Shown here: positions 1-61,125 of the stretch, piece by piece | Position numbering within the stretch: position 1 is the stretch's first letter | Layout: every line of letters starts with the position of its first letter | Source of the DNA: Sporichthya sp. | GTDB lineage: Bacteria; Actinomycetota; Actinomycetes; Sporichthyales; Sporichthyaceae | Direction of reading: 5' to 3' | Length of the DNA: 61,125 nucleotides | Assembly: GCF_013815995.1 (NCBI RefSeq) | Contig: NZ_JACDFE010000003.1 | Span: 1-61,125 of the forward strand | Notes under the pieces: generated by a model | Databases searched by the model: none | Seen by the model: only the letters and a program-made list of their open reading frames with translations | Told to the model about the DNA's origin: nothing | Translations under genes and position numbers: made by a program

Positions 1-348
1 TAGATCATTTTCCCGGCAGGTTCGCCTGGGACAGATACGCAGCGGCGCGGCGCAGGACCTCGTTCTCCTGCTCGAGCAGTCGGATCCGTTTGCGGGCCTC
101 GCGCAACTCGGCGTTCTCCGCCGCGCTTGTTCCGGGCCTGCGCCCGTCCTCGACGTCTGCGGCCTTGAGCCAGTTGTGCAGGCAGGACTCGCTGATCCCG
201 AAGTCCTTCGCGATCTGCCGCAGCTCCTGGCCGGGCTCACGGCTGCGGGCGACGCGAACGACGTCGTCGCGGAACTCTTTGGGGTGGGGTTTCGGCACAG
301 TGCACATCCTTCCAGCGGCACCTCTCGGCACCACAGTTCAGATGTCAC
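1..348 (-). mobile_element. IS3-family insertion sequence, partial (5' end only)
   Basis: The first OrfA of an IS3-type element runs leftward off the window. The upstream end lies near position 340-348, where a TG-rich stretch (TGAACTGTGGTGCC read on the minus strand) precedes OrfA; the exact terminus cannot be fixed because the other inverted repeat is outside. At the left edge the minus strand reads GGGAAAATGATCTA. OrfA stops at the TGA inside AAAATGATC, and an ATG for OrfB overlaps it. This A-rich overlap is the usual site of the -1 frameshift or reinitiation that makes the OrfAB transposase. Confidence 0.75.
5..298 (-). CDS. IS3-family transposase OrfA
   Basis: This is a 97-residue helix-turn-helix protein of the OrfA (HTH_Tnp_1) class, which binds the element ends together with OrfB. 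It begins PKPHPKEFRDDVVRVAR, the usual opening of actinobacterial IS3 OrfA proteins, contains the HTH segment IAKDFGISESCLHNWLKAAD, and ends in a leucine-zipper-like stretch (RIRLLEQENEVLRRAAAYL). I chose GTG at 298 because GGAAGG lies nine bases upstream. An in-frame ATG at 307 has no spacing from that site, and an ATG/GTG further up is less likely. OrfB is off the window. Confidence 0.85.
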   Translation of the reverse strand: MPKPHPKEFRDDVVRVARSREPGQELRQIAKDFGISESCLHNWLKAADVEDGRRPGTSAAENAELREARKRIRLLEQENEVLRRAAAYLSQANLPGK

Positions 349-461
349 CTACTCGTGCAGCAGACCCGGGTCGTACACCACTCTGCGGGACACCACTTGC
401 AATGCCGACGTAGAGGAGCCGATCGGCGGCAACCCGCGGATCGGGTGCTGCGCTGAAATGC
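349..461 (-). pseudogene. 3' fragment of a GIY-YIG nuclease-like gene, cut by IS21 and IS3
   Basis: When the IS21 element and one copy of its 6-bp duplication are removed, this stretch joins in frame to the fragment at 3213-3376. The combined minus-strand reading gives GIYGWHF followed by a stretch ending LLYVGIA. The GIY and YVG motifs about 20 residues apart are the hallmark of the GIY-YIG nuclease fold. After YVGIA the sequence soon reaches the IS3 end, so the catalytic Arg and Glu region is missing. Two insertions have therefore destroyed the gene. Assignment rests on these short motifs only. Confidence 0.6.
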
Positions 462-1434
462 TGTCAAGGGACACGAGGATCTGCCCAGTGGCGGTCATGA
501 GAACTGCCCGGTGATGGCCACGAGAACTGCCCGGTGATGGCCGTGGGATCTGCCCTGGGCCGACCATCACCGGTCGCTCTTGGGTCAGGTCAGCGGCTGG
601 ACTCCTTTCCCGGCGAGGGCTTTGGCTCAGGCGCACGCTGTCGCCGGTGGTCTGGCAGACGTGGGCGTGGTGTAGCAGCCGGTCGACCGTGGCTGTGGCC
701 AGGGTCTTGGGCATGAGCTCATCGAACGCGGCGGGGTGCAGGTTGGACGAGAGCGCGACCGAGCGTTTCTCATACGCGGCGTCGACGAGGCGGTAGAGGC
801 CCTCGGCGGCGTCCTGGGCCACGGGCAGCAGGCCGACGTCGTCAACGACCACGAGCTCGGCGCGCAGCACTCGGGCGATGGCCTTGGACACGCTGTCATC
901 GGCGCGGTGACGGCTGACCAGGACCCCGAGTTGTTCCAGGGTGAACCAGGCCACCTTGAGTCCCTGTTCCACGGCGAGCTGGCCGAGGGCTTCGAGCAGG
1001 AACGTCTTGCCGGTGCCCGAGGGCCCGCAGATCACCAGGTTCTCCCGCCGGTGAATCCACTCCAGGGTCCGCAACGCCTGCTGGGTCGGGGCCGGGACGG
1101 AGCTGGCCGCGGGTTGCCAGGCCGCGAAGGTCTTCCCGGTCGGGAACGCCGCTGCGGCGCGGCGGGTCGCCAACGCCGAGCGGGCCCGACCGGCGGCCTC
1201 CTCGACCAGCAGCGCCCGCAGCACCTCGGCCGGGTCCCAGCGTTGGGCCTTGGCGGTGGCCAGGACCTCGGGGGCGTGGCGGCGGATGTGGGGCAGGCGC
1301 AGGGTGCGCAGTAGTGCTTCCAGGTCATCGGGCAGCGGGGGTGCCGTGGGCACCCCGGCGGCCGGGCTCAGTTGCGTGCCCCGCCCGATGCCGGCCGCCT
1401 TGCCGGTCGCGCTCACCTTGGTGGCCGCGGTCAC
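349..1434 (-). CDS. istB: IS21-family helper ATPase IstB, frameshifted C-terminus
   Basis: This AAA+ ATPase helps the IstA transposase choose and engage target DNA. Walker A is GPSGTGKT (about residues 138-145) and Walker B is VVVDDVGLLP. The GTG start at 1434 overlaps the istA stop (GTGA). The open frame is 361 residues against about 250-265 usual for IstB, because it runs through the left IS end into host DNA. Dropping one T from the run at 621-623 changes the frame so that the protein ends LAGKGVQPLT at a TGA at 585-587, inside the element and like ordinary IstB tails. A one-base insertion there is therefore likely, replacing the last dozen residues with about 90 foreign ones. Confidence 0.85.
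   Translation of the reverse strand: MTAATKVSATGKAAGIGRGTQLSPAAGVPTAPPLPDDLEALLRTLRLPHIRRHAPEVLATAKAQRWDPAEVLRALLVEEAAGRARSALATRRAAAAFPTGKTFAAWQPAASSVPAPTQQALRTLEWIHRRENLVICGPSGTGKTFLLEALGQLAVEQGLKVAWFTLEQLGVLVSRHRADDSVSKAIARVLRAELVVVDDVGLLPVAQDAAEGLYRLVDAAYEKRSVALSSNLHPAAFDELMPKTLATATVDRLLHHAHVCQTTGDSVRLSQSPRRERSPAADLTQERPVMVGPGQIPRPSPGSSRGHHRAVLMTATGQILVSLDSISAQHPIRGLPPIGSSTSALQVVSRRVVYDPGLLHE
456..461. repeat. 6-bp target-site duplication AAATGC, left copy
   Basis: AAATGC directly abuts the left end of the IS21 element and is repeated exactly at 3213-3218, abutting the right end. IS21-type elements make 4-8 bp duplications. Confidence 0.85.
481..555. repeat. IS21 left multiple terminal repeats (4 copies, 23-bp period)
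   Basis: CTGCCC recurs at 481, 504, 527 and 550, exactly 23 bases apart, each within a longer similar unit (ATGGCCACGAGAACTGCCCG type). Such arrays bind IstA in IS21 elements. They match, inverted, the array at the right end. Confidence 0.85.
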
Positions 1435-3023
1435 TGGGTCACCTCGATGTCCAGCTCGGTGATGCCCAGCTCGGCGATGCCCACGCGGTCAGGTCCAGAT
1501 TCACCGTGGGCGCCTGGGCCGCAGGGGCCGGGCAGGGCCGACCAGGGGGCGGTGCCCTGGGACAGGCTGCGGTCCTCGCCGGCCTGATGGACACCCCCGC
1601 CGCTGGTGCGGGCGCGGTGGGCCAGGATCGAGGCCAGGTCGGTCTCGGCGAAGCGGGCGTTGACTGCGGCGTGGCCCAGGGCCCAGTCCACCGCGACCGG
1701 ATCGCCGAGCTTGGCCAGCGCGACCGCGGCGGCCATCTTGACCCGCATCCGGCCCGCGCCGGCGCCGGCGGCCTCGGTCAACCACAGCCGGGCACCGTCG
1801 CCGAGGGCGAGGAATTCCACCTCTGCATGGGTTCTGGGCCTCGGGCCACGTTGCAGCGCCCCGGCAGGGGCCGGCGGGAAGTGCGCGTCATCGATCTTCG
1901 GGCTGCCCGGACTCGCGCGGTGGTGGCGGGCCACCTCGACCGGCCCGCCCGCCCCGACGTGGACGATGACGATCTGCTCGTCGGCGCCTTGGCCGTGGAC
2001 CCGCACCCACACCGCTTGGCCGAGCAGGGTGTGCGGGACGGAGTATTGCGCGCCGTCCAAGGACACCATCGGGGTCCGCGCGGCGACCATGCGGGTCACC
2101 CCGAACGCGACCGTGTGCGCCGTGGCCGGCAGCGGGTGCAGCCGGCCCTGTTCGTGGGCGAGCATCTCCACCGGCGCCCGGCGGGTGACCCGATGCACCC
2201 GCGCGTTCACCGTGTCGCAGAACACCTCACACGCGCTCTCCAGTTCGGCGAAGGAACCGTAGGTCTCCAACAGGTTCGTCTCGGTGGGGACCAGGTCGGC
2301 CTTGGCCAACTTGACCGTGTTCTCACTGCCACCCTTGGACGCCGGGTCGGCCGGCTCGCAGGTGTGCACCGTGACCGAATAGTGCGCGGCGAAGCCGACG
2401 GGCTGCGGGTTGCGCACCGCCATCCCAGCGATGTGAGCCACCGTCACGGTCTTCTCGTTGTCGGTCAACACATACGTCGGCGCGCCACCGAGGCGCCGCA
2501 GCGTGACATCCAGGGCGGCGAACACGCTCGGGGCGGTGCGATCCCGCAAGGCCAGCACGACCCGGAACCTCGACCACGCCAACCAGGCGCAGAACAACAC
2601 CGTCTTGCGCCCGGCGATGACCGGGCCATCGCCGAAGTCGTACTGCAGCCACATGCCCGGCTCGGTCACCCAAGGGCGGTGCACCCGGGCCCGGCCGAGG
2701 TTGAACACGGCCTTGGCCTCGTGCACCGCTCGGCGGGTGGTGCGTTCTGAACCCCGGTAGCCCAGGGCGAGGAGCTTCTCGTGGGCCTTGTCCGCGCGGA
2801 TCTTCCCGCGCGAGTGCACCACCCACTCCTCGACCTTGGGCAGGTACTCATCGATGAGCTGCGGACGAACCGCGGCCCGGTCCAGACGGCCGCCGGCTTC
2901 CCGCGCGGCGACGTAGCGCGCCACGGTGTGATGCGAACACCCCGCCAACTCAGCGGCATCCCGCAACGACCCGGTCAGATCGAACGCTTCCAGAATTTCC
3001 ATGATCTCCCCTGCACACTTCAC
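1431..3023 (-). CDS. istA: IS21-family transposase IstA
   Basis: This 530-residue DDE transposase cuts and joins the element ends. It has an N-terminal HTH (AAELAGCSHHTVARYVAAR). The catalytic-core acidic residues lie in WLQYDFGDG, VLTDNEKT and KGGSENTVK. A C-terminal part contains a beta-barrel-like segment (MVSLDGAQYSVPH). The GTG start at 3023 has GAAGGGACACC upstream; an ATG at 3002 behind GGGGAG is the alternative. Its stop overlaps the istB start, as usual for this family. No frameshift is visible in this gene. Confidence 0.92.
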   Translation of the reverse strand: MKCAGEIMEILEAFDLTGSLRDAAELAGCSHHTVARYVAAREAGGRLDRAAVRPQLIDEYLPKVEEWVVHSRGKIRADKAHEKLLALGYRGSERTTRRAVHEAKAVFNLGRARVHRPWVTEPGMWLQYDFGDGPVIAGRKTVLFCAWLAWSRFRVVLALRDRTAPSVFAALDVTLRRLGGAPTYVLTDNEKTVTVAHIAGMAVRNPQPVGFAAHYSVTVHTCEPADPASKGGSENTVKLAKADLVPTETNLLETYGSFAELESACEVFCDTVNARVHRVTRRAPVEMLAHEQGRLHPLPATAHTVAFGVTRMVAARTPMVSLDGAQYSVPHTLLGQAVWVRVHGQGADEQIVIVHVGAGGPVEVARHHRASPGSPKIDDAHFPPAPAGALQRGPRPRTHAEVEFLALGDGARLWLTEAAGAGAGRMRVKMAAAVALAKLGDPVAVDWALGHAAVNARFAETDLASILAHRARTSGGGVHQAGEDRSLSQGTAPWSALPGPCGPGAHGESGPDRVGIAELGITELDIEVTQ

Positions 3024-3119
3024 GGTGTCCCTTCTCGGGTGGGCGGCGCTTCAGCACCGTCACCGCACCCGAGAAGGGGCCTCAGCCGCGGGACGCGGCG
3101 AGGCAGATGAACTCGTGTC

Positions 3120-3212
3120 GGGCAGATCCCATGACCGTCAGCGGGCAGTTCTCATGGCCGCCAGCGGGCAGTTTCGTGGCCGTCTCCGGGCAGCTTCTCG
3201 TGGCCGCTGTCA
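3120..3212. repeat. IS21 right multiple terminal repeats
   Basis: GGGCAG recurs at 3120, 3143, 3166 and 3188 (spacings 23, 23, 22) inside similar 23-base units, the inverted counterpart of the left array. The outermost unit ends CTGTCA at 3207-3212. Confidence 0.85.
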
Positions 3213-3376
3213 AAATGCCATCCGTAGATGCCGGCCCCTGTCGGCACCGGGCATGGGGTGTGCAGCACCTCGGCGCGGCTCCACAACTGCGGCGGCGCCG
3301 ACAGCTCGTCGAGGACCCGGCTGATGTCAGCTGCCTCCGAGCGCATCTCCCCAGTCTGTCCGATGGCGCGCCGCAT
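3213..3376 (-). pseudogene. 5' fragment of the GIY-YIG nuclease-like gene
   Basis: From an ATG at 3376 (or 3346) the minus strand reads about 50 residues ending CPVPTGAGIYGWHF at the IS21 junction, then continues in frame in the fragment at 349-461 once the IS is removed. The first six bases (AAATGC, 3213-3218) are the right copy of the target duplication. The GIY motif is present here and YVG is in the other half. The product is inactive because the IS splits the nuclease motif. Confidence 0.6.
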
Positions 3377-3414
3377 TCGAGCTCAGCACAGCCAGCGTTG
3401 ACTACGGTCTGCTC

Positions 3415-3967
3415 GTGATCCTGCGCTGCACGGCCAGGCTGTTCACCCTGCTGCGGGTCGCCCGCCGCCGGATCGACTAGCACCCCGCCTCCCCCGAGGA
3501 CTGGCACGCCAACCTGCTCTGGATAGACGGGCGCAAGTGCCTGCTCATGACCCACGCAGGACCTTGTTTTCGGTGTTCGCGCCAGACGTCCTCGTCGGCG
3601 ACCTGCGCCCTCTCGGCCCGTTCCTGATCGGCCCAATCCACGCCACCCTGGCTGCCGAGGGTCTGCGAACCGACGCCCTCGGCCACCTCGATCCTGACGA
3701 TGGCCCTGACCCCGTCCCCCTGGGGCCAACTCAGGTTGACACGGCCATGACGAGCTGCACCTGGCCAAGACCGCCGACCGCGGCGTCCTCGGGTCGATGA
3801 ACGAAATGGCGTACCGCTGTGAGTGGATCGTGGGCCAAGGCGGCGGCCTCGCGCACCTCGATCTCGACGCACTGCAGCACCACCTGCAGCGCACCCCCAA
3901 CGGCGCCCGGGGCTACGCCGACCCCGTCGAGCTCGCGCGGGACTGGGCTATGCGAACCGCCGACTGA
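3415..3967 (+). pseudogene. Degenerate DUF6933-type gene
   Basis: Pieces of one protein appear in shifting frames on the plus strand. Starting at GTG 3415 there is ILRCTARL, then an in-frame TAG at 3478, then SPEDWHANLLWIDGRKCLL, then a frame change near 3562 into LFSVFAPDVLVGDLRPLGPF. A further change near 3745 leads to LAKTADRGVLGSMNEMAYRC and a stop at 3967. The order and the motifs (ANLLW, LFSVFAP, AKTADR.VLGSMN) match the small DUF6933 family of unknown function, from memory. At least one stop and two frameshifts make it a relic. Confidence 0.55.
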
Positions 3968-4247
3968 GCACCGCAACGGAACGGATCCGGTCGCCCGACC
4001 GCGGCGAGCGTAAGCCGAGCAATTCGCAGCTCGAGAGGGTGCCCACACATACCCGAGTCGTTCTTGCCGCCTGCCGCGGCGGCGGCGCGGGCACCGAGAG
4101 CGCGAGGACGTGTCCGCCCGGGCCCACCGTCGTGTGCGCCCGTCCGTCGGCGTCTCTCGACAGGTCCGCTGCCGAACTGCTACCAAAACGATCAAAAGGG
4201 CCAGTTCCGGTAATCCCGAAACCGGTCTCTGACCTGCACTGATGGGG

Positions 4248-4272
4248 TGGAGCTGAGGGGATTTGAGCCCCT
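4248..4272 (-). other. tRNA 3'-end fragment (T arm plus acceptor strand), possible att remnant
   Basis: On the minus strand AGGGG-CTCAAAT-CCCCT forms a 5-bp T stem with a 7-base loop, followed by CAGCTCCA, which looks like an acceptor 3' strand. No matching 5' acceptor strand (GGAGCTG), D arm or anticodon arm is found upstream, so this is not a full tRNA. The loop has C where T54 is expected. Such 3' pieces are commonly left as attachment sites by integrated elements; here the link to any element is inference. Confidence 0.4.
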
Positions 4273-4389
4273 GGCCGCCTCGATGCGAACCCATGAGCAA
4301 ACCGATCCGGGCCTCCTGATCGATCTCGGGGCGGCGCGAAATTCATTGACCCTGCTGGATGGCCAACAGCCGACCCTCGTGCCCTCCGC

Positions 4390-4446
4390 CTATCCGACGG
4401 CGGCAGCCAGGAAGAGCGTATAGGCGCGCACACTGAGGCGGCCCAT
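4390..4446 (-). other. 18-codon open frame, probably a gene-start remnant
   Basis: An ATG at 4446 behind GGGAGGCAGTGACG opens MGRLSVRAYTLFLAAAVG and then stops. The strong ribosome binding site downstream of the thiolase stop suggests that the start of a further gene of the same operon was cut off at the island edge, which lies next to the tRNA fragment. It could also be a meaningless short frame. From 4273 to 4389 I see nothing supportable. Confidence 0.3.
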
Positions 4447-4466
4447 CGTCACTGCCTCCCGGGAGT

Positions 4467-5606
4467 TCACAGCAGCTCGAGGATCGTGGTGTTGGCTTGG
4501 CCGCCGCCCTCGCACATCGTCTGCAGGCCGAATCGGATGCCTTTGTCGCGCATGTGATGGACCAGGGTCGTCATCAGTCGCGCGCCGGAGCCGCCCAGGG
4601 GATGCCCCAAGGCGATCGCCCCGCCATTCGGGTTGAGCAATTTCTCGTCCACACCGATCTCCCGCGCCCACGCAAGAGGCACCGATGCGAACGCTTCGTT
4701 GCACTCGAAGGCACCGATCTCCGACAAGGGAAGTCCGCTCTTGGCCAGGGCCTTGTGGGTCGCGGGGATCGGGCCGGTGAGCATCGGCATCGGTGCCGAC
4801 CCGGACACGACCGCGGTGTGCACCCGCGCGATCGGCGTGAGCCCCAGGGAGCGCGCGCGCTCCGAGGTCATGATCAGCAGTGCGGCTGAGCCGTCGGAGA
4901 TCTGCGAGGCGTTGCCGGCGGTGACGACGCCGTCTTCCTTGAAGGGCGTCACCAACGTGGCGAGCTTCTCGATGGTGCCACCGCGCCGGACGCCCTCGTC
5001 TTGGCACACCTGGCCCGCCTCGGTGGGGATCGGCACGATCTGGTCGTCGAAGCGCCCCTCGTCGATCGCGCTCGCCGCTTTCTCGTGCGATGCCAGCGCG
5101 AACTCGTCAAGCCGCTGCCGGGAAAACCCCCACTCCTCAGCGATCTGCTCCGCACCCAAACCCTGGTTCGGGAAGTCAGCGCCGTAGCGGGCGGCGTACT
5201 TCTCGCCGAGCGGGTTGGCCGTGACGGCCGATCCCATGGGGACCCGGGACATCGACTCCACCCCACCCGCGACGGCGATCTCGTACTGACCGCTCACGAC
5301 GCCGGCCGCTGCGAAGTGCACGGCCTGCTGGGACGACCCACACTGCCGGTCCACGGTCACCCCCGGGACGGACTCGGGGTACCCGGCCGAGAGCAGCGCG
5401 GTCCGAGCGATGTCGAAACTCTGCTCCCCGATCTGGCCGACGCAGCCCCAGATGACGTCGTCGACACTCGCGGGGTCCAGGCCGGTGCGCTCCACTAGTG
5501 CCTCCAGCACGAAGGCGGACAGGTCCGCCGGGTGGACGGCAGCCAGGCCGCCGTTCCTCTTCCCGACCGGGCTGCGCAGGGCAGCAACAATGACGGCGTC
5601 ACGCAT
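4467..5606 (-). CDS. Acetyl-CoA acetyltransferase / 3-ketoacyl-CoA thiolase
   Basis: A complete 379-residue thiolase, expected to cleave a 3-ketoacyl-CoA with CoA in the last step of a beta-oxidation turn. The catalytic residues are all present: Cys89 in DRQCGSSQQA, His335 in GGAIALGHPLGGSG and Cys365 in MCEGGGQAN. GAGGAGTCGAAC precedes the ATG. It is the last complete gene of the long minus-strand operon beginning near 15.85 kb, 46 bp after the SnoaL-like gene. Its closest relative in the window is the truncated thiolase at 43.9 kb. The sequence resembles FadA5-like thiolases of steroid side-chain degradation, but substrate cannot be read from it. Confidence 0.9.
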   Translation of the reverse strand: MRDAVIVAALRSPVGKRNGGLAAVHPADLSAFVLEALVERTGLDPASVDDVIWGCVGQIGEQSFDIARTALLSAGYPESVPGVTVDRQCGSSQQAVHFAAAGVVSGQYEIAVAGGVESMSRVPMGSAVTANPLGEKYAARYGADFPNQGLGAEQIAEEWGFSRQRLDEFALASHEKAASAIDEGRFDDQIVPIPTEAGQVCQDEGVRRGGTIEKLATLVTPFKEDGVVTAGNASQISDGSAALLIMTSERARSLGLTPIARVHTAVVSGSAPMPMLTGPIPATHKALAKSGLPLSEIGAFECNEAFASVPLAWAREIGVDEKLLNPNGGAIALGHPLGGSGARLMTTLVHHMRDKGIRFGLQTMCEGGGQANTTILELL

Positions 5607-5652
5607 GTTCGACTCCTCGGGAGTTCTGAATGGGGCAGAAGCGGAGCTGCGC

Positions 5653-6045
5653 TCAGCCCTGGTGGAGCCCTTGCGAGTCGTGGCAGTAGACGCGGATCTC
5701 GGCGATCTGGCCCTCGCGGACCAGCGACTCCTCGGCCAGCACGACGTCCTCGCCGGTGCCGAGGGCCCGCACGCGCAGAATCGCGATCACGCGGTCTCCG
5801 TCGGCGATGATGCGCTCGACGACCATCTTGGCCACGTCGAGGTGCTGCATCGCGTCCCCGGCAAAAGCCTGGAAGGCTTCGCGCCCCTTGTAGGTCCCGC
5901 CGTAGGGCAGGAACGACGGCTCGGTCACCAAGATGTCCTCGGCGAGGAGGCCGAGGACTGTCGCGAAGTCGCCCTGGCCGACGGCGTCGTACATGCTGAC
6001 CAGCAACGCACGACTGGCCTCGGTCTCGGATGCGAGCGATGTCAT
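5653..6045 (-). CDS. SnoaL-like / NTF2-fold protein
   Basis: A 130-residue single NTF2-like domain (MYDAVGQGDFATVLGLLAEDI at the start, then PYGGTYKGREAF and VVERIIADGDRVIAILRV). Family members are small cone-shaped enzymes or binding proteins such as limonene epoxide hydrolase, ketosteroid isomerase and polyketide cyclases. Residues that would decide between these are not evident. I chose ATG 6045, preceded by GAGAAGG, over an upstream in-frame ATG near 6216 because the family starts here. A 127-bp gap separates it from the reductase gene upstream. Its place in the operon suggests an isomerase or hydrolase step. Confidence 0.75.
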   Translation of the reverse strand: MTSLASETEASRALLVSMYDAVGQGDFATVLGLLAEDILVTEPSFLPYGGTYKGREAFQAFAGDAMQHLDVAKMVVERIIADGDRVIAILRVRALGTGEDVVLAEESLVREGQIAEIRVYCHDSQGLHQG

Positions 6046-6172
6046 GTGCGATCCCTTCTCCGGTTGGGTTCTCTCGGTCGAACCACCTTGCTGACGACGT
6101 GTTGCTTTGCCTGGCCGGCAACTATCCCGACCACCGCACCGACTCGCCCCGTCAAGGACAGGACCATGCGGA

Positions 6173-7165
6173 TCACAGGTCGAGCTCCAACGAGTCCCCG
6201 GCCGCACGGGAGACACAAATGAACATCGTGTCCTCGGCGGCCCGGTCGGCCTCGTCGAGAATCTGGTCGCGATGCAGGATCGCTCCGGAGATCACGCGGG
6301 TCTCGCAGGTGCCGCAGATGCCCTCGCGGCACATGGAGAGCACGTCCAGACCCTCGTATTCGAGGGCGTCGAGAATGCTCTGGTCTGCGGCCACCCTGAT
6401 CGTCCGCCCGCTCTGGTGCAGGACGACATCGAACGCCTGGTCGGCATCGGTGGGAACGGCCACCGACCCGGCGGAGAAGCGCTCCACACGCGGCGCGGCC
6501 AGGCCCCGGCTCGCGCTGTGCTCCGTCAGGGCGTCGAGCATCGGACCGGGACCGCAGGCGTAGATCTGTGCGTCCGCCGGGATGTCGGCGAGCAGGCCCC
6601 CAAAGTCAAGGAGACCGTGCTCGTCCTGGGGACGGAGCAGCACGGCGCTCCCGTGGTCGCTCAGCACGTCGAGGAAGGCCATCGACGTACGCGTGCGCCC
6701 GCCGTAGACGAGCCGCCACGGAACTCCGCGTTCCTCCGCGGCGGCGATCATCGGCAAGATCGGGGTGATGCCGATCCCACCCGCGATGAAGACGTAGCTG
6801 GGAGCCGGCTTTAGGGCGAAGTGGTTGCGCGGCCCGATGACGTCCAGCTCGTCCGCTTCCGTCACTAGGTCGTGCACGTAGGCGGAGCCGCCGCGGCCTT
6901 CGGGTTCGCGCAGCACGGCGACGCGCCAGCTCGCCCGGTCCCCCACATCACCGCACAGGGAGTACTGCCGGATGAGGTCCGGGCGCAGGACCAGGTCGAG
7001 ATGGGCGCCGGGCGTCCACGCGGGGAGGTCGAGTCCCTGCGGGTCGCGCAGCGTCAGAGCGACCACGCCGTCCGCGAGCGCTTCCTTCGCCACGATCTTC
7101 AGCCGGAGACGCGTCGGATCGTCCGCCGGCGCGGTCGACGCAGGCCGAACCGCGTCCACCGTCAT
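6173..7165 (-). CDS. Flavin/[2Fe-2S] oxygenase reductase (phthalate dioxygenase reductase type)
   Basis: A 330-residue electron-transfer protein. The N-terminal FMN-binding barrel carries RQYSLCG, the NAD(P)H domain carries GGIGITPILPM and YACGPGPM, and the C-terminal plant-type ferredoxin domain has CREGICGTC plus a downstream Cys in FICVSRA. This domain order (flavin, nicotinamide, ferredoxin) is that of the vanillate-demethylase/phthalate-dioxygenase reductase group rather than KshB, whose domains are similar. It would pass electrons to a Rieske oxygenase such as the one at 39.9 kb or possibly to the P450s. The ATG at 7165 overlaps the preceding stop by one base (TGATG). Confidence 0.9.
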   Translation of the reverse strand: MTVDAVRPASTAPADDPTRLRLKIVAKEALADGVVALTLRDPQGLDLPAWTPGAHLDLVLRPDLIRQYSLCGDVGDRASWRVAVLREPEGRGGSAYVHDLVTEADELDVIGPRNHFALKPAPSYVFIAGGIGITPILPMIAAAEERGVPWRLVYGGRTRTSMAFLDVLSDHGSAVLLRPQDEHGLLDFGGLLADIPADAQIYACGPGPMLDALTEHSASRGLAAPRVERFSAGSVAVPTDADQAFDVVLHQSGRTIRVAADQSILDALEYEGLDVLSMCREGICGTCETRVISGAILHRDQILDEADRAAEDTMFICVSRAAGDSLELDL

Positions 7166-8274
7166 CAGATCCCCAACCGGTCGGCGAGCAGCGCCCGGTG
7201 GTAATGCGAGTCGCCGAAGAGCAGTTGGCCGGTCTTGGCCCGCTTGAAGTAGAGGTGGGCCGGGTGCTCCCAGGTGAACCCGATCCCGCCGTGGATCTGG
7301 ATGTTCTTGGCGGCGACGTTGAAGAACGCGTCCGAGCAATAGGCCTTGGCCAGGCTGGCGAGCAGCGCTGCGTCCTCGCCGCCGGAGCCAATCGCCCGCA
7401 CGGCCTCGTGGGCCACGCTCGTGGCCCCTTCGACCTGCAGGAACATATCGGCGCAGGCATGCTTGATCGCCTGGAATGAGCCGATTGGTCGACCGAACTG
7501 GTGACGAATCTTGGCGTAGGTCACGGCTGTCTCGAGCGCCTTCCGCGCACCTCCGACCTGCTCGGCCGCCAAAGCTGCTGCAGCCAGATCGAGGACGATG
7601 CGCGTTACCGCCCAGCCCTGACCGTCGATGCCAATCAGCTGGGCTGGCGTCGAGTGCAACTCCAGACGGGCCTGCTTACGGGTGGCGTCCATCGTCTTCA
7701 GCGGGGTGCGGGTGAGCCCCGCCGAATCGGCATCGACCGCGAACAGGCTCAAGCCGAGATCGGTGCGCGCGACCAGCAGGAGCAGATCTGCAGTGAGGCC
7801 GTCGAGGACGAAGCACTTGTGCCCGTCCAACGCCCACGCACCGTCACTGCAGCGAGCGGCGAGCTGAACACCCTCCGTGTCCCAGCGCCCGGAGTCCTCG
7901 GTCACCGCGAACGTCGCCCTCAGGGCACCGGCGGCAATCCGGGGAAGGTACTCCGCCTGGGCCGCGCTGTCATCGGAGAACAACAGCGCACCGCAGCCCA
8001 GGACGACCGTCGAGAAGTAGGGGGAGCACAGCAGCGCCCGGCCAGTTTCCTCGAGCACGATGCCGACATCGGACCACGTCGCACCGGCGCCGCCGTGTTC
8101 CTCGGGGATGACCAGGCCGAGCAGGCCCATCTGGGCGAGCTGCTTCCAGACCACCTCGTCGTAGCCCCCGTCGGTGTCCATCAGGCGTCGGACCTCGGAC
8201 TCGGGCGAGCGCTCGTCGCACAGCGCACGCACCGCCTTGCGCAGGTCCTCCTGTTCCTCGGTGAAGACGATCAC
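7165..8274 (-). CDS. Acyl-CoA dehydrogenase (partner-type subunit)
   Basis: A 369-residue FAD-dependent acyl-CoA dehydrogenase that would introduce an alpha-beta double bond. It has the family layout: an N-terminal helical domain, a middle beta domain (FAVTEDSGRWDTEGV), and a C-terminal helical domain with RHQFGRPIGSFQAIKH and GGIGFTWEHPAHLYFKRAK. This ending is typical of the second subunit in the heteromeric dehydrogenases of steroid side-chain degradation. The GTG at 8274 overlaps the previous stop (GTGA), tight coupling that fits an alpha2-beta2 partner of the gene upstream. Pairing is inference. Confidence 0.85.
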   Translation of the reverse strand: MIVFTEEQEDLRKAVRALCDERSPESEVRRLMDTDGGYDEVVWKQLAQMGLLGLVIPEEHGGAGATWSDVGIVLEETGRALLCSPYFSTVVLGCGALLFSDDSAAQAEYLPRIAAGALRATFAVTEDSGRWDTEGVQLAARCSDGAWALDGHKCFVLDGLTADLLLLVARTDLGLSLFAVDADSAGLTRTPLKTMDATRKQARLELHSTPAQLIGIDGQGWAVTRIVLDLAAAALAAEQVGGARKALETAVTYAKIRHQFGRPIGSFQAIKHACADMFLQVEGATSVAHEAVRAIGSGGEDAALLASLAKAYCSDAFFNVAAKNIQIHGGIGFTWEHPAHLYFKRAKTGQLLFGDSHYHRALLADRLGI

Positions 8275-9440
8275 GGCGTGGCACCAGCCCGCTGGTCGAA
8301 GGCTCGTCCCAGGTACCCCGAGGCAATGCGGATCCGCTGCATGTTCGTGGTGCCGCCGGCGATCGCCCATCCGTGTGCGTCCCGGTGCATCCGCTCGAGC
8401 TCGTACTCCTTGGAGTACCCGTAACCACCGTGGAGCTGGATGGCGAGATCGGTGACTCGCTTGGCCATCTCGTTGGCAAAGCACTTGGCCACGGAGGCCT
8501 CAAGAGCGGACGGGGCACCGTCACCCGCGTGGCTCGCCGCTTGCGCGATGAGCAACCGGGCGGCCGATACCTGCATCACCATGTCTGCCAGCGCCGCCTG
8601 CACCATCTGGAACTCGGCGATCTCGCGACCGAACTGTCGGCGCTCGCGGACGTAACGTGCCGATCGATCCAGGGCCGCCTGGGCCAGGGCCAAGGACATC
8701 GTGGCGTTGCCGAGGCGCTCGATCGAGAATGCGGTGAACAGCTTGTTGAAGCCGCCTTCGCCCAGGACGATGTCATCGACCGGGACCCGCACGTCGTCGA
8801 AGTGAAGGTCCGCGGACCCGATGCCCCGGAAGCCCATCAGCTCCTCCTGCACGCCGAAGCTGAGACCGGGACAGTCGCGCGGGACCAGCACGGCGCCCAT
8901 CCCCTTGGCCCCGGGCGTGGCGGAGAACCGGACGAAGACCAGGTACCACTCCGCTTGGCCACCACCGGAGCACCACCGCTTGGTGCCGTTGATGACCACC
9001 TCGCCGCCCTCGATCCGGGCGGACACGGCGGCGTCGGTCGCCGCCGACCCGGCGTCAGGTTCGGAGATCGCCGCGGCGATCGTCAGCTCTCCGCTGATCA
9101 CGTCGGGCAGCAGGCGCTTCTGCTGGTGCTCCGTGCCGAATAACTGAAGGACCCGGGCCGGCCCGACCCCGGCCTCAAACACCGTCCACGCCGGGATGAG
9201 GCTCACCTTGGCGAACTCCTCGATCACCACGAGGGCGTCCATCAGCGGTCGGCCGTCACCGCCGTACTGCTCGGGCAACGTGAGGCCAAGGAATCCCAGC
9301 CGGCCCAGGAGCCTTCGCTCCTCGGCCGGCAGGGTCGTGCGGTTGCTGTCCCATGCGATGGCGTTGGGTGCGAAACGCTCCGCGGCCACCTGGGCCGCCA
9401 GCTTCTTGAGCTCGCGCTGTTCCTCAGTCAGTTCGAACAT
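8271..9440 (-). CDS. Acyl-CoA dehydrogenase
   Basis: A 389-residue acyl-CoA dehydrogenase. Visible signatures are AAAISEPDAGSAATD (flavin-contact loop), INGTKRWCSGGG, RRQFGREIAEFQMVQ and LHGGYGYSKEYELERMHRD. GGGAGGAGG sits just before ATG 9440. The IYEGT motif that carries the base in medium-chain enzymes is replaced by IAGGTTN, so the catalytic Glu must lie elsewhere, or the active site is shared with the downstream dehydrogenase whose start overlaps this stop. Oxidation of a CoA-activated side chain or ring acid is the likely role. Confidence 0.87.
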   Translation of the reverse strand: MFELTEEQRELKKLAAQVAAERFAPNAIAWDSNRTTLPAEERRLLGRLGFLGLTLPEQYGGDGRPLMDALVVIEEFAKVSLIPAWTVFEAGVGPARVLQLFGTEHQQKRLLPDVISGELTIAAAISEPDAGSAATDAAVSARIEGGEVVINGTKRWCSGGGQAEWYLVFVRFSATPGAKGMGAVLVPRDCPGLSFGVQEELMGFRGIGSADLHFDDVRVPVDDIVLGEGGFNKLFTAFSIERLGNATMSLALAQAALDRSARYVRERRQFGREIAEFQMVQAALADMVMQVSAARLLIAQAASHAGDGAPSALEASVAKCFANEMAKRVTDLAIQLHGGYGYSKEYELERMHRDAHGWAIAGGTTNMQRIRIASGYLGRAFDQRAGATP

Positions 9441-9498
9441 GGACGGCCTCCTCCCGAAGCGTTCGCGCCCTGTGCAGCCGTCAGATGCCGTACAAACA

Positions 9499-10671
9499 TC
9501 ACGACCGGGTCTGGGAGAAGCGGCGGTGCGGGAACAGCCGGCTGGCGATGGTGTTGCGGAGCAGCGGCGGCGCGCCACCGGCCGCGAGGCTGATCAGCGA
9601 TTCGCGGTGGATGCGCTGGACGGGGTAGTCCATCGTGACGCCGTCTCCACCGTGCAGCTGAATCGCGTTCAGCGTCAGCTGAGGCAACATGGTCGCCCCG
9701 TACAGCTTGGAGATGGTCGACTCCATCCCTTCGGGGAACCGGCCATCTCGTGCCGTCGCGGCCGCTTTGTAGGTCAGCAGCCGGTGCGCCTCGATCTGCA
9801 CCCACATGTCGGCGAGCATGTGATAGCTCGACTGGAACTCGATGATCTCCCGGCCGAAGGACACCCGCTGCTGCGCGTACTTGGCAGCCTCGTCGTACGC
9901 CGCCTCCGCGAAGCCGAGGCTGTAAGCGGAGTTGTGCATCCGCTCCATGTTGAAAGCAGTCATCAGGTCGGCGAATTTCCCGGCTCCCACGACAAGGTTC
10001 TCGGCCGGAACGCGACAGTTGTCGAAGTAGAGCTCGCCGTGGGGAATTCCCCGGGAGGCCACGAACTCCGGGCCCCGGTTCATGGTGAAGCCGGGCGTGT
10101 CCTTCTCTACGATGATCGCGCCGATGCCTCGAGCCCCCGGCTCGTCGGTCATCCGGGCGAACACGGCATAGAGGTCATTAAAGATGGCGCCGGTGATGAA
10201 GCGCTTGCTGCCGTTGAGGACGTAGCTGTCGCCGTCCCGCACCGCGGTCGTCTCCAGGTGAGTGAGGTCCGAGCCGTGGGCCGGCTCCGAAAGCGCCAGG
10301 GCGCAGCCCTTCTTCCCGGTGACGATGTCCGGCAGGAACTTCTGTCGCGTCTCCTCCCGCTCGGCCATCAGCACGATCGACGGGCCGGGACCGGAGGTGC
10401 AGAACGGCGGCTCTCCGCAGACCCAGCTCTGGGACGCCCGGAACAGGGCCGAGGTGACGATCACGTAGTCGATCACCGTGCCGCCCTTGCCGCCGTACTC
10501 CTTCGGCATGGTCAGACCTAGCAGACCGAGGTCGCGGAAACGCTCGTTGAGCTTCTCGTAGGGCGCGTCGTTCTCGGCGTCCCAGACCGCGGCTTCGTCG
10601 CGCCACTCCATGCCGGCGTCGGTCGCGCGCGCCCGAAGCTCTTCCTGTTCCGGGGTGAAAGAGAAATCCAT
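9499..10671 (-). CDS. Acyl-CoA dehydrogenase
   Basis: A 390-residue member of the family, first of three dehydrogenases in a row. It shows LALSEPAHGSDLTHLETTA, LNGSKRFITGAIFND, RVSFGREIIEFQSSYHM and LHGGDGVTMDYPVQRIHRES. The segment after this reads LAAGGAPPLLRN instead of the IYEGT or IYGGTNEI found in most relatives, so substrate and base position may differ. ATG 10671 follows AGGAGCAGGGAC. Located 29 bp after the CoA-ligase gene, it likely acts on the ligase product. Confidence 0.86.
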   Translation of the reverse strand: MDFSFTPEQEELRARATDAGMEWRDEAAVWDAENDAPYEKLNERFRDLGLLGLTMPKEYGGKGGTVIDYVIVTSALFRASQSWVCGEPPFCTSGPGPSIVLMAEREETRQKFLPDIVTGKKGCALALSEPAHGSDLTHLETTAVRDGDSYVLNGSKRFITGAIFNDLYAVFARMTDEPGARGIGAIIVEKDTPGFTMNRGPEFVASRGIPHGELYFDNCRVPAENLVVGAGKFADLMTAFNMERMHNSAYSLGFAEAAYDEAAKYAQQRVSFGREIIEFQSSYHMLADMWVQIEAHRLLTYKAAATARDGRFPEGMESTISKLYGATMLPQLTLNAIQLHGGDGVTMDYPVQRIHRESLISLAAGGAPPLLRNTIASRLFPHRRFSQTRS

Positions 10672-10700
10672 GTCCCTGCTCCTGTCTGGCGGCGCGCGAT

Positions 10701-12302
10701 CTAGGGGTTGGCGGGCGCGACGTCGCGATCCCACGTGTTCGGGGTTCGGCCCTCGTCGCGCAACTGGTACTTCAGGACGCGACCGACCGGGTTCTTGGGC
10801 AGCTCAGTCCGGAACTCGATGTACCGCGGCAGAGCGAAGCGCGGGATGCGCTCGCTCGACCACTCATAGAGCGTTTGCGGTTCCAGGGTCGCGCCCTCGT
10901 GCAGGACAGCGGTGACCTTGACGTCGTCCTCGGTGAGCTCGGAGAAGACGGCGTGCACGGCCGCCTCGCTGATGTCCGGGTGCTGCAGGAAGGTCGACTC
11001 CAGTTCGAAGCTGGAGATGTTCTCACCGCGGCGGCGCATGTAGTCCTTCTTGCGGTCGACGAAGTGCAGGAACCGGTCCTCGTCGAACCGCCCGAGGTCG
11101 CCGGTGTGGAACCAGAGGTTGCGCAGCTGTGCAAGCGTGGCCTCCGGGCGGTTCCAGTAGCCCTCGAACATCACGTGCGGCTCGAGCGGTCGCAGGACGA
11201 TCTCGCCCGTCGTACCGACCGGGACCTCGCGGTCCTTCTCGTCGAAGATCCGGACGTCGAGCCATTGGTGCACCCGGCCCGAGGTCCCGGGCTTGACGTC
11301 CCGACCACCCTCGACCATCGTCGCCGAGCCGGCCTCGGTGAGGCCGTACTGGTTGAACCCCGCGATCGTTACACCGAACCGTGAGCGCCAGACCTCCTGC
11401 AGCTCGGCGGTGAACGGAACGCCGAGCGCGGCGCGGATCTGGCCCTTGCAGCGCAGCATCTCCGGGCTGTCGGGGGCCTGGGCGAGCAGCGGGATCATCG
11501 AGGCCATGACGCACGTGACCTGTGCCCCGGTGCGTTCCACCTCGGCCCAGAACGCGCGCACAGAGAACCCGGGGGCCACCGCGACCGACCCGGCGATCTG
11601 CACGGTGGACAGCACCAGGGCAGTGGCGCCCAGGTGGAACAGCGGAAGCGGGGTGAACAGAACCTCGTCCGGTTCGCGGTCCGCTGAGGCGACCATGAGC
11701 CGGCCCACGTGGAGCAGGTAGTGGTGGCTCATCATGCAGCCCTTGGACGGCCCGGTGGTTCCCGCGGTGTAGAAGAGCCCGGCCAGGTCCGAGCCCTGGA
11801 CCAACGCCGGATCGACGGTGCGGTCCGCCACAAGCTGATCGGCCAGGGGCGCGAGGGTGTAGGTCGTGTCCCCCGCCGGCTGTGTCAGTTCGTCGCGATG
11901 GAGCACGGTGCGCAGCTCAGGCATCCGGCCCTGCACAAGCTCGAACCGAGGCAGGTACTTGGCCTCGGTGATGGCGACGCGGGCTCCCGAGTCGGAGACT
12001 TGGTGACTCAAGAATTCCCCGACGTACTCCGTGTTGATCGGAACCCACACCGCGCCGATGCGGTTGATCGCGAACCACGACTTGACGACGTCGGGGCTGT
12101 TGTCGAGTTGGGTGATGACCCGGTCGCCGAACCCCACCCCGAGTTCGACCAGCGCTGCCGCCAGACGACCGACCTCGACGTCGAACTCGGCGTAGGTGTA
12201 CTGCTCGCCACTGAAGTCGAGGAACAACCGGTCGGGCACGGCCCGCACGGCCCGCTCGAGGGCGAGGTTGACCGTGTCATCGGGCTGGAGGTCGACCTTC
12301 AT
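10701..12302 (-). CDS. Acyl-CoA synthetase / AMP-dependent CoA ligase
   Basis: A 533-residue ANL-superfamily ligase activating a carboxylic acid through an acyl-AMP to the CoA thioester. Motifs are P-loop YTAGTTGPSKGC, NQYGLTEAG (A5), WFHTGDLGRFDED (A7), the hinge DRKKDYMRRRGENIS (A8) and the catalytic Lys in NPVGRVLKYQL (A10). All key positions are present. Its ATG overlaps the P450 stop (ATGA), so oxidation and activation are translationally linked. It is the only CoA ligase in the window and thus the probable entry gate of the pathway. The carboxylate substrate is unknown. Confidence 0.92.
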   Translation of the reverse strand: MKVDLQPDDTVNLALERAVRAVPDRLFLDFSGEQYTYAEFDVEVGRLAAALVELGVGFGDRVITQLDNSPDVVKSWFAINRIGAVWVPINTEYVGEFLSHQVSDSGARVAITEAKYLPRFELVQGRMPELRTVLHRDELTQPAGDTTYTLAPLADQLVADRTVDPALVQGSDLAGLFYTAGTTGPSKGCMMSHHYLLHVGRLMVASADREPDEVLFTPLPLFHLGATALVLSTVQIAGSVAVAPGFSVRAFWAEVERTGAQVTCVMASMIPLLAQAPDSPEMLRCKGQIRAALGVPFTAELQEVWRSRFGVTIAGFNQYGLTEAGSATMVEGGRDVKPGTSGRVHQWLDVRIFDEKDREVPVGTTGEIVLRPLEPHVMFEGYWNRPEATLAQLRNLWFHTGDLGRFDEDRFLHFVDRKKDYMRRRGENISSFELESTFLQHPDISEAAVHAVFSELTEDDVKVTAVLHEGATLEPQTLYEWSSERIPRFALPRYIEFRTELPKNPVGRVLKYQLRDEGRTPNTWDRDVAPANP

Positions 12303-13594
12303 CGTTCCACCTTCTTCGACGGCGTGAAGGAAACAGGCAGGTGCTTGATCGGGGGCAGCAGGATGCTGAACGCGAGCGCCCGCTCCGCCGGTCCCGCCTG
12401 CCGGATGTCGGGCATACGCTTGACGACGGCGCCGAAGAGCGCCTCCATCTCGAGCGCGGCGAAGTGCAAGCCGGGGCAGACGTGCGGTCCCATCCCGAAG
12501 GTGCAGATCGGACCGGGACTGCGGCCCACGTCGAACCGGAATGGCTCGGGGAACACCCGCTCGTCCCGGTTGGCCGAGGGGTCGAAGACGACGACGAACT
12601 CACCGGCCTTGACCTGCTGCCCGGCCACCACGGTGTCCTCGGTCGCGAGCCGCTTGAGGTGCTGGGAGACCGCAGTCCAGCGAAGCATCTCCTGCACCGC
12701 GGTGGGCATCAGGCCCGGGTCGGCCTTGAGCCGGGCGAACTGGTCGGGGTGGTGGAAGAGAGTGAGCAGGGAGGCGCTCATCGCGTGAACCGTGCTGTCG
12801 AGGCCGCCGATGAACAAGATCCACAGGTACATCAGCACCTGCTCATCGCTCAGCGCTTCTCCCTCGGGCTCCGCCGCGAGGATCGCTCCGATGAAGTCTG
12901 CTCTCGGATTGGCCCGCCGGTCGTTGACGATCTGGGTGAACAGACCGAGGCCTGCCTGCGAGTACTGCATGAGGGCTTCGGGGGTGTCCGCAAGGTGCAG
13001 CGCTTCTTGCACCGGCTGGAGTTGCGCGCACTCGGAGGCGGTCAGTCGCATCAGGGCGCCGGTCGCGGGTACGGGGATCTTCAGGGCGATTTCCGCGAAG
13101 TCGCATTCGCCCTTCTCGCAGATCTCGTCGAGGATGTCGTCGACGATCCTGCGTACCTCGTCCTGCCACTCGATCGTTGCCTTCGGCGTGAAGTAGCGCT
13201 GGATGATGCGCCGATAGGCCAGGTGCCGCGGCGCGTCCATGACGGAAATCTGGTCACCGAACATTTCGCCGGTCATGTCGAGCAACGGGGTCTCGGCGTT
13301 GCTGAAGATCCGGGACTCGGTCTTGGTCACCTGGACGAACTCCGCGTGCCGGGTGGCGACCCAGAAGCCTTGCCCTCGCGTACCTAGCGTCCCCTTCTCG
13401 TGCCAGAAGATCGGAGCGGTGTCGCGCAGCACCTTCCAGGTGGCGTGCGGGTCGCCGTCGAGGTAGAGCGTGGGATCGGTGAGATCAACGTCTTCGATGC
13501 GCTCGACCGGGGGACGCGTGGGCTCGAACGGAGAGCTGGTGAAGAAGGGCTGGTCCACGACGCGCGGCCCGGGGCCGAAGCTGGTCGTCGCCAT
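12299..13594 (-). CDS. Cytochrome P450
   Basis: A 431-residue soluble bacterial P450. The heme-binding loop is FGMGPHVCPGLHFA with the Cys ligand, the I helix reads FIGGLDSTVHAMS (acid-Ser/Thr pair for oxygen activation), and ExxR is in EMLRW. ATG 13594 is preceded by GAAGGACACC; an ORF extension upstream lacks family similarity. It needs a ferredoxin and reductase; the only reductase in the operon is the flavin/[2Fe-2S] protein at 6.2 kb, and no small ferredoxin gene is seen. It probably hydroxylates the growth substrate or oxidises it to an acid for the adjacent ligase. Confidence 0.92.
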   Translation of the reverse strand: MATTSFGPGPRVVDQPFFTSSPFEPTRPPVERIEDVDLTDPTLYLDGDPHATWKVLRDTAPIFWHEKGTLGTRGQGFWVATRHAEFVQVTKTESRIFSNAETPLLDMTGEMFGDQISVMDAPRHLAYRRIIQRYFTPKATIEWQDEVRRIVDDILDEICEKGECDFAEIALKIPVPATGALMRLTASECAQLQPVQEALHLADTPEALMQYSQAGLGLFTQIVNDRRANPRADFIGAILAAEPEGEALSDEQVLMYLWILFIGGLDSTVHAMSASLLTLFHHPDQFARLKADPGLMPTAVQEMLRWTAVSQHLKRLATEDTVVAGQQVKAGEFVVVFDPSANRDERVFPEPFRFDVGRSPGPICTFGMGPHVCPGLHFAALEMEALFGAVVKRMPDIRQAGPAERALAFSILLPPIKHLPVSFTPSKKVER

Positions 13595-13632
13595 CTCGGT
13601 GTCCTTCGTTTCGGTGGTTTCGACAGGGCTGA

Positions 13633-14436
13633 TCAGGAACTGGCCGAGCTGACGAGAGATCTCGCGAACGCGGTGCGGTCGGTCACGACCCGGGCTTGGA
13701 CAACCCGGCCGTCCCGAACGGTCCCGATGCCGGCGGCCGGGAGGCTCGCGTAGGAACCGGGTGGGGCACCGCGACCGCGCGGGCCGCCGAGGTAGCGACC
13801 GTGCTGGGTGGCGTGGAAGGCGAACCTGTCGCCGGCGGTGAAGCAGCAACTAAGGGTCAGCCGGTCAAAAGCGAGCTCAGGTCGCTCGGGCGAGATCGCG
13901 CCGCCGTCGTCCAGGACCAGATCGTCCGCCTGCCAACCACCGGCCCGTAGCCACTCGAACGCGACCAGCTCGGTGGACGCGTCCGCCGCGACCGGCGTCG
14001 TCAACCAGGGGTCGGTTCTCGCGTCGAGCACTACGGGAGCCAGCACGCCTTCACGCACCTGGCGGCGATGGCTAGCCCAGTCCTGCTCGGACCAACAGTG
14101 CACGAGGCGGCCCTCGTGAGCAAGGTAGATGAGAATGGCGGGCCAGGCAGCCGTTCGAGGCGCGGTCGTGCGCTTGGTGACCCAGAGCGCGACGGCACCG
14201 TCACCCACCACGACGTCGTGGATGACGACGTCGATCGTTGGTTCCTTGGCCAGGTAGTCCCGGACCATGGGGACGTAGGCGCCGTCCCGTCCGGAGATCG
14301 TGCCGCCGGCGGAGGTGAACGCGTAGTCGGGGTGCAGGATCTGCCCGAATACCGCAAGGTCCTTGCCCATGATCCCGTCGACGAGGTAGCGCTGCACGAG
14401 CGATGTCACTGGCCTCGGCTGAGTTGTCACTGTCAT
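13633..14436 (-). CDS. Tandem SnoaL-like (NTF2-fold) protein
   Basis: A 267-residue protein that looks like two NTF2-fold modules. The first (LVQRYLVDGIMGKDLAVFGQ, then HDVVVGDGAVALWVTKR) is clearly SnoaL-like. The second half (LAFDRLTLSCCFTAGDRFAF, then GIGTVRDGRVVQARVV) repeats the strand pattern more weakly. Function is unknown; such proteins often isomerise, hydrate or cyclise intermediates. The ATG overlaps the amidohydrolase stop (ATGA), and the P450 gene follows 38 bp on. Confidence 0.7.
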   Translation of the reverse strand: MTVTTQPRPVTSLVQRYLVDGIMGKDLAVFGQILHPDYAFTSAGGTISGRDGAYVPMVRDYLAKEPTIDVVIHDVVVGDGAVALWVTKRTTAPRTAAWPAILIYLAHEGRLVHCWSEQDWASHRRQVREGVLAPVVLDARTDPWLTTPVAADASTELVAFEWLRAGGWQADDLVLDDGGAISPERPELAFDRLTLSCCFTAGDRFAFHATQHGRYLGGPRGRGAPPGSYASLPAAGIGTVRDGRVVQARVVTDRTAFARSLVSSASS

Positions 14437-15833
14437 CGAAGTCCCGCGAAGCCGTGCTTCTCGACCTCGCGCAGCAGGTCGCGCGCCCACGAAAGATCAT
14501 CGTTCTTGACCCGTTCCTGCATCGTGGGGACGTCGACCTTGTACAGCCGCGCCGCATTGCGGGAGAGGATCTTGTCCTTCGCCTCGGCGGTGAGCTTGGG
14601 GTAGCCGAACTGCTCGCACAGGCGGTCCGGAATCTGGAAGGTGCGAAAGGCATCGATCAGCGGCTGCGCCGACCCGTAGAAGATGCTGTCGGTGCCCCAG
14701 ACGATGTTGTCCGCGCCGAAGTGCAGGAGGAGCTTGCCCATGACGTGAGCTGCTTCCTCCGGACGGCGGATGACGGAGAACCAGGTCGTGCCGAGTTCGG
14801 CGTAGACGTTGCCGTTGGTGCGATCGATTTCGGCGTCCCGCACGCTCTTGATCAGCCGGTTGATGCCGTCGTCGGCCGTCTCCTCGGTGAACGGCCCTTC
14901 CGGCGGGGCGCCGTAAGACTCCATCTCGTAGCCCGAGTGATAGATGAGGAAATCGAGGTCGGGGAACGCCTTGGCCGCCGGACCGATGTCGGCGGGCGAC
15001 CCGTTGTTGGCGAGCCAGCTAATCCCCTTATGAGCGCACACGAGCCTGACGTCGAGCGCGCGCGCCTTCTCCAGGAAGCGCATGCCTTCGTCGTCGGTCA
15101 GGGCCCAGCCCTCCTGGGGCCCTTGCTCGGTGAGGACGCCGAGGGTATAGACCTTCCAGCCCGCCGGTTGGAACTCGTCGCGGAAGGCCTCCATGCCTTC
15201 CAGCTCGTGGTCGATCTTCGGGTGCACGACAGCGTGGTTGAGCAGGCGGCCCGTTCCCGCCAGACCGTCGATCAGCATGCGGGTCGCGTGCATCTCGTCG
15301 TTGAACAGGTTTCGCCAGTCGTCCACGCCCGGACCGGAGGTCAGCACGGCCACGCCGGTCTCGCACTCAAGGAACACGTTGCGGATGTAGCAAGCGAGAT
15401 CCATCGCCACGATGTCGTCGAGCTGGGTCCACCAGGTCGGCATCGTCGCGCGGTAGAGGTCGATCAGCATCTGGGTGGGGAAGGACCGCACCCCGTGCGG
15501 GGCCATGAAGTGGGTCTGGACGTCGATGACAAACTCCGGCCCGTCGAACACGTCCGAGGCGGCGTCGTCGTCGCGGACCGCATCCTCGGGGACGTCGTAG
15601 TAGGTCTCCCCCCACTCCGCGTTGAGCTCCCGCAGGCCGGCGGCAGTTCCCGCCCGACCGTCCGCCAGGTCGCTGACGTCGCGGCGACGTTCGGCACTCG
15701 CTGTCTCGATGCGGTCGACCGTCTTGGCGACCACGAGCTTGTCGACATCCGAGTAGGGCTGAGGCAGGTACTCGTCCGTGCTCAGCTGTCGCAGGAACAA
15801 CGGCCGATCGGTCTGACCCACGCGAACAGTCAC
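14433..15833 (-). CDS. Amidohydrolase-related (amidohydro-2) protein
   Basis: A 466-residue TIM-barrel hydrolase/decarboxylase of the ACMSD-like group (amidohydrolase_2). VIDVQTHF resembles the metal-binding D-x-x-x-H region but shows a single His, and VCAHKGISW, LIYHSGYEME and NIVWGTDSIFY supply later metal-site candidates. Members hydrolyse or decarboxylate cyclic and aromatic acids. I prefer the GTG at 15833, with GGAGGAGG ahead, over ATG 15848, which precedes that Shine-Dalgarno sequence. It is the first gene of operon A; the operator-like site lies only about 17 bases upstream, so the mRNA leader is very short. Confidence 0.82.
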   Translation of the reverse strand: MTVRVGQTDRPLFLRQLSTDEYLPQPYSDVDKLVVAKTVDRIETASAERRRDVSDLADGRAGTAAGLRELNAEWGETYYDVPEDAVRDDDAASDVFDGPEFVIDVQTHFMAPHGVRSFPTQMLIDLYRATMPTWWTQLDDIVAMDLACYIRNVFLECETGVAVLTSGPGVDDWRNLFNDEMHATRMLIDGLAGTGRLLNHAVVHPKIDHELEGMEAFRDEFQPAGWKVYTLGVLTEQGPQEGWALTDDEGMRFLEKARALDVRLVCAHKGISWLANNGSPADIGPAAKAFPDLDFLIYHSGYEMESYGAPPEGPFTEETADDGINRLIKSVRDAEIDRTNGNVYAELGTTWFSVIRRPEEAAHVMGKLLLHFGADNIVWGTDSIFYGSAQPLIDAFRTFQIPDRLCEQFGYPKLTAEAKDKILSRNAARLYKVDVPTMQERVKNDDLSWARDLLREVEKHGFAGLR

Positions 15834-15849
15834 GACATCCTCCTCCATT

Positions 15850-15874
15850 TACTAAATGAGTACGATACCTAGTA
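15850..15874. promoter_or_regulatory. Operator-like site A, upstream of operon A
   Basis: One of seven related AT-rich sites. TACT is at position 1, GTAC at 11-14 and TAGTA at the end (21-25). It starts TACTAAATGAGTAC, identical over 14 bases to site D. It lies between the amidohydrolase start and the pentapeptide gene, whose stop codon overlaps it. In a genome of about 70% GC, the local AT content alone stands out. Promoter or repressor-binding role is inferred from position and repetition. Confidence 0.7.
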
Positions 15875-17179
15875 GGGACCGGTGGTCAAGCCTCTGAAGT
15901 CGTCGACCAACGCGATCAGTTGGCGCTCGGTCCACCGGCCGTCCGCATCGCCGAACACGCGCAGCGGACGACCACAGGACGCCGCCATCTCCGCCCAGAA
16001 GGCCGACCATGTCGCGCCCTCAGGTCCGGGCACGTGCACTACTCCGTCGACGGCGAGCAACGCCTGCGCCGCTCGCAATCGGGGCCGGAGAGCAAGCCAC
16101 TCCTCGAAGGGCCCGCTCCAACAGGCCACGCCCCGGGACTGCAGTTGGCTGGCCAACAGCGCACCATGACCTTGGCCCCCGGTCACCAGCCATCCCCGCG
16201 GCCCCGTCCGACCCAGGTCCTGGCCGCAGACCGGGCCCCAGCTGGGTCCCACGTGACGCAGAGTGCTCAGCCCGATCGCGTCGTCGATACGCACGTCGAC
16301 CGCAAGCGTGCCGCCGCACCACGCCTCGGTGAGATCTACCGCTTGCAGATCGCTGTGCTGGATCCGGGCTCCGACCAGGACGGCTCGCGCAAGGCCCAGC
16401 CGGCGAGCGCACACGTTGACCAGCTCCGCTCCCGTGAGATCAACATCGGAGAAGTCGCCTCCCGAAAGGTCGCCACCGAAGAACGTCGCGCCGGCCAGGT
16501 TGGCCGACCGACACCGCGCACCCTCAAGACGCGCGCCGACGAACGATGCGGCGACCAGGTCGGCGCCTTCCAGGTCCGCGCCCCGCAGATCGGCATCGTC
16601 GAAGCGCGCCGAGGGCGAGATCCGACGCCAGTCGGCCGGAGATCGTGCGAAGACACTCGACCAACCGACGCTCACCCGCCGCAGGACAGCGCCGCGAAGA
16701 TCGGCGCCCGACAGATCCGCGTCCTGCAGGTCGGCACCTTCCAGGTCGGCGCCGCCGAGATCGGCGGAGCGCAGGTCGCACCCAACAAGTCGTGCGTCGC
16801 GCAGGTTCGCTCCACGAAGCAGGGTGGTTCCGCTGTGGCCCGACGCGCCGCCGAGGTTGGTGCCCTCCAGGGACGCAGAGGTCAGGCGGGCACCCGACAG
16901 CGCGGCCTCGCGCAGGTCTGCGCCGGTCAGATCCGCTTCACTGAGGTCGGTGTCACTCAGATCGGCTCGCACGAGGTCACAGCCGCGCAGGCAAGCCCCG
17001 CGGAGATTCGCCTCCCGGAGGTCGGCCCGCCGCAGCTCCATTCCGGTCAATGTCTCGCCGGCCAGCTGGGCACCGCGCAGATCCAGGCGACGGGTGGGGT
17101 GTTCGCGGCGCCAGGCCGCGAGGCTCTCGCTTCCTCTGCGCACGAGGTCGGCGTGGGCGGTGTTGCGGTGATCGGCCAC
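15869..17179 (-). CDS. Pentapeptide-repeat protein with C-terminal extra domain
   Basis: A 436-residue protein. About residues 30-290 are runs of A-D/N-L-x-x pentapeptides (ADLREANLRGACLRGCDL and similar), which fold as a right-handed square beta-helix. The repeats are interrupted near residue 170 by a non-repeat insert (VGWSSVFARSPADWRR). The last 120 residues look like a separate globular domain (LRHVGPSWGP, RGWLVTGGQGHG, VDGVVHVPG). Roles in this family range from DNA mimicry to scaffolding; none can be picked. GTG 17179 has GAGGTGATC ahead and is preferred to ATG 17200, which lies beside operator site B. Confidence 0.82.
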   Translation of the reverse strand: MADHRNTAHADLVRRGSESLAAWRREHPTRRLDLRGAQLAGETLTGMELRRADLREANLRGACLRGCDLVRADLSDTDLSEADLTGADLREAALSGARLTSASLEGTNLGGASGHSGTTLLRGANLRDARLVGCDLRSADLGGADLEGADLQDADLSGADLRGAVLRRVSVGWSSVFARSPADWRRISPSARFDDADLRGADLEGADLVAASFVGARLEGARCRSANLAGATFFGGDLSGGDFSDVDLTGAELVNVCARRLGLARAVLVGARIQHSDLQAVDLTEAWCGGTLAVDVRIDDAIGLSTLRHVGPSWGPVCGQDLGRTGPRGWLVTGGQGHGALLASQLQSRGVACWSGPFEEWLALRPRLRAAQALLAVDGVVHVPGPEGATWSAFWAEMAASCGRPLRVFGDADGRWTERQLIALVDDFRGLTTGPY

Positions 17180-17200
17180 TACACGATCACCTCGTGACAT

Positions 17201-17225
17201 TACTAATTGGGTACTGTATATAATA
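17201..17225. promoter_or_regulatory. Operator-like site B, between divergent genes
   Basis: TACTAATTGG, then GTACTGTATA, then TAATA: the same 25-base layout as site G. It sits 22 bases upstream of the pentapeptide gene and 95 bases upstream of the PaaG-like gene, so it could control both. TATAATA at its right end could serve as a -10 for the rightward gene. Function is inferred. Confidence 0.7.
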
Positions 17226-17319
17226 GACTCGCCTCAATCCCCGGTCAATGCAACCGCCGCGGGGACTCGATGACCTTCGATCGCACCCACCACGTCCTGG
17301 TCCCGTCGGAAGGGGCGTC

Positions 17320-18093
17320 ATGACCGAGGAACAACCGCCGGTGCGCGTCGATCACGACGGACCTGTGGCAGTCGTGACCCTGGATCGACCCGAGCGACTG
17401 AACGCGTTGAGTCACGACCTGTTGCGGGAGCTGCGCACCCAGGTCGCCGTTCTAGATGAACGGCGGGACGTGCGGGCCATCGTCCTGACCGGCGCGGGCC
17501 GCGCCTTCTCCGCCGGGGCTGATCTGCAGGGCGGTCCGAGCGACGCGGAAGACGTCCTGAGACGCCTCTACAACCCCCTGATCCGCGATCTGATGGGGCT
17601 TCAGAAGCCGTTGGTCGCCGCTGTCAACGGCGTCGCGGCCGGTGCAGGTGTCTCGCTTGCATTGGCGTGCGACCTCCGAGTCGCTGCAGCCACGGCGACC
17701 TTCCGGCTGGCCTTCGTCAATGTCGGCCTTGTCCCCGACGCAGGCGCGACCTGGTTGCTGCCTCGCATCGTGGGGACCGCGCGCGCGTCCGAGATGGCGT
17801 TGCTGGGCAGAGCCGTCCAGGCGGAGGAGGCCTTGGCCTGGGGTCTGGTAAATCGCGTCGTCCCCGACGGCGAAACCTTGGGTCAGGCGCTGGAGTTGGC
17901 GCACGCCGTCGCTGCGCTCTCCTCGAGCGTCGGGGCGATCCGCCGGCTACTGCACGAGAGCGCCGACCGCACCCTGGAAGAACAGCTCGACGCGGAAGCA
18001 ACCACGCAGGGTCTTGCTCAGTACGGTCCCGACTATGCCGAGGCGCGCCAGGCCTTCAAGGAGAAGCGCAAGCCTCGATTCGCCCGGGACTGA
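17320..18093 (+). CDS. Enoyl-CoA hydratase/isomerase family protein (PaaG-like)
   Basis: A 257-residue crotonase-fold protein. The oxyanion-hole segments are AFSAGADLQG and NGVAAGAGVSLALACDLR. The region that carries the two catalytic Glu in true hydratases reads FVNVGLVPDAGATWLLPRIV, with Asp at one position and no Glu at the other, as in PaaG-type ring-epoxide or double-bond isomerases. An isomerase role is therefore more likely than hydration. ATG 17320 follows GGAAGGGGCGTC. The gene is convergent with the TetR gene, 41 bp away. Confidence 0.85.
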   Translation: MTEEQPPVRVDHDGPVAVVTLDRPERLNALSHDLLRELRTQVAVLDERRDVRAIVLTGAGRAFSAGADLQGGPSDAEDVLRRLYNPLIRDLMGLQKPLVAAVNGVAAGAGVSLALACDLRVAAATATFRLAFVNVGLVPDAGATWLLPRIVGTARASEMALLGRAVQAEEALAWGLVNRVVPDGETLGQALELAHAVAALSSSVGAIRRLLHESADRTLEEQLDAEATTQGLAQYGPDYAEARQAFKEKRKPRFARD

Positions 18094-18134
18094 AGACCCG
18101 GCTGCCGCCTGCAAACCAGCCTCCGGACGCACGG

Positions 18135-18716
18135 TCACAAGACCCTGCTCGGACCTCCACTGGGGTTGCGCCCATAACAGATCAGGAAGGCGTCGAGCCT
18201 GCTTTCGACCATGGCGGACGTCAGGTCCTGGTCGAGGATCAACTGCCGGTAGACCAGAGCGCCGGCGAGCTCGGCGAGCGCACCATCGAGATCAGCCTCC
18301 GGATCGAGGCTGCCCTCCTTGACGCCGGTTTCGAGGATCCGTCGCAGCGTTGACAACCCTTCGTCGACGAAGCGGCCCTTGACCTCGGCCAGCCCCGGCT
18401 CCCACATCGCCCTGTGCGCCAAGGCGATCAGCACCCGACCGGCCCGACGCTCCTGCATCGCCCGACGGAATGCCTCCAGCTCGGTCAGCAGATCCGCGCG
18501 CAGGTCCCCGCTCGGTTCGGCGTGCGTTACCGGCGCCTCGGCCGAGCAGACGTCCTGCATCAGCTGTAATCGCTGCGGCCAGTACCGGTAAACGGTGGCC
18601 CGCCCTACCCCGGCGACCTCGGCGACCCGCGGTTGGGACACCGCTTCCCAGCCCTCGTCCAAGAGCACGTTTCGGGCCGCGTCGAGGATCGCCGCCCGAG
18701 TGGAGTCCGTACTCAT
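18135..18716 (-). CDS. TetR-family transcriptional regulator
   Basis: A 193-residue repressor with one N-terminal HTH (residues about 6-52: AARNVLLDEGWEAVSQPRVAEVAGVGRATVYRYW) and a helical ligand-binding C-terminus. It is the last gene of the ABC-importer operon, 10 bp after livF, so it is probably made with its targets. It is a normal single-module TetR, unlike the double protein at 37.2 kb. Either could bind the shared operators. Confidence 0.88.
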   Translation of the reverse strand: MSTDSTRAAILDAARNVLLDEGWEAVSQPRVAEVAGVGRATVYRYWPQRLQLMQDVCSAEAPVTHAEPSGDLRADLLTELEAFRRAMQERRAGRVLIALAHRAMWEPGLAEVKGRFVDEGLSTLRRILETGVKEGSLDPEADLDGALAELAGALVYRQLILDQDLTSAMVESRLDAFLICYGRNPSGGPSRVL

Positions 18717-18726
18717 CTGGGCAGCG

Positions 18727-19422
18727 TCAGTGACCCGCGCCCACGTACTGTTCGGCGAGCGCGTCGGCGTCGAGTTCGCAGGGCTCGCCGGCAAAGACGA
18801 CCTCGCCGCGGTTGAGCAGGTACACATAGTCCGCAACAGCCAGCGCCCGTGTCACGTACTGCTCCACCAGCAGCAGCGAGGTCCCCGTCTTGGCAAGGAG
18901 GTCGAGGAACTCGAAGATCTCATCGACCAGCTTGGGTGCCAGGCCCATCGACACCTCGTCGAGAAGGACAAAGCGTGGGTTCTGCACGTAGGCGCGGGCG
19001 AGGGCGAGCATCTGTTGTTCGCCACCGCTGAGCGTTCCGGCCAGCTGGGACATCCGCTCTCCAAGGCGCGGGAACGCTCCGACCGCCTTTTCGGCCGCCT
19101 CGTTTTCTTTCCCTTTCACCGACTGCAGGAGCAGGTTGTCGCGCACTGTCAGGCTGGGAAAGATCCCACGGCCTTCCGGCACGTGACACACGCCATGGTC
19201 CACCAACCGGTGGGGGCTCGCCGAGGTGAGATCCTTCCCGTCGACGACCAACTGCCCCGCGGTGGGTTTCAGCAATCCGCTCGCCACTCTCAGCAGCGTG
19301 GTTTTCCCGGCCCCATTCGGGCCCAGCAGGCCAACCACCGAACTGGGCGGAACGACCAGATCCACCCCGCGGAGAACCTTGGTCCCGGCATATGCGGCGT
19401 GGATGCCCCGCAGCTCAAACAC
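18727..19422 (-). CDS. livF: Branched-chain amino acid-type ABC transporter ATPase LivF
   Basis: A 231-residue ATPase of a Liv/HAAT-type importer. Walker A is GPNGAGKTT, the signature LSGGEQQ, Walker B RFVLLDEVSMGLAP, and the switch His lies near LLLVEQYV. The GTG at 19422 with AGGAG seven bases upstream is the best start and overlaps the livG stop by 8 bases. It would pair with LivG beneath the fused LivHM permease. The gene set around it argues for import of the catabolic substrate rather than an amino acid. Confidence 0.92.
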   Translation of the reverse strand: MFELRGIHAAYAGTKVLRGVDLVVPPSSVVGLLGPNGAGKTTLLRVASGLLKPTAGQLVVDGKDLTSASPHRLVDHGVCHVPEGRGIFPSLTVRDNLLLQSVKGKENEAAEKAVGAFPRLGERMSQLAGTLSGGEQQMLALARAYVQNPRFVLLDEVSMGLAPKLVDEIFEFLDLLAKTGTSLLLVEQYVTRALAVADYVYLLNRGEVVFAGEPCELDADALAEQYVGAGH

Positions 19423-20236
19423 GAGCACGCTCCTCGTCGTTCTCGAACTTGGCCATCCCATCGGCCTCACTGCCCAGGTACGCGGCGCGTACCAACTTCG
19501 AGGTGGCGACTTCCCGGGGACTGCCCTCGAAGATCGGCTTGCCGAAGTCGAGGACGTGGATGTAGTCGCAGATCGACATGACCAAGGCCATGTCGTGTTC
19601 GACGATCAGGATCCCGACTCCGCGCTCCGCGACCAGGGACTTCAGGATCCGACCGAACTCCTCGGTCTCCGCGCCGTCCAGTCCACTGCTCGGTTCGTCC
19701 AGAAGCATCAACGGGTACTCCCCCGCGATGCATCTCGCCAGCTCGACCAGCCGGCGCTGCCCCGTGCTCAGGTTCGCGGGACGCCGAGCGGCCAGCCCAC
19801 TGATCCCGCACATCTCCATCGCCCCGGCAGCCACGCGCCGCAGCTGCACCGTCTGCGACCGGGTGGCGCGGAGGTGCCGGAAGGGATTGCCGCCGGCCAT
19901 GCCGGCCTCCTTGCCCAGCACGACGTTCTCCCGCACGGTGAGGGTGTCGTACAACTCCATCCGCTGGAACGTCCGACCCATGCCCTTCAACGCACGCACG
20001 TGGGGCGCCAGCCCCGTGATGTCTTCCCCCAAGAGCCGCACCTTGCCGGCCGCGGGCTTGACCATGCCGGTGCAGGCATTGAACGTCGTGGTCTTGCCCG
20101 CCCCGTTCGGTCCGATCAGTCCCGTGATCCGGCCGCGGGGAGCGGTCAGGTTCTGGCCGTCCACGGCGACCAATCCGCCGTACTTCACCACCAGGCCCTC
20201 GACGCTCAGGCCGTCCACGTCGCTCGTCTGCCTCAT
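19415..20236 (-). CDS. livG: Branched-chain amino acid-type ABC transporter ATPase LivG
   Basis: A 273-residue ATPase. It shows GPNGAGKTTTFN, LSTGQRRLVELAR (signature), MLLDEPSSGLDG and LIVEHDM, plus the C-terminal extension found in LivG. The signature carries T instead of the second G (LSTGQ), which is common in LivG. ATG 20236 overlaps the thiolase stop (ATGA). Confidence 0.92.
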   Translation of the reverse strand: MRQTSDVDGLSVEGLVVKYGGLVAVDGQNLTAPRGRITGLIGPNGAGKTTTFNACTGMVKPAAGKVRLLGEDITGLAPHVRALKGMGRTFQRMELYDTLTVRENVVLGKEAGMAGGNPFRHLRATRSQTVQLRRVAAGAMEMCGISGLAARRPANLSTGQRRLVELARCIAGEYPLMLLDEPSSGLDGAETEEFGRILKSLVAERGVGILIVEHDMALVMSICDYIHVLDFGKPIFEGSPREVATSKLVRAAYLGSEADGMAKFENDEERARV

Positions 20237-21432
20237 GCGCTGGGCTCCGATCCCACGATGCTGACGAAGCTCACGCACTCGCCCGGGCGGCCCCCGAGAT
20301 TGTGCGTGAGGCCGAGAGTCTTGCCATGCGCGGTGCTGGTGATGCGACGGTCCTCGGGCGCTTCGCCGCGCAGCTGCAACCAGCACTCGAACATCATCCG
20401 CAGGCCGCTGGCTCCGATGGGGTGACCGAAGGCCTTGAGCCCACCGTCGGGGTTCACGGGCAGGTCACCGCGGAGGTCGAAGGTGCCCGCGAGGACTTCC
20501 TTCCACCCGAAGCCGCGCTCGGCAAACCCGAGGTCCTCCATCAGCACGAGTTCGGTCGGTGTGAAGCAATCGTGCACCTCAGCCATCGCGATCTGCGCTC
20601 GCGGATCGGTGACACCGGCCTGCGCGTAGGCGTCCTGGGCGCTCAGCACGACCTCCGGGAAAGTCGTGTAATCGTAGGTGTCGTCCACCACGCCGGTGGC
20701 GTCGCCCGCGACGAACGACAACCCCTTCACATACAGCGGGGAGTCGGTGTAGCGGTACGCATCTTCGGCCCTGACGACGATGGCGGCGGCGGAGCCGTCG
20801 CTGACCCCCGAGCAGTCGAACACGCCCAGAGACCCGGCGATCAGCGGGGCGTTGCCGATGGTCTCCTTGGCGACCTCCTTGCGGAACTGTGCTCGGGGGT
20901 TGTGCGCACCGTTCTGGTGGTTCTTCCACGCGATGCGCGTGAGGACGTCCCGCATCTCGTCGTTGTCAAGGCCGTACCGCTTCGCGTAGGCCGGCGCCAG
21001 GTAGGAGAACGCGGCCGGCGCGGTCATCTCCACCGCGGTGCCGTCCGACGGCTGCGGCGGAGACACCAGGCCCGAAAAGCCCGAGTCCTTGAGCTTTTCC
21101 ACGCCGATCGCCATCGCGACGTCGTAGGCCCCGGAGGCGACGGCGTAGCACGCGTTGCGCAGCGCTTCGGAACCGGTGGCGCAGAAGTTCTCGACGCGAG
21201 TCACCGGCTTGGTCACCCGCAGCGCCCTGGACAGTGTCACCCCGCTGAGACCGCTGCCCATCGTGCCCAGCCAGTAGGCGTCGATGTCGTCGCGGCCCAT
21301 CCCGGCCGAGGCCATGGCGCCCTGCGCGGCGTCGATCAACAGGTCGGCCGTGCTCTTGTCCCAATGCTCCCCAAAGGGGGTGCAACCCATGCCGACGATC
21401 GCGACTCGGTCGCGGATCCCGTGAGAACCCAT
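20233..21432 (-). CDS. Thiolase-family (SCP-x / lipid-transfer type) protein
   Basis: A 399-residue thiolase-like protein of the SCP-x branch. The nucleophile is Cys84 in ENFCATGSEAL, with VHDCFTPTE and the His in AFGHPIGASGLR. In steroid catabolism such proteins work with a DUF35 partner as acyl-CoA thiolases or retro-aldolases (Ltp2 with ChsH2-DUF35). In archaea a similar thiolase forms a complex with HMG-CoA synthase through DUF35. The gene directly upstream, one base away, is a fusion of exactly those two partner types, so a complex is likely. Placement inside an ABC-transporter operon is unusual. Confidence 0.88.
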   Translation of the reverse strand: MGSHGIRDRVAIVGMGCTPFGEHWDKSTADLLIDAAQGAMASAGMGRDDIDAYWLGTMGSGLSGVTLSRALRVTKPVTRVENFCATGSEALRNACYAVASGAYDVAMAIGVEKLKDSGFSGLVSPPQPSDGTAVEMTAPAAFSYLAPAYAKRYGLDNDEMRDVLTRIAWKNHQNGAHNPRAQFRKEVAKETIGNAPLIAGSLGVFDCSGVSDGSAAAIVVRAEDAYRYTDSPLYVKGLSFVAGDATGVVDDTYDYTTFPEVVLSAQDAYAQAGVTDPRAQIAMAEVHDCFTPTELVLMEDLGFAERGFGWKEVLAGTFDLRGDLPVNPDGGLKAFGHPIGASGLRMMFECWLQLRGEAPEDRRITSTAHGKTLGLTHNLGGRPGECVSFVSIVGSEPSA

Positions 21433-21433
21433 C

Positions 21434-22885
21434 TCAGCTCGCCTGCCCCGGGTCGGTGGAGCTCCGCAACGGGCGGGCCTTCCATGAATAGTTGTGGATT
21501 CCCCCGGCGGTCAGCGTCCGACGGAAGGTCAGCTCGACGCGCCGGCCGATCGCGACCCACGCCGGATCGCAGTCCGTGAGCTCGATGTTCGTCCGGCCGC
21601 CGCCGTCGAAGTCCACGACAGCCCCGATTAGCGGCGGGCTCGGGGTGAACGCGAGGCGGTCGATCGTGAAGGTGGAAACTGCGGCGGGGACGTCGGCCAT
21701 CGGCTCGGGCACCATCTGGTCGACCTCGTGGCAGCGCCGACAGACCCGCGCCGGGGGCATGTGCCGGGTCGCACAGGCCGTGCAGCGGGATCCTTCGAAG
21801 GCGTACTTCCAGGCCGAGGTGCGCAGCGAAGGCGGGGCGGCCGGCGGCGTTGGGTCCGGACGGCGTGGACTCTCACGGTCCAGGGAGCCCTTCCAGGTCA
21901 GGAAAGCGCCATAGGCCAGGGTGTCGTCCCCTCCTGCGATCTGCGCGGCGACCGAGACCGCCGACCGGCCAGCGGCCAGCGCGTCGGTAGTGCGGAGCAC
22001 AAGAGCGGACGCCCCATCGGCGAGCACCATCACGACGATGACCTCACCCCCGCCGGCGCGGTCCAGGACGTCGGCCAGCAGTACCCACGGCTGGGCCGTG
22101 CCCGGATTACCGATGGCCGCGGTCCGGTCGTTGACGACTGCCTCGGCGGCCGCCCCACTGCGCGTCGCCCACGCCCTGCAGGCCCGACCGTGGGTGCCGG
22201 CGACTATTAGGTGATCGACCTGGTCCGGAGTGAGCTCCGCGTCCTTCAGCGCCGCCGCAAAGGCTTCGTCCGCCAACGGCAGGTAGGCGTGCTCGCCGAA
22301 GCGCTCTTCCCAAGTTCCCGGGTGGGCCTGCCCGGGCAGACGCCACCGGTCGAGGAACTCCGCGGTCGCACTGGCCTGGCCAAGGACCTCCGCAAGCACC
22401 GGGGCCTCGGGGCCGCCGGTACCCACCACCAGCGCGGCCGCGGCATCGCCGGCGGCCACCTCGTCGGCCGAGCCCGGCACACCGCCGCGCAGGTCCGACA
22501 GGACGACCAGAGTCGGTCCGTTGCTCCGCAGCGCTGAGAACACCGCTCCCACGCCACTGCGCACAGCACCACCCGCGTCGAAGGCAAGCGCACTACGCGG
22601 CAAGGACAGGGCAGCGTGGATGGCGGTCGCGTTGGTCTTGTCCAAGTACGCCGGCGAGGCCGTGGCGAAGATCAGCTGGTCGGGTACGACGCCCCGCCCA
22701 CGCAGCGCCAGGCGGGCCGCCTCGACGCCGATCGAGGTGGTGTCCTCGTCGTAGGAGGCAACCGCCCGGGTTCCCTTGCCACCCGAGGTGCCGAGTACGG
22801 CTCCGCGGGCGGACCGCTGCAGCCGGGCGGTCGGGATGTACGCGCCGTAGGCGAGCACCCCGGGAGTCGGCGCAGCTTCAGCCAT
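21434..22885 (-). CDS. HMG-CoA synthase-like protein fused to a DUF35 (OB-fold/zinc ribbon) domain
   Basis: A 483-residue fusion. Residues about 10-340 have the condensing-enzyme fold of archaeal-type HMG-CoA synthase (GVLAYGAYIPTARLQR, FATASPAYLDKTNA, SALAFDAGG). Residues about 360-480 are DUF35: a zinc ribbon with CTACATRHMPPARVCRRC, then an OB-fold acyl-CoA binding part. The site that normally bears the acyl-accepting Cys appears to read GGAVRSGVG, without Cys, so the first domain may be structural or catalytically altered. It overlaps the LivHM stop by 8 bases. Together with the next thiolase gene it likely forms a substrate-channelling complex. Confidence 0.85.
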   Translation of the reverse strand: MAEAAPTPGVLAYGAYIPTARLQRSARGAVLGTSGGKGTRAVASYDEDTTSIGVEAARLALRGRGVVPDQLIFATASPAYLDKTNATAIHAALSLPRSALAFDAGGAVRSGVGAVFSALRSNGPTLVVLSDLRGGVPGSADEVAAGDAAAALVVGTGGPEAPVLAEVLGQASATAEFLDRWRLPGQAHPGTWEERFGEHAYLPLADEAFAAALKDAELTPDQVDHLIVAGTHGRACRAWATRSGAAAEAVVNDRTAAIGNPGTAQPWVLLADVLDRAGGGEVIVVMVLADGASALVLRTTDALAAGRSAVSVAAQIAGGDDTLAYGAFLTWKGSLDRESPRRPDPTPPAAPPSLRTSAWKYAFEGSRCTACATRHMPPARVCRRCHEVDQMVPEPMADVPAAVSTFTIDRLAFTPSPPLIGAVVDFDGGGRTNIELTDCDPAWVAIGRRVELTFRRTLTAGGIHNYSWKARPLRSSTDPGQAS

Positions 22886-24878
22886 GTCGTCCGCCCGACC
22901 CCGCTCCAACGAGCTCGTCGGAGCGATCCGTTTCGGTCCGCGGCCGTTTGGCCCGGCGCGCCGCCACCACCGTCTGGTACCGGAGCTCGCGCGGACCGCT
23001 GCTCCGTTCCTCCCACACGGTGCCCCGATCGGACAGCCAGTTCTGGAACTGGCCCTGCGAGAGCGCGGCGGCCGCGATGGCGAGCACACCGAACAGAATG
23101 TTGAGGCAGGTCTGCACTTGCACCGGGTCCTGGTCGCCCAGGGCCGAGGCGATGGTGTCGACGTAGCCCGGCAGGCCCTTGTAGAGGAAGGCGGCAACCA
23201 GCGCAGCCGTAATCGTGCGCCGACCGGAGATCGCCAGGATCGCGAGGACCACCAGGGAGTCCAGGTAGTTGAAGCTGTCCTGGTTGACCGAACCGAACAG
23301 CGAGGCGTAGAGCGCACCGCTGATGCCGGCCAGGAAGCCGGAGATACAGAAGACCATGACCCGGGTGACGTTGACGTTCATGCCCGAGGTCGTCAGGGCG
23401 GTCGGTGAGTCCGACATGGCCCGCAGGAGGCGGCCCAGTCGGGAGCGCTCGACGGCCAGGACGAGGAGCAGGCACAGGAAGGCGATCGTGACCAGAAGGT
23501 AGTAGTAGCGCTTGTCGTCCTCCATGCCCCACACGTCGGGGCGTCGGGCGTCGAGGCGGCCGAATCCGAACATGTAGCTCTTGCCGAAGGCATACTGCGC
23601 CAACATGATGTTGAAACCGAGCGTGGCCAGCGCAAGATACAGCGTCGGCAGGCGCATCGCCGGCAGGGCGATGATGGCGCCAATCGGGATGACGATCGCT
23701 CCGCCGATCAGCACGGCGAGGCCCCAGGGCACGTCGTGCTGGAGCATGTGTCCGAAGCCCGCCGCCCCTATTGCGGCGAAACCGATGTGGCACAGGGAGA
23801 TCTGGCCGGAGGTTCGGACCAGGAGCCCGAGGGACAGGAACAGGATCACCTGGGTGGCCGTCACGTTCCAGAACGCGAGCTTGGTGCCGACGATCTGAGG
23901 CACGAGCAGAATGAAGACGGTCAGCGCAGCGAATCCTGCGGTGCGCACCCAGGCGGGGAACGGGCTGGGCGGGACCGCCCGCTCCTTGATATGACGCCCG
24001 ACCTCGACGAGCTGCTGACGACGAGCAACCAGCAGCACGAGGAGCAACACGAGGAACGGCATGTTGGTGTCGATGCCCTGTAGCTCCGCGTGGGAGGCCA
24101 CCTCCTTGCCTGCGAGCTTCTGGAGCAGACCGACGGCGAGCCCACCGACGAACGCCAGCGGGAGACTACGGAACAGGCCGACGGCCGCGGCCCCGAATGC
24201 CTGGACCACCAGCAGCGTGAGGATGTTGACGTCCAACTGCTGCTGCACCGAGGCGAACAGCACGCCGGAGGCCGCGGCGAACACCGAGCCGATGATCCAG
24301 GCGCTGCGCCGCACCGCAGCCGGCGATTGGCCAGTCATGTCCAAGAGCGGGGCGTCGTCGACCACCCCGCGCATCGCGGTGCCCAGTCGACTGGCCCGGA
24401 AGAACACGAACAGAGCGACCGCGGCGGCGATGCCGAGCAGCAGATCGATGACGTTGTCGTAGTTGACCCGGACGCCTTCGATCCGGAACGCCGTCTCCTG
24501 CGGCAGGAAAGGTTGGAAGGGCAGGGCCTCTGCGCCGTAGCGCAGCACGATGCAGGAGCGGATCGCGACGAGCAGACCAACCGTCGCCACGATCTTGTAG
24601 GCCGTCGAGACGTTGGCGAGCACCAGCGCCATCCGCTCGAGGATCAGCCCCAGCAAAGCCCCAAAGACCAGCACGGCAAGGGCGGCCGCCACCGGCCAGG
24701 GCAGACCCTGGAGTTCGCGCAGGTCGTAGAACGCGTACGCAGCCGCGGCGCAGACGGCGCCGTGCGCGAAGTTGAACACGCCGGCGGTCTTGTAGGTCAG
24801 GACCAGACCCATGGCGGAGATGCCGTAGATGGCACCGGAGGTCAGACCGAAGATGATGTACGGGATGTAGTCCTTCAT
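22878..24878 (-). CDS. Fused LivH-LivM ABC transporter permease
   Basis: A 666-residue polytopic membrane protein combining both permeases of a Liv-type importer. Residues about 1-290 are LivH-like (GLTSGAIYGISAMGLVLTYK, FNFAHGAV). Residues about 310-640 are LivM-like (LSLGLLVRTSGQISLCHIGF, ATLGFNIMLAQYAFG, SGFLAGISGALYAS). LivH and LivM are usually separate, and fusions are a minority form. A cytosolic tail rich in Arg and Glu follows. ATG 24878 overlaps the previous stop (ATGA). Confidence 0.92.
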   Translation of the reverse strand: MKDYIPYIIFGLTSGAIYGISAMGLVLTYKTAGVFNFAHGAVCAAAAYAFYDLRELQGLPWPVAAALAVLVFGALLGLILERMALVLANVSTAYKIVATVGLLVAIRSCIVLRYGAEALPFQPFLPQETAFRIEGVRVNYDNVIDLLLGIAAAVALFVFFRASRLGTAMRGVVDDAPLLDMTGQSPAAVRRSAWIIGSVFAAASGVLFASVQQQLDVNILTLLVVQAFGAAAVGLFRSLPLAFVGGLAVGLLQKLAGKEVASHAELQGIDTNMPFLVLLLVLLVARRQQLVEVGRHIKERAVPPSPFPAWVRTAGFAALTVFILLVPQIVGTKLAFWNVTATQVILFLSLGLLVRTSGQISLCHIGFAAIGAAGFGHMLQHDVPWGLAVLIGGAIVIPIGAIIALPAMRLPTLYLALATLGFNIMLAQYAFGKSYMFGFGRLDARRPDVWGMEDDKRYYYLLVTIAFLCLLLVLAVERSRLGRLLRAMSDSPTALTTSGMNVNVTRVMVFCISGFLAGISGALYASLFGSVNQDSFNYLDSLVVLAILAISGRRTITAALVAAFLYKGLPGYVDTIASALGDQDPVQVQTCLNILFGVLAIAAAALSQGQFQNWLSDRGTVWEERSSGPRELRYQTVVAARRAKRPRTETDRSDELVGAGSGGRHG

Positions 24879-25357
24879 GACACGCGCTCCAGAGGGAGGC
24901 AGACTCCGCAGGCGGTCCGTCCGGTCGCGGCGAGTTCGTCAAGACTCATCGAGAACGGGTGCTTGCCGCGCACCAGCAGGCAGGTGGACAGGTGGTAGCG
25001 CTTCATTCGGGCGTCCGCCCAGTAACCGAGCTCACCCGGCGCCGACGGCCCGTCGGCGCGGCCACGCCGGGGGAGAATCGGCATCAGATTGCGGGTCACG
25101 TAACGCTTCTCCGCCCGTACCGCCCGCAGGCCGGCCAGCAGCCAAGAGAACATGCCCAGGACGGCGATCCCGGCGCAGGCGATGGCGCCGAGAATCCAGT
25201 TGAGCTGGGTGGCCCAGCGATCAGCGTCGCGACAGCCGCCGTAGCAGACCCAGATCCCGATCAACCCGGCGATCGAGAGCCCCGCCATGAGGACGAGGCT
25301 GCGGCTGCGCCATGGAGTGTCCGCGATCCAGCCCGGCTCGGCCCCGGCATTGCTCAT
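24875..25357 (-). CDS. Small membrane protein with a C-terminal His/Cys cluster
   Basis: A 160-residue protein not assigned to a family. Two membrane segments lie at about 20-40 and 54-76. The soluble tail carries YHLSTC (His122, Cys126) and ACGVC (Cys150, Cys153), a spacing that resembles a metal or nucleic-acid binding knuckle. It is co-transcribed, with 4-base overlaps on both sides, between another small membrane protein and LivHM, so an accessory role in the importer is plausible. No enzymatic motif is seen. Confidence 0.6.
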   Translation of the reverse strand: MSNAGAEPGWIADTPWRSRSLVLMAGLSIAGLIGIWVCYGGCRDADRWATQLNWILGAIACAGIAVLGMFSWLLAGLRAVRAEKRYVTRNLMPILPRRGRADGPSAPGELGYWADARMKRYHLSTCLLVRGKHPFSMSLDELAATGRTACGVCLPLERVS

Positions 25358-25788
25358 TGCCCGACGGACTTCGCGGAAGTGGAGCCGACCGGCGCGCGGG
25401 ACCCTTCGGAGGCGAAGCTGGTGCGCCGCCGAGGCGTGCCCGCCAAGGCCGCGGCCGGCTCATCGTCACCCAAGGGCATGGACCGCCGGATCCCCGCGCT
25501 GGCCAGTAGGGAGGCGTCCTCACCACGCAACGCCACATCCTCGGCCAGGAGCAGGCGCATCCCGCGTAGCTCACGCCACTCATCCAGCATGTCCGCCGAG
25601 AGCCAGAGCATCGCGCCCAGGCCCAGCAGGAAGACACCCATCAAACCGCCGGAGATGATGTAGGGCAGCTGCTTCGCGACATGCGCGGTCCCGCTGATCC
25701 CGAGATAGCCGAAGATCAGGCACAGCAGCCCGGCCCCGATCGCGACCGACGCTGCGATGCGGTCCCACTGCGACCGCAGGACGCTCAT
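25354..25788 (-). CDS. Small membrane protein of the importer operon
   Basis: A 144-residue protein of unknown function with two membrane helices (about 13-32 and 41-64) and a polar, Arg/Ser-rich tail (RRRTSFASEGS). ATG 25788 gives the 4-base ATGA overlap typical of this operon and has GGAGCTC ahead; an ATG nine bases earlier is possible. Size and topology match the neighbour at 24.9 kb, suggesting that the two act as a pair. Confidence 0.6.
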   Translation of the reverse strand: MSVLRSQWDRIAASVAIGAGLLCLIFGYLGISGTAHVAKQLPYIISGGLMGVFLLGLGAMLWLSADMLDEWRELRGMRLLLAEDVALRGEDASLLASAGIRRSMPLGDDEPAAALAGTPRRRTSFASEGSRAPVGSTSAKSVGQ

Positions 25789-27218
25789 GAGCTCCATCGG
25801 AATCCCACTCCAAACACGCGCATGATCGAGGTGGCCGCGAACGCGACGGCAGCGGTGAGCACCAGGGCGATATAGATGTTGTCGGCGGTGTCACTGCCAC
25901 CGCGGTAGTAGGACGCAAGCTTCGTCGTCCGTTCGTTCCGTGTCGCGGCGCTACTGATCGAGTCAGCTGGCTGCGCCGCTGTGATGTCCACCGGGAGCAC
26001 TCCGCCGGTATCGACACTGGGGAGAGCGCCGGCGCCGAGGCCCGCGGCGTCAACGGAGGTGGAGGGCAAGCCGGAGGTGTCCCCCGACGTCCCGGTCGCA
26101 TCAACCGGACTGATGCCCGACGCATCGCTGCCCAGGCTCAGGGGCCGCAAGTCGACGGTCGCGACCCCCTGACCCACCTTAAAGGTCACCGGGGTGGGGC
26201 CTTTGAAGTACTGGTTGTCCGGCGCCTCAGAGATCTGCGTCTTGAAGGTGAAGCCGACCCCGGTCAGCCCGGTCTCCGAGTCGACCGCGGGTTGGAAGCT
26301 CATCTCAATCCCGGCTGCCTTAAAAGCATCGAACACGGTCTCGGCGGCCAGCGGGACGTTCACCGGAGCGCCGGCGCTCGGCAACGCGACGAAGAACGAG
26401 CCGTCCTTGAAGCCGATGTCCGGGTTCTGGATCTGGTTGCAGCCGAACGGCGCGGGGATCTCCACGACCGGGAACTTCGCCGGTTCCGGCTGCGGCACGC
26501 CCGGGGCCGGGACGAACAGCGGAACGGTCTCGGGTGTGGTGCAGGGGATGCGCATCGACAGCGCCGGGACGTTGATCCGGCCGATCGTGATCGAGGAGCT
26601 GCGGGTCAGCTTTCCGGTGCCTCCGTCGGCAACGACCCGGACCCGGGTCTGCAGACCCGAGAGCTTGAACTGGTCGTCACCCAAAACCAGGCCATCGACC
26701 GTGGACTCGGCCGTCGAGACGACCGATCCGCCATCGGCGACCTGCACCCGCGAGGTCGAGGTGCTGCCGCTGGGATCGCTCCCCACCTGTCCCTTGGAAT
26801 AGGCGTGCTCCGAACCGCTCTCGGCATGCATCGAGGCCCCGGGGAACACTGCGTCCTTGGGATCGTCGCCGTACTGCGTGGTGACGATGACGGGATAGCG
26901 CGGGGTGGGCACCGAGAACAGCGCCCCGCCCATCCCCGGCAGAGCGGCCACCACATCACCCGGGTAGATCGAGGAGGCGGTGGCGTCGGACTGCTGCAGG
27001 CGATTGAGGTGCGCCGAGGAGAACGGCACGTTGAGCTCGGCCGTGAGCCCGAGCGGCAGCGAGGCATTGGTGAGCGTCGCCTGCACGCCGAAGGACTGAG
27101 CGAAGCCCTCGAACGTCGAGTCGGCTCGGGCCGAGCTGCCGGGCAACACCACCCACATCAGGGGGCTCACCCCGACCAGGCCGGCCAGCAGGGCGCCGCG
27201 TGCGCGTCCCAGTCTCAT
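25785..27218 (-). CDS. Secreted, C-terminally membrane-anchored protein, unknown family
   Basis: A 477-residue exported protein. A signal peptide ends near SSARADS (about residue 34). The mature part is rich in beta-strand-like Ser/Thr/Val segments, with one possible disulfide (IPCTTPET and FGCNQIQ). A Ser/Asp/Gly linker follows (about 385-435), then a membrane anchor NIYIALVLTAAVAFAATSIM and a short tail. It heads the importer operon behind operator site C, with AACGAGGAGGT before ATG 27218. The layout resembles a surface receptor or a cell-wall-spanning accessory that delivers a hydrophobic substrate to the transporter. I do not recognise the family. Confidence 0.7.
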   Translation of the reverse strand: MRLGRARGALLAGLVGVSPLMWVVLPGSSARADSTFEGFAQSFGVQATLTNASLPLGLTAELNVPFSSAHLNRLQQSDATASSIYPGDVVAALPGMGGALFSVPTPRYPVIVTTQYGDDPKDAVFPGASMHAESGSEHAYSKGQVGSDPSGSTSTSRVQVADGGSVVSTAESTVDGLVLGDDQFKLSGLQTRVRVVADGGTGKLTRSSSITIGRINVPALSMRIPCTTPETVPLFVPAPGVPQPEPAKFPVVEIPAPFGCNQIQNPDIGFKDGSFFVALPSAGAPVNVPLAAETVFDAFKAAGIEMSFQPAVDSETGLTGVGFTFKTQISEAPDNQYFKGPTPVTFKVGQGVATVDLRPLSLGSDASGISPVDATGTSGDTSGLPSTSVDAAGLGAGALPSVDTGGVLPVDITAAQPADSISSAATRNERTTKLASYYRGGSDTADNIYIALVLTAAVAFAATSIMRVFGVGFRWSS

Positions 27219-27263
27219 GTACGACCTCCTCGTTGCCGAGCGACACCGCTCATCTTAGGCAGC

Positions 27264-27288
27264 TATTATATGCAGTACTGTACTAGTT
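27264..27288. promoter_or_regulatory. Operator-like site C, upstream of the importer operon
   Basis: TATTATATGCA, then GTACTGTACTAGTT: a variant of the shared site with 11 rather than 10 bases before GTAC. It lies 46 bases upstream of the secreted-protein gene and just after the binding-lipoprotein gene (stop at 27303), so it likely starts a separate transcript. Confidence 0.6.
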
Positions 27289-27302
27289 TGCCTAGATCGG
27301 CG

Positions 27303-28769
27303 TCAGAAACAATCCTTCTTGCTGCCGTTGGGCGCGGTGAACCCAGAGCTGTTCAACAAGATCGTGTAGTAGCAGTTTTGTTTGGCCGCGCCCTGACCGG
27401 CGCGGAACGTGACGCCCGGGCTCAGTCCGTTCAGGGTCTCGTTCTTCAGGGAGTACAGCCCCTGCAGCACCAGGGCGGTAGCCACCGGCCCGGTGCGCGC
27501 CTGCGGAACCTTGGCCATGCCCGCTTCGAACAGCTTGCCGGCGGCCCACCCGAGCATGGCCGATCCGTCGAACGGCCCGCCGGGGTTGAACCTCGCCATG
27601 GCCGCGTGGAACTCCTTGAGGCCGGGGTTATCGGTGGCCGGGAACGGGGCCAACGACGACGCGAAGTACACGCCGAAATCCCGCACGTTCGGATCACGAG
27701 CGCTGGCCGCACCGAGGGCGATCGGGACCGTCGCGAAAGGCACCTTGTAGTCGATCGCGAGGCAGGAGCGCGCGAACCGCTGGTCGCTGGCGCCGTCGAG
27801 TGCCAGCCACAGGAACTCCGCCCCAGCGTTCTTCATGTTCTGACATTCGGCCGTGAAGTCCGTCTGGGTCATCGACGAGGACTGCTGGGCGACGACCTGG
27901 TAGCCGCCCTTGGCTGCGTTGGCCGCGTCCTTGACCTGCTGCGCGATGAACGGGCAGACGGATGCTTCGACGCAGGAGATGACGCCCAACTTGGTCTTGC
28001 CGGTGGCCTGAGCCAGGACCTTGGCCGTGGCCGTGTAGATGACGTCCGAGCTCGTGCCCGCGGGGAACAGCAGCGGGTCCTCGTTCCAGGGCGGCAGGAT
28101 TCCGTCGCCGCCGACGGTCGGTACCTTCAGCCGGTTGACCTCTCGCCGGTAGGCGTCGAGGGTGATCGGGACGTAGGAGCCGATCATCGACACGACGCCC
28201 TTGGTCTGGACGAGGTCGTTGACGTTGGAAGCGGTCCGGGCCGGGTCGGAGCCGTCGTCGACCTGGAAGAGCTGGATCGGGTGGCACTGGACCCCGCCGC
28301 GTGCGTTGACGTCCCGGGCCCAGACCGCCAGGCCGAGACGGATGAGCCCGGAGGCCTGGCCCAGCAGGCCGCTGAAGGCACCGGTCTGGCCCAGCTTGAT
28401 CGGCTCCAACTGTTTCGTGCAGGCACCGCCCACCGTCGGCGCCGCGGTCGCTGCGGGCTTGTTCCCCTTGCCGGCGGTACCGGCCGTGGCTGTGGTGGTG
28501 CTCGGGGCGGTGCCCGTCGACCCGGTGGGCGCCGCGGCCCCCGTGCCCGCCGTCGTCGTTGCCGGGCCAGGCACGGTGACATCGGTCGCCTCCGTGGGAA
28601 TGGCGGCATCCGAGCCGGCCACGGTGGTGCCCTCGGCGGCGACCGCACCGGAGTTGCCTTCAGCGGCGTTGACCTCGGAATCGGGCACCCGGATCCCGCA
28701 GGCAGTGCCCGCGAGGCAGACACCCGCCACGAGGAGGGCTACCCGTCCCCGTGCACGTCGGTTCAGCAT
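27303..28769 (-). CDS. ABC transporter substrate-binding lipoprotein (Liv/peripla_BP_6 type)
   Basis: A 488-residue binding protein, likely lipid-anchored. The N-terminus has basic residues, a hydrophobic stretch and LAGTAC as a lipobox-like end. A long Thr/Ala/Pro linker (about 40-115) precedes the LivK-type fold (IKLGQTGAFSGLLGQASGLI, GVVSMIGSYVPITLDAYR, VDDGSDPARTA). ATG 28769 follows GAGGAGCG. It is the external receptor for the LivHM-LivFG importer, though transcribed with the monooxygenase from site D. The ligand cannot be read. Confidence 0.88.
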   Translation of the reverse strand: MLNRRARGRVALLVAGVCLAGTACGIRVPDSEVNAAEGNSGAVAAEGTTVAGSDAAIPTEATDVTVPGPATTTAGTGAAAPTGSTGTAPSTTTATAGTAGKGNKPAATAAPTVGGACTKQLEPIKLGQTGAFSGLLGQASGLIRLGLAVWARDVNARGGVQCHPIQLFQVDDGSDPARTASNVNDLVQTKGVVSMIGSYVPITLDAYRREVNRLKVPTVGGDGILPPWNEDPLLFPAGTSSDVIYTATAKVLAQATGKTKLGVISCVEASVCPFIAQQVKDAANAAKGGYQVVAQQSSSMTQTDFTAECQNMKNAGAEFLWLALDGASDQRFARSCLAIDYKVPFATVPIALGAASARDPNVRDFGVYFASSLAPFPATDNPGLKEFHAAMARFNPGGPFDGSAMLGWAAGKLFEAGMAKVPQARTGPVATALVLQGLYSLKNETLNGLSPGVTFRAGQGAAKQNCYYTILLNSSGFTAPNGSKKDCF

Positions 28770-28800
28770 GCTCGCTCCTCGCATCAGATCTACGACAGCT

Positions 28801-30456
28801 CTAAGAGAGCTCTGTGTGCAGGATCGGAGCTTCCGATCCAACGACGCTACGGGTGCCGGCCGACGCCGCGCCCGTTCGTTCCTGGGATGCATGATCGGTG
28901 TGGACAGGCCGCCCGGTGCGCAGCTCGAAGCGGTAGTTGTCCAGGCGGAACAACCGGGTCGTCAACCACAGGCCCAGCATCGATGAGGGCCGTGGCGCCG
29001 CGGGGCTGTCGCCCTTGCCGTCGAAATAGTAGGTGTTCGACGTCGCACAGTCGCCGCTGTAGAGCACCATCTTCTGGGCCTTGCGCTGCACCTTGGCGAA
29101 GTCGCGCTCGTGCACTTCGGGCCTGACGACGGCGTAGTTGCTCGCCCGCTTCTTCGCGGCCCGCAGTACACGCCCAATATGCACGACCTGGTTGTTCAGG
29201 ATGTCGAAGTACGACGAACCGGAAGCCGCATATGGTCCGAAGATCAGGAACAGGTTGGGGAACTGGGGGACGGTCGTCCCCAGGTAGGCCTGATAGCGGT
29301 TCTCGTCCCACCAGTCCCGAAGGTTGGTGTCCCCTTCACCGATGATCTCGAACATCGGTGCGGAGCTGCGGTCGAAGACGTGGAATCCTGTGGCGCACAC
29401 CAGGACGTCGGCCTCACGCTCGGCACCGCCGACTGTGGCCAAGCCCCGCTCGGTGACGTGGGTGATGCCATCGGTGACGAGATCGACATTGTCCCGGTTG
29501 AACATCGGGTAGAAGGTGTTGGAGAAGCTAGGGCGCTTGCAGAAGAAGCTGTAGTTCGGGATCAGCTTTTCCTGGGTGGCCGGATCGTCGACCTTCTTGC
29601 GCATCGACTTGATGAGGAACCGCTCCACCGCCTCGGTAACCCGGTGGTAGCGCCGGTGGTTCTGGAAGGCGACCCGGAAGAACAACTCGGAGACGAACCA
29701 GATGTAGGCCCGCGCGGCGCGTTGCAGGACCGGGGCACGCCGCATCACGCGCTGGGCCCGCCGGGAAATCGGGGGGTTGATCTTCGGAGCCAGCCAGATC
29801 GCGGTGCGCTGATAGACGTCGAGGTGCGCGACCTTGTCGACGATGGCTGGTGCCACCTGGATTCCGGTCGCCCCGGTCCCGATGATCGCGACCCGCTTGC
29901 CGGTCAGGTCATAGTCGTGGTCCCAACGGGCCGTGTGCATGATCTTGCCCGCGAAGGCGTCGATTCCGTCGATCTCCGGAAGCCGCGGCCCACTGAGGTA
30001 GCCGCAGGCGTTCACGAGGTAACGCGCAGTCAGTTCTTCGCCGGTCTGCAGTGAGACACGCCAGAGCGCGTTGGCCTCGTCGAACCGGGCCTGGATCACC
30101 TGGCGGCCGAAGCGGATGTGGCGGCGCAGTCCGAACTTGTCAGCGCAGTGCTCGGCGTAGGCCTGGACTTCGGAGCCCGGCGCGTAGAGCTGGGACCAGT
30201 CCGCCTTCGGCTCGAACATATAGCTGTAGCTGAAGGACGGGACGTCGACTTCCAAGCCGGGGTAGGAGTTGTCCCGCCAGGTCCCGCCGACACCATCCGC
30301 CTGCTCCAGGATCACGAAGTCGTGGATGCCGATCTTCTGCAGGCCGATGCCGACGCCGATGCCACCGAAGCCGGCGCCGACGATCAGCACCTCGTGCTGT
30401 ACCGGTGCACTCTCAGAATCAGGACCCGCGACGGTGCGGGCCGGGCGGCGGCTCAT
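28801..30456 (-). CDS. Flavin monooxygenase, Baeyer-Villiger type
   Basis: A 551-residue FAD/NADPH monooxygenase. The FAD fold has VGAGFGGIGVGIGL, the second Rossmann motif is GTGATGIQVAP, and the family fingerprint FxGxxxHxxxW is intact (FAGKIMHTARWDHD). ADVLVCATGFHVF is the usual linker region. Such enzymes insert oxygen next to a ketone, opening rings or cleaving side chains. ATG 30456 has GGAGAGGAC upstream, and site D is 26 bases before it. It is the first gene of a two-gene unit with the binding lipoprotein. Confidence 0.92.
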   Translation of the reverse strand: MSRRPARTVAGPDSESAPVQHEVLIVGAGFGGIGVGIGLQKIGIHDFVILEQADGVGGTWRDNSYPGLEVDVPSFSYSYMFEPKADWSQLYAPGSEVQAYAEHCADKFGLRRHIRFGRQVIQARFDEANALWRVSLQTGEELTARYLVNACGYLSGPRLPEIDGIDAFAGKIMHTARWDHDYDLTGKRVAIIGTGATGIQVAPAIVDKVAHLDVYQRTAIWLAPKINPPISRRAQRVMRRAPVLQRAARAYIWFVSELFFRVAFQNHRRYHRVTEAVERFLIKSMRKKVDDPATQEKLIPNYSFFCKRPSFSNTFYPMFNRDNVDLVTDGITHVTERGLATVGGAEREADVLVCATGFHVFDRSSAPMFEIIGEGDTNLRDWWDENRYQAYLGTTVPQFPNLFLIFGPYAASGSSYFDILNNQVVHIGRVLRAAKKRASNYAVVRPEVHERDFAKVQRKAQKMVLYSGDCATSNTYYFDGKGDSPAAPRPSSMLGLWLTTRLFRLDNYRFELRTGRPVHTDHASQERTGAASAGTRSVVGSEAPILHTELS

Positions 30457-30481
30457 CGCGTCCTCTCCGGCAGAAAGCTCT

Positions 30482-30506
30482 TACTAAATGAGTACTATAC
30501 CAAGTG
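30482..30506. promoter_or_regulatory. Operator-like site D, upstream of the monooxygenase
   Basis: Begins TACTAAATGAGTAC, like site A, then TATACC and AAGTG. It lies between the dehydrogenase stop (30519) and the monooxygenase start (30456). Spacing matches sites A, B and G. Confidence 0.7.
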
Positions 30507-30518
30507 GAGCGCCAAATT

Positions 30519-31664
30519 CTAGAGGGACCGTGCGATCAGTTCCTTCTGGATTTCGTTGGCCCCGCCGTAGATTTTCTGGGCCCGGGCGTCGGCGTACATA
30601 CGGGCGATCGGGTACTCCCGCATGTAGCCGTAGCCGCCAAAAAGTTGCAGGCACTTGTCGATGACCTCGCACTGGATCTGGGTGAGCCACCACTTGCACA
30701 TCGCTGCGGTGGCGTGGTCCAGTCCGTCGGCCATGCGCCGGGTGATGCAGTCATCGAGGAACACCCGACCGACGCGGGTGAGGGTGGCACACTCGGCGAG
30801 TTCGAACCGGGTGTTCTGTAACGCGAGGAGCGGAGCCCCGAAGGCCTCACGTTGCTTGACGTAGTCGACAGTCAACTGAAGTGCGCGTTCCATCGCGCCG
30901 ACCGCGCTGATCCCGATGATGAGCCGCTCCTGAGGCAGCTGCTCCATCATCATCGAGAAGCCCTTGCCCTCGGCTCCGAGCAGGTTGCCCGCGGGAACGC
31001 GAACCTGGTCGAAGAACAGTTCCGAGGTGTCGGCCCCGTGCTGCCCGATCTTGTCCAGGACCCGGCCGCGGCGGAATCCCTCGCAGTCACGCGCGTCGAC
31101 CAGGACCAGCGAGATGCCGTCGGAACGGCCGCGGTCGCCCGTCCGCACCGCGACGACGATCAGGTCCGCGTGGGATCCGTTGGTGATGAAGGTCTTGGCG
31201 CCGTCGATCATCAAGCTGTCGCCGTCACGCACCGCGCGGGTGCGGATCGACTTGAGATCAGAACCCGCCGAGGGCTCCGTCATGGCGATCGCAGCGATGA
31301 CCTCCCCGCTGGCCATGAGCGGCAGCCAGGTGCTTTTCTGCTCCGCGGTCCCGTACCTCAGCAGGTAGTGGGCGACGATCCCGCTGTGCACGGAGTTGCC
31401 CCACGAGCGGTCTCCCGTGCGCGCATAGGCCATGGCGACGGTGGCATGGTGCAGGAACGAACCACCGCCACCGCCGTACTCCTCGGGAATCGAAACGCAC
31501 AGCAGCCCCAACTTGGCGGCTTTGCGCCACAGGTCGACATCGACGCACTGCTGTTCAGCCCAACGGGTCTCGTTCCTCGACACCTCGTCGGAGAGGAACG
31601 ACCACGCCAGGTCGTAGAGGTCGGCCATGTCCTCGGTCATCCACGGTGACCGCACGGCGCTCAC
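30519..31664 (-). CDS. Acyl-CoA dehydrogenase
   Basis: A 381-residue dehydrogenase with all standard signatures: AIAMTEPSAGSDLKSIRT, IDGAKTFITNGSHAD, QREAFGAPLLALQNTRFELA and LFGGYGYMREYPIARMYADA, ending IYGGANEIQKELIAR. The IYGGxNEI form implies that the catalytic Glu is in the G-helix region (near GAMERALQ), as in isovaleryl- or long-chain-type enzymes. The GTG at 31664 overlaps the MaoC stop (GTGA); ATG 31640 is the alternative. Last gene of the operon from site E. Confidence 0.88.
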   Translation of the reverse strand: MSAVRSPWMTEDMADLYDLAWSFLSDEVSRNETRWAEQQCVDVDLWRKAAKLGLLCVSIPEEYGGGGGSFLHHATVAMAYARTGDRSWGNSVHSGIVAHYLLRYGTAEQKSTWLPLMASGEVIAAIAMTEPSAGSDLKSIRTRAVRDGDSLMIDGAKTFITNGSHADLIVVAVRTGDRGRSDGISLVLVDARDCEGFRRGRVLDKIGQHGADTSELFFDQVRVPAGNLLGAEGKGFSMMMEQLPQERLIIGISAVGAMERALQLTVDYVKQREAFGAPLLALQNTRFELAECATLTRVGRVFLDDCITRRMADGLDHATAAMCKWWLTQIQCEVIDKCLQLFGGYGYMREYPIARMYADARAQKIYGGANEIQKELIARSL

Positions 31665-32083
31665 CGGGCCGCCCCGAGCGCCACCGTCGCGACCCCGCTG
31701 AGGGTGACCGTGCCGTCGGCGAGACGCGCCTCGAGCTCGATCTTCGCGCGCCGCTCGCCGTCCACCTCGGCCACCTCGGCCACTCGGCCGGTACAGGTCG
31801 GCTGCCCGTGCACGGGGGTGATGGCCACGAATCGGACCTGGAACGAGCGCAGCTGCTGCTGCGGGAGCCAGCGCGTCAGAAGGCGGCCGAGATAGGCCGT
31901 CGACAGCATCCCGTGGGCGAAGACGTCGTCCAGGCCGGCGCTGCGGGCCACGTCGATGTCGATGTGGATCGGGTTGTGGTCGCCGGAGGCCCCGGCGAAC
32001 AGCGCCAGGGTGGTGCGGTTGAGCGGGGGCAGCTCCAGCGGGGCGAGCTCGGTCCCGACGTCGATGCTGGGCGACGCGCTCAT
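31661..32083 (-). CDS. MaoC-like enoyl-CoA hydratase, catalytic type
   Basis: A 140-residue hot-dog protein with the hydratase motif FAGASGDHNPIHID, holding the Asp and His that add water to an enoyl-CoA, and FAHGMLSTAYLGRLL. Its start overlaps the stop of the second MaoC gene by one base (TGATG). In steroid side-chain degradation two such half-proteins form one heteromeric hydratase (ChsH1-ChsH2), and this is the catalytic half of such a pair. Confidence 0.88.
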   Translation of the reverse strand: MSASPSIDVGTELAPLELPPLNRTTLALFAGASGDHNPIHIDIDVARSAGLDDVFAHGMLSTAYLGRLLTRWLPQQQLRSFQVRFVAITPVHGQPTCTGRVAEVAEVDGERRAKIELEARLADGTVTLSGVATVALGAAR

Positions 32084-32547
32084 CAGACCAGCTCGAGTTG
32101 GCGGACGACGATGACGTTGCGCAGTTCGGCGACCAGCTCCTGGGCGGCGAAGACCTGCGTCTCCCGGACCAGGAACCGCAGCGCGCCGCCCTTCTTCTCG
32201 TAGTAGTCCACGATCCGGGGCCGAAAGGTCAGCTCTTCCCCCGCGACGACCACGCGGTGGTAGGTAAACCCTTCCTCGCCATGCAGGATCTGGCGCATAT
32301 CCACCCCGATGTCGCGAAGGAATCCGTGCGGGTCCGGACGTCCGAGCTCGAGGCTGTAGAAGAACGTCGGCGGCACGGGGAGATCGCCATATCCGGCGAC
32401 CCGGGCCGCAGCGACGTCGGTGTACACCGGGTCGACCTCCCCGATCGCCTTGGCGAAGAAGCGGAGCCGGCCGCGCTCGGCCGTAGCGGTGAAGGTCGGC
32501 AGGGCCTTGCCGATCAGGCTCTGGGGATCCAGGTGGGTTGCCGTCAC
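32083..32547 (-). CDS. MaoC-like N-terminal-type (FAS1) dehydratase subunit
   Basis: A 154-residue hot-dog protein of the MaoC_dehydrat_N type (LIGKALPTFTATAERGRLRFFAKAIGEVDPVYTD, then VPPTFFYSLEL and GEEGFTYHRVVVAGEELTF). It lacks the DxNPxH catalytic motif, which the next gene supplies, so it should serve as substrate-binding partner. Start GTG 32547 overlaps the SDR stop. Confidence 0.85.
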   Translation of the reverse strand: MTATHLDPQSLIGKALPTFTATAERGRLRFFAKAIGEVDPVYTDVAAARVAGYGDLPVPPTFFYSLELGRPDPHGFLRDIGVDMRQILHGEEGFTYHRVVVAGEELTFRPRIVDYYEKKGGALRFLVRETQVFAAQELVAELRNVIVVRQLELV

Positions 32548-33443
32548 GCCGAGGCCATCCAGGGCGAGGGACCCGCGGGAATCTTGGCCAGCGCCTCCGC
32601 CAGACCCTCGACCGTCCAGCGGGCGTCCGACACGAAGGACTCTTGCTCGAGCCAGCACTGCTGCCGCCCCACGTGCCCGCCGACGACGTTGAAGACCTCG
32701 CCGGAGGCTTGGCAGTCCTTGCTCGCGAGCCAGGCGACGAGCGGCGACACGTTCTCCGGGGCCCACTTGTCGAACCCTCCGTCGTCCGCGCTGATCCGGT
32801 CACCCAGGCCGGGGACCGACTCGGTGAGCCTCGTGCGGGCCACGGGTGCGATGGCGTTGACCCGCACGCCGTAGCGCTCGAGCTCGCGCGCGGCGACGAG
32901 CGTCATCATCGCGATGCCCGATTTGGCAGCGGCATAGTTGATCTGCCCCGGATTCCCGCGCAGACCCGAGCCGGAGGATGTGTTGATCACGGAGGCGGAC
33001 ACCGGGTGGCCCTGCTTGCTCCGCGCACGCCAGTAGGCGGCCGCGTGGCGCAGTGGGCAGAAGTGCCCCTTGAGGTGGACGTCTATCACGGAGTCCCAGT
33101 CGCCCTCGGACATGTTGATCAGGAAGCGGTCGCGGAGGATCCCGGCATTGTTGACGAGGATGTCCAGACCCCCGAAGGTGTCGACCGCGAGCTGGACCAT
33201 CGCGGCGGCGCTGTCCCAGTTGGACACGCTCCCCACGTGGGCGACGGCCGCTCCCCCGGCCCGGGCGATCTCGGCGACGACCTCGTGGGCCGGGCTCGCG
33301 TCGTCACCACTGCCGTCGGTGCCCGCGCCGTTGTCGTTGACGACCACGCGTGCCCCGAGCTCGGCGAAGAGCAACGCATGTGCCCTGCCCAGTCCGCGGC
33401 CCGCGCCGGTGATGATCGCGATCCGGCCGTCGAGTGTCTTCAT
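32544..33443 (-). CDS. Short-chain dehydrogenase, multifunctional-enzyme-2 type
   Basis: A 299-residue SDR. It has the cofactor motif TGAGRGLGRAHA, NNAG (ILVNNAGILRD), the catalytic Ser region NTSSGSGLRGNPGQ, and YAAAK. The extended, VNDNGAG-containing loop is typical of the 17-beta-HSD4/MFE-2 (R)-3-hydroxyacyl-CoA dehydrogenases. That fits the adjacent MaoC pair: hydration by MaoC, then oxidation by this enzyme. The C-terminal extension is longer than in plain FabG proteins. Confidence 0.88.
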   Translation of the reverse strand: MKTLDGRIAIITGAGRGLGRAHALLFAELGARVVVNDNGAGTDGSGDDASPAHEVVAEIARAGGAAVAHVGSVSNWDSAAAMVQLAVDTFGGLDILVNNAGILRDRFLINMSEGDWDSVIDVHLKGHFCPLRHAAAYWRARSKQGHPVSASVINTSSGSGLRGNPGQINYAAAKSGIAMMTLVAARELERYGVRVNAIAPVARTRLTESVPGLGDRISADDGGFDKWAPENVSPLVAWLASKDCQASGEVFNVVGGHVGRQQCWLEQESFVSDARWTVEGLAEALAKIPAGPSPWMASA

Positions 33444-33477
33444 GCGTTCTCCTGATCTGTGGTGTGCGTGCCGGGCG

Positions 33478-34293
33478 TCAGACCGTCATTGCCCCGGCGT
33501 CGACGTAAAGGGTGCTGCCGGTCATGAGCATCGACATGTCCGAGGCAGCGAAGGTCACGGCGCGGGCGACGTCGTCCGGCACCGCGGCCCGGCCCAGCGG
33601 CACTTTGACCCTGAGCGCCTCGATGAGGTTGCCGATGCCGGCGGCTTCCATCATCGGCATCAATTCCTGCACGCCTGGGGTGTTGACCAGGGTCGGCGCG
33701 ACCGCCAGAACCCGAATTCCGAGCGGTCCCAGCTCGATGGCGAGGGCCTTCGTCAGCCCGGTCACCGAGGCCTTCGAGGTGACGTAGGCGCCCGCTCCCG
33801 CCGTCCCGGGCTTCTCACCCTCGATGGAGCTGATGTTGACGATCACGCCGGGGGCCCCGCGCGCGACGAGGTGACGCGCGACCGACTGGCTGCACCGCAT
33901 CACGCCGTCGAGGTTGACGCCCAGGACACGTCCCCAGTGCTCGTCGTTCTCGTCGAGGAAGGGACAGGGCGGAAAGATCCCGGCGTTGTTCACCAGGATG
34001 TCGATCTGCCCGAGCTCCGCGAGAATCCGCTCCACGCCCTGCTGGATGGCCGCGGCGTCAGAAACGTCCATGACGACGCCGAGGGCGCGCCCGCCCTCGC
34101 TCTCGATCTCCTTGACCGTCGTCTCGATGGTGGTCGGGTCGATGTCGCAGACCGCGACGCTGGCCCCGGCCTCGGCCAGCCGGCGGGCGCATCCGGCGCC
34201 GACGCCACGCCCAGCTCCGGTGACGACGGCCACCCGCCCGGTCAGGGAGTACAGATCCTGCAGGGGCGTGGCCGAAAGGTCCGGGACCGCCAT
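33478..34293 (-). CDS. Short-chain dehydrogenase/reductase
   Basis: A 271-residue SDR with TGAGRGVGAGCA, NNAGIFPPCPF, NISSIEGEKPG and YVTSK. CDIDP after strand 2 suggests NAD(H) use, since the Asp contacts the ribose. The N-terminus has a 16-residue extension before the fold. Substrate is unknown, probably a hydroxyl or keto intermediate of the same pathway. It lies between the P450 gene and the MFE-2-type SDR in the operon from site E. Confidence 0.87.
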   Translation of the reverse strand: MAVPDLSATPLQDLYSLTGRVAVVTGAGRGVGAGCARRLAEAGASVAVCDIDPTTIETTVKEIESEGGRALGVVMDVSDAAAIQQGVERILAELGQIDILVNNAGIFPPCPFLDENDEHWGRVLGVNLDGVMRCSQSVARHLVARGAPGVIVNISSIEGEKPGTAGAGAYVTSKASVTGLTKALAIELGPLGIRVLAVAPTLVNTPGVQELMPMMEAAGIGNLIEALRVKVPLGRAAVPDDVARAVTFAASDMSMLMTGSTLYVDAGAMTV

Positions 34294-34327
34294 GGTGTGT
34301 CCTTCCTCAGTGGGTGAAGCGCGGTGA

Positions 34328-35605
34328 TCAGCGGGCTACGAGCTCGACAGCCTCGAGGTTGTAGATCATGTAGCTGGGCCGCAGCGCGAGCGGCTGGTCG
34401 CTGAGGCGGAAGCGCTCCAGGTGCGGCAGCAGCGCTGCCATCGCCGTGCGAATCTCGGTGCGAGCGAGGTGGGCCCCGAGGCAGTAGTGGACGCCCTGAC
34501 CGAAGCCCGTAGCGGAGCTGGTGTCACGGGTGATGTCGAACTGATCCGCATCGGGGAACTGACGGGGGTCCAGATTGGCGGCGCCGATGAGCACGGCGAT
34601 GGTGGCTCCGGCCGGGATCGTCACGCCGGAGAGGACCTCGTCCTGCATCGGGGTGCGGAAGACGACCTGGATCGGAGCGCGGTAACGAACGATCTCTTCC
34701 ACCGCGTTCGGCAGGAGCTCGGGCTTCTCCAGCAGCAGCGCCTCCTGGTCGGGGTTCTGCTTCAAGGCCACGACGAGGCTGGAGATGGCGCTGGTCGTTG
34801 TTTCGTTGCCCGCCGCCATGAGCGAGAGGATGAACAGGAGCGTCTCCGCGGTCGTCAGGATGTCGGACTCCGCGGCCCGGACCAGGTCGCTGAGCAGGTC
34901 GTCCTGCGGGCTCGTCCTACGGTCCTCGATGAGGGGGACAAAGTAGTCGCTCAGCCCCTTGAATACGCCGAGCAGCGCCTCCATCGCCCTGGGCGTTCCG
35001 CGCAAGGGGCCCTGGGCCTCCATGAGCAGGTCGGACCAGTGCTTGATGTCCCCGTGGCTGTCCCGGTCGACCGAGAGGAGATCGGAAATGACCCGCACCG
35101 GTAGCGGCACGGCCAGCTGGGATACGACCTCGTAGGAAGTCGCGCTGCCGATCCCCTCGAGGCAGCTCTCGACGATCTGCGCGATGTTGTCCTGCAGCTC
35201 GGCAATGCGTCGCGGGACGAAGCCGCGATTCACGATCCGACGCAACCGAGTGTGGTGCGGCGGGTCGGCCGCCACGATCGCGCGGGCCGAGAAGAGCTCC
35301 ATGACGTCGACCTGCATCGTGCCGGCCACGGTCATGAGTCGGGTGAGGAACTCGGGGTCGGCGTCTGGGTCGATGTTCGTGTCGAGGCCCAGCCCCTCGG
35401 CCTGGTTGGCCGAGGACGAGAAGCGCTCGGGGTTGGTGAAGATCTCCTTGACGTCGGCGTAGCGCGACACCGCCCAGTACCCGGCATCGGTCTTGTAGAC
35501 GGGAGCCTCGTCGCGCAGCTGCGCGTAGAGCTCAAAGGCCCGAGCCTGGGACGCCGGGTCAAAGGGGTCGTACTTGATCTCCGACTCGCTGGTCGCCACC
35601 TGCAT
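34328..35605 (-). CDS. Cytochrome P450
   Basis: A 425-residue P450. The heme loop is GFGQGVHYCLGAHLAR, the I helix LMAAGNETTTSAIS, ExxR in EEIVRYR, and the substrate-proximal segment is DPPHHTRLRRIVNRGF. All key residues are present. ATG 35605 follows GAGGGATCGAC. It is first in the operon from site E (46 bases upstream). Clearly different from the operon-A P450, it probably acts on a different position or intermediate. No ferredoxin gene is adjacent. Confidence 0.92.
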   Translation of the reverse strand: MQVATSESEIKYDPFDPASQARAFELYAQLRDEAPVYKTDAGYWAVSRYADVKEIFTNPERFSSSANQAEGLGLDTNIDPDADPEFLTRLMTVAGTMQVDVMELFSARAIVAADPPHHTRLRRIVNRGFVPRRIAELQDNIAQIVESCLEGIGSATSYEVVSQLAVPLPVRVISDLLSVDRDSHGDIKHWSDLLMEAQGPLRGTPRAMEALLGVFKGLSDYFVPLIEDRRTSPQDDLLSDLVRAAESDILTTAETLLFILSLMAAGNETTTSAISSLVVALKQNPDQEALLLEKPELLPNAVEEIVRYRAPIQVVFRTPMQDEVLSGVTIPAGATIAVLIGAANLDPRQFPDADQFDITRDTSSATGFGQGVHYCLGAHLARTEIRTAMAALLPHLERFRLSDQPLALRPSYMIYNLEAVELVAR

Positions 35606-35651
35606 GTCGATCCCTCGATTTCAGTCCATCCGCTGCCGCCGTTGGCGTTCT

Positions 35652-35677
35652 TACTATATCTAGTACTGTATTAGTGT
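35652..35677. promoter_or_regulatory. Operator-like site E, upstream of the second P450 operon
   Basis: TACTATATCTA, then GTACTGTATTAGTG. It is of the 11-base-spaced class like sites C and F. From 35678 to 35855 lies a 178-bp divergent intergenic region between the P450 and dehydrogenase genes, with site F at its other end. Confidence 0.65.
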
Positions 35678-35855
35678 CAATCGCGAGAGCGGCGCTCCTG
35701 GCCCCGAGATGGCCCCTAGCGCACCGGTTCGGGCGTCAACACCTCGGCCCGAGATGGGCATCGAACGGTCGGCTCGGTCCGGCAGCGGAGGGTGGACCGG
35801 CGGCTGCCCTGACTGTGACGCGTCCCATGCTCGCTCAATCTAGGAACGAGGCCGC

Positions 35856-35880
35856 TACTTTGTATAGTACTTCTTTAGGA
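35856..35880. promoter_or_regulatory. Operator-like site F, upstream of the dehydrogenase and double TetR genes
   Basis: TACTTTGTATA, then GTACTTCTTTAG: the most divergent copy. TACT elements are 12 bases apart, and the right half is weak. It ends 24 bases before the GTG of the dehydrogenase at 35905. If real, it would place the double TetR gene under its own control. Confidence 0.5.
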
Positions 35881-35904
35881 GAACGGCCAGGATCGGGAGA
35901 CACG

Positions 35905-37134
35905 GTGACTGCCAGCACCCCACCGTCGGAGGCCGAGTTCCTCGCTGAGGCCAGAGCATTCCTCGCCTGCTCGGCACCGCGGCGGCTCGCCACGGGGGGC
36001 GCGTGGGGGCAGGGCGATGACGAGGTCCCCGTCCTCGACGCACCTGACGAGGCGCAGGAACGGGCCGACCTGGCACAGGCCCGCGCCTGGAGAGCCACCC
36101 TCTTCGACGCCGGCTACGCCTGGATCGACGGTCCCCCCGCGCACGGCGGGCGGGGACTGCCCGCCGGCCACGCCAAGGCCTTCTCCCGCCTCGAGGCCGA
36201 GTTTGAAATCCCTCGCCTCGACACCATGCTGGTGTCGCTGCGCATCGTCGTCCCAGCTCTCGCCGCGCATGGCACGCCGGAGCAGAAGCGGCAGTTTCTC
36301 CCGAAGCTGTTGCGAGGCGACCTCGTCGCCTGCCAGCTGTTCTCCGAGCCCGAGGCCGGCTCCGACCTGGCCGGCGTCAAGACGAAAGCCGTCCGGCAGG
36401 GCGAAGGCTGGGTCGTCAACGGGCAGAAGGTCTGGACGTCCGGCGGGCACTACTCCGACTTCGGTCTGCTCCTGGCGCGGACCGACCCGGCGGCACCCAA
36501 ACATTCAGCGCTGACGATGTTCCTGGTGGACATGAGATCCCCGGGCATCGATGTCAAACCTCTCCGCCAGATGACCGGGAGCACGAACTTCAACGAGGTG
36601 TTCCTCGACGACCTCGCGGTGCCCGACGGCGCGCGCGTCGGAGAGATCAACGAGGGCTGGCGCGTTGCCGTGACCACCCTCATGACGGAGCGCCAAGCCG
36701 TCGGCGACAGCAAGGAAGCCCCCGTCTCCGTACTCGTGGACCGCCTCCTCGCGCTGGCCCAGCACGAGCACGGCCGTTCACCCATCTCGTACCCGGCCGC
36801 GCGAGACTCCGTGGTCAAGGCGTATGTATTGAGCAAGGTGGCCGACCTGACCAGCGCGCGCTTCCTGCAGAACGCCGAGCGGACCGGAGCCGTGGGACCT
36901 GAGATGTCCGCGGTGAAGCTGATGCGACAAGACGTCCTGAGCCAGGCGCTCGACGCGGCCGGCGTCCTGGTCGGACCGGGAATGACCGCCGACACCGGGC
37001 AGTGGGGAACTTTCGCCTGGGGCCACGCCGCAGTGGCCGCACCGGGGTTGCGGATCGGTGGAGGAACCGACGAGATCCAGCGCAACATCCTGGCCGAGCG
37101 CGTCCTCGGGTTGCCCCGCGAGCCAGTGGCGTGA
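35905..37134 (+). CDS. Acyl-CoA dehydrogenase
   Basis: A 409-residue member of the family with CQLFSEPEAGSDLAGVKTKA, VNGQKVWTSGGHYSD, FNEVFLDDLAVP and LRIGGGTDEIQRNILAERVL. It has a longer, charged N-terminus than the other dehydrogenases here and resembles the FadE17/FadE28-like class that acts on bulky ring-containing acyl-CoAs. GTG 35905 has GGGAG upstream. It is followed after 77 bp by the double TetR gene on the same strand. Confidence 0.86.
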   Translation: MTASTPPSEAEFLAEARAFLACSAPRRLATGGAWGQGDDEVPVLDAPDEAQERADLAQARAWRATLFDAGYAWIDGPPAHGGRGLPAGHAKAFSRLEAEFEIPRLDTMLVSLRIVVPALAAHGTPEQKRQFLPKLLRGDLVACQLFSEPEAGSDLAGVKTKAVRQGEGWVVNGQKVWTSGGHYSDFGLLLARTDPAAPKHSALTMFLVDMRSPGIDVKPLRQMTGSTNFNEVFLDDLAVPDGARVGEINEGWRVAVTTLMTERQAVGDSKEAPVSVLVDRLLALAQHEHGRSPISYPAARDSVVKAYVLSKVADLTSARFLQNAERTGAVGPEMSAVKLMRQDVLSQALDAAGVLVGPGMTADTGQWGTFAWGHAAVAAPGLRIGGGTDEIQRNILAERVLGLPREPVA

Positions 37135-37142
37135 AGGTGTCT

Positions 37143-37184
37143 CAGCCCCCCTCGCTGTCGCATGATGTCGGTGCCCGGGGGCTG
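37143..37184 (+). terminator. Inverted repeat between dehydrogenase and double TetR genes
   Basis: CAGCCCCC at 37143-37150 and GGGGGCTG at 37177-37184 can pair over 8 bp around a 26-base loop. There is no T tract, so it may be a partial terminator, an attenuator or nothing. If it terminates, the TetR gene would be made at a lower level than the dehydrogenase. Confidence 0.3.
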
Positions 37185-37211
37185 CGCGATCAAGCTGTAG
37201 TCTTGCCGCCG

Positions 37212-38678
37212 ATGCCAAAGGAAGCAGCGTCCGCGAAGGCCACGAAGGATCGGCCGAGGCGGGTCCGGATGTCGCCGGAGGACCGCCGGGCGCAGATCAT
37301 CGACGAGGCTCGCGCGTTGTTCGTCGAGCTGGGCTACGGCGGCGCGCGGATCCACGACATCGCCGTTCGGGCCGGCATCACCGACGCCTTCATTTACTAC
37401 CACTTCGACAGCAAGCGGGAGCTCTACCACGCCGCCATTCGCGAGCCGATCGAGGTACTGATCCACGACCTCGTCGAGGAATCCAACGCGATGAGCAGTC
37501 GGCACGCGACGCACCAGGAGATCCTGCGGCATTTCCACGAGCTGATGTTGCGCTACATGACCGACATCGGACCGTTGCTCGGCGTCGCGCTCCTGTCGGA
37601 CAAGCTCGATGCGAAGGAGCTCTACAACGAGTTCGTCCTCCCGAAGTTCTCGGCGGCGATCGGCTCGATCCTTGCCGAGCTGACAGGGTGGCACGACCAA
37701 GAGGTCGACCTCGAGGTGCTCGTCGAGGCGACGTTCGGGGTTCACCTCGGGATCGCGCTGTGGCGCTTACTCGCCCCTGGCCCGGAGAACCAGCGATCGA
37801 TGGCCCGCCAGCTGGGAACGCTCTTCGGTGGCGGCATTCCTCTCGGCTCGCCCCCAGGGTTCGAGGTCCCGGCCGCTTCCGCTCCGCGGGCCAAGGCCGG
37901 ACGCCGGGCGAAGGCGAAGGCTCTCCCGGCGGCCGCTGGGGAGCAGGGCGATCCCGGATCGGTCGAAGCGTTCCGGGCGAAGATGACGCAGATGCTCCAC
38001 GGGCCGGCCGCACCCGCGGAGGCAGCAGCACCGGCGGGTCCCGAAGTTCGGCGACGCCGCATGTCGGAAGATGCTCGGCGCGCCAGCATTCTTCGCGCCG
38101 CCCGGGAAGTGTTCGTCGCCGCCGGTGTCAAGGAAGCTCGAACGAAGGACATCGCGAGCACGGCCGGGATTACGGAAGCCTTCATGTTCCGGGTCTTCCG
38201 TTCCAAGGACGAGCTCTACCAGGAGGCCGTCGAAGGCCCAGCCGGTGCGGTGTGGCAGCTGCTCACCGTCGAGATCGAGACCGTGGCGAAGGATCCGACG
38301 CTCACCGGACCGGAGATCTTGCTGCGGGTCAACGAGCGCATTCTCGTCGCGCTGGTGGAGGTCGCACCCCTGCTAGGCGTTGTCCTCTTCTCCGACATCG
38401 ATCGGGGCAAGCGATTCGTCGAGATGGTGGCTTCGACGCGGTCGTCGCCGTTCCGGCGCATTCAGAAGGTCATTTCCCAGGCCGCCGGTTGGAAGCCTCC
38501 GGCGATCACCTCGGAGGTGGCGATGAAGGCCATCATGGGGGTCCACCTGGGATTGGCACTCGACGCGATGCTCCGAGAGCGGGAGATCGACATCCCTGAG
38601 ACGGCCCGTTGCATCACCGCGATGCTCATCGCGGGCGTTCGTGCCGACGGTGATCGGGAGACTGCGAGCCTCGCCTAG
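37212..38678 (+). CDS. Double TetR-family regulator (two TetR modules in one chain)
   Basis: A 488-residue protein with two complete TetR modules. HTH 1 is at about 25-72 (ALFVELGYGGARIHDIAV, GITDAFIYYHFDSKRELYHA) and HTH 2 at about 283-335 (REVFVAAGVKEARTKDIAS, GITEAFMFRVFRSKDELYQE). Each is followed by a similar helical ligand-binding domain (DIGPLLGVALLSDKLDAKELY against EVAPLLGVVLFSDIDRGKRF). An Ala/Lys/Pro linker joins them (about 210-275). Ordinary TetR proteins are about 200 residues and dimerise; here the dimer may be built into one chain. ATG 37212 is used. The TAG stop contains the TA target of the IS630 element. Prime candidate for the regulator of sites A-G. Confidence 0.88.
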   Translation: MPKEAASAKATKDRPRRVRMSPEDRRAQIIDEARALFVELGYGGARIHDIAVRAGITDAFIYYHFDSKRELYHAAIREPIEVLIHDLVEESNAMSSRHATHQEILRHFHELMLRYMTDIGPLLGVALLSDKLDAKELYNEFVLPKFSAAIGSILAELTGWHDQEVDLEVLVEATFGVHLGIALWRLLAPGPENQRSMARQLGTLFGGGIPLGSPPGFEVPAASAPRAKAGRRAKAKALPAAAGEQGDPGSVEAFRAKMTQMLHGPAAPAEAAAPAGPEVRRRRMSEDARRASILRAAREVFVAAGVKEARTKDIASTAGITEAFMFRVFRSKDELYQEAVEGPAGAVWQLLTVEIETVAKDPTLTGPEILLRVNERILVALVEVAPLLGVVLFSDIDRGKRFVEMVASTRSSPFRRIQKVISQAAGWKPPAITSEVAMKAIMGVHLGLALDAMLREREIDIPETARCITAMLIAGVRADGDRETASLA

Positions 38679-39820
38679 TGGTTTGTCTGTGAATTAGCGC
38701 GGTATAGTGGACCATGCCGATCAAGACAGCACCGGCGATGCCGGTCACCAGTGAGCAGCGTGCCGAGTTGACCCGGATGGCGCGGTCCTCGACGTTGCCC
38801 CACCGTGCGGTGGTCCAGGCCCGGGGTCTTCTGTTGGCCGCGGACGGCGTGGCCAATCAGGAGATCGCGCGGCGTTGCGAGGTGGACTCGGACACTGTGC
38901 GCCGGTGGCGGGTCCGGTTCGCCGAGGCTGGCCCGGCCGGTCTCGGGGTGATCGCCAAGGGCCGGGGGCGTAAGGCGTGGTTGCCCGAGGGGACGGTGGC
39001 CAAGGTGTTGCACGCGACTCAGCACGAGAGCCCGCCGGACGGCTCGACGCATTGGTCCACGCGGTCGCTGAGCAAGCATCTGGGGATCGGCAAGGACGCG
39101 GTGGCCCGGATCTGGTCCGACCACAACCTCAAGCCGTGGAAGCTCGACACCTTCAAGATCAGCAACGATCCCCGGTTCGAGGAGAAGCTGGTCGATGTGG
39201 TCGGGGTCTACCTCAACCCGCCGGCTCGGGCGGTGGTGTTCAGTTTCGATGAGAAGACCCAGTGCCAGGCGTTGGACCGCACTCAGCCTTCGCTGCCGAT
39301 GAAGGCGGGCCGGGCGGGCACCATGACCCACGACTACAAGCGCAACGGCACCGTCGACCTGGTCGCCGCGATGAACATCGCCACCGGGCAGGTCCTGACC
39401 CACTGTCAGAAAGGACACACCGGCACCGACGTCCTGCGATTCTTCAAGCAGATCGACGCCGCCGTCCCGCGCGGACTGGGCGTGCACGTGATCCTGGACA
39501 ATCTTTCCGCGCACTCCACCCCGGAGATCGCCAAGTGGCTCGCACACAAGGACCGCCGCCGCTGGCACCTGCACTTCACCCCCACCTCAAGTTCGTGGCT
39601 GAACCTGGTCGAGCGCTGGTTCAAGGAGTTGACCGAGAAGCGTCTGCTCCGCGGGCGGTTCACCAGCGTCGCCGAACTCACCGCCGCGATCACCGACTGG
39701 GCCGGGCACTGGAACAGCGACCCGAAGCCCTTCATCTGGAAGGCGACCGCGGAGGAGATCATCGCCAAGGTTCGGCGCGGCCGCGCCACGCTCAACCAGA
39801 TCAATTCGCAGACGGACCAC
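38678..39820 (+). mobile_element. IS630-family insertion sequence (1143 bp)
   Basis: Ends are imperfect inverted repeats: GTGGTTTGTCTGTGAATTAG at the left, and GTGGTCCGTCTGCGAATTGA reading inward from the right. TA dinucleotides flank both ends (38676-38677 and 39821-39822), the normal target duplication for IS630/Tc1 elements. It carries one transposase. The insertion lies in the stop codon of the double TetR gene, and because the target is TA followed by G on both sides the stop is restored as TAG. Confidence 0.9.
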
Positions 39821-39823
39821 TAG
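38714..39823 (+). CDS. IS630-family transposase
   Basis: A 369-residue DDE transposase. It has N-terminal HTH domains (QEIARRCEVDSDTVRRWRVRF), a second HTH (TRSLSKHLGIGKDAVARIW), and DDE residues in VFSFDEKTQ, VILDNLSAHS and SSWLNLVERWF. It looks intact. Its own TAG stop is made from the TA target duplication and the next host base, so the reading frame runs exactly to the element end. Confidence 0.92.
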   Translation: MPIKTAPAMPVTSEQRAELTRMARSSTLPHRAVVQARGLLLAADGVANQEIARRCEVDSDTVRRWRVRFAEAGPAGLGVIAKGRGRKAWLPEGTVAKVLHATQHESPPDGSTHWSTRSLSKHLGIGKDAVARIWSDHNLKPWKLDTFKISNDPRFEEKLVDVVGVYLNPPARAVVFSFDEKTQCQALDRTQPSLPMKAGRAGTMTHDYKRNGTVDLVAAMNIATGQVLTHCQKGHTGTDVLRFFKQIDAAVPRGLGVHVILDNLSAHSTPEIAKWLAHKDRRRWHLHFTPTSSSWLNLVERWFKELTEKRLLRGRFTSVAELTAAITDWAGHWNSDPKPFIWKATAEEIIAKVRRGRATLNQINSQTDH

Positions 39824-39853
39824 CGTCTCGCGCCACTCGTTCGTGACGCGGGG

Positions 39854-40870
39854 TCAGTACGGGTAGAACTGCTTGATCCACCGGCGGTACTGGCTCACGA
39901 CCTTCGCCTCTTCACGGGCCAGCGGCGGCTGAGCGACGTAGCGCATGTTCTCCCAGATGGGCCGGTCGGAACCGACCCCGGGCCGGGCCTCAAGGACCTC
40001 CCGGTGCTGCGCCAAACAGATCGCGCGGGCCAGGTTGTCCGGCTCGTCGGTCCGGGCGCCCTCCGGACGTTGCACCCAGACCGACAACCGCAGGTCCGAG
40101 TTGTGGTGGTCTCGCGGGATCACCGAGATCACCTGCATTGTGGTGCGCAGGCCGTGGAAGTGGGCGAAGACGATGCCCATCCCCCACGAGTCGTTCGTCA
40201 GCACGAGATGGGTGGGACCCTTGGCCGTCGGAATTTCTCCGCTGAACACGGTGTGCAGCCGCGGCCCGGTCTCCGTCCACACGTCGAGCGAGGGGAAGTC
40301 GACCCACTTGTGCACGAACTTCACGTGGGGCATGTCGGCCATGTTCTCCACGAGAAGGTGCGGCGGGAATCCGACCTGATCGATCGCAATGCCGTGCGGG
40401 TAAGCGGGGTAGAAGTCGGGGTTGTCGTAGGCCTCGACGACCAGCGGCTCCCACGTGGGCTGCCCCTTCAGGGCGTCGTACCAGAGGTAGATGAGCTCGC
40501 CGGCCTCGCGGACCGGCCAGTGCCGCAGCCGACATTCGTCCGACCGCCCCGCGGGTGCGTCGGGTGAGCGGCCGGCGCCGTCCCATCGCCAGCCGTGGTT
40601 GGGACACGTGATCGTCTGTGCCTGCACGACCCCTCCGTGTCCGAGGTGGGCGCCCCGGTGCGGGCAGTGGGCGTCCACGACGCGAGCTTCGCCGCCGGCG
40701 GTCCGGTACAGGACGAGGTCTTGGGCGAAGTAGTGCAGCGGGCGGACGTCCCCCGGCTTCAACTCCCCCGACCAGGCGACCTGGAACCAGCCGGTCGGGA
40801 AGGCCTTGTATGGGAACTGCCCGGACGGCGTTGCTGAGTCAGCCCGCTGCTCGATCGGGACGGTGGTCAC
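39854..40870 (-). CDS. Rieske non-heme iron oxygenase (KshA-like)
   Basis: A 338-residue oxygenase alpha subunit. The Rieske [2Fe-2S] ligands are Cys69, His71, Cys89 and His92. The mononuclear iron site follows in ENMADMPHVKFVHK (Asn176, Asp179, His182, His187), as in 3-ketosteroid 9-alpha-hydroxylase and related ring hydroxylases. It likely hydroxylates a ring or bridgehead carbon, with electrons from the reductase at 6.2 kb. GTG 40870 overlaps the second Rieske gene's stop (GTGA). Confidence 0.9.
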   Translation of the reverse strand: MTTVPIEQRADSATPSGQFPYKAFPTGWFQVAWSGELKPGDVRPLHYFAQDLVLYRTAGGEARVVDAHCPHRGAHLGHGGVVQAQTITCPNHGWRWDGAGRSPDAPAGRSDECRLRHWPVREAGELIYLWYDALKGQPTWEPLVVEAYDNPDFYPAYPHGIAIDQVGFPPHLLVENMADMPHVKFVHKWVDFPSLDVWTETGPRLHTVFSGEIPTAKGPTHLVLTNDSWGMGIVFAHFHGLRTTMQVISVIPRDHHNSDLRLSVWVQRPEGARTDEPDNLARAICLAQHREVLEARPGVGSDRPIWENMRYVAQPPLAREEAKVVSQYRRWIKQFYPY

Positions 40871-41769
40871 CTACGGCCCACCTCTCCAGCTGAGTAGAGC
40901 GACTCCGCCCAGCCGGCGACAATCGCCCAGTCCGCGTCATCCTCGGAGTCGGTCGTTGTCGTCCGAGCCCAACGCTGGTTCTCCCAGATGGCGATGTCCC
41001 GATCCAGCTGGGCCCAGCGGCGCTGGACCTCTGCAGCGGTGGCGCCCACGGCGATAGTGCGGAGAACTGTTCGTTCGTCGTCGACCGGCGTGGCCAAGGT
41101 GAAGAAGGTCCCGCCCATCGGCGTCGCGTTCTGCATCCGAGAGACGCCGACCCCCCAGCACTCCACGACAACCGGCGCGGTGGCATCTCCGCCGACCGAA
41201 TGGTGGGTGACTCCGAGGTACTCATCCTTGCCCACGATCGTCGGCGCACCTAGGGCTGTCGCAGAGGCGAACGCCACGTGCGCCGGATCCACCGCGGTCT
41301 CGACGGCCATCTCGGGGAACATCCGGACCGTGTCTTCCCTCATGACCTGTTCTCCGCCGGCACCGAGCTCCGCGAACGAGGGCGGCTCCCACGCCGGCTC
41401 GCCCCCGCACTCGTCGTGCCAGATGAACACAAGACCGTCCTGCTCAAGGACCGACCAGCCCTTGAGCTGGCGGGCCCGGTTGAGCCGGGAGCTGTAGGGG
41501 ATCTCGACAACCTCGCCCCCCCTGTCCCACCGCCACCCGTGGTACGGGCAGATGATGTCGTCTCCGGTAACGCGACCGCCGATCCCCAAATGCGCACCCA
41601 TGTGCGCGCAGTAGGCATCGAAGACCACGACCTGGCCGGACTCGCCGCGGTAGACAACCAGCTCGACACCGAAGTGGTGCAGCGGCCGCGGCTCACTCCG
41701 GACCTCGTCGGACGTTCCGATGCAGAACCACCCGGTGGGCCGCGCGATGTGCGACCTCTGATCGTCCAC
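40867..41769 (-). CDS. Rieske oxygenase-like protein with altered iron site
   Basis: A 300-residue relative of the adjacent KshA-like protein. The Rieske ligands Cys54, His56, Cys74 and His77 are intact. In the catalytic region the sequence is ETAVDPAHVAFASA: Asp161 and His164 align with the partner, but Ser169 stands where the second His ligand should be, and Thr158 replaces Asn. It may bind no catalytic iron, serving as an electron-transfer or structural partner, or use a shifted ligand. First gene of the operon from site G; GTG 41769 follows CGAGGAGACTGG. Confidence 0.85.
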   Translation of the reverse strand: MDDQRSHIARPTGWFCIGTSDEVRSEPRPLHHFGVELVVYRGESGQVVVFDAYCAHMGAHLGIGGRVTGDDIICPYHGWRWDRGGEVVEIPYSSRLNRARQLKGWSVLEQDGLVFIWHDECGGEPAWEPPSFAELGAGGEQVMREDTVRMFPEMAVETAVDPAHVAFASATALGAPTIVGKDEYLGVTHHSVGGDATAPVVVECWGVGVSRMQNATPMGGTFFTLATPVDDERTVLRTIAVGATAAEVQRRWAQLDRDIAIWENQRWARTTTTDSEDDADWAIVAGWAESLYSAGEVGRR

Positions 41770-41787
41770 GAGCCAGTCTCCTCGACC

Positions 41788-41812
41788 TACTAAATCGGTA
41801 CTGTATATAGTA
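41788..41812. promoter_or_regulatory. Operator-like site G, between divergent Rieske and crotonase genes
   Basis: TACTAAATCG, then GTACTGTATA, then TAGTA: the best-formed copy. It holds three half-sites, TACT at 1, TACT at 12 and AGTA at 22. It lies 19 bases from the Rieske start and 46 from the crotonase start, so it can govern both directions. Confidence 0.72.
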
Positions 41813-41857
41813 CGGTCCCGACTCGCGGTGTCAATCGTGATGGAAAGAGAGCCCGGT

Positions 41858-42625
41858 GTGCCCGAGGATCTGATTGTCAGCCGGGAGGGTCACGTCGTGA
41901 CCATTGCGCTGAACCGACCCGAGGTTCGGAACGCGCTGCGGCCTCAGACTTACGACGAGCTGGCCGATGCCGTCCGCGGGGCGGATGCGCGCTGCATCGT
42001 GATCACGGGAGCTGATCCGGGCTTCTGTTCGGGCGACGACGTGGCCGCTCTCCTCGCTGTGCCCGGGGCAGTCGCCCAGATCATGAGGCACAAGGCCCTC
42101 ATCCCTGCGGCCGAAGCCCTCCAGCACACAGATGTGCCGGTCATCGCCGCCGTCAACGGCGCCGCCGTGGGCTGGGGTGTCGAACTTGCCCTCATGGCTG
42201 ACCTTCGAGTTCTGTCCGAACGCGCGGTCTTCCACCCGGCCTTCACCCAGCGGGGCCTGATCTGCAGCACGATGGGCTTGAGCCGATTGGCCCAGCTGAT
42301 CGGTCGAGAGGCTGCCACCGAGGCAATGCTAACCGGAGCGAAGATCGACGCGCAGGAGTCGCTGCGGCTGGGCCTGACGCGGTCGGTGGTCCCGCACGAC
42401 GAACTCATGCCGGCCGCCATGGCGCTCGCGCACAAGATTGCCGCCCAACCGCCGTTGGCGGTCGCAGCGCTCAAGGCCGGCCTACGCCGGGCGCTCGACC
42501 CCGACCTGGCCAGCCTCGGTCACTGGTGCGCGACGGAACTGGTCCGACTCCTGGAGACCGCCGACCACCAAGAGGCCGTGGCAGCTCTCGTGGAGAAGCG
42601 AATACCGCAGTATGTGGGTCGCTGA
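41858..42625 (+). CDS. Crotonase-family (enoyl-CoA hydratase-like) protein lacking both catalytic Glu
   Basis: A 255-residue crotonase fold. The oxyanion segments are FCSGDDVAAL and NGAAVGWGVELALMADLR. The catalytic stretch reads HPAFTQRGLICSTMGLSRLA, with neither of the two Glu used by hydratases, so it is not a normal hydratase. Crotonase relatives with altered residues include C-C hydrolases and thioesterases. GTG 41858 has GGAAAGAGAG upstream; ATG 41840 and GTG 41828 are alternatives. Confidence 0.8.
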   Translation: MPEDLIVSREGHVVTIALNRPEVRNALRPQTYDELADAVRGADARCIVITGADPGFCSGDDVAALLAVPGAVAQIMRHKALIPAAEALQHTDVPVIAAVNGAAVGWGVELALMADLRVLSERAVFHPAFTQRGLICSTMGLSRLAQLIGREAATEAMLTGAKIDAQESLRLGLTRSVVPHDELMPAAMALAHKIAAQPPLAVAALKAGLRRALDPDLASLGHWCATELVRLLETADHQEAVAALVEKRIPQYVGR

Positions 42626-42657
42626 CGTGAGACAACATGCCTACACGGAAGGTCCGG

Positions 42658-43448
42658 ATGTACGACACCCCGCCTCGTACTGAGCCAGCCGACTCTCACC
42701 GAGATGACACTGCCTTCTCGGCGCGGAGTCAGACCATCGTCGTGTGGTGGGCACTCGCTTTCGGTGCGATCTTCTCCGTAGCACTGATCTGGTTGCTCAA
42801 CATGCTCCCGCCACCCGACCCGGACCTGAGCGCGGAGGAGGTCGCGCAGTGGTATCGCGGCCAGGACACCCAGATCAAGATCGGCGCGACCATCGCCCCT
42901 CCTGGACCGCGGCCTTTCTCATCCCGTTCTGGGCGGTCATCGGTATTCAGATGTCCCGACAGGAGCGCGGCCGGCCGATCTGGTCCGTGCTGGCTGTGGT
43001 CGGCGGGGCGCTGATGACGGTTGTCATAGTCCTCCCCCCGGTGTTCTGGGGCGTTGCGGCGTTCACGCCGGACCGGGATCCCGAAGTCACCCAGCTCATG
43101 CACGAACTGGGGTGCCTCACATTCATCACCACGGACCAGTTCTACATCTTCGCCTGGGTGGCCTTGGCGGTCATCTGCTTCCGTCCGCAGGCCGCAGCGC
43201 ACTCGCCTTTCTCCCGCTGGTACGGCTACTTCACAGCATGGTCGGCAATGACGTTCGAGACCGGCGCACTCGCCTACAACGCCAAGAGCGGGTTGTTCAC
43301 CTGGAACGGTCTCCTGCCGTTCTGGATACCGTTCCCCATCTTCGGGCTATGGATGGCCGTGACGTCGTGGCTCTTGCTGACGCGCCTGAAGTCGCAGCGC
43401 TTGGACGCCGAGGCGCGGGAGCAGGCGCTGCACCATGTCGGTCGCTGA
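42658..43448 (+). pseudogene. Polytopic membrane protein gene with a frameshift
   Basis: From ATG 42658 (GGAAGG upstream) the frame gives an N-terminal helix (IVVWWALAFGAIFSVALIWL) and reaches GATIA near 42895. The protein then continues in a different frame as SWTAAFLIPFWAVIGIQM through four further membrane segments to a stop at 43448. One base seems to be missing in the C-rich run around 42893-42902. The whole protein would be about 263 residues. Family not recognised. A sequencing error in the run is possible. Confidence 0.65.
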
Positions 43449-43791
43449 ACCGCTCACAAGGCAAGCACCCGCTGCGCCCGTCAAGGGATTCCTCGGCGTA
43501 CCGGTATCGCTGTTCGGGATCCGTGGGACGTTCCCGCAAGTGACCGAGGCGGTCATCTTGGCCGAGAGTCTCGGCTTCAGCGGTGTCTCTTTCGGAGAGC
43601 ATCATGCGTCCCGGGTGGTGGACTGGCCCGACCCCCTGATCATCCAAGCCGGCCTCGCCGCCGTCACCAGCCGAATCACCTTGGGCACCTCCATCTCTCT
43701 GCTGCCGCTGTACAACCCGGTGGAGTTCGCGGAACGTGTGGCCGTCATCGACCAGATGTCTGGAGGCCGCGTTCAGCTAGGAGCCTGCTGA
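43435..43791 (+). pseudogene. Truncated luciferase-like (LLM) flavin oxidoreductase
   Basis: The first 118 residues of a bacterial-luciferase-like monooxygenase (LGVPVSLFGIRGTFPQV, FGEHHASRVVDWPDP, LGTSISLLPLYNPVEFAE, QMSGGRVQLGA). The family is about 320-380 residues and continues after this point with a Gly-rich segment, but here the frame stops at once. The rest is absent, and the thiolase remnant follows. This marks the left side of a deletion junction. The ATG overlaps the previous stop by 14 bases. Confidence 0.8.
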
Positions 43792-43918
43792 ACAAGGCCG
43801 GGTGGCGGGGCGCACCGAGGCGCTCACGGCGCGGTCCGACCCGAGGGTCGACAGGTGTCGCCCCGCCGAGTCTGAGATTGCCAAGGCCTGTGCTGGGCGG
43901 TCACACCCCCGGGGGCAC

Positions 43919-44794
43919 GGTCTGCAGGGCGTGCTCGCCGGCGCCTATGACGTGGCGATCGCCTGCGGCGTGGAGTCGATGAGTCGGGTTCCCCTTGGCT
44001 CCGCCCGGCCGGCCAGTCGAGGTCGGCGCTTCGACGCGCGCTATTCAGCGGGGCTGGTGAACCAGGGAGTCGCGGCGGAACTCGTCGCCCAGCGGTGGAA
44101 GCTGGACCGCGACGTCCTGGACGCCTACTCTGCGGAGTCGCACCGACGGGCGGCGGCGGCGATCAGCAGTGGAGCCTTCGATCCCGAGATCGTGCCGGTG
44201 CCGCTGACGGATGGTCAGATGCACACGACCGACGAGACTGTGCGCGCCTCCACCACGCCCGACAGCCTCGCCGACCTGCGGCCCTCGTTCCACACGGACG
44301 AAATGGCGGCGCGATTTCCCGACCTGGGCTGGGTGATCACGCCGGGCAACTCCTCTCCCCTGACCGACGGCGCCTCGGCCGTCCTGATCATGAGCGAGGA
44401 GCGGGCGAACCGGTTGGGCCTGCGCCCACGGGCTCGGTTCCACGCCTTCGCCGTCGTCGGGGACGACGCCCTGCTGATGCTCACCGGCCCGATCCCGGCG
44501 ACCCGCAAGGTGTTGGCCAACGCCGGTCTCGGCATCGATGACATCGACATCTACGAGGTCAACGAGGCCTTCGCGCCGGTGCCGCTCGCCTGGGCCCACG
44601 AGTTGGGCGCCGATCCCGCCAAGCTCAACCCGTGGGGTGGCGCCATCTCCCTGGGCCACGCCCTCGGCTCGTCCGGGACCCGACTGCTGACCACGATGCT
44701 CAACCACCTTGAGGCGACCGGCGGGCGCTACGGCCTGCAGACGATGTGCGAGGCCGGCGGAATGGCCAACGCCACCGTCATCGAGCGGCTCTGA
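43919..44794 (+). pseudogene. 5'-truncated thiolase
   Basis: Similarity to the complete thiolase at 4.5 kb begins at QGVLAGAYDVAIACGVESMSR and runs to the end, with GGAISLGHALGSSG and MCEAGGMAN intact. The first roughly 90 residues, including the nucleophilic Cys, are gone. The upstream frame (43802-43918) encodes nothing thiolase-like and its origin is unknown. Without the nucleophile the product cannot work as a thiolase. It is the right side of the deletion junction with the LLM gene. Confidence 0.85.
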
Positions 44795-44814
44795 CACCGA
44801 AACGGAAGACACCT

Positions 44815-45576
44815 ATGACTGAATCCAACGGCCGCGTGGCGGTCGTCACCGGAGCCGCGCGCGGAATCGGCGCGGCCATCGCGGACCGGCTCGCCCACGA
44901 GGGTCACCGCGTGGCCCTCCTCGACCTCGACGAAGCCGCCGCCGCAGCCACCGCGAAGGAGCTCAGGGGACGTGGTCTGTCCGCGGACTCGTGGGGCGTC
45001 GACATCACCGATCCCGAGCAGGTGCAGGCGGCGGTGGCCTCCCTGTCCGAACGTCTCGGACCGCCGACGATCCTGGTCAACAACGCCGGCATCACCCGCG
45101 ACAGCTCGTTCCACAACATGAGCCTGCAGGACTGGGACGCGGTCCTGAACGTGCACCTGCGCGGCGCATTCGTGGTCACCCAGGCCGTCCAGGCGTCCAT
45201 GACCGCGGCTGGATGGGGACGCATCGTCAACATCTCGAGCGTCTCGGCGTTGGGCAATCGCGGTCAGGCGAACTATTCAACCGCGAAGGCCGGGCTGCAG
45301 GGCCTCACCCGGACACTGGCCCTCGAACTCGGTCCGTTCGGCGTGACCGTCAACGCGATCGCACCGGGATTCATCGCCACGGAGATGACCGACGCGACCG
45401 CGGTCCGACTTGGCGTCACCCCGGAGGAGTTCCAGGCCAAGGTCGCCGCGCAGACCCCGGTCCGCCGCGTCGGTCGCCCCGATGACATCGCCGCGCTGAC
45501 CGCGTTCCTCGTCGGCGAGGAGGCCGGGTTCGTCTCCGGCCAGGTCATCTACGCCGCCGGCGGCCCGAAGTCCTGA
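44815..45576 (+). CDS. Short-chain dehydrogenase (FabG-like 3-oxoacyl reductase/3-hydroxyacyl dehydrogenase)
   Basis: A 253-residue classical SDR with TGAARGIGAAIA, NNAGITRDSSFHNM, NISSVSALGNRGQ, YSTAK and IAPGFIATEMTD. LDLDE after strand 2 favours NAD(H). It is intact, although both neighbours are damaged. It would oxidise a 3-hydroxyacyl-CoA for the thiolases. ATG 44815 follows GGAAGACACC, 20 bp after the broken thiolase. Confidence 0.88.
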   Translation: MTESNGRVAVVTGAARGIGAAIADRLAHEGHRVALLDLDEAAAAATAKELRGRGLSADSWGVDITDPEQVQAAVASLSERLGPPTILVNNAGITRDSSFHNMSLQDWDAVLNVHLRGAFVVTQAVQASMTAAGWGRIVNISSVSALGNRGQANYSTAKAGLQGLTRTLALELGPFGVTVNAIAPGFIATEMTDATAVRLGVTPEEFQAKVAAQTPVRRVGRPDDIAALTAFLVGEEAGFVSGQVIYAAGGPKS

Positions 45577-45641
45577 TCGACCGCGGTAGTTCCCTCGACC
45601 ATCACATCGCCGTCGCAACCGCGGCGCGGAACGGAGCAGCA

Positions 45642-46828
45642 ATGGGTTCACCCACCATCGTGGCCGGTGTCGGCATGGTGCCGTTCACCAAGCCCGGTCG
45701 CAGCGAGTCGTACGACGTGATGGGCGAGCAGGCGGCCCGATCCGCCCTGACCGACGCCGGGATCGCGTACTCCGCCGTGCAGCAGGCCTTCGTGGGGTAC
45801 AGCTATGGCGGCTCCACGTGCGGCCAGGCGGCGTTGTACGGCGTGGGGCAGACGGGCATCCCGATCGTCAACGTCAACAACAACTGCTCCTCCGGTTCGA
45901 CCGCGCTCTACCTCGCGCGCCAGGCCGTGGCCAGCGGGACCGTCGACTGCGCCCTGGCCCTCGGGTTCGAACAGATGCAGCCGGGCGCGCTGAGCGCGAT
46001 GTGGACCGACCGTCCCCAGCCGATGGACCGCTTCCAGGCGGCGGCAGCCGAGTTGCTGCCCCCTGACGTGAATACGGACGCGCTGGCGGCCGCCTATTTC
46101 GGCGCTGCGGGACAGGCGTACCTCGACGAGTTCGGGGGCACCGCGGAACTGTTCGCCCGGGTCTCGGTGAAAGCGCGCGCCCACGCCGTGCGCAACCCCT
46201 TCGCCGTGTTCCGCGATCCGATCACCCTGGAGCAGGTGCTGGAGTCCCCACACATCGCCGGCCCGATCACCCGGCTGATGTGCTGCCCCCGCCCACCTGC
46301 GGGGCCGCGGCCGCCGTCGTCTGCACGCCCGACTTTGCCCGGGCCCACGGTGTCGAGAACACCGTGTCGATCCGCGCCCAGGCGCTGACCACGGACACCA
46401 CGCGCACCTTCGAGGCGCGGGACACGCGCAGCGTCGTCGGCTACGACATGGCCCGGGCTGCGGCCACCCAGGTGTACGAGGCGGCCGGGGTCGGTCCCGA
46501 GGAGATTCCTGTGGTCGAGCTCCACGACTGCTTCGCCAGCAACGAGGTCCTCACCTACGAGGCGCTCGGCCTAACGGCACCCGGCACGGCGGAGAAGTTC
46601 GTGATGACCGGTGAGAACACCTACGGCGGCCGGGTCGTCACGAACCCGTCCGGTGGGCTGCTCTCCAAGGGACACCCCATCGGCGCGACGGGGCTCGCCC
46701 AGTGCTTCGAGCTGGTCCAGCAGCTGCGGGGACAGGCGGGCGATCGTCAGGTGGACGGCGCCCGGCTGGCGCTCCAACACAACCTCGGCCTCGGCGGCGC
46801 GTGCGTCGTGACGATGTACGAGAAGGTC
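45642..46828 (+). pseudogene. SCP-x/lipid-transfer-type thiolase, frameshifted and abutting an IS110 remnant
   Basis: From ATG 45642 (GGAGCAGC ahead) the frame is a typical SCP-x thiolase (VGMVPFTKPG, nucleophile Cys in VNNNCSSGSTAL) up to LMCC near 46285. It then changes frame to PPTCGAAAAVVC and continues (VELHDCFASNE, SKGHPIGATGLAQ, GGACVVTMYEK). One C appears lost from a C run at 46284-46290. The reading ends at the IS110 sequence, close to the usual C-terminus. The frameshift inactivates it unless it is a sequencing error. Confidence 0.8.
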
Positions 46829-46829
46829 G

Positions 46830-47477
46830 CTGCGCTGGCACCTGCACGAACTCGACCCCACCTTGGACATCCCGGCCCGCGGCCTGCGTCGTTTCGTGCA
46901 CATCGACGCCCTCGCCGCCCGGTTGGCCGGACGCGAAGGCACCGTCGCCCGCTTGGCCCGGGACCTGCTCACCCGGTGCCGGGACCTCACCGAGACGATC
47001 AACGCGATCGAGTGCGAGCTGCGGATCCTGGTCCACCGCCTGGCACCGACCCTGCTCACAGTTCCTGGCTGCGGCGCCCTGGGCGCGGCGATGATCCTCG
47101 GCGAAACTGCAGGCGCTCAACGGTTCCGCAACAAGGACGCCTACGCCCGCTTCACCGGCACCGCGCCGGTCCCGGTTTGGTCCGGGGCCAGCCGTGGCAA
47201 GGTCCGTCTCAACCGCGGCGGCAACCGCGCGATCAACACCGCTCTGCACATGATCGCCGTCACCCAGGCCCGCGGCATCGGCCCCGGCAAGAACTACATC
47301 GAGAAGGTCCAGGCCACCGGCAAGACCCGTACCGAAGCGCTGCGCCTGCTGCGCCGCCGGCTCTCCGACACCGTCTTCGCCGCGCTCCGCGCCGACGAGC
47401 CCGCCCGCGTCACCGGAAGCCCCGCCAATGCACACAACGACCTGCAGGCACCAGTTCCGGTGGCGGCTTTGACATAG
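46830..47477 (+). mobile_element. IS110-family transposase fragment (C-terminal part)
   Basis: An open frame joins thiolase sequence to HLHELDPTLDIPARGLRRF and continues with the conserved transposase_20 region (LLTVPGCGALGAAMILGE, AYARFTGTAPVPVWSG, LNRGGNRAINTALHMIA), ending at 47477. The N-terminal RuvC-like DEDD domain and the 5' noncoding end, which would encode the bridge RNA, are missing. The element is thus 5'-truncated and inactive. Its truncated edge forms the border between the catabolic island and the conjugation module. Confidence 0.82.
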
Positions 47478-47957
47478 GAGCGTCTACGGGCTTGAACCGC
47501 AGCACCAGAGTGCGTCGACGTCGCCGGGCGACACCCCGCCATCATCGCCCCGACCACCGCGGACGCCCAAGGCCAACCCCGGATACCGGCAGCGAAGTAC
47601 GGACGGGTATGGACTCTGACGGATCGTCACGGACGATATCCGAATTGATCCGCTCCACGTCTTTTGACGACAATGTCAGCCCTACGGACCCCGCGCCGAG
47701 ACGGCCCGCACGGCCGACAACGGCGCCGCCGGGCACTGCGATCCACCTTCGTCGGCACCTCGCCCCCGCCAGCGCACCCAGCCGAAGGGTGCCCGCCCGC
47801 ATCAGCCTGGCCGACGAACGGAGTGCGTACGGGCCGAATACTCATCTTGCTCAAGGTGAGGCCGCCGTCGATCTGGCCGGGATCGCGCACACAGGGAGGA
47901 CGTGGAGCCCTCCCAAACGCGCCTCGCGCCGAACCCATCAGCCCGGTGGCCGCGGTG
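47478..47957. other. Intergenic region between IS110 remnant and relaxase; no gene supported
   Basis: About 470 bases without a credible gene; open frames here lack recognisable protein. Expected contents are the right end of the IS110 element and, being directly upstream of a MobF relaxase, perhaps an origin of transfer. An imperfect inverted repeat (GGATCGTC, ACG, GACGATATCC) lies near 47619-47640. I cannot show that it is an oriT. Confidence 0.35.
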
Positions 47958-50900
47958 ATGTCGTTGGCGCGCCTGTCGGCGGGGTCGGGATACCGGTACC
48001 TGCTCAAGCACACCGCGTGCGGGGACTGCGCCCGCGATGCCGGGACGTCATTGACGTCGTACTACGCCGAGTCGGGCTACCCGGCCGGCCGGTGGTTCGG
48101 CTCCGGGTTGGCCGGGCTCAACGGCGGGCGCGGGCTGACCGCGGGCACGGCCGTCACCGAGGAGGCGATGGCGGCGCTCTACGGTCGCGGGCACGACCCG
48201 GTCAGCGGGGCGGCACTCGGCCGCGCCTACCCCACGTACCGGACGGCCGACGACCGGATCGCCGACGCGGTCAATCGACTACCCGAAACCCTCACCGGCG
48301 CGGAGCGCCAAGCCGCGACCGACGCGATCGAGACCCGCGAGCGCGCCCGCCCGGTGAAGGCTGCGGTTGCCGGATTCGACCTGACGTTCACGGCGCCGAA
48401 GTCGGCGAGCGTGCTGTGGGCGCTCGGCGACCCGGGCACGCAGCAGGCCATCGCCGACGCTCACCGCGACGCGGTCACCTCGGTGCTGTCCTTGATCGAG
48501 GACCGTTTCCTGCACACCCGCACCGGCGCCCACTCGTGCGCGCAGGTCGCGACTCGCGGGATGCTCGCCGCCGGCTTCGAACACTGGGACACCCGGACCG
48601 GCGATCCCAACCTGCACACGCACGTCGTGATCGCCAACAAGGTGCAAGGACCCGACGGGCGTTGGCGCTCGGTCGACGGGCAAGCGATCTATCACGCCGC
48701 CGTCGCGTGCTCCGAGGTGTACGACACCCTGCTCGCCGACGCACTGGCCGCTCGCCTCCCTCTCACCTGGGGACTGCGGGACCGCGGAGATCGCCGCAAC
48801 CCGGCCTTCGAGATCGACGGCGTGGACGACGTGCTGCTCACGCTGTTCTCCGCGCGCAGCAGCCAGATCGAGGCACACCTGCGCGGTCTGCTCGCCGACT
48901 TCAGCGCCGAGTACGGACGTGACCCGACCCGCCGCGAGATGCTGCGGCTGCGCCAGCAGTCCACCCTGGCCTCCCGCCCGGAAAAGACCGTCGCGCCACT
49001 GCCGGACCTGTTCACCCGCTGGCGGACCCAGGCCGCGGCGGCAACAGGTCGGCCCATCGAGGAGATCACCGCGTCCGCGCTTCACGCCGCCGCCTCCCCG
49101 GTTCAGGCCGACGCGGTCCCGGCCGAGTTGATCGAGCGATTCGCGCAGGCGACGCTGGTCGCGCTCGGGGAACGCCGCTCGACCTGGACCCGGCCGAACC
49201 TGCTCGCCGAAGCCGCCCGCGCCACACGCCTGCTGCGCGTCGCCGAACCGAGCGAGCGGATCGCGCTGCTGGACCGGGTCGTCGATGCCGCACTGTCCGC
49301 GTGCGTTGCGCTGGATCCACCCGAGGTGTTCAACACCCCGGCCCGGTTCCGTCGTGCGAACGGGACCAGCGCCTTCACCCGTCCCGACGAGCACGCCTTT
49401 ACGACCGCCGCGGTGCTGGCGGCCGAGGCGCGGCTGCTGGCGGGCACCACCCTCCTCGACGCAGCGCGCGTGGACGCCGAGGACCTTGCCGCCGCGGCAG
49501 CGAGGATCCCGCCGGGGGCACCCGGGCGGCGGCTGTCGGCGGACCAGCAGGCGGCGGTCGTCGCGATCGCTTCGTCCGGGCGCCGTATCGATGTGCTCGT
49601 CGGCCCGGCCGGCACGGGGAAGACCCGCACCCTTCGGGCGTTGCGGGCCGGCTGGGAACACGTTCACGGTCGCGGATCGGTCATCGGGCTGGCGCCCTCG
49701 TCCACTGCAGCCGCCGAACTCTCCGCGGCTCTCGGGGTGACGTGCGAGAACACCGCGAAGTGGCTGCACGAGTCCACCCGCGACGACCCCGACCCGCGCT
49801 GGGTCCTGCGGCGCGGACAGCTGTTGGTCCTCGACGAAGCGTCCATGGTCGCCACCGGTGATCTCGACGCCCTGGCCACCCAGGCCGCGACCGCCGGGGC
49901 GAAGCTGGTCCTGGTCGGTGATCATCACCAGCTCGGCGCCGTCGGCGCCGGCGGCGCGTTCGCGCTGTTGGCCGAACAGCAGCAGGCTGTGCACCTCAGC
50001 GCGCTGTGGCGGTTCGAGCACCAATGGGAGGCCGAGGCGACCCGTGGCCTGCGGGACGGGCGCACCGGCGTCCTGGACGCCTACGCCGAGCATGATCGGC
50101 TGCGCGGCGGGCCCGGTGAGCTGATGATGGACGCCGCCTACACCGCGTGGGCCGCGGACATCGCCGCCGGGCGCACCGCCGTCCTGGTCGCCACCGACCG
50201 CCGCACCGTCGCGGCGCTGAACCGGCGTGCCCACGACGACCGCGTCGACGCGGGGCTCGTGCACCCTGACGGCATCGCGCTCGCCGATGAGACCAGCGGC
50301 GGAGTCGGGGACATCGTCGTCACCCGACGCAACGACAGGAGAATCCCGGCCCCCGACGGTCACGTCCGCAACGGCGCCCTGTGGCAGATCACCGCAGCGA
50401 GCCCCGACGGGTCGATCGAGGTCCGGCCACTCCCCCGCACCGGCGACGACGCCCACAACGCCGAAAGCCACGCCGACGCGTCCGCCAACACAATCCACCT
50501 GCCCGCCGAGTACGTCCAAGCGCACGTCGAGCTCGGCTACGCCACCACCGTGCACCGCGCCCAGGGCACAACCGTCGACCGCGGCCACGCCGTCATCCAG
50601 GAAGGGATGACCCGCCAGCAGCTCTACGTCGCGATGACCCGCGGCCGAGGCGCAAACCACGCCTACGTCGCGCTCGACGGACTCGACCCGACCTGTCCCC
50701 AGCAACCCGACGAGCACGTCATTCCGACGGTGCGTCAGATGATGGACAAGGTGCTCGCCACTGACGGCGCCGAACTGTCCGCCACCGCGACCCTGCGCCG
50801 CCGCCAGAACGACGCGACCTCGCTGCGCCACCTGCTGCCGATCCGCGACACCCTCACCGCAGCGGCCGAGGCAGGCGACGGTGAGACCGGCCGATCGGCC

Positions 50901-51020
50901 GACGAGATCCGGCACCTTCTTCGACTCCGGGCAGAACAAGCCCGGCGAGCCCAGGACAGCCGGCCCGCATGCCACCCAGCCACCCCGGCCCACCACACTC
51001 ACGAAGGGATCCAGCGTTGA
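47958..51020 (+). CDS. MobF-type relaxase-helicase (TraA-like)
   Basis: A roughly 1020-residue conjugation protein that nicks and unwinds plasmid DNA for transfer. The TrwC-like relaxase part has FDLTFTAPKSASVLWALGD and the metal-binding His set DPNLHTHVVIAN, with candidate catalytic Tyr residues in LTSYYAESGY. The RecD-like helicase has VLVGPAGTGKTRTL, LLVLDEASMV, VLVGDHHQLGAVG, TVHRAQGTT and LYVAMTRGR. The start is uncertain: ATG 47958, GTG 47955 or GTG 47946 are all near the first conserved residues (SLARLSAGSGYRYLL). The gene is intact. It faces away from the coupling-protein cluster. Confidence 0.9.
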   Translation: MSLARLSAGSGYRYLLKHTACGDCARDAGTSLTSYYAESGYPAGRWFGSGLAGLNGGRGLTAGTAVTEEAMAALYGRGHDPVSGAALGRAYPTYRTADDRIADAVNRLPETLTGAERQAATDAIETRERARPVKAAVAGFDLTFTAPKSASVLWALGDPGTQQAIADAHRDAVTSVLSLIEDRFLHTRTGAHSCAQVATRGMLAAGFEHWDTRTGDPNLHTHVVIANKVQGPDGRWRSVDGQAIYHAAVACSEVYDTLLADALAARLPLTWGLRDRGDRRNPAFEIDGVDDVLLTLFSARSSQIEAHLRGLLADFSAEYGRDPTRREMLRLRQQSTLASRPEKTVAPLPDLFTRWRTQAAAATGRPIEEITASALHAAASPVQADAVPAELIERFAQATLVALGERRSTWTRPNLLAEAARATRLLRVAEPSERIALLDRVVDAALSACVALDPPEVFNTPARFRRANGTSAFTRPDEHAFTTAAVLAAEARLLAGTTLLDAARVDAEDLAAAAARIPPGAPGRRLSADQQAAVVAIASSGRRIDVLVGPAGTGKTRTLRALRAGWEHVHGRGSVIGLAPSSTAAAELSAALGVTCENTAKWLHESTRDDPDPRWVLRRGQLLVLDEASMVATGDLDALATQAATAGAKLVLVGDHHQLGAVGAGGAFALLAEQQQAVHLSALWRFEHQWEAEATRGLRDGRTGVLDAYAEHDRLRGGPGELMMDAAYTAWAADIAAGRTAVLVATDRRTVAALNRRAHDDRVDAGLVHPDGIALADETSGGVGDIVVTRRNDRRIPAPDGHVRNGALWQITAASPDGSIEVRPLPRTGDDAHNAESHADASANTIHLPAEYVQAHVELGYATTVHRAQGTTVDRGHAVIQEGMTRQQLYVAMTRGRGANHAYVALDGLDPTCPQQPDEHVIPTVRQMMDKVLATDGAELSATATLRRRQNDATSLRHLLPIRDTLTAAAEAGDGETGRSADEIRHLLRLRAEQARRAQDSRPACHPATPAHHTHEGIQR

Positions 51021-51382
51021 CCAGCCCCGAGTACACCGAGAACCTGCCGCCGGACCTGTTCCCGACCTTCCCGGTCTGCTGGGCCACGCTCAGCGACCTC
51101 GAGACCGAGGACTCGCTCGAGGAACTGGAAGACTGGATCACCTGGCTCGTCGAGCGCTACACCCTCGACCACCGCACCGTCCCGCCGTGCTGGGAGCACC
51201 ACGGGGCGCTGGTCGAAGAGCTGTCCGCGCTGCGAACCGCGTGGATCGCTGCGTTCAATGTCACCGGTCGACCTGAGGCACCCCTGGAGTGGCACGCACA
51301 GTTCGCCGGCGCCCGACAAAGACTGACTGACTGGGCGTCGCGCACTGGCTGTCGTACTGGGACCCACCGACCGGACCGCTGA
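51017..51382 (+). CDS. DUF4913-like small plasmid protein
   Basis: A 121-residue acidic protein whose core (DWITWLVERYTLDHRTVPPC, then EELSALRTAWIAAF) resembles the DUF4913 family common on actinobacterial plasmids. TTG 51017 overlaps the relaxase stop and has GAAGGGA upstream, so it is translationally coupled. Function unknown; linkage suggests a transfer accessory. Confidence 0.6.
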   Translation: MTSPEYTENLPPDLFPTFPVCWATLSDLETEDSLEELEDWITWLVERYTLDHRTVPPCWEHHGALVEELSALRTAWIAAFNVTGRPEAPLEWHAQFAGARQRLTDWASRTGCRTGTHRPDR

Positions 51383-51444
51383 CTCGATTCATCGCATCGC
51401 GAGGCTTGCGGTCGCGCGCATCAGATCCAGGCTGGACGGGAAGG

Positions 51445-52248
51445 TCAGCCGGGTGCACACGAATCGAGAAGGTCCAGCAAGTCACAAGATCGAGTGAAGT
51501 ACGAGAACTGCAACGGCTGCTCCTGTGCGTCGCGAAAGCTACCTGTGTTCACGCCAATTAGCCGGAGCGGGCGGTGTGGAGGCCCTTTCAAACCCCCTCC
51601 AAGAGACAGTCCGCGTTGCGTCGCAAAGACGGGGGCACCGGAGAGGCCGGAACGGCTCAGGGACTGATACAGCACTGCTCGGGCGTCACCTGCGGCGCGC
51701 TCGACAGTCACTGGATGACGCGGGTCGGCTGCAATCAATCCGGTCAGGAGAACCGGGCGATCTGACGTGACGCCCGGCAAGCTCGCGTACCCGGGAGAGG
51801 CGATGAAGTCTCCCGCTCTAACGTCTGCGCCGAACTCGCCTTCAGACGCCAACATCTCTCTGCGGATCCAGTGGAGCGGGAGCGCGCCCGTGAACGTTGA
51901 GGCCGTTGCTAGCGGACTGAGCGGGATCACCGCGATATCGAGGTCGCCCGCAGCCGGAAAGATCGGCGCAGCGACCGGCACGAACTCAATCCAGTGCTCC
52001 TCCTCTTCCGCGAGATGGTTCCAGCCGGACACACCGACTTCGTGGAGCTGTGCCCCCACGTGTTTGGGTATCGCCAGCCGAGGATCGACGACGTGACGGG
52101 CTGTTGCCAGGAAATAGCCAGCACCCCCATTCTCAACGACGAACCCAGTGCCACTTCCGCTTGCGCTACTGCCGTCCCGCAACGTGAAGACGACCGAGAG
52201 ACGAAGAGCGCTGTACAACAGCGCATTCGAGAAACCGAGGTCCAGCAT
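51445..52248 (-). CDS. Trypsin-like serine protease domain protein
   Basis: A 267-residue protein with a chymotrypsin-fold triad: His in FLATARHVVD, Asp in DLDIAVIPL, Ser in RSGLSGAPVF. GSGTGFVVENGG at the start matches the first strands. No signal peptide or membrane segment is visible, so it is probably cytosolic, unlike HtrA enzymes. ATG 52248 has GGAGACC ahead; the frame opens to 52350. Convergent with the DUF4913 gene (62 bp apart). Such lone cytosolic trypsin-like proteins on mobile elements sometimes act in defence, but nothing here proves it. Confidence 0.7.
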   Translation of the reverse strand: MLDLGFSNALLYSALRLSVVFTLRDGSSASGSGTGFVVENGGAGYFLATARHVVDPRLAIPKHVGAQLHEVGVSGWNHLAEEEEHWIEFVPVAAPIFPAAGDLDIAVIPLSPLATASTFTGALPLHWIRREMLASEGEFGADVRAGDFIASPGYASLPGVTSDRPVLLTGLIAADPRHPVTVERAAGDARAVLYQSLSRSGLSGAPVFATQRGLSLGGGLKGPPHRPLRLIGVNTGSFRDAQEQPLQFSYFTRSCDLLDLLDSCAPG

Positions 52249-52401
52249 CTCGCTGGTCTCCAAACCGAGATCTACCGATGCTGAGGAAACCTGTCCGACC
52301 CCATCATCACCTTGGACCCTCCGACCACCACCGCGTGCCCGGGCAGTCATCCGCAGCCAGCCGGTCAGTAGGCAGAGTGCGACCGGAGGGGCAAGCTGGC
52401 G

Positions 52402-53766
52402 TTACGCCGAGGGCGGCAGGTGCTCCCGCTGTGGTGCGGCAGGGTGTGGCGGTCGCAGCAGGTAAGCGGGAGATTGCGGGAACTGACGAGCGGAGCGAAC
52501 CGACGGCGCGCCAACCCGGACCGCCGCGTCCGTCTGACTGTCGATGTGGGGTCGCAGCGTTTCAGCGGCGACGACCGCGCGGTCGAGCTGCGTGAGCATC
52601 CGCGGTGTGCGGTCCGGGTCCTGCGTCGTCGCGACGGTGTGCCGCAGGTGGGATTGCTGGCTTCGGTCGGGTATGGCCCAGTGCCGAAGCTCGACCTGCT
52701 CCCGAGCCTTGTCAGCGAGGGCGGTCAGCAGCCGAGGGAGGCGGCCCGCCAAGCGTGAAGCCTCGTCAACGGCGGGCAGCGGAGCGCGGCCGCCGAGGGC
52801 CGCGCGGGTGTAGCAAGAGAGCTCGCGGATCTGATGCTCCAGCGCGGGTGCTCGGCACTCGACGAGCATCGCTTCACCGTGACGGCCCGCGACGACCTGA
52901 TTGAGCGTCACGGCGAGCCCGCCGAGATCGTCCCGTAGCGGCCGGCCCGAAGGTTCAATTGCGCCGGCCTTGGCGGCGAGGATGCTCAGGTCGCGGCCAA
53001 GGGTGGCGACGACCCGAACGTGGTTCGGTGCGAGTTCGTCCGCGGCCTTGATCTGGGTCGTCAGGCGACGAAGTGCCGCAGCCGCGGACTGCCCGTCGGT
53101 CGGGGTGATGACCCGACGCGATTCCGGGCCGCCGATGGTCAGGGCCCGGACCGCCTGGCTCTGGCCGGCGCCGGTCGGCGCGTCCGCGAGACTGCGCACC
53201 TCGCGAGCGACCAGCCGAAGGCCCGCGGTGCGGTCGAGGTAGGCGACGACGTCAGACCGGGACGCCGCTGCCGCCGCCCCCGCGAGCACGGGGTCCAGGG
53301 CGGCGACGAGCTCTGTGAGAGCGGCGACTTGCCGCACGGCGTGCCAGGCCTGATCGCCCTCGGGCTGCCGCGGTACGGCGGACCAGATTCGGTCGGCCAC
53401 CAGGGCGTCCCGCCCGACAGCGGCCCACTGCCGGGTCGCTGCGCTTCCGGGGGCGGCGGCATCGAGCAGGTCACTCGGGGCCCTGGAGACCCGCGGACGC
53501 CCTCGGTCTTGCAGGAGGATTCCGAGCGCCCGAACGGGGTGGCGTTCGGTCAGCGCGAGCAGGTCCCGCTGCCCGTGCGGAAGTCGGTCCCCACCGGCCG
53601 GCGCCAGATCCCGCAGGACGACCGCGGCACCGGCCAGGACCGCGGCCCGCGCGGTGACGGCAACCTCGACATCCATAGCGGCGGGGTCACCGCTCCGAGG
53701 ACCGCGGCCGGCGAGCGCCGCCAGACTGACGGCGCTGCGGAGGACGACCTCGTCCCAGGCGGTCAC
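52402..53766 (-). CDS. Hypothetical helical protein of the conjugative module
   Basis: A 454-residue Ala/Arg/Leu-rich, mostly helical protein with no motif I recognise (WHAVRQVAALTELVAALDPV, LRRLTTQIKAADELAPNHVR). GTG 53766 overlaps the stop of the gene upstream (GTGA), so the two are made together. The fairly even charge and heptad-like leucines suggest a long helical or coiled-coil scaffold. Codon use fits a real gene, but the region also has open antisense frames. Confidence 0.6.
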   Translation of the reverse strand: MTAWDEVVLRSAVSLAALAGRGPRSGDPAAMDVEVAVTARAAVLAGAAVVLRDLAPAGGDRLPHGQRDLLALTERHPVRALGILLQDRGRPRVSRAPSDLLDAAAPGSAATRQWAAVGRDALVADRIWSAVPRQPEGDQAWHAVRQVAALTELVAALDPVLAGAAAAASRSDVVAYLDRTAGLRLVAREVRSLADAPTGAGQSQAVRALTIGGPESRRVITPTDGQSAAAALRRLTTQIKAADELAPNHVRVVATLGRDLSILAAKAGAIEPSGRPLRDDLGGLAVTLNQVVAGRHGEAMLVECRAPALEHQIRELSCYTRAALGGRAPLPAVDEASRLAGRLPRLLTALADKAREQVELRHWAIPDRSQQSHLRHTVATTQDPDRTPRMLTQLDRAVVAAETLRPHIDSQTDAAVRVGAPSVRSARQFPQSPAYLLRPPHPAAPQREHLPPSA

Positions 53767-54143
53767 GGCCACTGCGCCGAACAACCGCCCACGTCGAAGC
53801 CGGGGTTGTCGGCGAGCAGGTCGAGTTCGGCGAGGTCGGCGATCGTCGCCGCATAACGGGCCACGTCCGCGGCCGTGTCGGCGTAGACGATGGCCGCTCC
53901 GAGAAGCCTGACGGCATCGGCGATGTCGAACCCCTGGTCGTCCGAATCCTCGATGTCGGTCAGAGGCGGGTAAGGCGGGTACACCGACTCCAAGCTCAGG
54001 AACGCAAGCCCGATCGCGGTGAGATCGCAGCAGGGGTCCAGCGGGTGCTCGTCCAGGGCGAGCCGGAGCTGGGCGCTCGCCAGGGCCAGCCGCGCCAACT
54101 GCACGACCTCGGGCGGGTCGGTGAAGATCGGTTCCGGGTTCAT
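53763..54143 (-). CDS. Hypothetical acidic protein
   Basis: A 126-residue acidic, helical protein (VVQLARLALASAQLRLALDE, YADTAADVARYAATIADLAE) of unknown function. ATG 54143 follows CGAGGAGCAC. Coupled to the 454-residue gene downstream by a 4-base overlap. Lies 124 bp after the broken ArdC-like gene in the same direction, so all were probably one operon with the coupling protein. Confidence 0.6.
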   Translation of the reverse strand: MNPEPIFTDPPEVVQLARLALASAQLRLALDEHPLDPCCDLTAIGLAFLSLESVYPPYPPLTDIEDSDDQGFDIADAVRLLGAAIVYADTAADVARYAATIADLAELDLLADNPGFDVGGCSAQWP

Positions 54144-54267
54144 CTGTGCTCCTCGGTTGGGGGTGTGTTTCGACGACGGTGGACGCGAATCGGCGAGCGC
54201 AGACCCGGCGCGGCCCGGATCTGTGGATGACCGGCCGGGGCAGATCGGGTTGTGGACGACGTGGCGG

Positions 54268-54861
54268 TCAGCACGGGCTTGGCCCATCCCGCTCTGCCGC
54301 GTGCGGCTGAGGAGCGCGCGGCGCCCGGTCGTACTCCGGCAGCAGTGGCTCCAGATCAGCGGCGGGACAGTCGAGGCGAAGATCGGTGACGATGCCGCGG
54401 GCCGTGCCGATCGCCCGGGTCGCGGCGTCCCGAAGCATCGAGGAGTCGCCGCCGGACCAGCCAGCGAGGTAGGGGACCGAGTAGGCCTCGCTGGTCAACC
54501 CGGCGGCGTGGGTGACCAGGAAGGCGATCGACTCCGCCTCGACCTCGGCCTGGGCACGACACCCCAGCGAGCTTCCGTACTCGGCGAGGAACCGGGTCTC
54601 GTGGTCGGCGCGAATGTGGCCGAGCTCGTGGGCGAGGGTCTTGGCAGCTTGGGCGTCGGACACGTCGTCGCGGACGACGACGGTGCGAGCAGTGAAGTCG
54701 GTGATGCCATTGGCGCCGCCGCTGCACGGGCCGCGCCGAACCGCATACCCGAAGGTTTGGATGCTCTCCACGAGACGCGTGACGAGCAGTCCGGGGGCAT
54801 CTCCGGCGAGCAACTCAGGGCCGCACTCGGGGAGCGGCTCCCCTTCGGTCTGCGCGAGATC
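54268..54861 (-). pseudogene. 3' part of an ArdC-like gene (metallopeptidase domain)
   Basis: About 197 codons starting LAQTEGEPLPE and carrying TLAHELGHIRADHE, the HExxH zinc site of the C-terminal peptidase domain in ArdC-like antirestriction proteins. There is no start of its own, and the upstream frame runs into the antisense of a recombinase gene. The N-terminal half lies 4.2 kb away at 59061-59471 in the same strand, phase and protein order, so a mobile element split the gene. ArdC proteins protect incoming plasmid DNA from restriction in other systems. Confidence 0.82.
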
Positions 54862-54864
54862 TTC

Positions 54865-54877
54865 TCTTGAGATTCGG
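54865..54877. repeat. Left terminal inverted repeat of the recombinase element
   Basis: TCTTGAGATTCGG; the right end read inward is TCCCGAGATTCGG, 11 of 13 identical. Confidence 0.6.
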
Positions 54878-54945
54878 TCGCGGTGTGTCGCACGCGCTGG
54901 GCTGGGCGGCGGGCTCGTAGCGTCAGGTATGCAGGAGGTGCGGCG

Positions 54946-56136
54946 ATGGCCGGGTCTGGTGTTGGGGTCGAGGTCGTGGATGCGTTCTTGACGGAGCTGA
55001 CCCGTCAGGGCTGCGGTTCTTACACTCTTCGCGCTTACCGCTACGGCGTGCTGGACTTCGGGCGCTGGCTGGCCGAGCGAGACAAGCCGTTGGGTTCGGT
55101 GTCCAGGGCAGATATCGAGGACTACATCGGGGCCTTCGCCGACGGCGAGCGCGGCGCGGGCCGGGCGCCACACGCGGTCACCGATCCGGTCGTGGTTGAG
55201 CTGGACTCGGGGCGCCCGGTGGCGCGCCCGGGTCGGGCCGCTCGGACGGTTAACCACCGGTTGAGCGTGCTGGCCGCGTTCTTCGAGTTCCTGGCCCAGA
55301 GCGGCCTTGACGGGGTGTGGCCCCGGGAGCGGGTCAGCCCGGTGCCGGCCGCTCCGCAGGCCGGACCGCGGCACGGTCGCCCCGGCGGTGGCGATGTCCC
55401 GGTCCGGGCGCGCGCGGAGCTGCGTCGCCGGGAACCGCAGGCGATCGCGCGCGATCTCGATCCGGCGGTGATCGCGCGCCTGGTCGAGGCCGCGCCGTCG
55501 TGGCGGGACCGGGCGTTGTTGTTGCTGCTTTCGCGCAGCGGGGCCCGGATCGGTGACTGGAGCGAGCTGCATGGCCGGCACGGCGCGCTGGGCATGGAGC
55601 TGGCCGATCTGGATCGACGCACCGGCACGGTCATCGTCCGGTTGAAGGGCGCCCGCGACGAGCACTGCGTGCCGGTCTCCGCGCCGTTCTGGACCGCGTT
55701 CGATCGCTACCTGACCGAGGAACGTGGGGATCCGCCCACGAACGCGGCCTGGGTCGGCACCCGGCGAGGACGGGGCCGCCCGCTGAGCTACGCGGCCTTC
55801 GAGGCGGGCTTGCGGCACCTGGGCGCCAGAGTCGGGGTCACGGTCAGCGCGCACATGTTTCGGCACACGGTCGCCACGGCCCTGGTCGAGCACGGCGGCG
55901 CGGCGGTGGCCCAGCGGGTGCTCGGTCACCGCCACGTCGGCACCACGATCGACAGCTACGTCCACGTGGACCGGGTCGCGCTGGTGGCCGCGCTGGCCGC
56001 CTTCGAGGACCGGCCCACACCCGCGGAAGCCCGCAGCGCTGCGAGCGGGCAACGGTATGTGTTCCACTACGACCCCTCCACTCTGGCTGTGCTGGACGAG
56101 ATCGCGCATCCGCGCGTCGTTGAGGACGGATCGTGA
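54946..56136 (+). CDS. Tyrosine recombinase, TnpA-like
   Basis: A 396-residue integrase-family recombinase. The N-terminal SAM-like DNA-binding domain spans about 10-110 (SYTLRAYRYGVLDFGRWLAE). The catalytic domain has Arg in LLSRSGARIGDW, HxxR in SAHMFRHTVA, a later His in VLGHRHVGTT and the nucleophilic Tyr in IDSYVHVD. All catalytic residues are present. ATG 54946 has GGAGG upstream. Its stop overlaps the next recombinase start (GTGA), implying that the two act together. Confidence 0.9.
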   Translation: MAGSGVGVEVVDAFLTELTRQGCGSYTLRAYRYGVLDFGRWLAERDKPLGSVSRADIEDYIGAFADGERGAGRAPHAVTDPVVVELDSGRPVARPGRAARTVNHRLSVLAAFFEFLAQSGLDGVWPRERVSPVPAAPQAGPRHGRPGGGDVPVRARAELRRREPQAIARDLDPAVIARLVEAAPSWRDRALLLLLSRSGARIGDWSELHGRHGALGMELADLDRRTGTVIVRLKGARDEHCVPVSAPFWTAFDRYLTEERGDPPTNAAWVGTRRGRGRPLSYAAFEAGLRHLGARVGVTVSAHMFRHTVATALVEHGGAAVAQRVLGHRHVGTTIDSYVHVDRVALVAALAAFEDRPTPAEARSAASGQRYVFHYDPSTLAVLDEIAHPRVVEDGS

Positions 56137-58406
56137 GCAGCCGGACCGTGAGCGGCCGGGCCGGGCAGCTGGTCGGCGCCCGTGCGTTGTCGAGCACTCC
56201 TTACGACCGTGCCGCGGTGCTGGGGCACCTGGAGAACGAGATCGCCCTCTACCGGTTCCGCGAACGTTGTGACCGGGCCCGGATGCTGCGCGCGGCGGGC
56301 TTCACCGTCGGTGAGCTGGATCGGCTGCCAGGGCAGGATCTGAGGCAGCGTTGGCAGCGCTTCGAGGCCGAGACCTGGACGGGCTGGACGGGCGGGAACA
56401 CCCCGGCGGTGCTGGGCGAGAGATGGACCTGGGGAGCGTGGGCCCTGATCACCTCCCGGCTGGTCCGCCCCTCCTGGCCGCTGCTGAGCCAGACCCGCAC
56501 AAGCCAGTGGGTCGCCCGACTCCCAGCTGAGGACCCCTTGATCACCGCGCACGACCGGCTTCGTCAGGCCGCCACCGGTCTGCAGCTGGGCAGCACCCCG
56601 ATCCGCGCGACGGCGATCAACCGTGGCCTGCGCCTGCTGCTGCTGACGGGCTGCGATGAACTGGAGCAGCTCACCGATGAGGATCTGCACGCGGTGACCG
56701 GCGGCAAGGGCGCGGACACCCTTGAGGTGATGCTCCATCAGATGGGTGTGCTGGACCGGACCCCGCAACGCGGTTCGGCCCGGATGGCGACCACACCCCG
56801 GCACAGCCCCGCGCAGCTGGCCGTGGTGCACGGGGTGCCGGCACCGTTCACCGACCTGGTCGGGCTCTACCTGGAGCACTACGCCCGGCGCCTGTCCGAC
56901 ACCTACCCCACGCTGCGACACAAGGCCGGGGCGCTGGGCCACTTCTTCAGCTGGCTCCTGGCCACCCACCCGCAGGTCACCAGCTGTTCGCAGCTGACCC
57001 CGGCCCAGGCCCGCGGCTTCGTCACCCACGCCTTGGAGCTCTCCCGCCAGGTGCGCCGCGGCCGCCATGCCGGTGAGGGCGACTCGACGACCGCGCACGC
57101 GTGGCTGATCGATGTGCGCACCTTCTTCGCCGATATCGGCGCGTGGGGCAGCGAGGACGGTTCCCCCTTCGCCGCCCACCGCCCAGCGGTGGTCCCGCTG
57201 ACCCGCCACGACCTGGCCACGGCCGGGTTCGCCAAGGCCCGACGCCGCAGCCAGGCCCGCACGACCCGCCTGGTGCTGGACCTGGAACGCGAGCTGCCCA
57301 ACATCCGCGCGTTCGGGCTGCGCCGCTGGCACGAGACGCAACAGATGCTCGCCGGCGAGACCGCCGCCACCGACGACCCGGCCACCGACTCCGACGCCGA
57401 TAATTCCGCCGGCGCTGATGCGCAGAAGGTGCGAGCGGAGCGGATCGCCTTCTGGGACTGGGCCCTGCTCGAGCTGCTGCTGACCAGCGGGCTGCGCATC
57501 GAAGAGGCCTGTGAGCTGACCACCCTGGATGTGCTGCGCCGCCAGCTGCCCGATGGGCGGTTGTACTACCTGCTGCACATCAAACCCTCCAAGTTCGGCC
57601 GGGCCCGGGTGATCCCGATCGGGGACCAGCTCGGCCGGGTGATCGCCGAGATCGTGCGCCACGTGCGCGCCTTTCACGGCACCGATCAGGTCCCGGCGTG
57701 TGACCGCCGGGACTTCCACGAAAAGCGGCCGCTGCCCCGCGCGCCCTACCTGCTGCAATCGCGCACCCACCCGGCCGCGTTGGGCACCAGCACCATCCGC
57801 GCCCGCCTGCGCGCGTTGTCCCTGGCCGCCGGCGCCCGGCACGCCGACGGCAGTGCGTTGGAGCTGGCCCCACACGACTGCCGGCGGGCCTTCGCCAGCG
57901 AGCACCTCAACGCCAACACCCCGGTGCACGTGATCGCCGCGCTGCTCGGACACGCCGGGGTGAACACCGTGATGATCTACGCCAAGCTCTACCCCACCCA
58001 GCTCGTCGAGGACTACCGCAAGGCGATGCGCGGGCTCTACGGCGACGTCTACGGCCCCGAAGCAGCGGCGCATCCCAGCGATGCGGACTGGGCCGCGTTC
58101 ACCGCCAGCTGCTCGATGCGCGACATGGGCACGCACCTGTGTGCGCTGCCCACCGGCGAGCACTGCCCACGCGGGCTGGTCTGCCTGGGCTGCGGCCACG
58201 CCCAACCGAAGAAGAGCGCCGCCCCCACCTTCCGGCGCATGCTCGCCAGCCACTCCCGCGCGCTGGATCGTGCCCGCACCGGCGGCGAACCGGCCGGGCA
58301 GATCGCGTCCCGGGAACTGGAAGTCGAACGCATCCGCAGCGCGCTGGGGCGCGCGGAGGAACTCAGCGCCGATGCCGCCGCGGCACTGGAAGCCGCCGCG
58401 ATCTGA
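56133..58406 (+). CDS. Large tyrosine recombinase, TnpB-like
   Basis: A 757-residue recombinase. The catalytic domain (about 450-640) has LLTSGLRIEEACEL (Arg), APHDCRRAF (HxxR), LLGHAGVNTVMIYAKL (His and Tyr). The long N-terminal region is specific to this TnpB-like class. After the catalytic Tyr comes a Cys-rich stretch (THLCALPTGEHCPRGLVCLG CGHA region) that may bind zinc, then a coiled-coil-like tail (RELEVERIRSALGRAEEL). Domain sizes match Tn554 TnpB better than phage integrases. Confidence 0.88.
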   Translation: MSSRTVSGRAGQLVGARALSSTPYDRAAVLGHLENEIALYRFRERCDRARMLRAAGFTVGELDRLPGQDLRQRWQRFEAETWTGWTGGNTPAVLGERWTWGAWALITSRLVRPSWPLLSQTRTSQWVARLPAEDPLITAHDRLRQAATGLQLGSTPIRATAINRGLRLLLLTGCDELEQLTDEDLHAVTGGKGADTLEVMLHQMGVLDRTPQRGSARMATTPRHSPAQLAVVHGVPAPFTDLVGLYLEHYARRLSDTYPTLRHKAGALGHFFSWLLATHPQVTSCSQLTPAQARGFVTHALELSRQVRRGRHAGEGDSTTAHAWLIDVRTFFADIGAWGSEDGSPFAAHRPAVVPLTRHDLATAGFAKARRRSQARTTRLVLDLERELPNIRAFGLRRWHETQQMLAGETAATDDPATDSDADNSAGADAQKVRAERIAFWDWALLELLLTSGLRIEEACELTTLDVLRRQLPDGRLYYLLHIKPSKFGRARVIPIGDQLGRVIAEIVRHVRAFHGTDQVPACDRRDFHEKRPLPRAPYLLQSRTHPAALGTSTIRARLRALSLAAGARHADGSALELAPHDCRRAFASEHLNANTPVHVIAALLGHAGVNTVMIYAKLYPTQLVEDYRKAMRGLYGDVYGPEAAAHPSDADWAAFTASCSMRDMGTHLCALPTGEHCPRGLVCLGCGHAQPKKSAAPTFRRMLASHSRALDRARTGGEPAGQIASRELEVERIRSALGRAEELSADAAAALEAAAI

Positions 58407-58418
58407 GAGCATCCCGGC

Positions 58419-58949
58419 ATGCCCCGCACCTGGCTGTCCATCCGCGTCGACCTCGTCGAAGGCCACGCCGACTACCTGTGGCCCCGGCCCGGGCGGATCT
58501 TCGCCGCTGCCCGCCGGCACACCTTCGCCGAGCTCGCCACCGCGATCGATGACGCGTTCGCCCGCTGGGACCGCGCGCACCTGCACCAGTTCTGGCTCGC
58601 CGACGGCGCCCGCGTCAGCACGCCCGACCCCGAATGGGACGAGCCCGACCAGGTCGTGCACGACGACCGCAAGCTCACCCTGGCCCGCCTGCAACCCGGC
58701 GAGCAGTTCGCCTACGAGTTCGACTTCGGCGACAGCTGGCTGCACCTGTGCACCGTCGGCCCGGTGCGCATCGACCCCCTCGACCAGCTCGGCATCACCC
58801 CCGACCAGCCCATGCCCTACTGGGGGTGGGGAACGATCCCCGACCAGTACGGCCGCCGCTGGGACAGCGACGACGGCGAAAGCCGTCCACCGGCCAACCC
58901 CAAGGGCACCGACCTCCCCCACATCGGCCCATGGCAGTGGCGTCGTTGA
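58419..58949 (+). CDS. Plasmid pRiA4b ORF3-like protein
   Basis: A 176-residue protein of the pRiA4b ORF3 (IS1096 TnpR-like) family. It shows FAELATAIDDAFARWDRAHLHQFWL, FAYEFDFGDSWLHLCTV (the conserved FDFGDxW core) and a Trp/Gly-rich end (MPYWGWGTIPDQYG). The molecular role of the family is unknown, but it recurs in mobile elements. It starts 12 bp after the large recombinase and replaces the TnpC position of Tn554-like elements. Confidence 0.85.
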   Translation: MPRTWLSIRVDLVEGHADYLWPRPGRIFAAARRHTFAELATAIDDAFARWDRAHLHQFWLADGARVSTPDPEWDEPDQVVHDDRKLTLARLQPGEQFAYEFDFGDSWLHLCTVGPVRIDPLDQLGITPDQPMPYWGWGTIPDQYGRRWDSDDGESRPPANPKGTDLPHIGPWQWRR

Positions 58950-58982
58950 GCTCGCCCCCGGCCCGGCGTTGAGCTCGCCCCC
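58945..58982. repeat. Subterminal direct repeat, two copies
   Basis: GTTGAGCTCGCCCCC occurs at 58945-58959 and 58968-58982, 23 bases apart, near the right end of the recombinase element. The first copy overlaps the stop of the pRiA4b-like gene. Possibly recombinase or accessory-protein binding sites. I did not find it at the left end. Confidence 0.55.
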
Positions 58983-59041
58983 GAGCGGCCTGACACACTG
59001 GACCCAGTCGCTGCCAGCCCGGCCGCACGGCGGGCACCGGG

Positions 59042-59054
59042 CCGAATCTCGGGA
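59042..59054. repeat. Right terminal inverted repeat of the recombinase element
   Basis: CCGAATCTCGGGA, the near-exact inverse of 54865-54877. Confidence 0.6.
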
Positions 59055-59060
59055 TAACGG

Positions 59061-59471
59061 GTCGAAGACGTGCACGACGCGGAACCCGCGCAGCCGGCGC
59101 GCAGGTTCTCGGTCGGGTCCTTCCTCCCGGTGGTCCGGTCTGCTCGCCGCGGGTCGCTCGGCGTCGGCGGCCTCGCCGGACTTGGCCCGGGAGAGGCAGG
59201 GCGCGAGGATCGCGATGCCTTTCTCCCCTTTCAGGACCCGGCGCCCGAGAGCGCTCCAGGCTCGGATCCCGGCGACCCTGGTCGCGTCGGGACGCTGCAC
59301 GCCGATGAGCAGGAGGTTGTTGACGCTGTAGCTCGGGAAGCGGGCGGCAACCACGAGCATCCGAGCCCACGCGTCACCGGCGGTGAGCTCGTCCACCGCG
59401 GCGACGAGGTGGGCATGGGCCGCTGCCAACCGATCCGTGGGGTCCGCCCGTCGCGAGGTAGCCGTTCCCAT
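59061..59471 (-). pseudogene. 5' part of an ArdC-like gene (ssDNA-binding domain)
   Basis: The first 137 codons of the ArdC-like protein, with the N-terminal single-strand DNA-binding domain: LLLIGVQRPDATRVAGIRAW, VLKGEKGIAILAPCLSR, and RGFRVVHVFD at the break. The frame then runs on as nonsense into the mobile element. Removing the element joins VFD to LAQTEGEPLPE, giving a protein of about 334 residues, the usual ArdC size. ATG 59471 lies 11 bp after the CHAP-type gene, in the same operon. Confidence 0.82.
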
Positions 59472-59482
59472 GTGACGCCCCT

Positions 59483-60124
59483 TCAGTTCCGGGTCCGGGC
59501 GGAGGGCAGCGCGAGCCCAGCGCAGACCGGCTCGGACCAGCCGAGATAGCTGGCAGCACTGACGAAGCCGGCCTCCAGCCGGGCGAGCGTCACGTGGTAG
59601 ACCCCGCCTTGCGCGCCGGTCGCCGCGTCGAGCACGTCGTTGGAGACCACGGTGATCCGGTGCGGGTTGCAGCCGGCGCGCGAGATGACCAGGGCGACGT
59701 GCCCCGGCTGACCCGGGCCGGTGTCCCAGAAGGCGAAAGCACCCGGTGGTGGGCAGCGGTCACCCGGGTGGGCCAGCCCGGCGCGGCCCATCGCCGACCA
59801 GTGGGCAAGGGCGTCGGGGTAGCCGGAGTTCGCGTAGCCGTAGGCCCGGCAGGCCAGCCGGTCACAGAGTCGGGACCAGCCACTGCGGGTGCCGACCAGC
59901 GACAGGGCGCTGCTGATCGCGGCCGCCGACCCACGCGGTGCCGGGCTCGCTGCGGCCGGAACACAACCACCTGGTCCAGTCACCGGCGCCTCGGCAACGA
60001 CTACCTCCGCCGGCACACACGACGACGCGGGTGCGGCCGCGCCGAGGACCGCGAGGGTCGCGAGCAGCGGGGTGGCCAGTGCCGTGGCGGCGAGCCCGCC
60101 GCCGGCGAAGACGAGGGCGGTCAT
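59483..60124 (-). CDS. Secreted CHAP-like peptidoglycan hydrolase
   Basis: A 213-residue exported protein. A signal peptide-like N-terminus (ALVFAGGGLAATALATPLLATLAVLGA) is followed by a domain with a Cys in CDRLACRAYGYANSG and a His in GQPGHVALVISR, consistent with a CHAP or NlpC/P60-type cysteine hydrolase. In conjugation clusters such enzymes open the cell wall for the transfer channel. ATG 60124 overlaps the coupling-protein stop (ATGA). Confidence 0.72.
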   Translation of the reverse strand: MTALVFAGGGLAATALATPLLATLAVLGAAAPASSCVPAEVVVAEAPVTGPGGCVPAAASPAPRGSAAAISSALSLVGTRSGWSRLCDRLACRAYGYANSGYPDALAHWSAMGRAGLAHPGDRCPPPGAFAFWDTGPGQPGHVALVISRAGCNPHRITVVSNDVLDAATGAQGGVYHVTLARLEAGFVSAASYLGWSEPVCAGLALPSARTRN

Positions 60125-61125
60125 CGCGGATCCCGAACAAGGGTGGCTCCGGCAGCGCTGTCGGCTTCGATGGCCGCCTGGCCTGCGCGCAACTCGTCGG
60201 CGTCGGCTCGCTGAGTCCACGGGGCGAGGTCGATGACCGTCGGTCGGGTGTGGCGCAGTAGTAGCACCGCTGTCCCGAACGGCAGCGTGCGCAGCACTGA
60301 CGCCGGCATGACCGGGACCTGACGCACACTCACGCTCTGGGACCGATCGCCGCTGTACCCGCGGGTCCAGGTGGTGGTGCTCTCGTCGACCTCGCCGAGC
60401 AGTCGCGCGACGTCTTCGAGGTCGCGGGCCTTGCCCAGACCGCCGAGGACGAGCTTGACGGTGGCGGCGTCCCAGATCGCGTCCGCGGCATGTTCGCCCC
60501 AGCGGTGCCGGGCTTGGGCGAGTGACTGCAGCACGGCCAGGGTCGTGATGCCCGATCCCCCGCCCTCGGCCATCAAGGACGGCAGGGACGGCAGCGGGGT
60601 CAGGTTGGCGATCTCGTCGAGTGCGAGCAGCAGCGGCGGGTCGAGCCGGGCCCCGGGTGAGCGGGCGGCTCGGGCGCGGGCGGTTTCGGTGATGTCCTCC
60701 ACGAATGCGGCGACCAGCGGCGCGCAGGTGCCGGACGAGACGGCCGAGGCGAGCAGGAACAGCGTCCCGGAATCGGCGAGGAAGGCGCCGGGATCGAACC
60801 GGTCCCCGGGGCCGGGGTCGAGGGCGTGCAGGACGTCGGGGTCGGCCAGCGCGGCGAGGGCCTGCCGGACCCCGAGCCACACCGAATCCCGGGTGCGCGG
60901 GTCGGCGTGGACGGCGGACTCGAGAGCGTCGGCCCACCCTTCGGCGGCATCCGGGTGCCGGTGCAACACCGTGATCGCGTCCCTAGCCGCTGCCGGGTTG
61001 AGCGACCAGCGGTACAGGTCCAGGACTCGGCGTCCGTCCAGCGCGGCGGCGTGCAGCAGGCACCGCAGCGCGGCCTCGGTCTGTCCGGACCAGAAGTCCG
61101 AGTCCGACACCGTGCGGCCGTAGCC
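60121..61125 (-). CDS. Type IV coupling protein (VirD4/TraG-like), partial
   Basis: The C-terminal 334 codons of a conjugation coupling ATPase; the frame is open past the window edge, so the start and Walker A are outside. Visible are Walker B (LLLALDEIANLTPLPSLPSL), the following ILQS-like stretch (TTLAVLQSLAQARHRWG), LVLGGLGKARDLEDVARLLG and a terminal region (PFGTAVLLLRHTRPTVIDL). It delivers relaxase-bound DNA to the secretion channel, presumably the MobF protein at 48-51 kb. Confidence 0.85.
   Translation of the reverse strand, partial: GYGRTVSDSDFWSGQTEAALRCLLHAAALDGRRVLDLYRWSLNPAAARDAITVLHRHPDAAEGWADALESAVHADPRTRDSVWLGVRQALAALADPDVLHALDPGPGDRFDPGAFLADSGTLFLLASAVSSGTCAPLVAAFVEDITETARARAARSPGARLDPPLLLALDEIANLTPLPSLPSLMAEGGGSGITTLAVLQSLAQARHRWGEHAADAIWDAATVKLVLGGLGKARDLEDVARLLGEVDESTTTWTRGYSGDRSQSVSVRQVPVMPASVLRTLPFGTAVLLLRHTRPTVIDLAPWTQRADADELRAGQAAIEADSAAGATLVRDPR

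Follow-up and report, generated by a model that had tools for sequence, protein, structure and literature searches.

TetR proteins are usually homodimers that bind palindromes. In a stretch of 61,125 nucleotides from Sporichthya sp., indicated below as the window, one gene appears to encode two TetR repressors in a single chain: the question raised by this locus is whether such a protein may act as a built-in, asymmetric dimer, and which DNA it would read. The features discussed are reported in Table 1.

Table 1. Positions within the window of the double TetR gene, of the neighboring genes discussed and of the putative operators
Feature	Position	Strand	Basis or context
Double TetR-family repressor, 488 aa	37212..38678	+	module 1 ~17-210, linker 211-285, module 2 ~286-476
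N-terminal TetR module, HTH DIAVRAGITDAFIYYHF	37212..37841	+	TetR_N at residues 29-75 (Pfam), alignment
Ala/Arg/Pro linker, residues 211-285	37842..38066	+	composition, AlphaFold model
C-terminal TetR module, HTH DIASTAGITEAFMFRVF	38067..38675	+	second TetR_N stretch; AGITEAF invariant in six doubles
Acyl-CoA dehydrogenase	35905..37134	+	Pfam; GTG start at 35905 inferred from sequence
Ordinary TetR (TetR_C_11), ~193 aa	18135..18716	-	downstream of ABC-transporter genes
Operator copy	15850..15874	+	upstream of amidohydrolase 14433-15848; matrix, genome pattern search
Operator copy	17201..17225	+	upstream of enoyl-CoA hydratase 17248-18093
Operator copy	27264..27288	-	upstream of 25785-27218 (minus), first gene of ABC-transporter series; matrix
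Operator copy	30482..30506	+	upstream of flavin-monooxygenase gene (start 30456, minus strand)
Operator copy	35652..35676	-	upstream of divergent P450 gene 34328-35605
Operator copy	35856..35880	-	24 bp before dehydrogenase-regulator operon (putative autoregulation)
Operator copy	41788..41812	+	between Rieske/KshA-like genes and enoyl-CoA hydratase gene

The gene is a single, intact ORF of 488 codons, from an ATG start to a TAG stop. Its product contains two stretches of the TetR_N DNA-binding domain (PF00440; combined score 83 bits, cut-off 24), and predicted helices fill both modules, in keeping with the all-helical ligand/dimerisation domain that follows the HTH in the family. Both modules are full-length, scoring 292 and 278 bits with a family HMM built partly from the halves of this same protein; the polypeptide thus features the two TetR modules typical of the Mce3R architecture. 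The halves are 36% identical over 198 aligned residues (E 3e-31). The existence of one 488-residue protein with two full, unlike TetR modules, proposed in the preliminary description, is therefore borne out.

The second HTH shows no sign of decay: AGITEAF, one Arg and one Lys are invariant in module 2 of the six aligned double TetRs, and both HTHs look functional, as judged from the alignment. The linker is Ala-rich, as anticipated, but Arg rather than Lys is its main basic component (20 A, 10 P, 8 R, 4 K); it is mostly modeled at low pLDDT, with one predicted helix at residues 251-263. The chain does not seem to be cut into two proteins: a separate C-terminal product is unlikely, because the in-frame ATGs at 37983, 37992 and 38061 lack, by eye, a clear ribosome site.

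The AlphaFold model of the 488-residue monomer (pLDDT 79.6, pTM 0.79), a prediction suggested in the preliminary description, has as its best Foldseek match a double TetR, Mce3R (9b7y), to which it aligns along the chain over 478 columns, with a TM of 0.64 by target length and an rmsd of 7.0 A. The model of the Mycobacterium triplex relative also matches 9b7y best (432 columns, TM 0.65 by target length). The rmsd of the AlphaFold models to 9b7y is 6.6-7.0 A, and the models, built on six sequences, are uninformative on chain-chain contacts. FadR, FasR and KstR2 are the next-best matches, to single modules. Mce3R (Rv1963c) is a double TetR from M. tuberculosis, whose cryo-EM structure (9b7y) is termed by its authors the first of a double TetR (PMC11667970); the architecture is therefore already known and not unprecedented. 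Its halves form one asymmetric unit on a 25-27-bp non-palindromic operator, with two unlike HTHs per site, and each chain contains a single composite ligand-binding domain (PMC11667970). Since this is the case for Mce3R, one ligand pocket per chain is, by analogy, at least as likely as the two ligands originally proposed.

The asymmetric, three-half-site operators described for this island are found in seven copies. Three related 25-mers were noticed at first; pattern searches and a matrix then led to seven sites, with consensus TACTAAATSRGTACTRTATANAGTA. Six of them served to build the matrix, which then found the seventh, at 15850, with a score of 37.8. All seven score 37.8-45.6; the next place in the window scores 13.9 and is one of these same sites read on its reverse strand. 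The three boxes occupy positions 1-7, 10-15 and 21-25, and conservation falls off abruptly on either side of the 25 bp; the core, TACTRTATANAGTA, comes close to a palindrome, the third box lies at a fixed spacing in all seven sites, and none of the seven features a fourth box. The sites are located 0-46 bp 5' of ORF starts. When the whole 4.5-Mb genome was searched with pattern TACTAANNNRGTACTNTATANNGTA, allowing up to 3 mismatches, 6 of the 7 sites were returned, all on this contig (the 27264 site was missed), and no operator was found outside the island. The operator pattern, with 2 mismatches, had no match in the other 296 genomes of the class.

The genes accompanying these sites encode P450s, Rieske/KshA-like oxygenases, acyl-CoA dehydrogenases, thiolases, MaoC and enoyl-CoA hydratases, a flavin monooxygenase and a branched-chain-type ABC transporter. 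Judging from these gene assignments, the island fits the catabolism of a steroid- or terpenoid-like compound via CoA thioesters; none of the 10 island proteins run against NCBIfam reached an equivalog cut-off. The acyl-CoA dehydrogenase gene preceding the double TetR, at a distance of 77 bp, is probably co-transcribed with it. A transposase gene (DDE_3, IS630-like; 38714-39823) begins 36 bp past the stop codon of the double TetR. IS21-type transposase and IstB genes are located at one end of the island (349-3023), and a TrwC relaxase (47664-51020) and a protein with an ArdC N-domain (56067-59471) at the opposite end (47664-59471); the island seems to be carried by a plasmid or element.

Other proteins with two TetR modules were then looked for, as the preliminary description had suggested, and doubles were found in Mycobacterium, in Solimonas and in the host genome itself. 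A search of genome contigs with the whole protein detected no relative; a contig search with the alignment of the halves revealed double TetRs in three mycobacteria, M. triplex, M. stellerae and M. pinniadriaticum, and in Solimonas terrae, a gammaproteobacterium (L019, L020, L022 and L023). They share the architecture of the window protein, in the tree their N and C halves fall with the N and C halves of that protein or of its paralogue, and a similar operator motif lies nearby; they differ in overall sequence, being 29-37% identical, and in gene neighborhood. The host genome carries a second double of the same clade (L002, C294) and also a Mce3R-like double (L101 3018-4199, G000 C114), so that its double TetRs number three or more and belong to two lineages.

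For these relatives, the matrix was used as built, from window sites only. In the three mycobacteria it finds a site, scoring 14.9-23.2, upstream of a MaoC-type gene that diverges from the double TetR gene; in Solimonas the site, scoring 22.4, precedes an amidohydrolase-like gene. These scores were reached by none of 150 shuffles of each locus. The mycobacterial sites keep a GTACT-N6-AATA core, without the outer TACTAAAT box. All three have TTTGTTTAGTACTAGCTATAATA in common, a sequence present in 2 of the 148 genomes of the genus of G007, in each case adjoining a double TetR; by protein search, a double TetR is found in 1 of 60 genomes of that genus, which is one of the two with TTTGTTTAGTACTAGCTATAATA. 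Some AT-rich loci score up to 20.5, equal to the weaker mycobacterial sites, but lack the RGTACT core. The co-occurrence of motif and double TetR is thus an association in small numbers, and the site a putative operator.

Several further candidates were discarded. High-scoring loci from gammaproteobacterial MAGs, in which the RGTACT core is missing, look like artefacts of AT composition. Scores were weak in L102, L104 and L018 (7.9-11.7), where 1, 6 and 12 of 150 shuffles, respectively, did as well. The Solimonas and Mycobacterium targets could not be assigned as orthologues of the island amidohydrolase and MaoC genes: the comparison failed, with no clear orthology. Around a single-domain relative of the clade, in L104 (9583, 14827 and 17365; G003 C14), a motif, ACTATANNTACAT, recurs, in 4 places with up to 2 mismatches where 0.07 would be expected; it is similar to a portion of the island operator. 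The Solimonas site (L023 1382-1417) continues into an inverted flanking half-site, similar to a fourth box, which the window sites do not have.

In Rhodococcus jostii (L021) and Rhodococcus sp. JS3073 (L018), one TetR gene resembles the N half and another, separate one the C half; in R. jostii the two flank an enoyl-CoA hydratase gene. They differ from the doubles in being two genes, not one chain; yet one clusters with the N halves and the other with C halves. One branch of the tree of halves, supported at 82/91 and at 94/96 once the Mce3R halves are added, has all N halves and Rhodococcus gene A on one side, and gene B groups with two C halves (90/92). One or several fusions are possible inside the clade, because the C halves do not form one clean clade; the unfused pair could be ancestral, or the result of a later split. 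An adjacent TetR pair on Sphingobium plasmid pMSHV (L099 4998-6422) was rejected as a further unfused pair, given its weak HMM scores (42 and 67 bits).

The preliminary description had deduced a duplication followed by fusion from the similarity of PLLGVALLSD and PLLGVVLFSD in the two ligand domains. This argument does not hold, as the motif is family-wide: single-domain proteins feature PLLGVALFSD (L003) and PLLTVAMFSE (L011). The 36% identity of the halves might suggest that a single TetR gene was recently duplicated in tandem, in place, but each half reaches 38% with halves or single TetRs of other genomes, and this origin is considered very improbable. The topology tests, limited by long branches, reject the window N and C halves as sisters (p-AU 0.032), and also reject a single fusion shared with Mce3R, pairing N with M1 and C with M2 (p-AU 0.0048). 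The N and C halves do not join the corresponding Mce3R modules, as descent from the Mce3R lineage would imply; island-type halves are set apart from Mce3R-type halves at 100/99. Because one shared fusion is rejected, tandem TetRs appear to have arisen at least twice, the island lineage being separate from that of Mce3R.

In the reading that we consider probable, the double TetR represses a CoA-thioester/steroid-like catabolic island, its own gene included, acting as a Mce3R-like pseudo-dimer on the 25-bp operator. The two unlike modules of one chain would fold into one asymmetric TetR pseudo-dimer, similar to that of Mce3R; when no inducer is present, it would sit on the operators at the island promoters and block transcription, repressing also itself through the copy 5' of the dehydrogenase-regulator operon. 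A hydrophobic or CoA-thioester pathway intermediate, the most likely ligand, would probably release it. As regards the built-in asymmetric dimer on an asymmetric operator originally proposed, the halves are unlike, the sites are asymmetric and Mce3R provides a precedent, while the binding itself is what we infer, together with repression, ligand and stoichiometry on the DNA.

The ordinary TetR of the same island is the strongest competitor for the operator: as a homodimer it could bind the near-palindrome TACT-N6-AGTA, leaving the double TetR to regulate elsewhere or to modulate. The nearly palindromic core would suit such a homodimer, and the gene of the ordinary TetR lies downstream of ABC-transporter genes, the first of which has an operator. 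Yet in Mycobacterium and Solimonas the motif adjoins double TetRs, with no other TetR found by the family HMM in the 8-kb loci, and a plain homodimer leaves unexplained the third box, at its constant distance in every site: ownership of the operator by the ordinary TetR is judged quite improbable. Three boxes are, on the other hand, more than one pseudo-dimer with two HTHs requires, and two double-TetR chains might pair across modules, placing three or four HTHs on three or four boxes 10-11 bp apart. The spacing of the three boxes, of about one helical turn, is consistent with such pairing, as are the extended Solimonas site and the dimerisation of Mce3R chains (PMC11667970). In Mce3R, however, one four-helix bundle forms inside each chain, and every chain has a 25-27-bp site to itself (PMC11667970); as a fourth box is also missing from the window operators, cross-pairing of chains seems unlikely, and the pseudo-dimer formed within one chain is preferred.

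A wider proposal is put forward as tentative, and on balance doubtful: a separately evolved double-TetR lineage would read a three-box operator over three successive helical turns, with two unlike HTHs per chain, and would be related to an interacting Rhodococcus TetR pair, so that some TetR paralogues might be obligate heterodimers.

The new elements are the separate double-TetR clade, its unfused Rhodococcus counterparts and the recurring asymmetric site; no publication on the Mycobacterium and Solimonas doubles of this clade was found in the open-licence literature, while closed or unpublished work may exist. A second lineage with unfused counterparts would make the passage from homodimer to heterodimer to single chain directly testable, and the recurring site would do the same for the change from symmetric to asymmetric recognition of DNA. 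If it binds as supposed, the protein would also be useful in circuit design, as a natural repressor in a single chain whose operator is compact and apparently specific to the island.

Among known systems, FadR, FasR and KstR2 are similar in being TetR regulators of lipid catabolism with acyl-CoA or steroid-CoA ligands, but are one-module chains acting as homodimers. The engineered single-chain TetR, sc-rtTA, consists of two head-to-tail TetR moieties and a linker, folds intramolecularly and is functional; it is artificial, however, and both moieties derive from the same TetR protein (PMC1797012). Mce3R is the closest parallel in architecture, sharing with the 488-residue protein two non-identical TetR modules in one chain; it reads asymmetric operators of about 25 bp, to which the putative island operators are comparable, and controls lipid/cholesterol-related genes and itself, as the island protein probably does. 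It differs in total length, 406 residues against 488, the linker of the island protein alone spanning about 75; in its operators, for which no palindrome is reported (PMC11667970), as opposed to the nearly palindromic core of the island sites; and in belonging to another TetR clade than the halves of the island protein.
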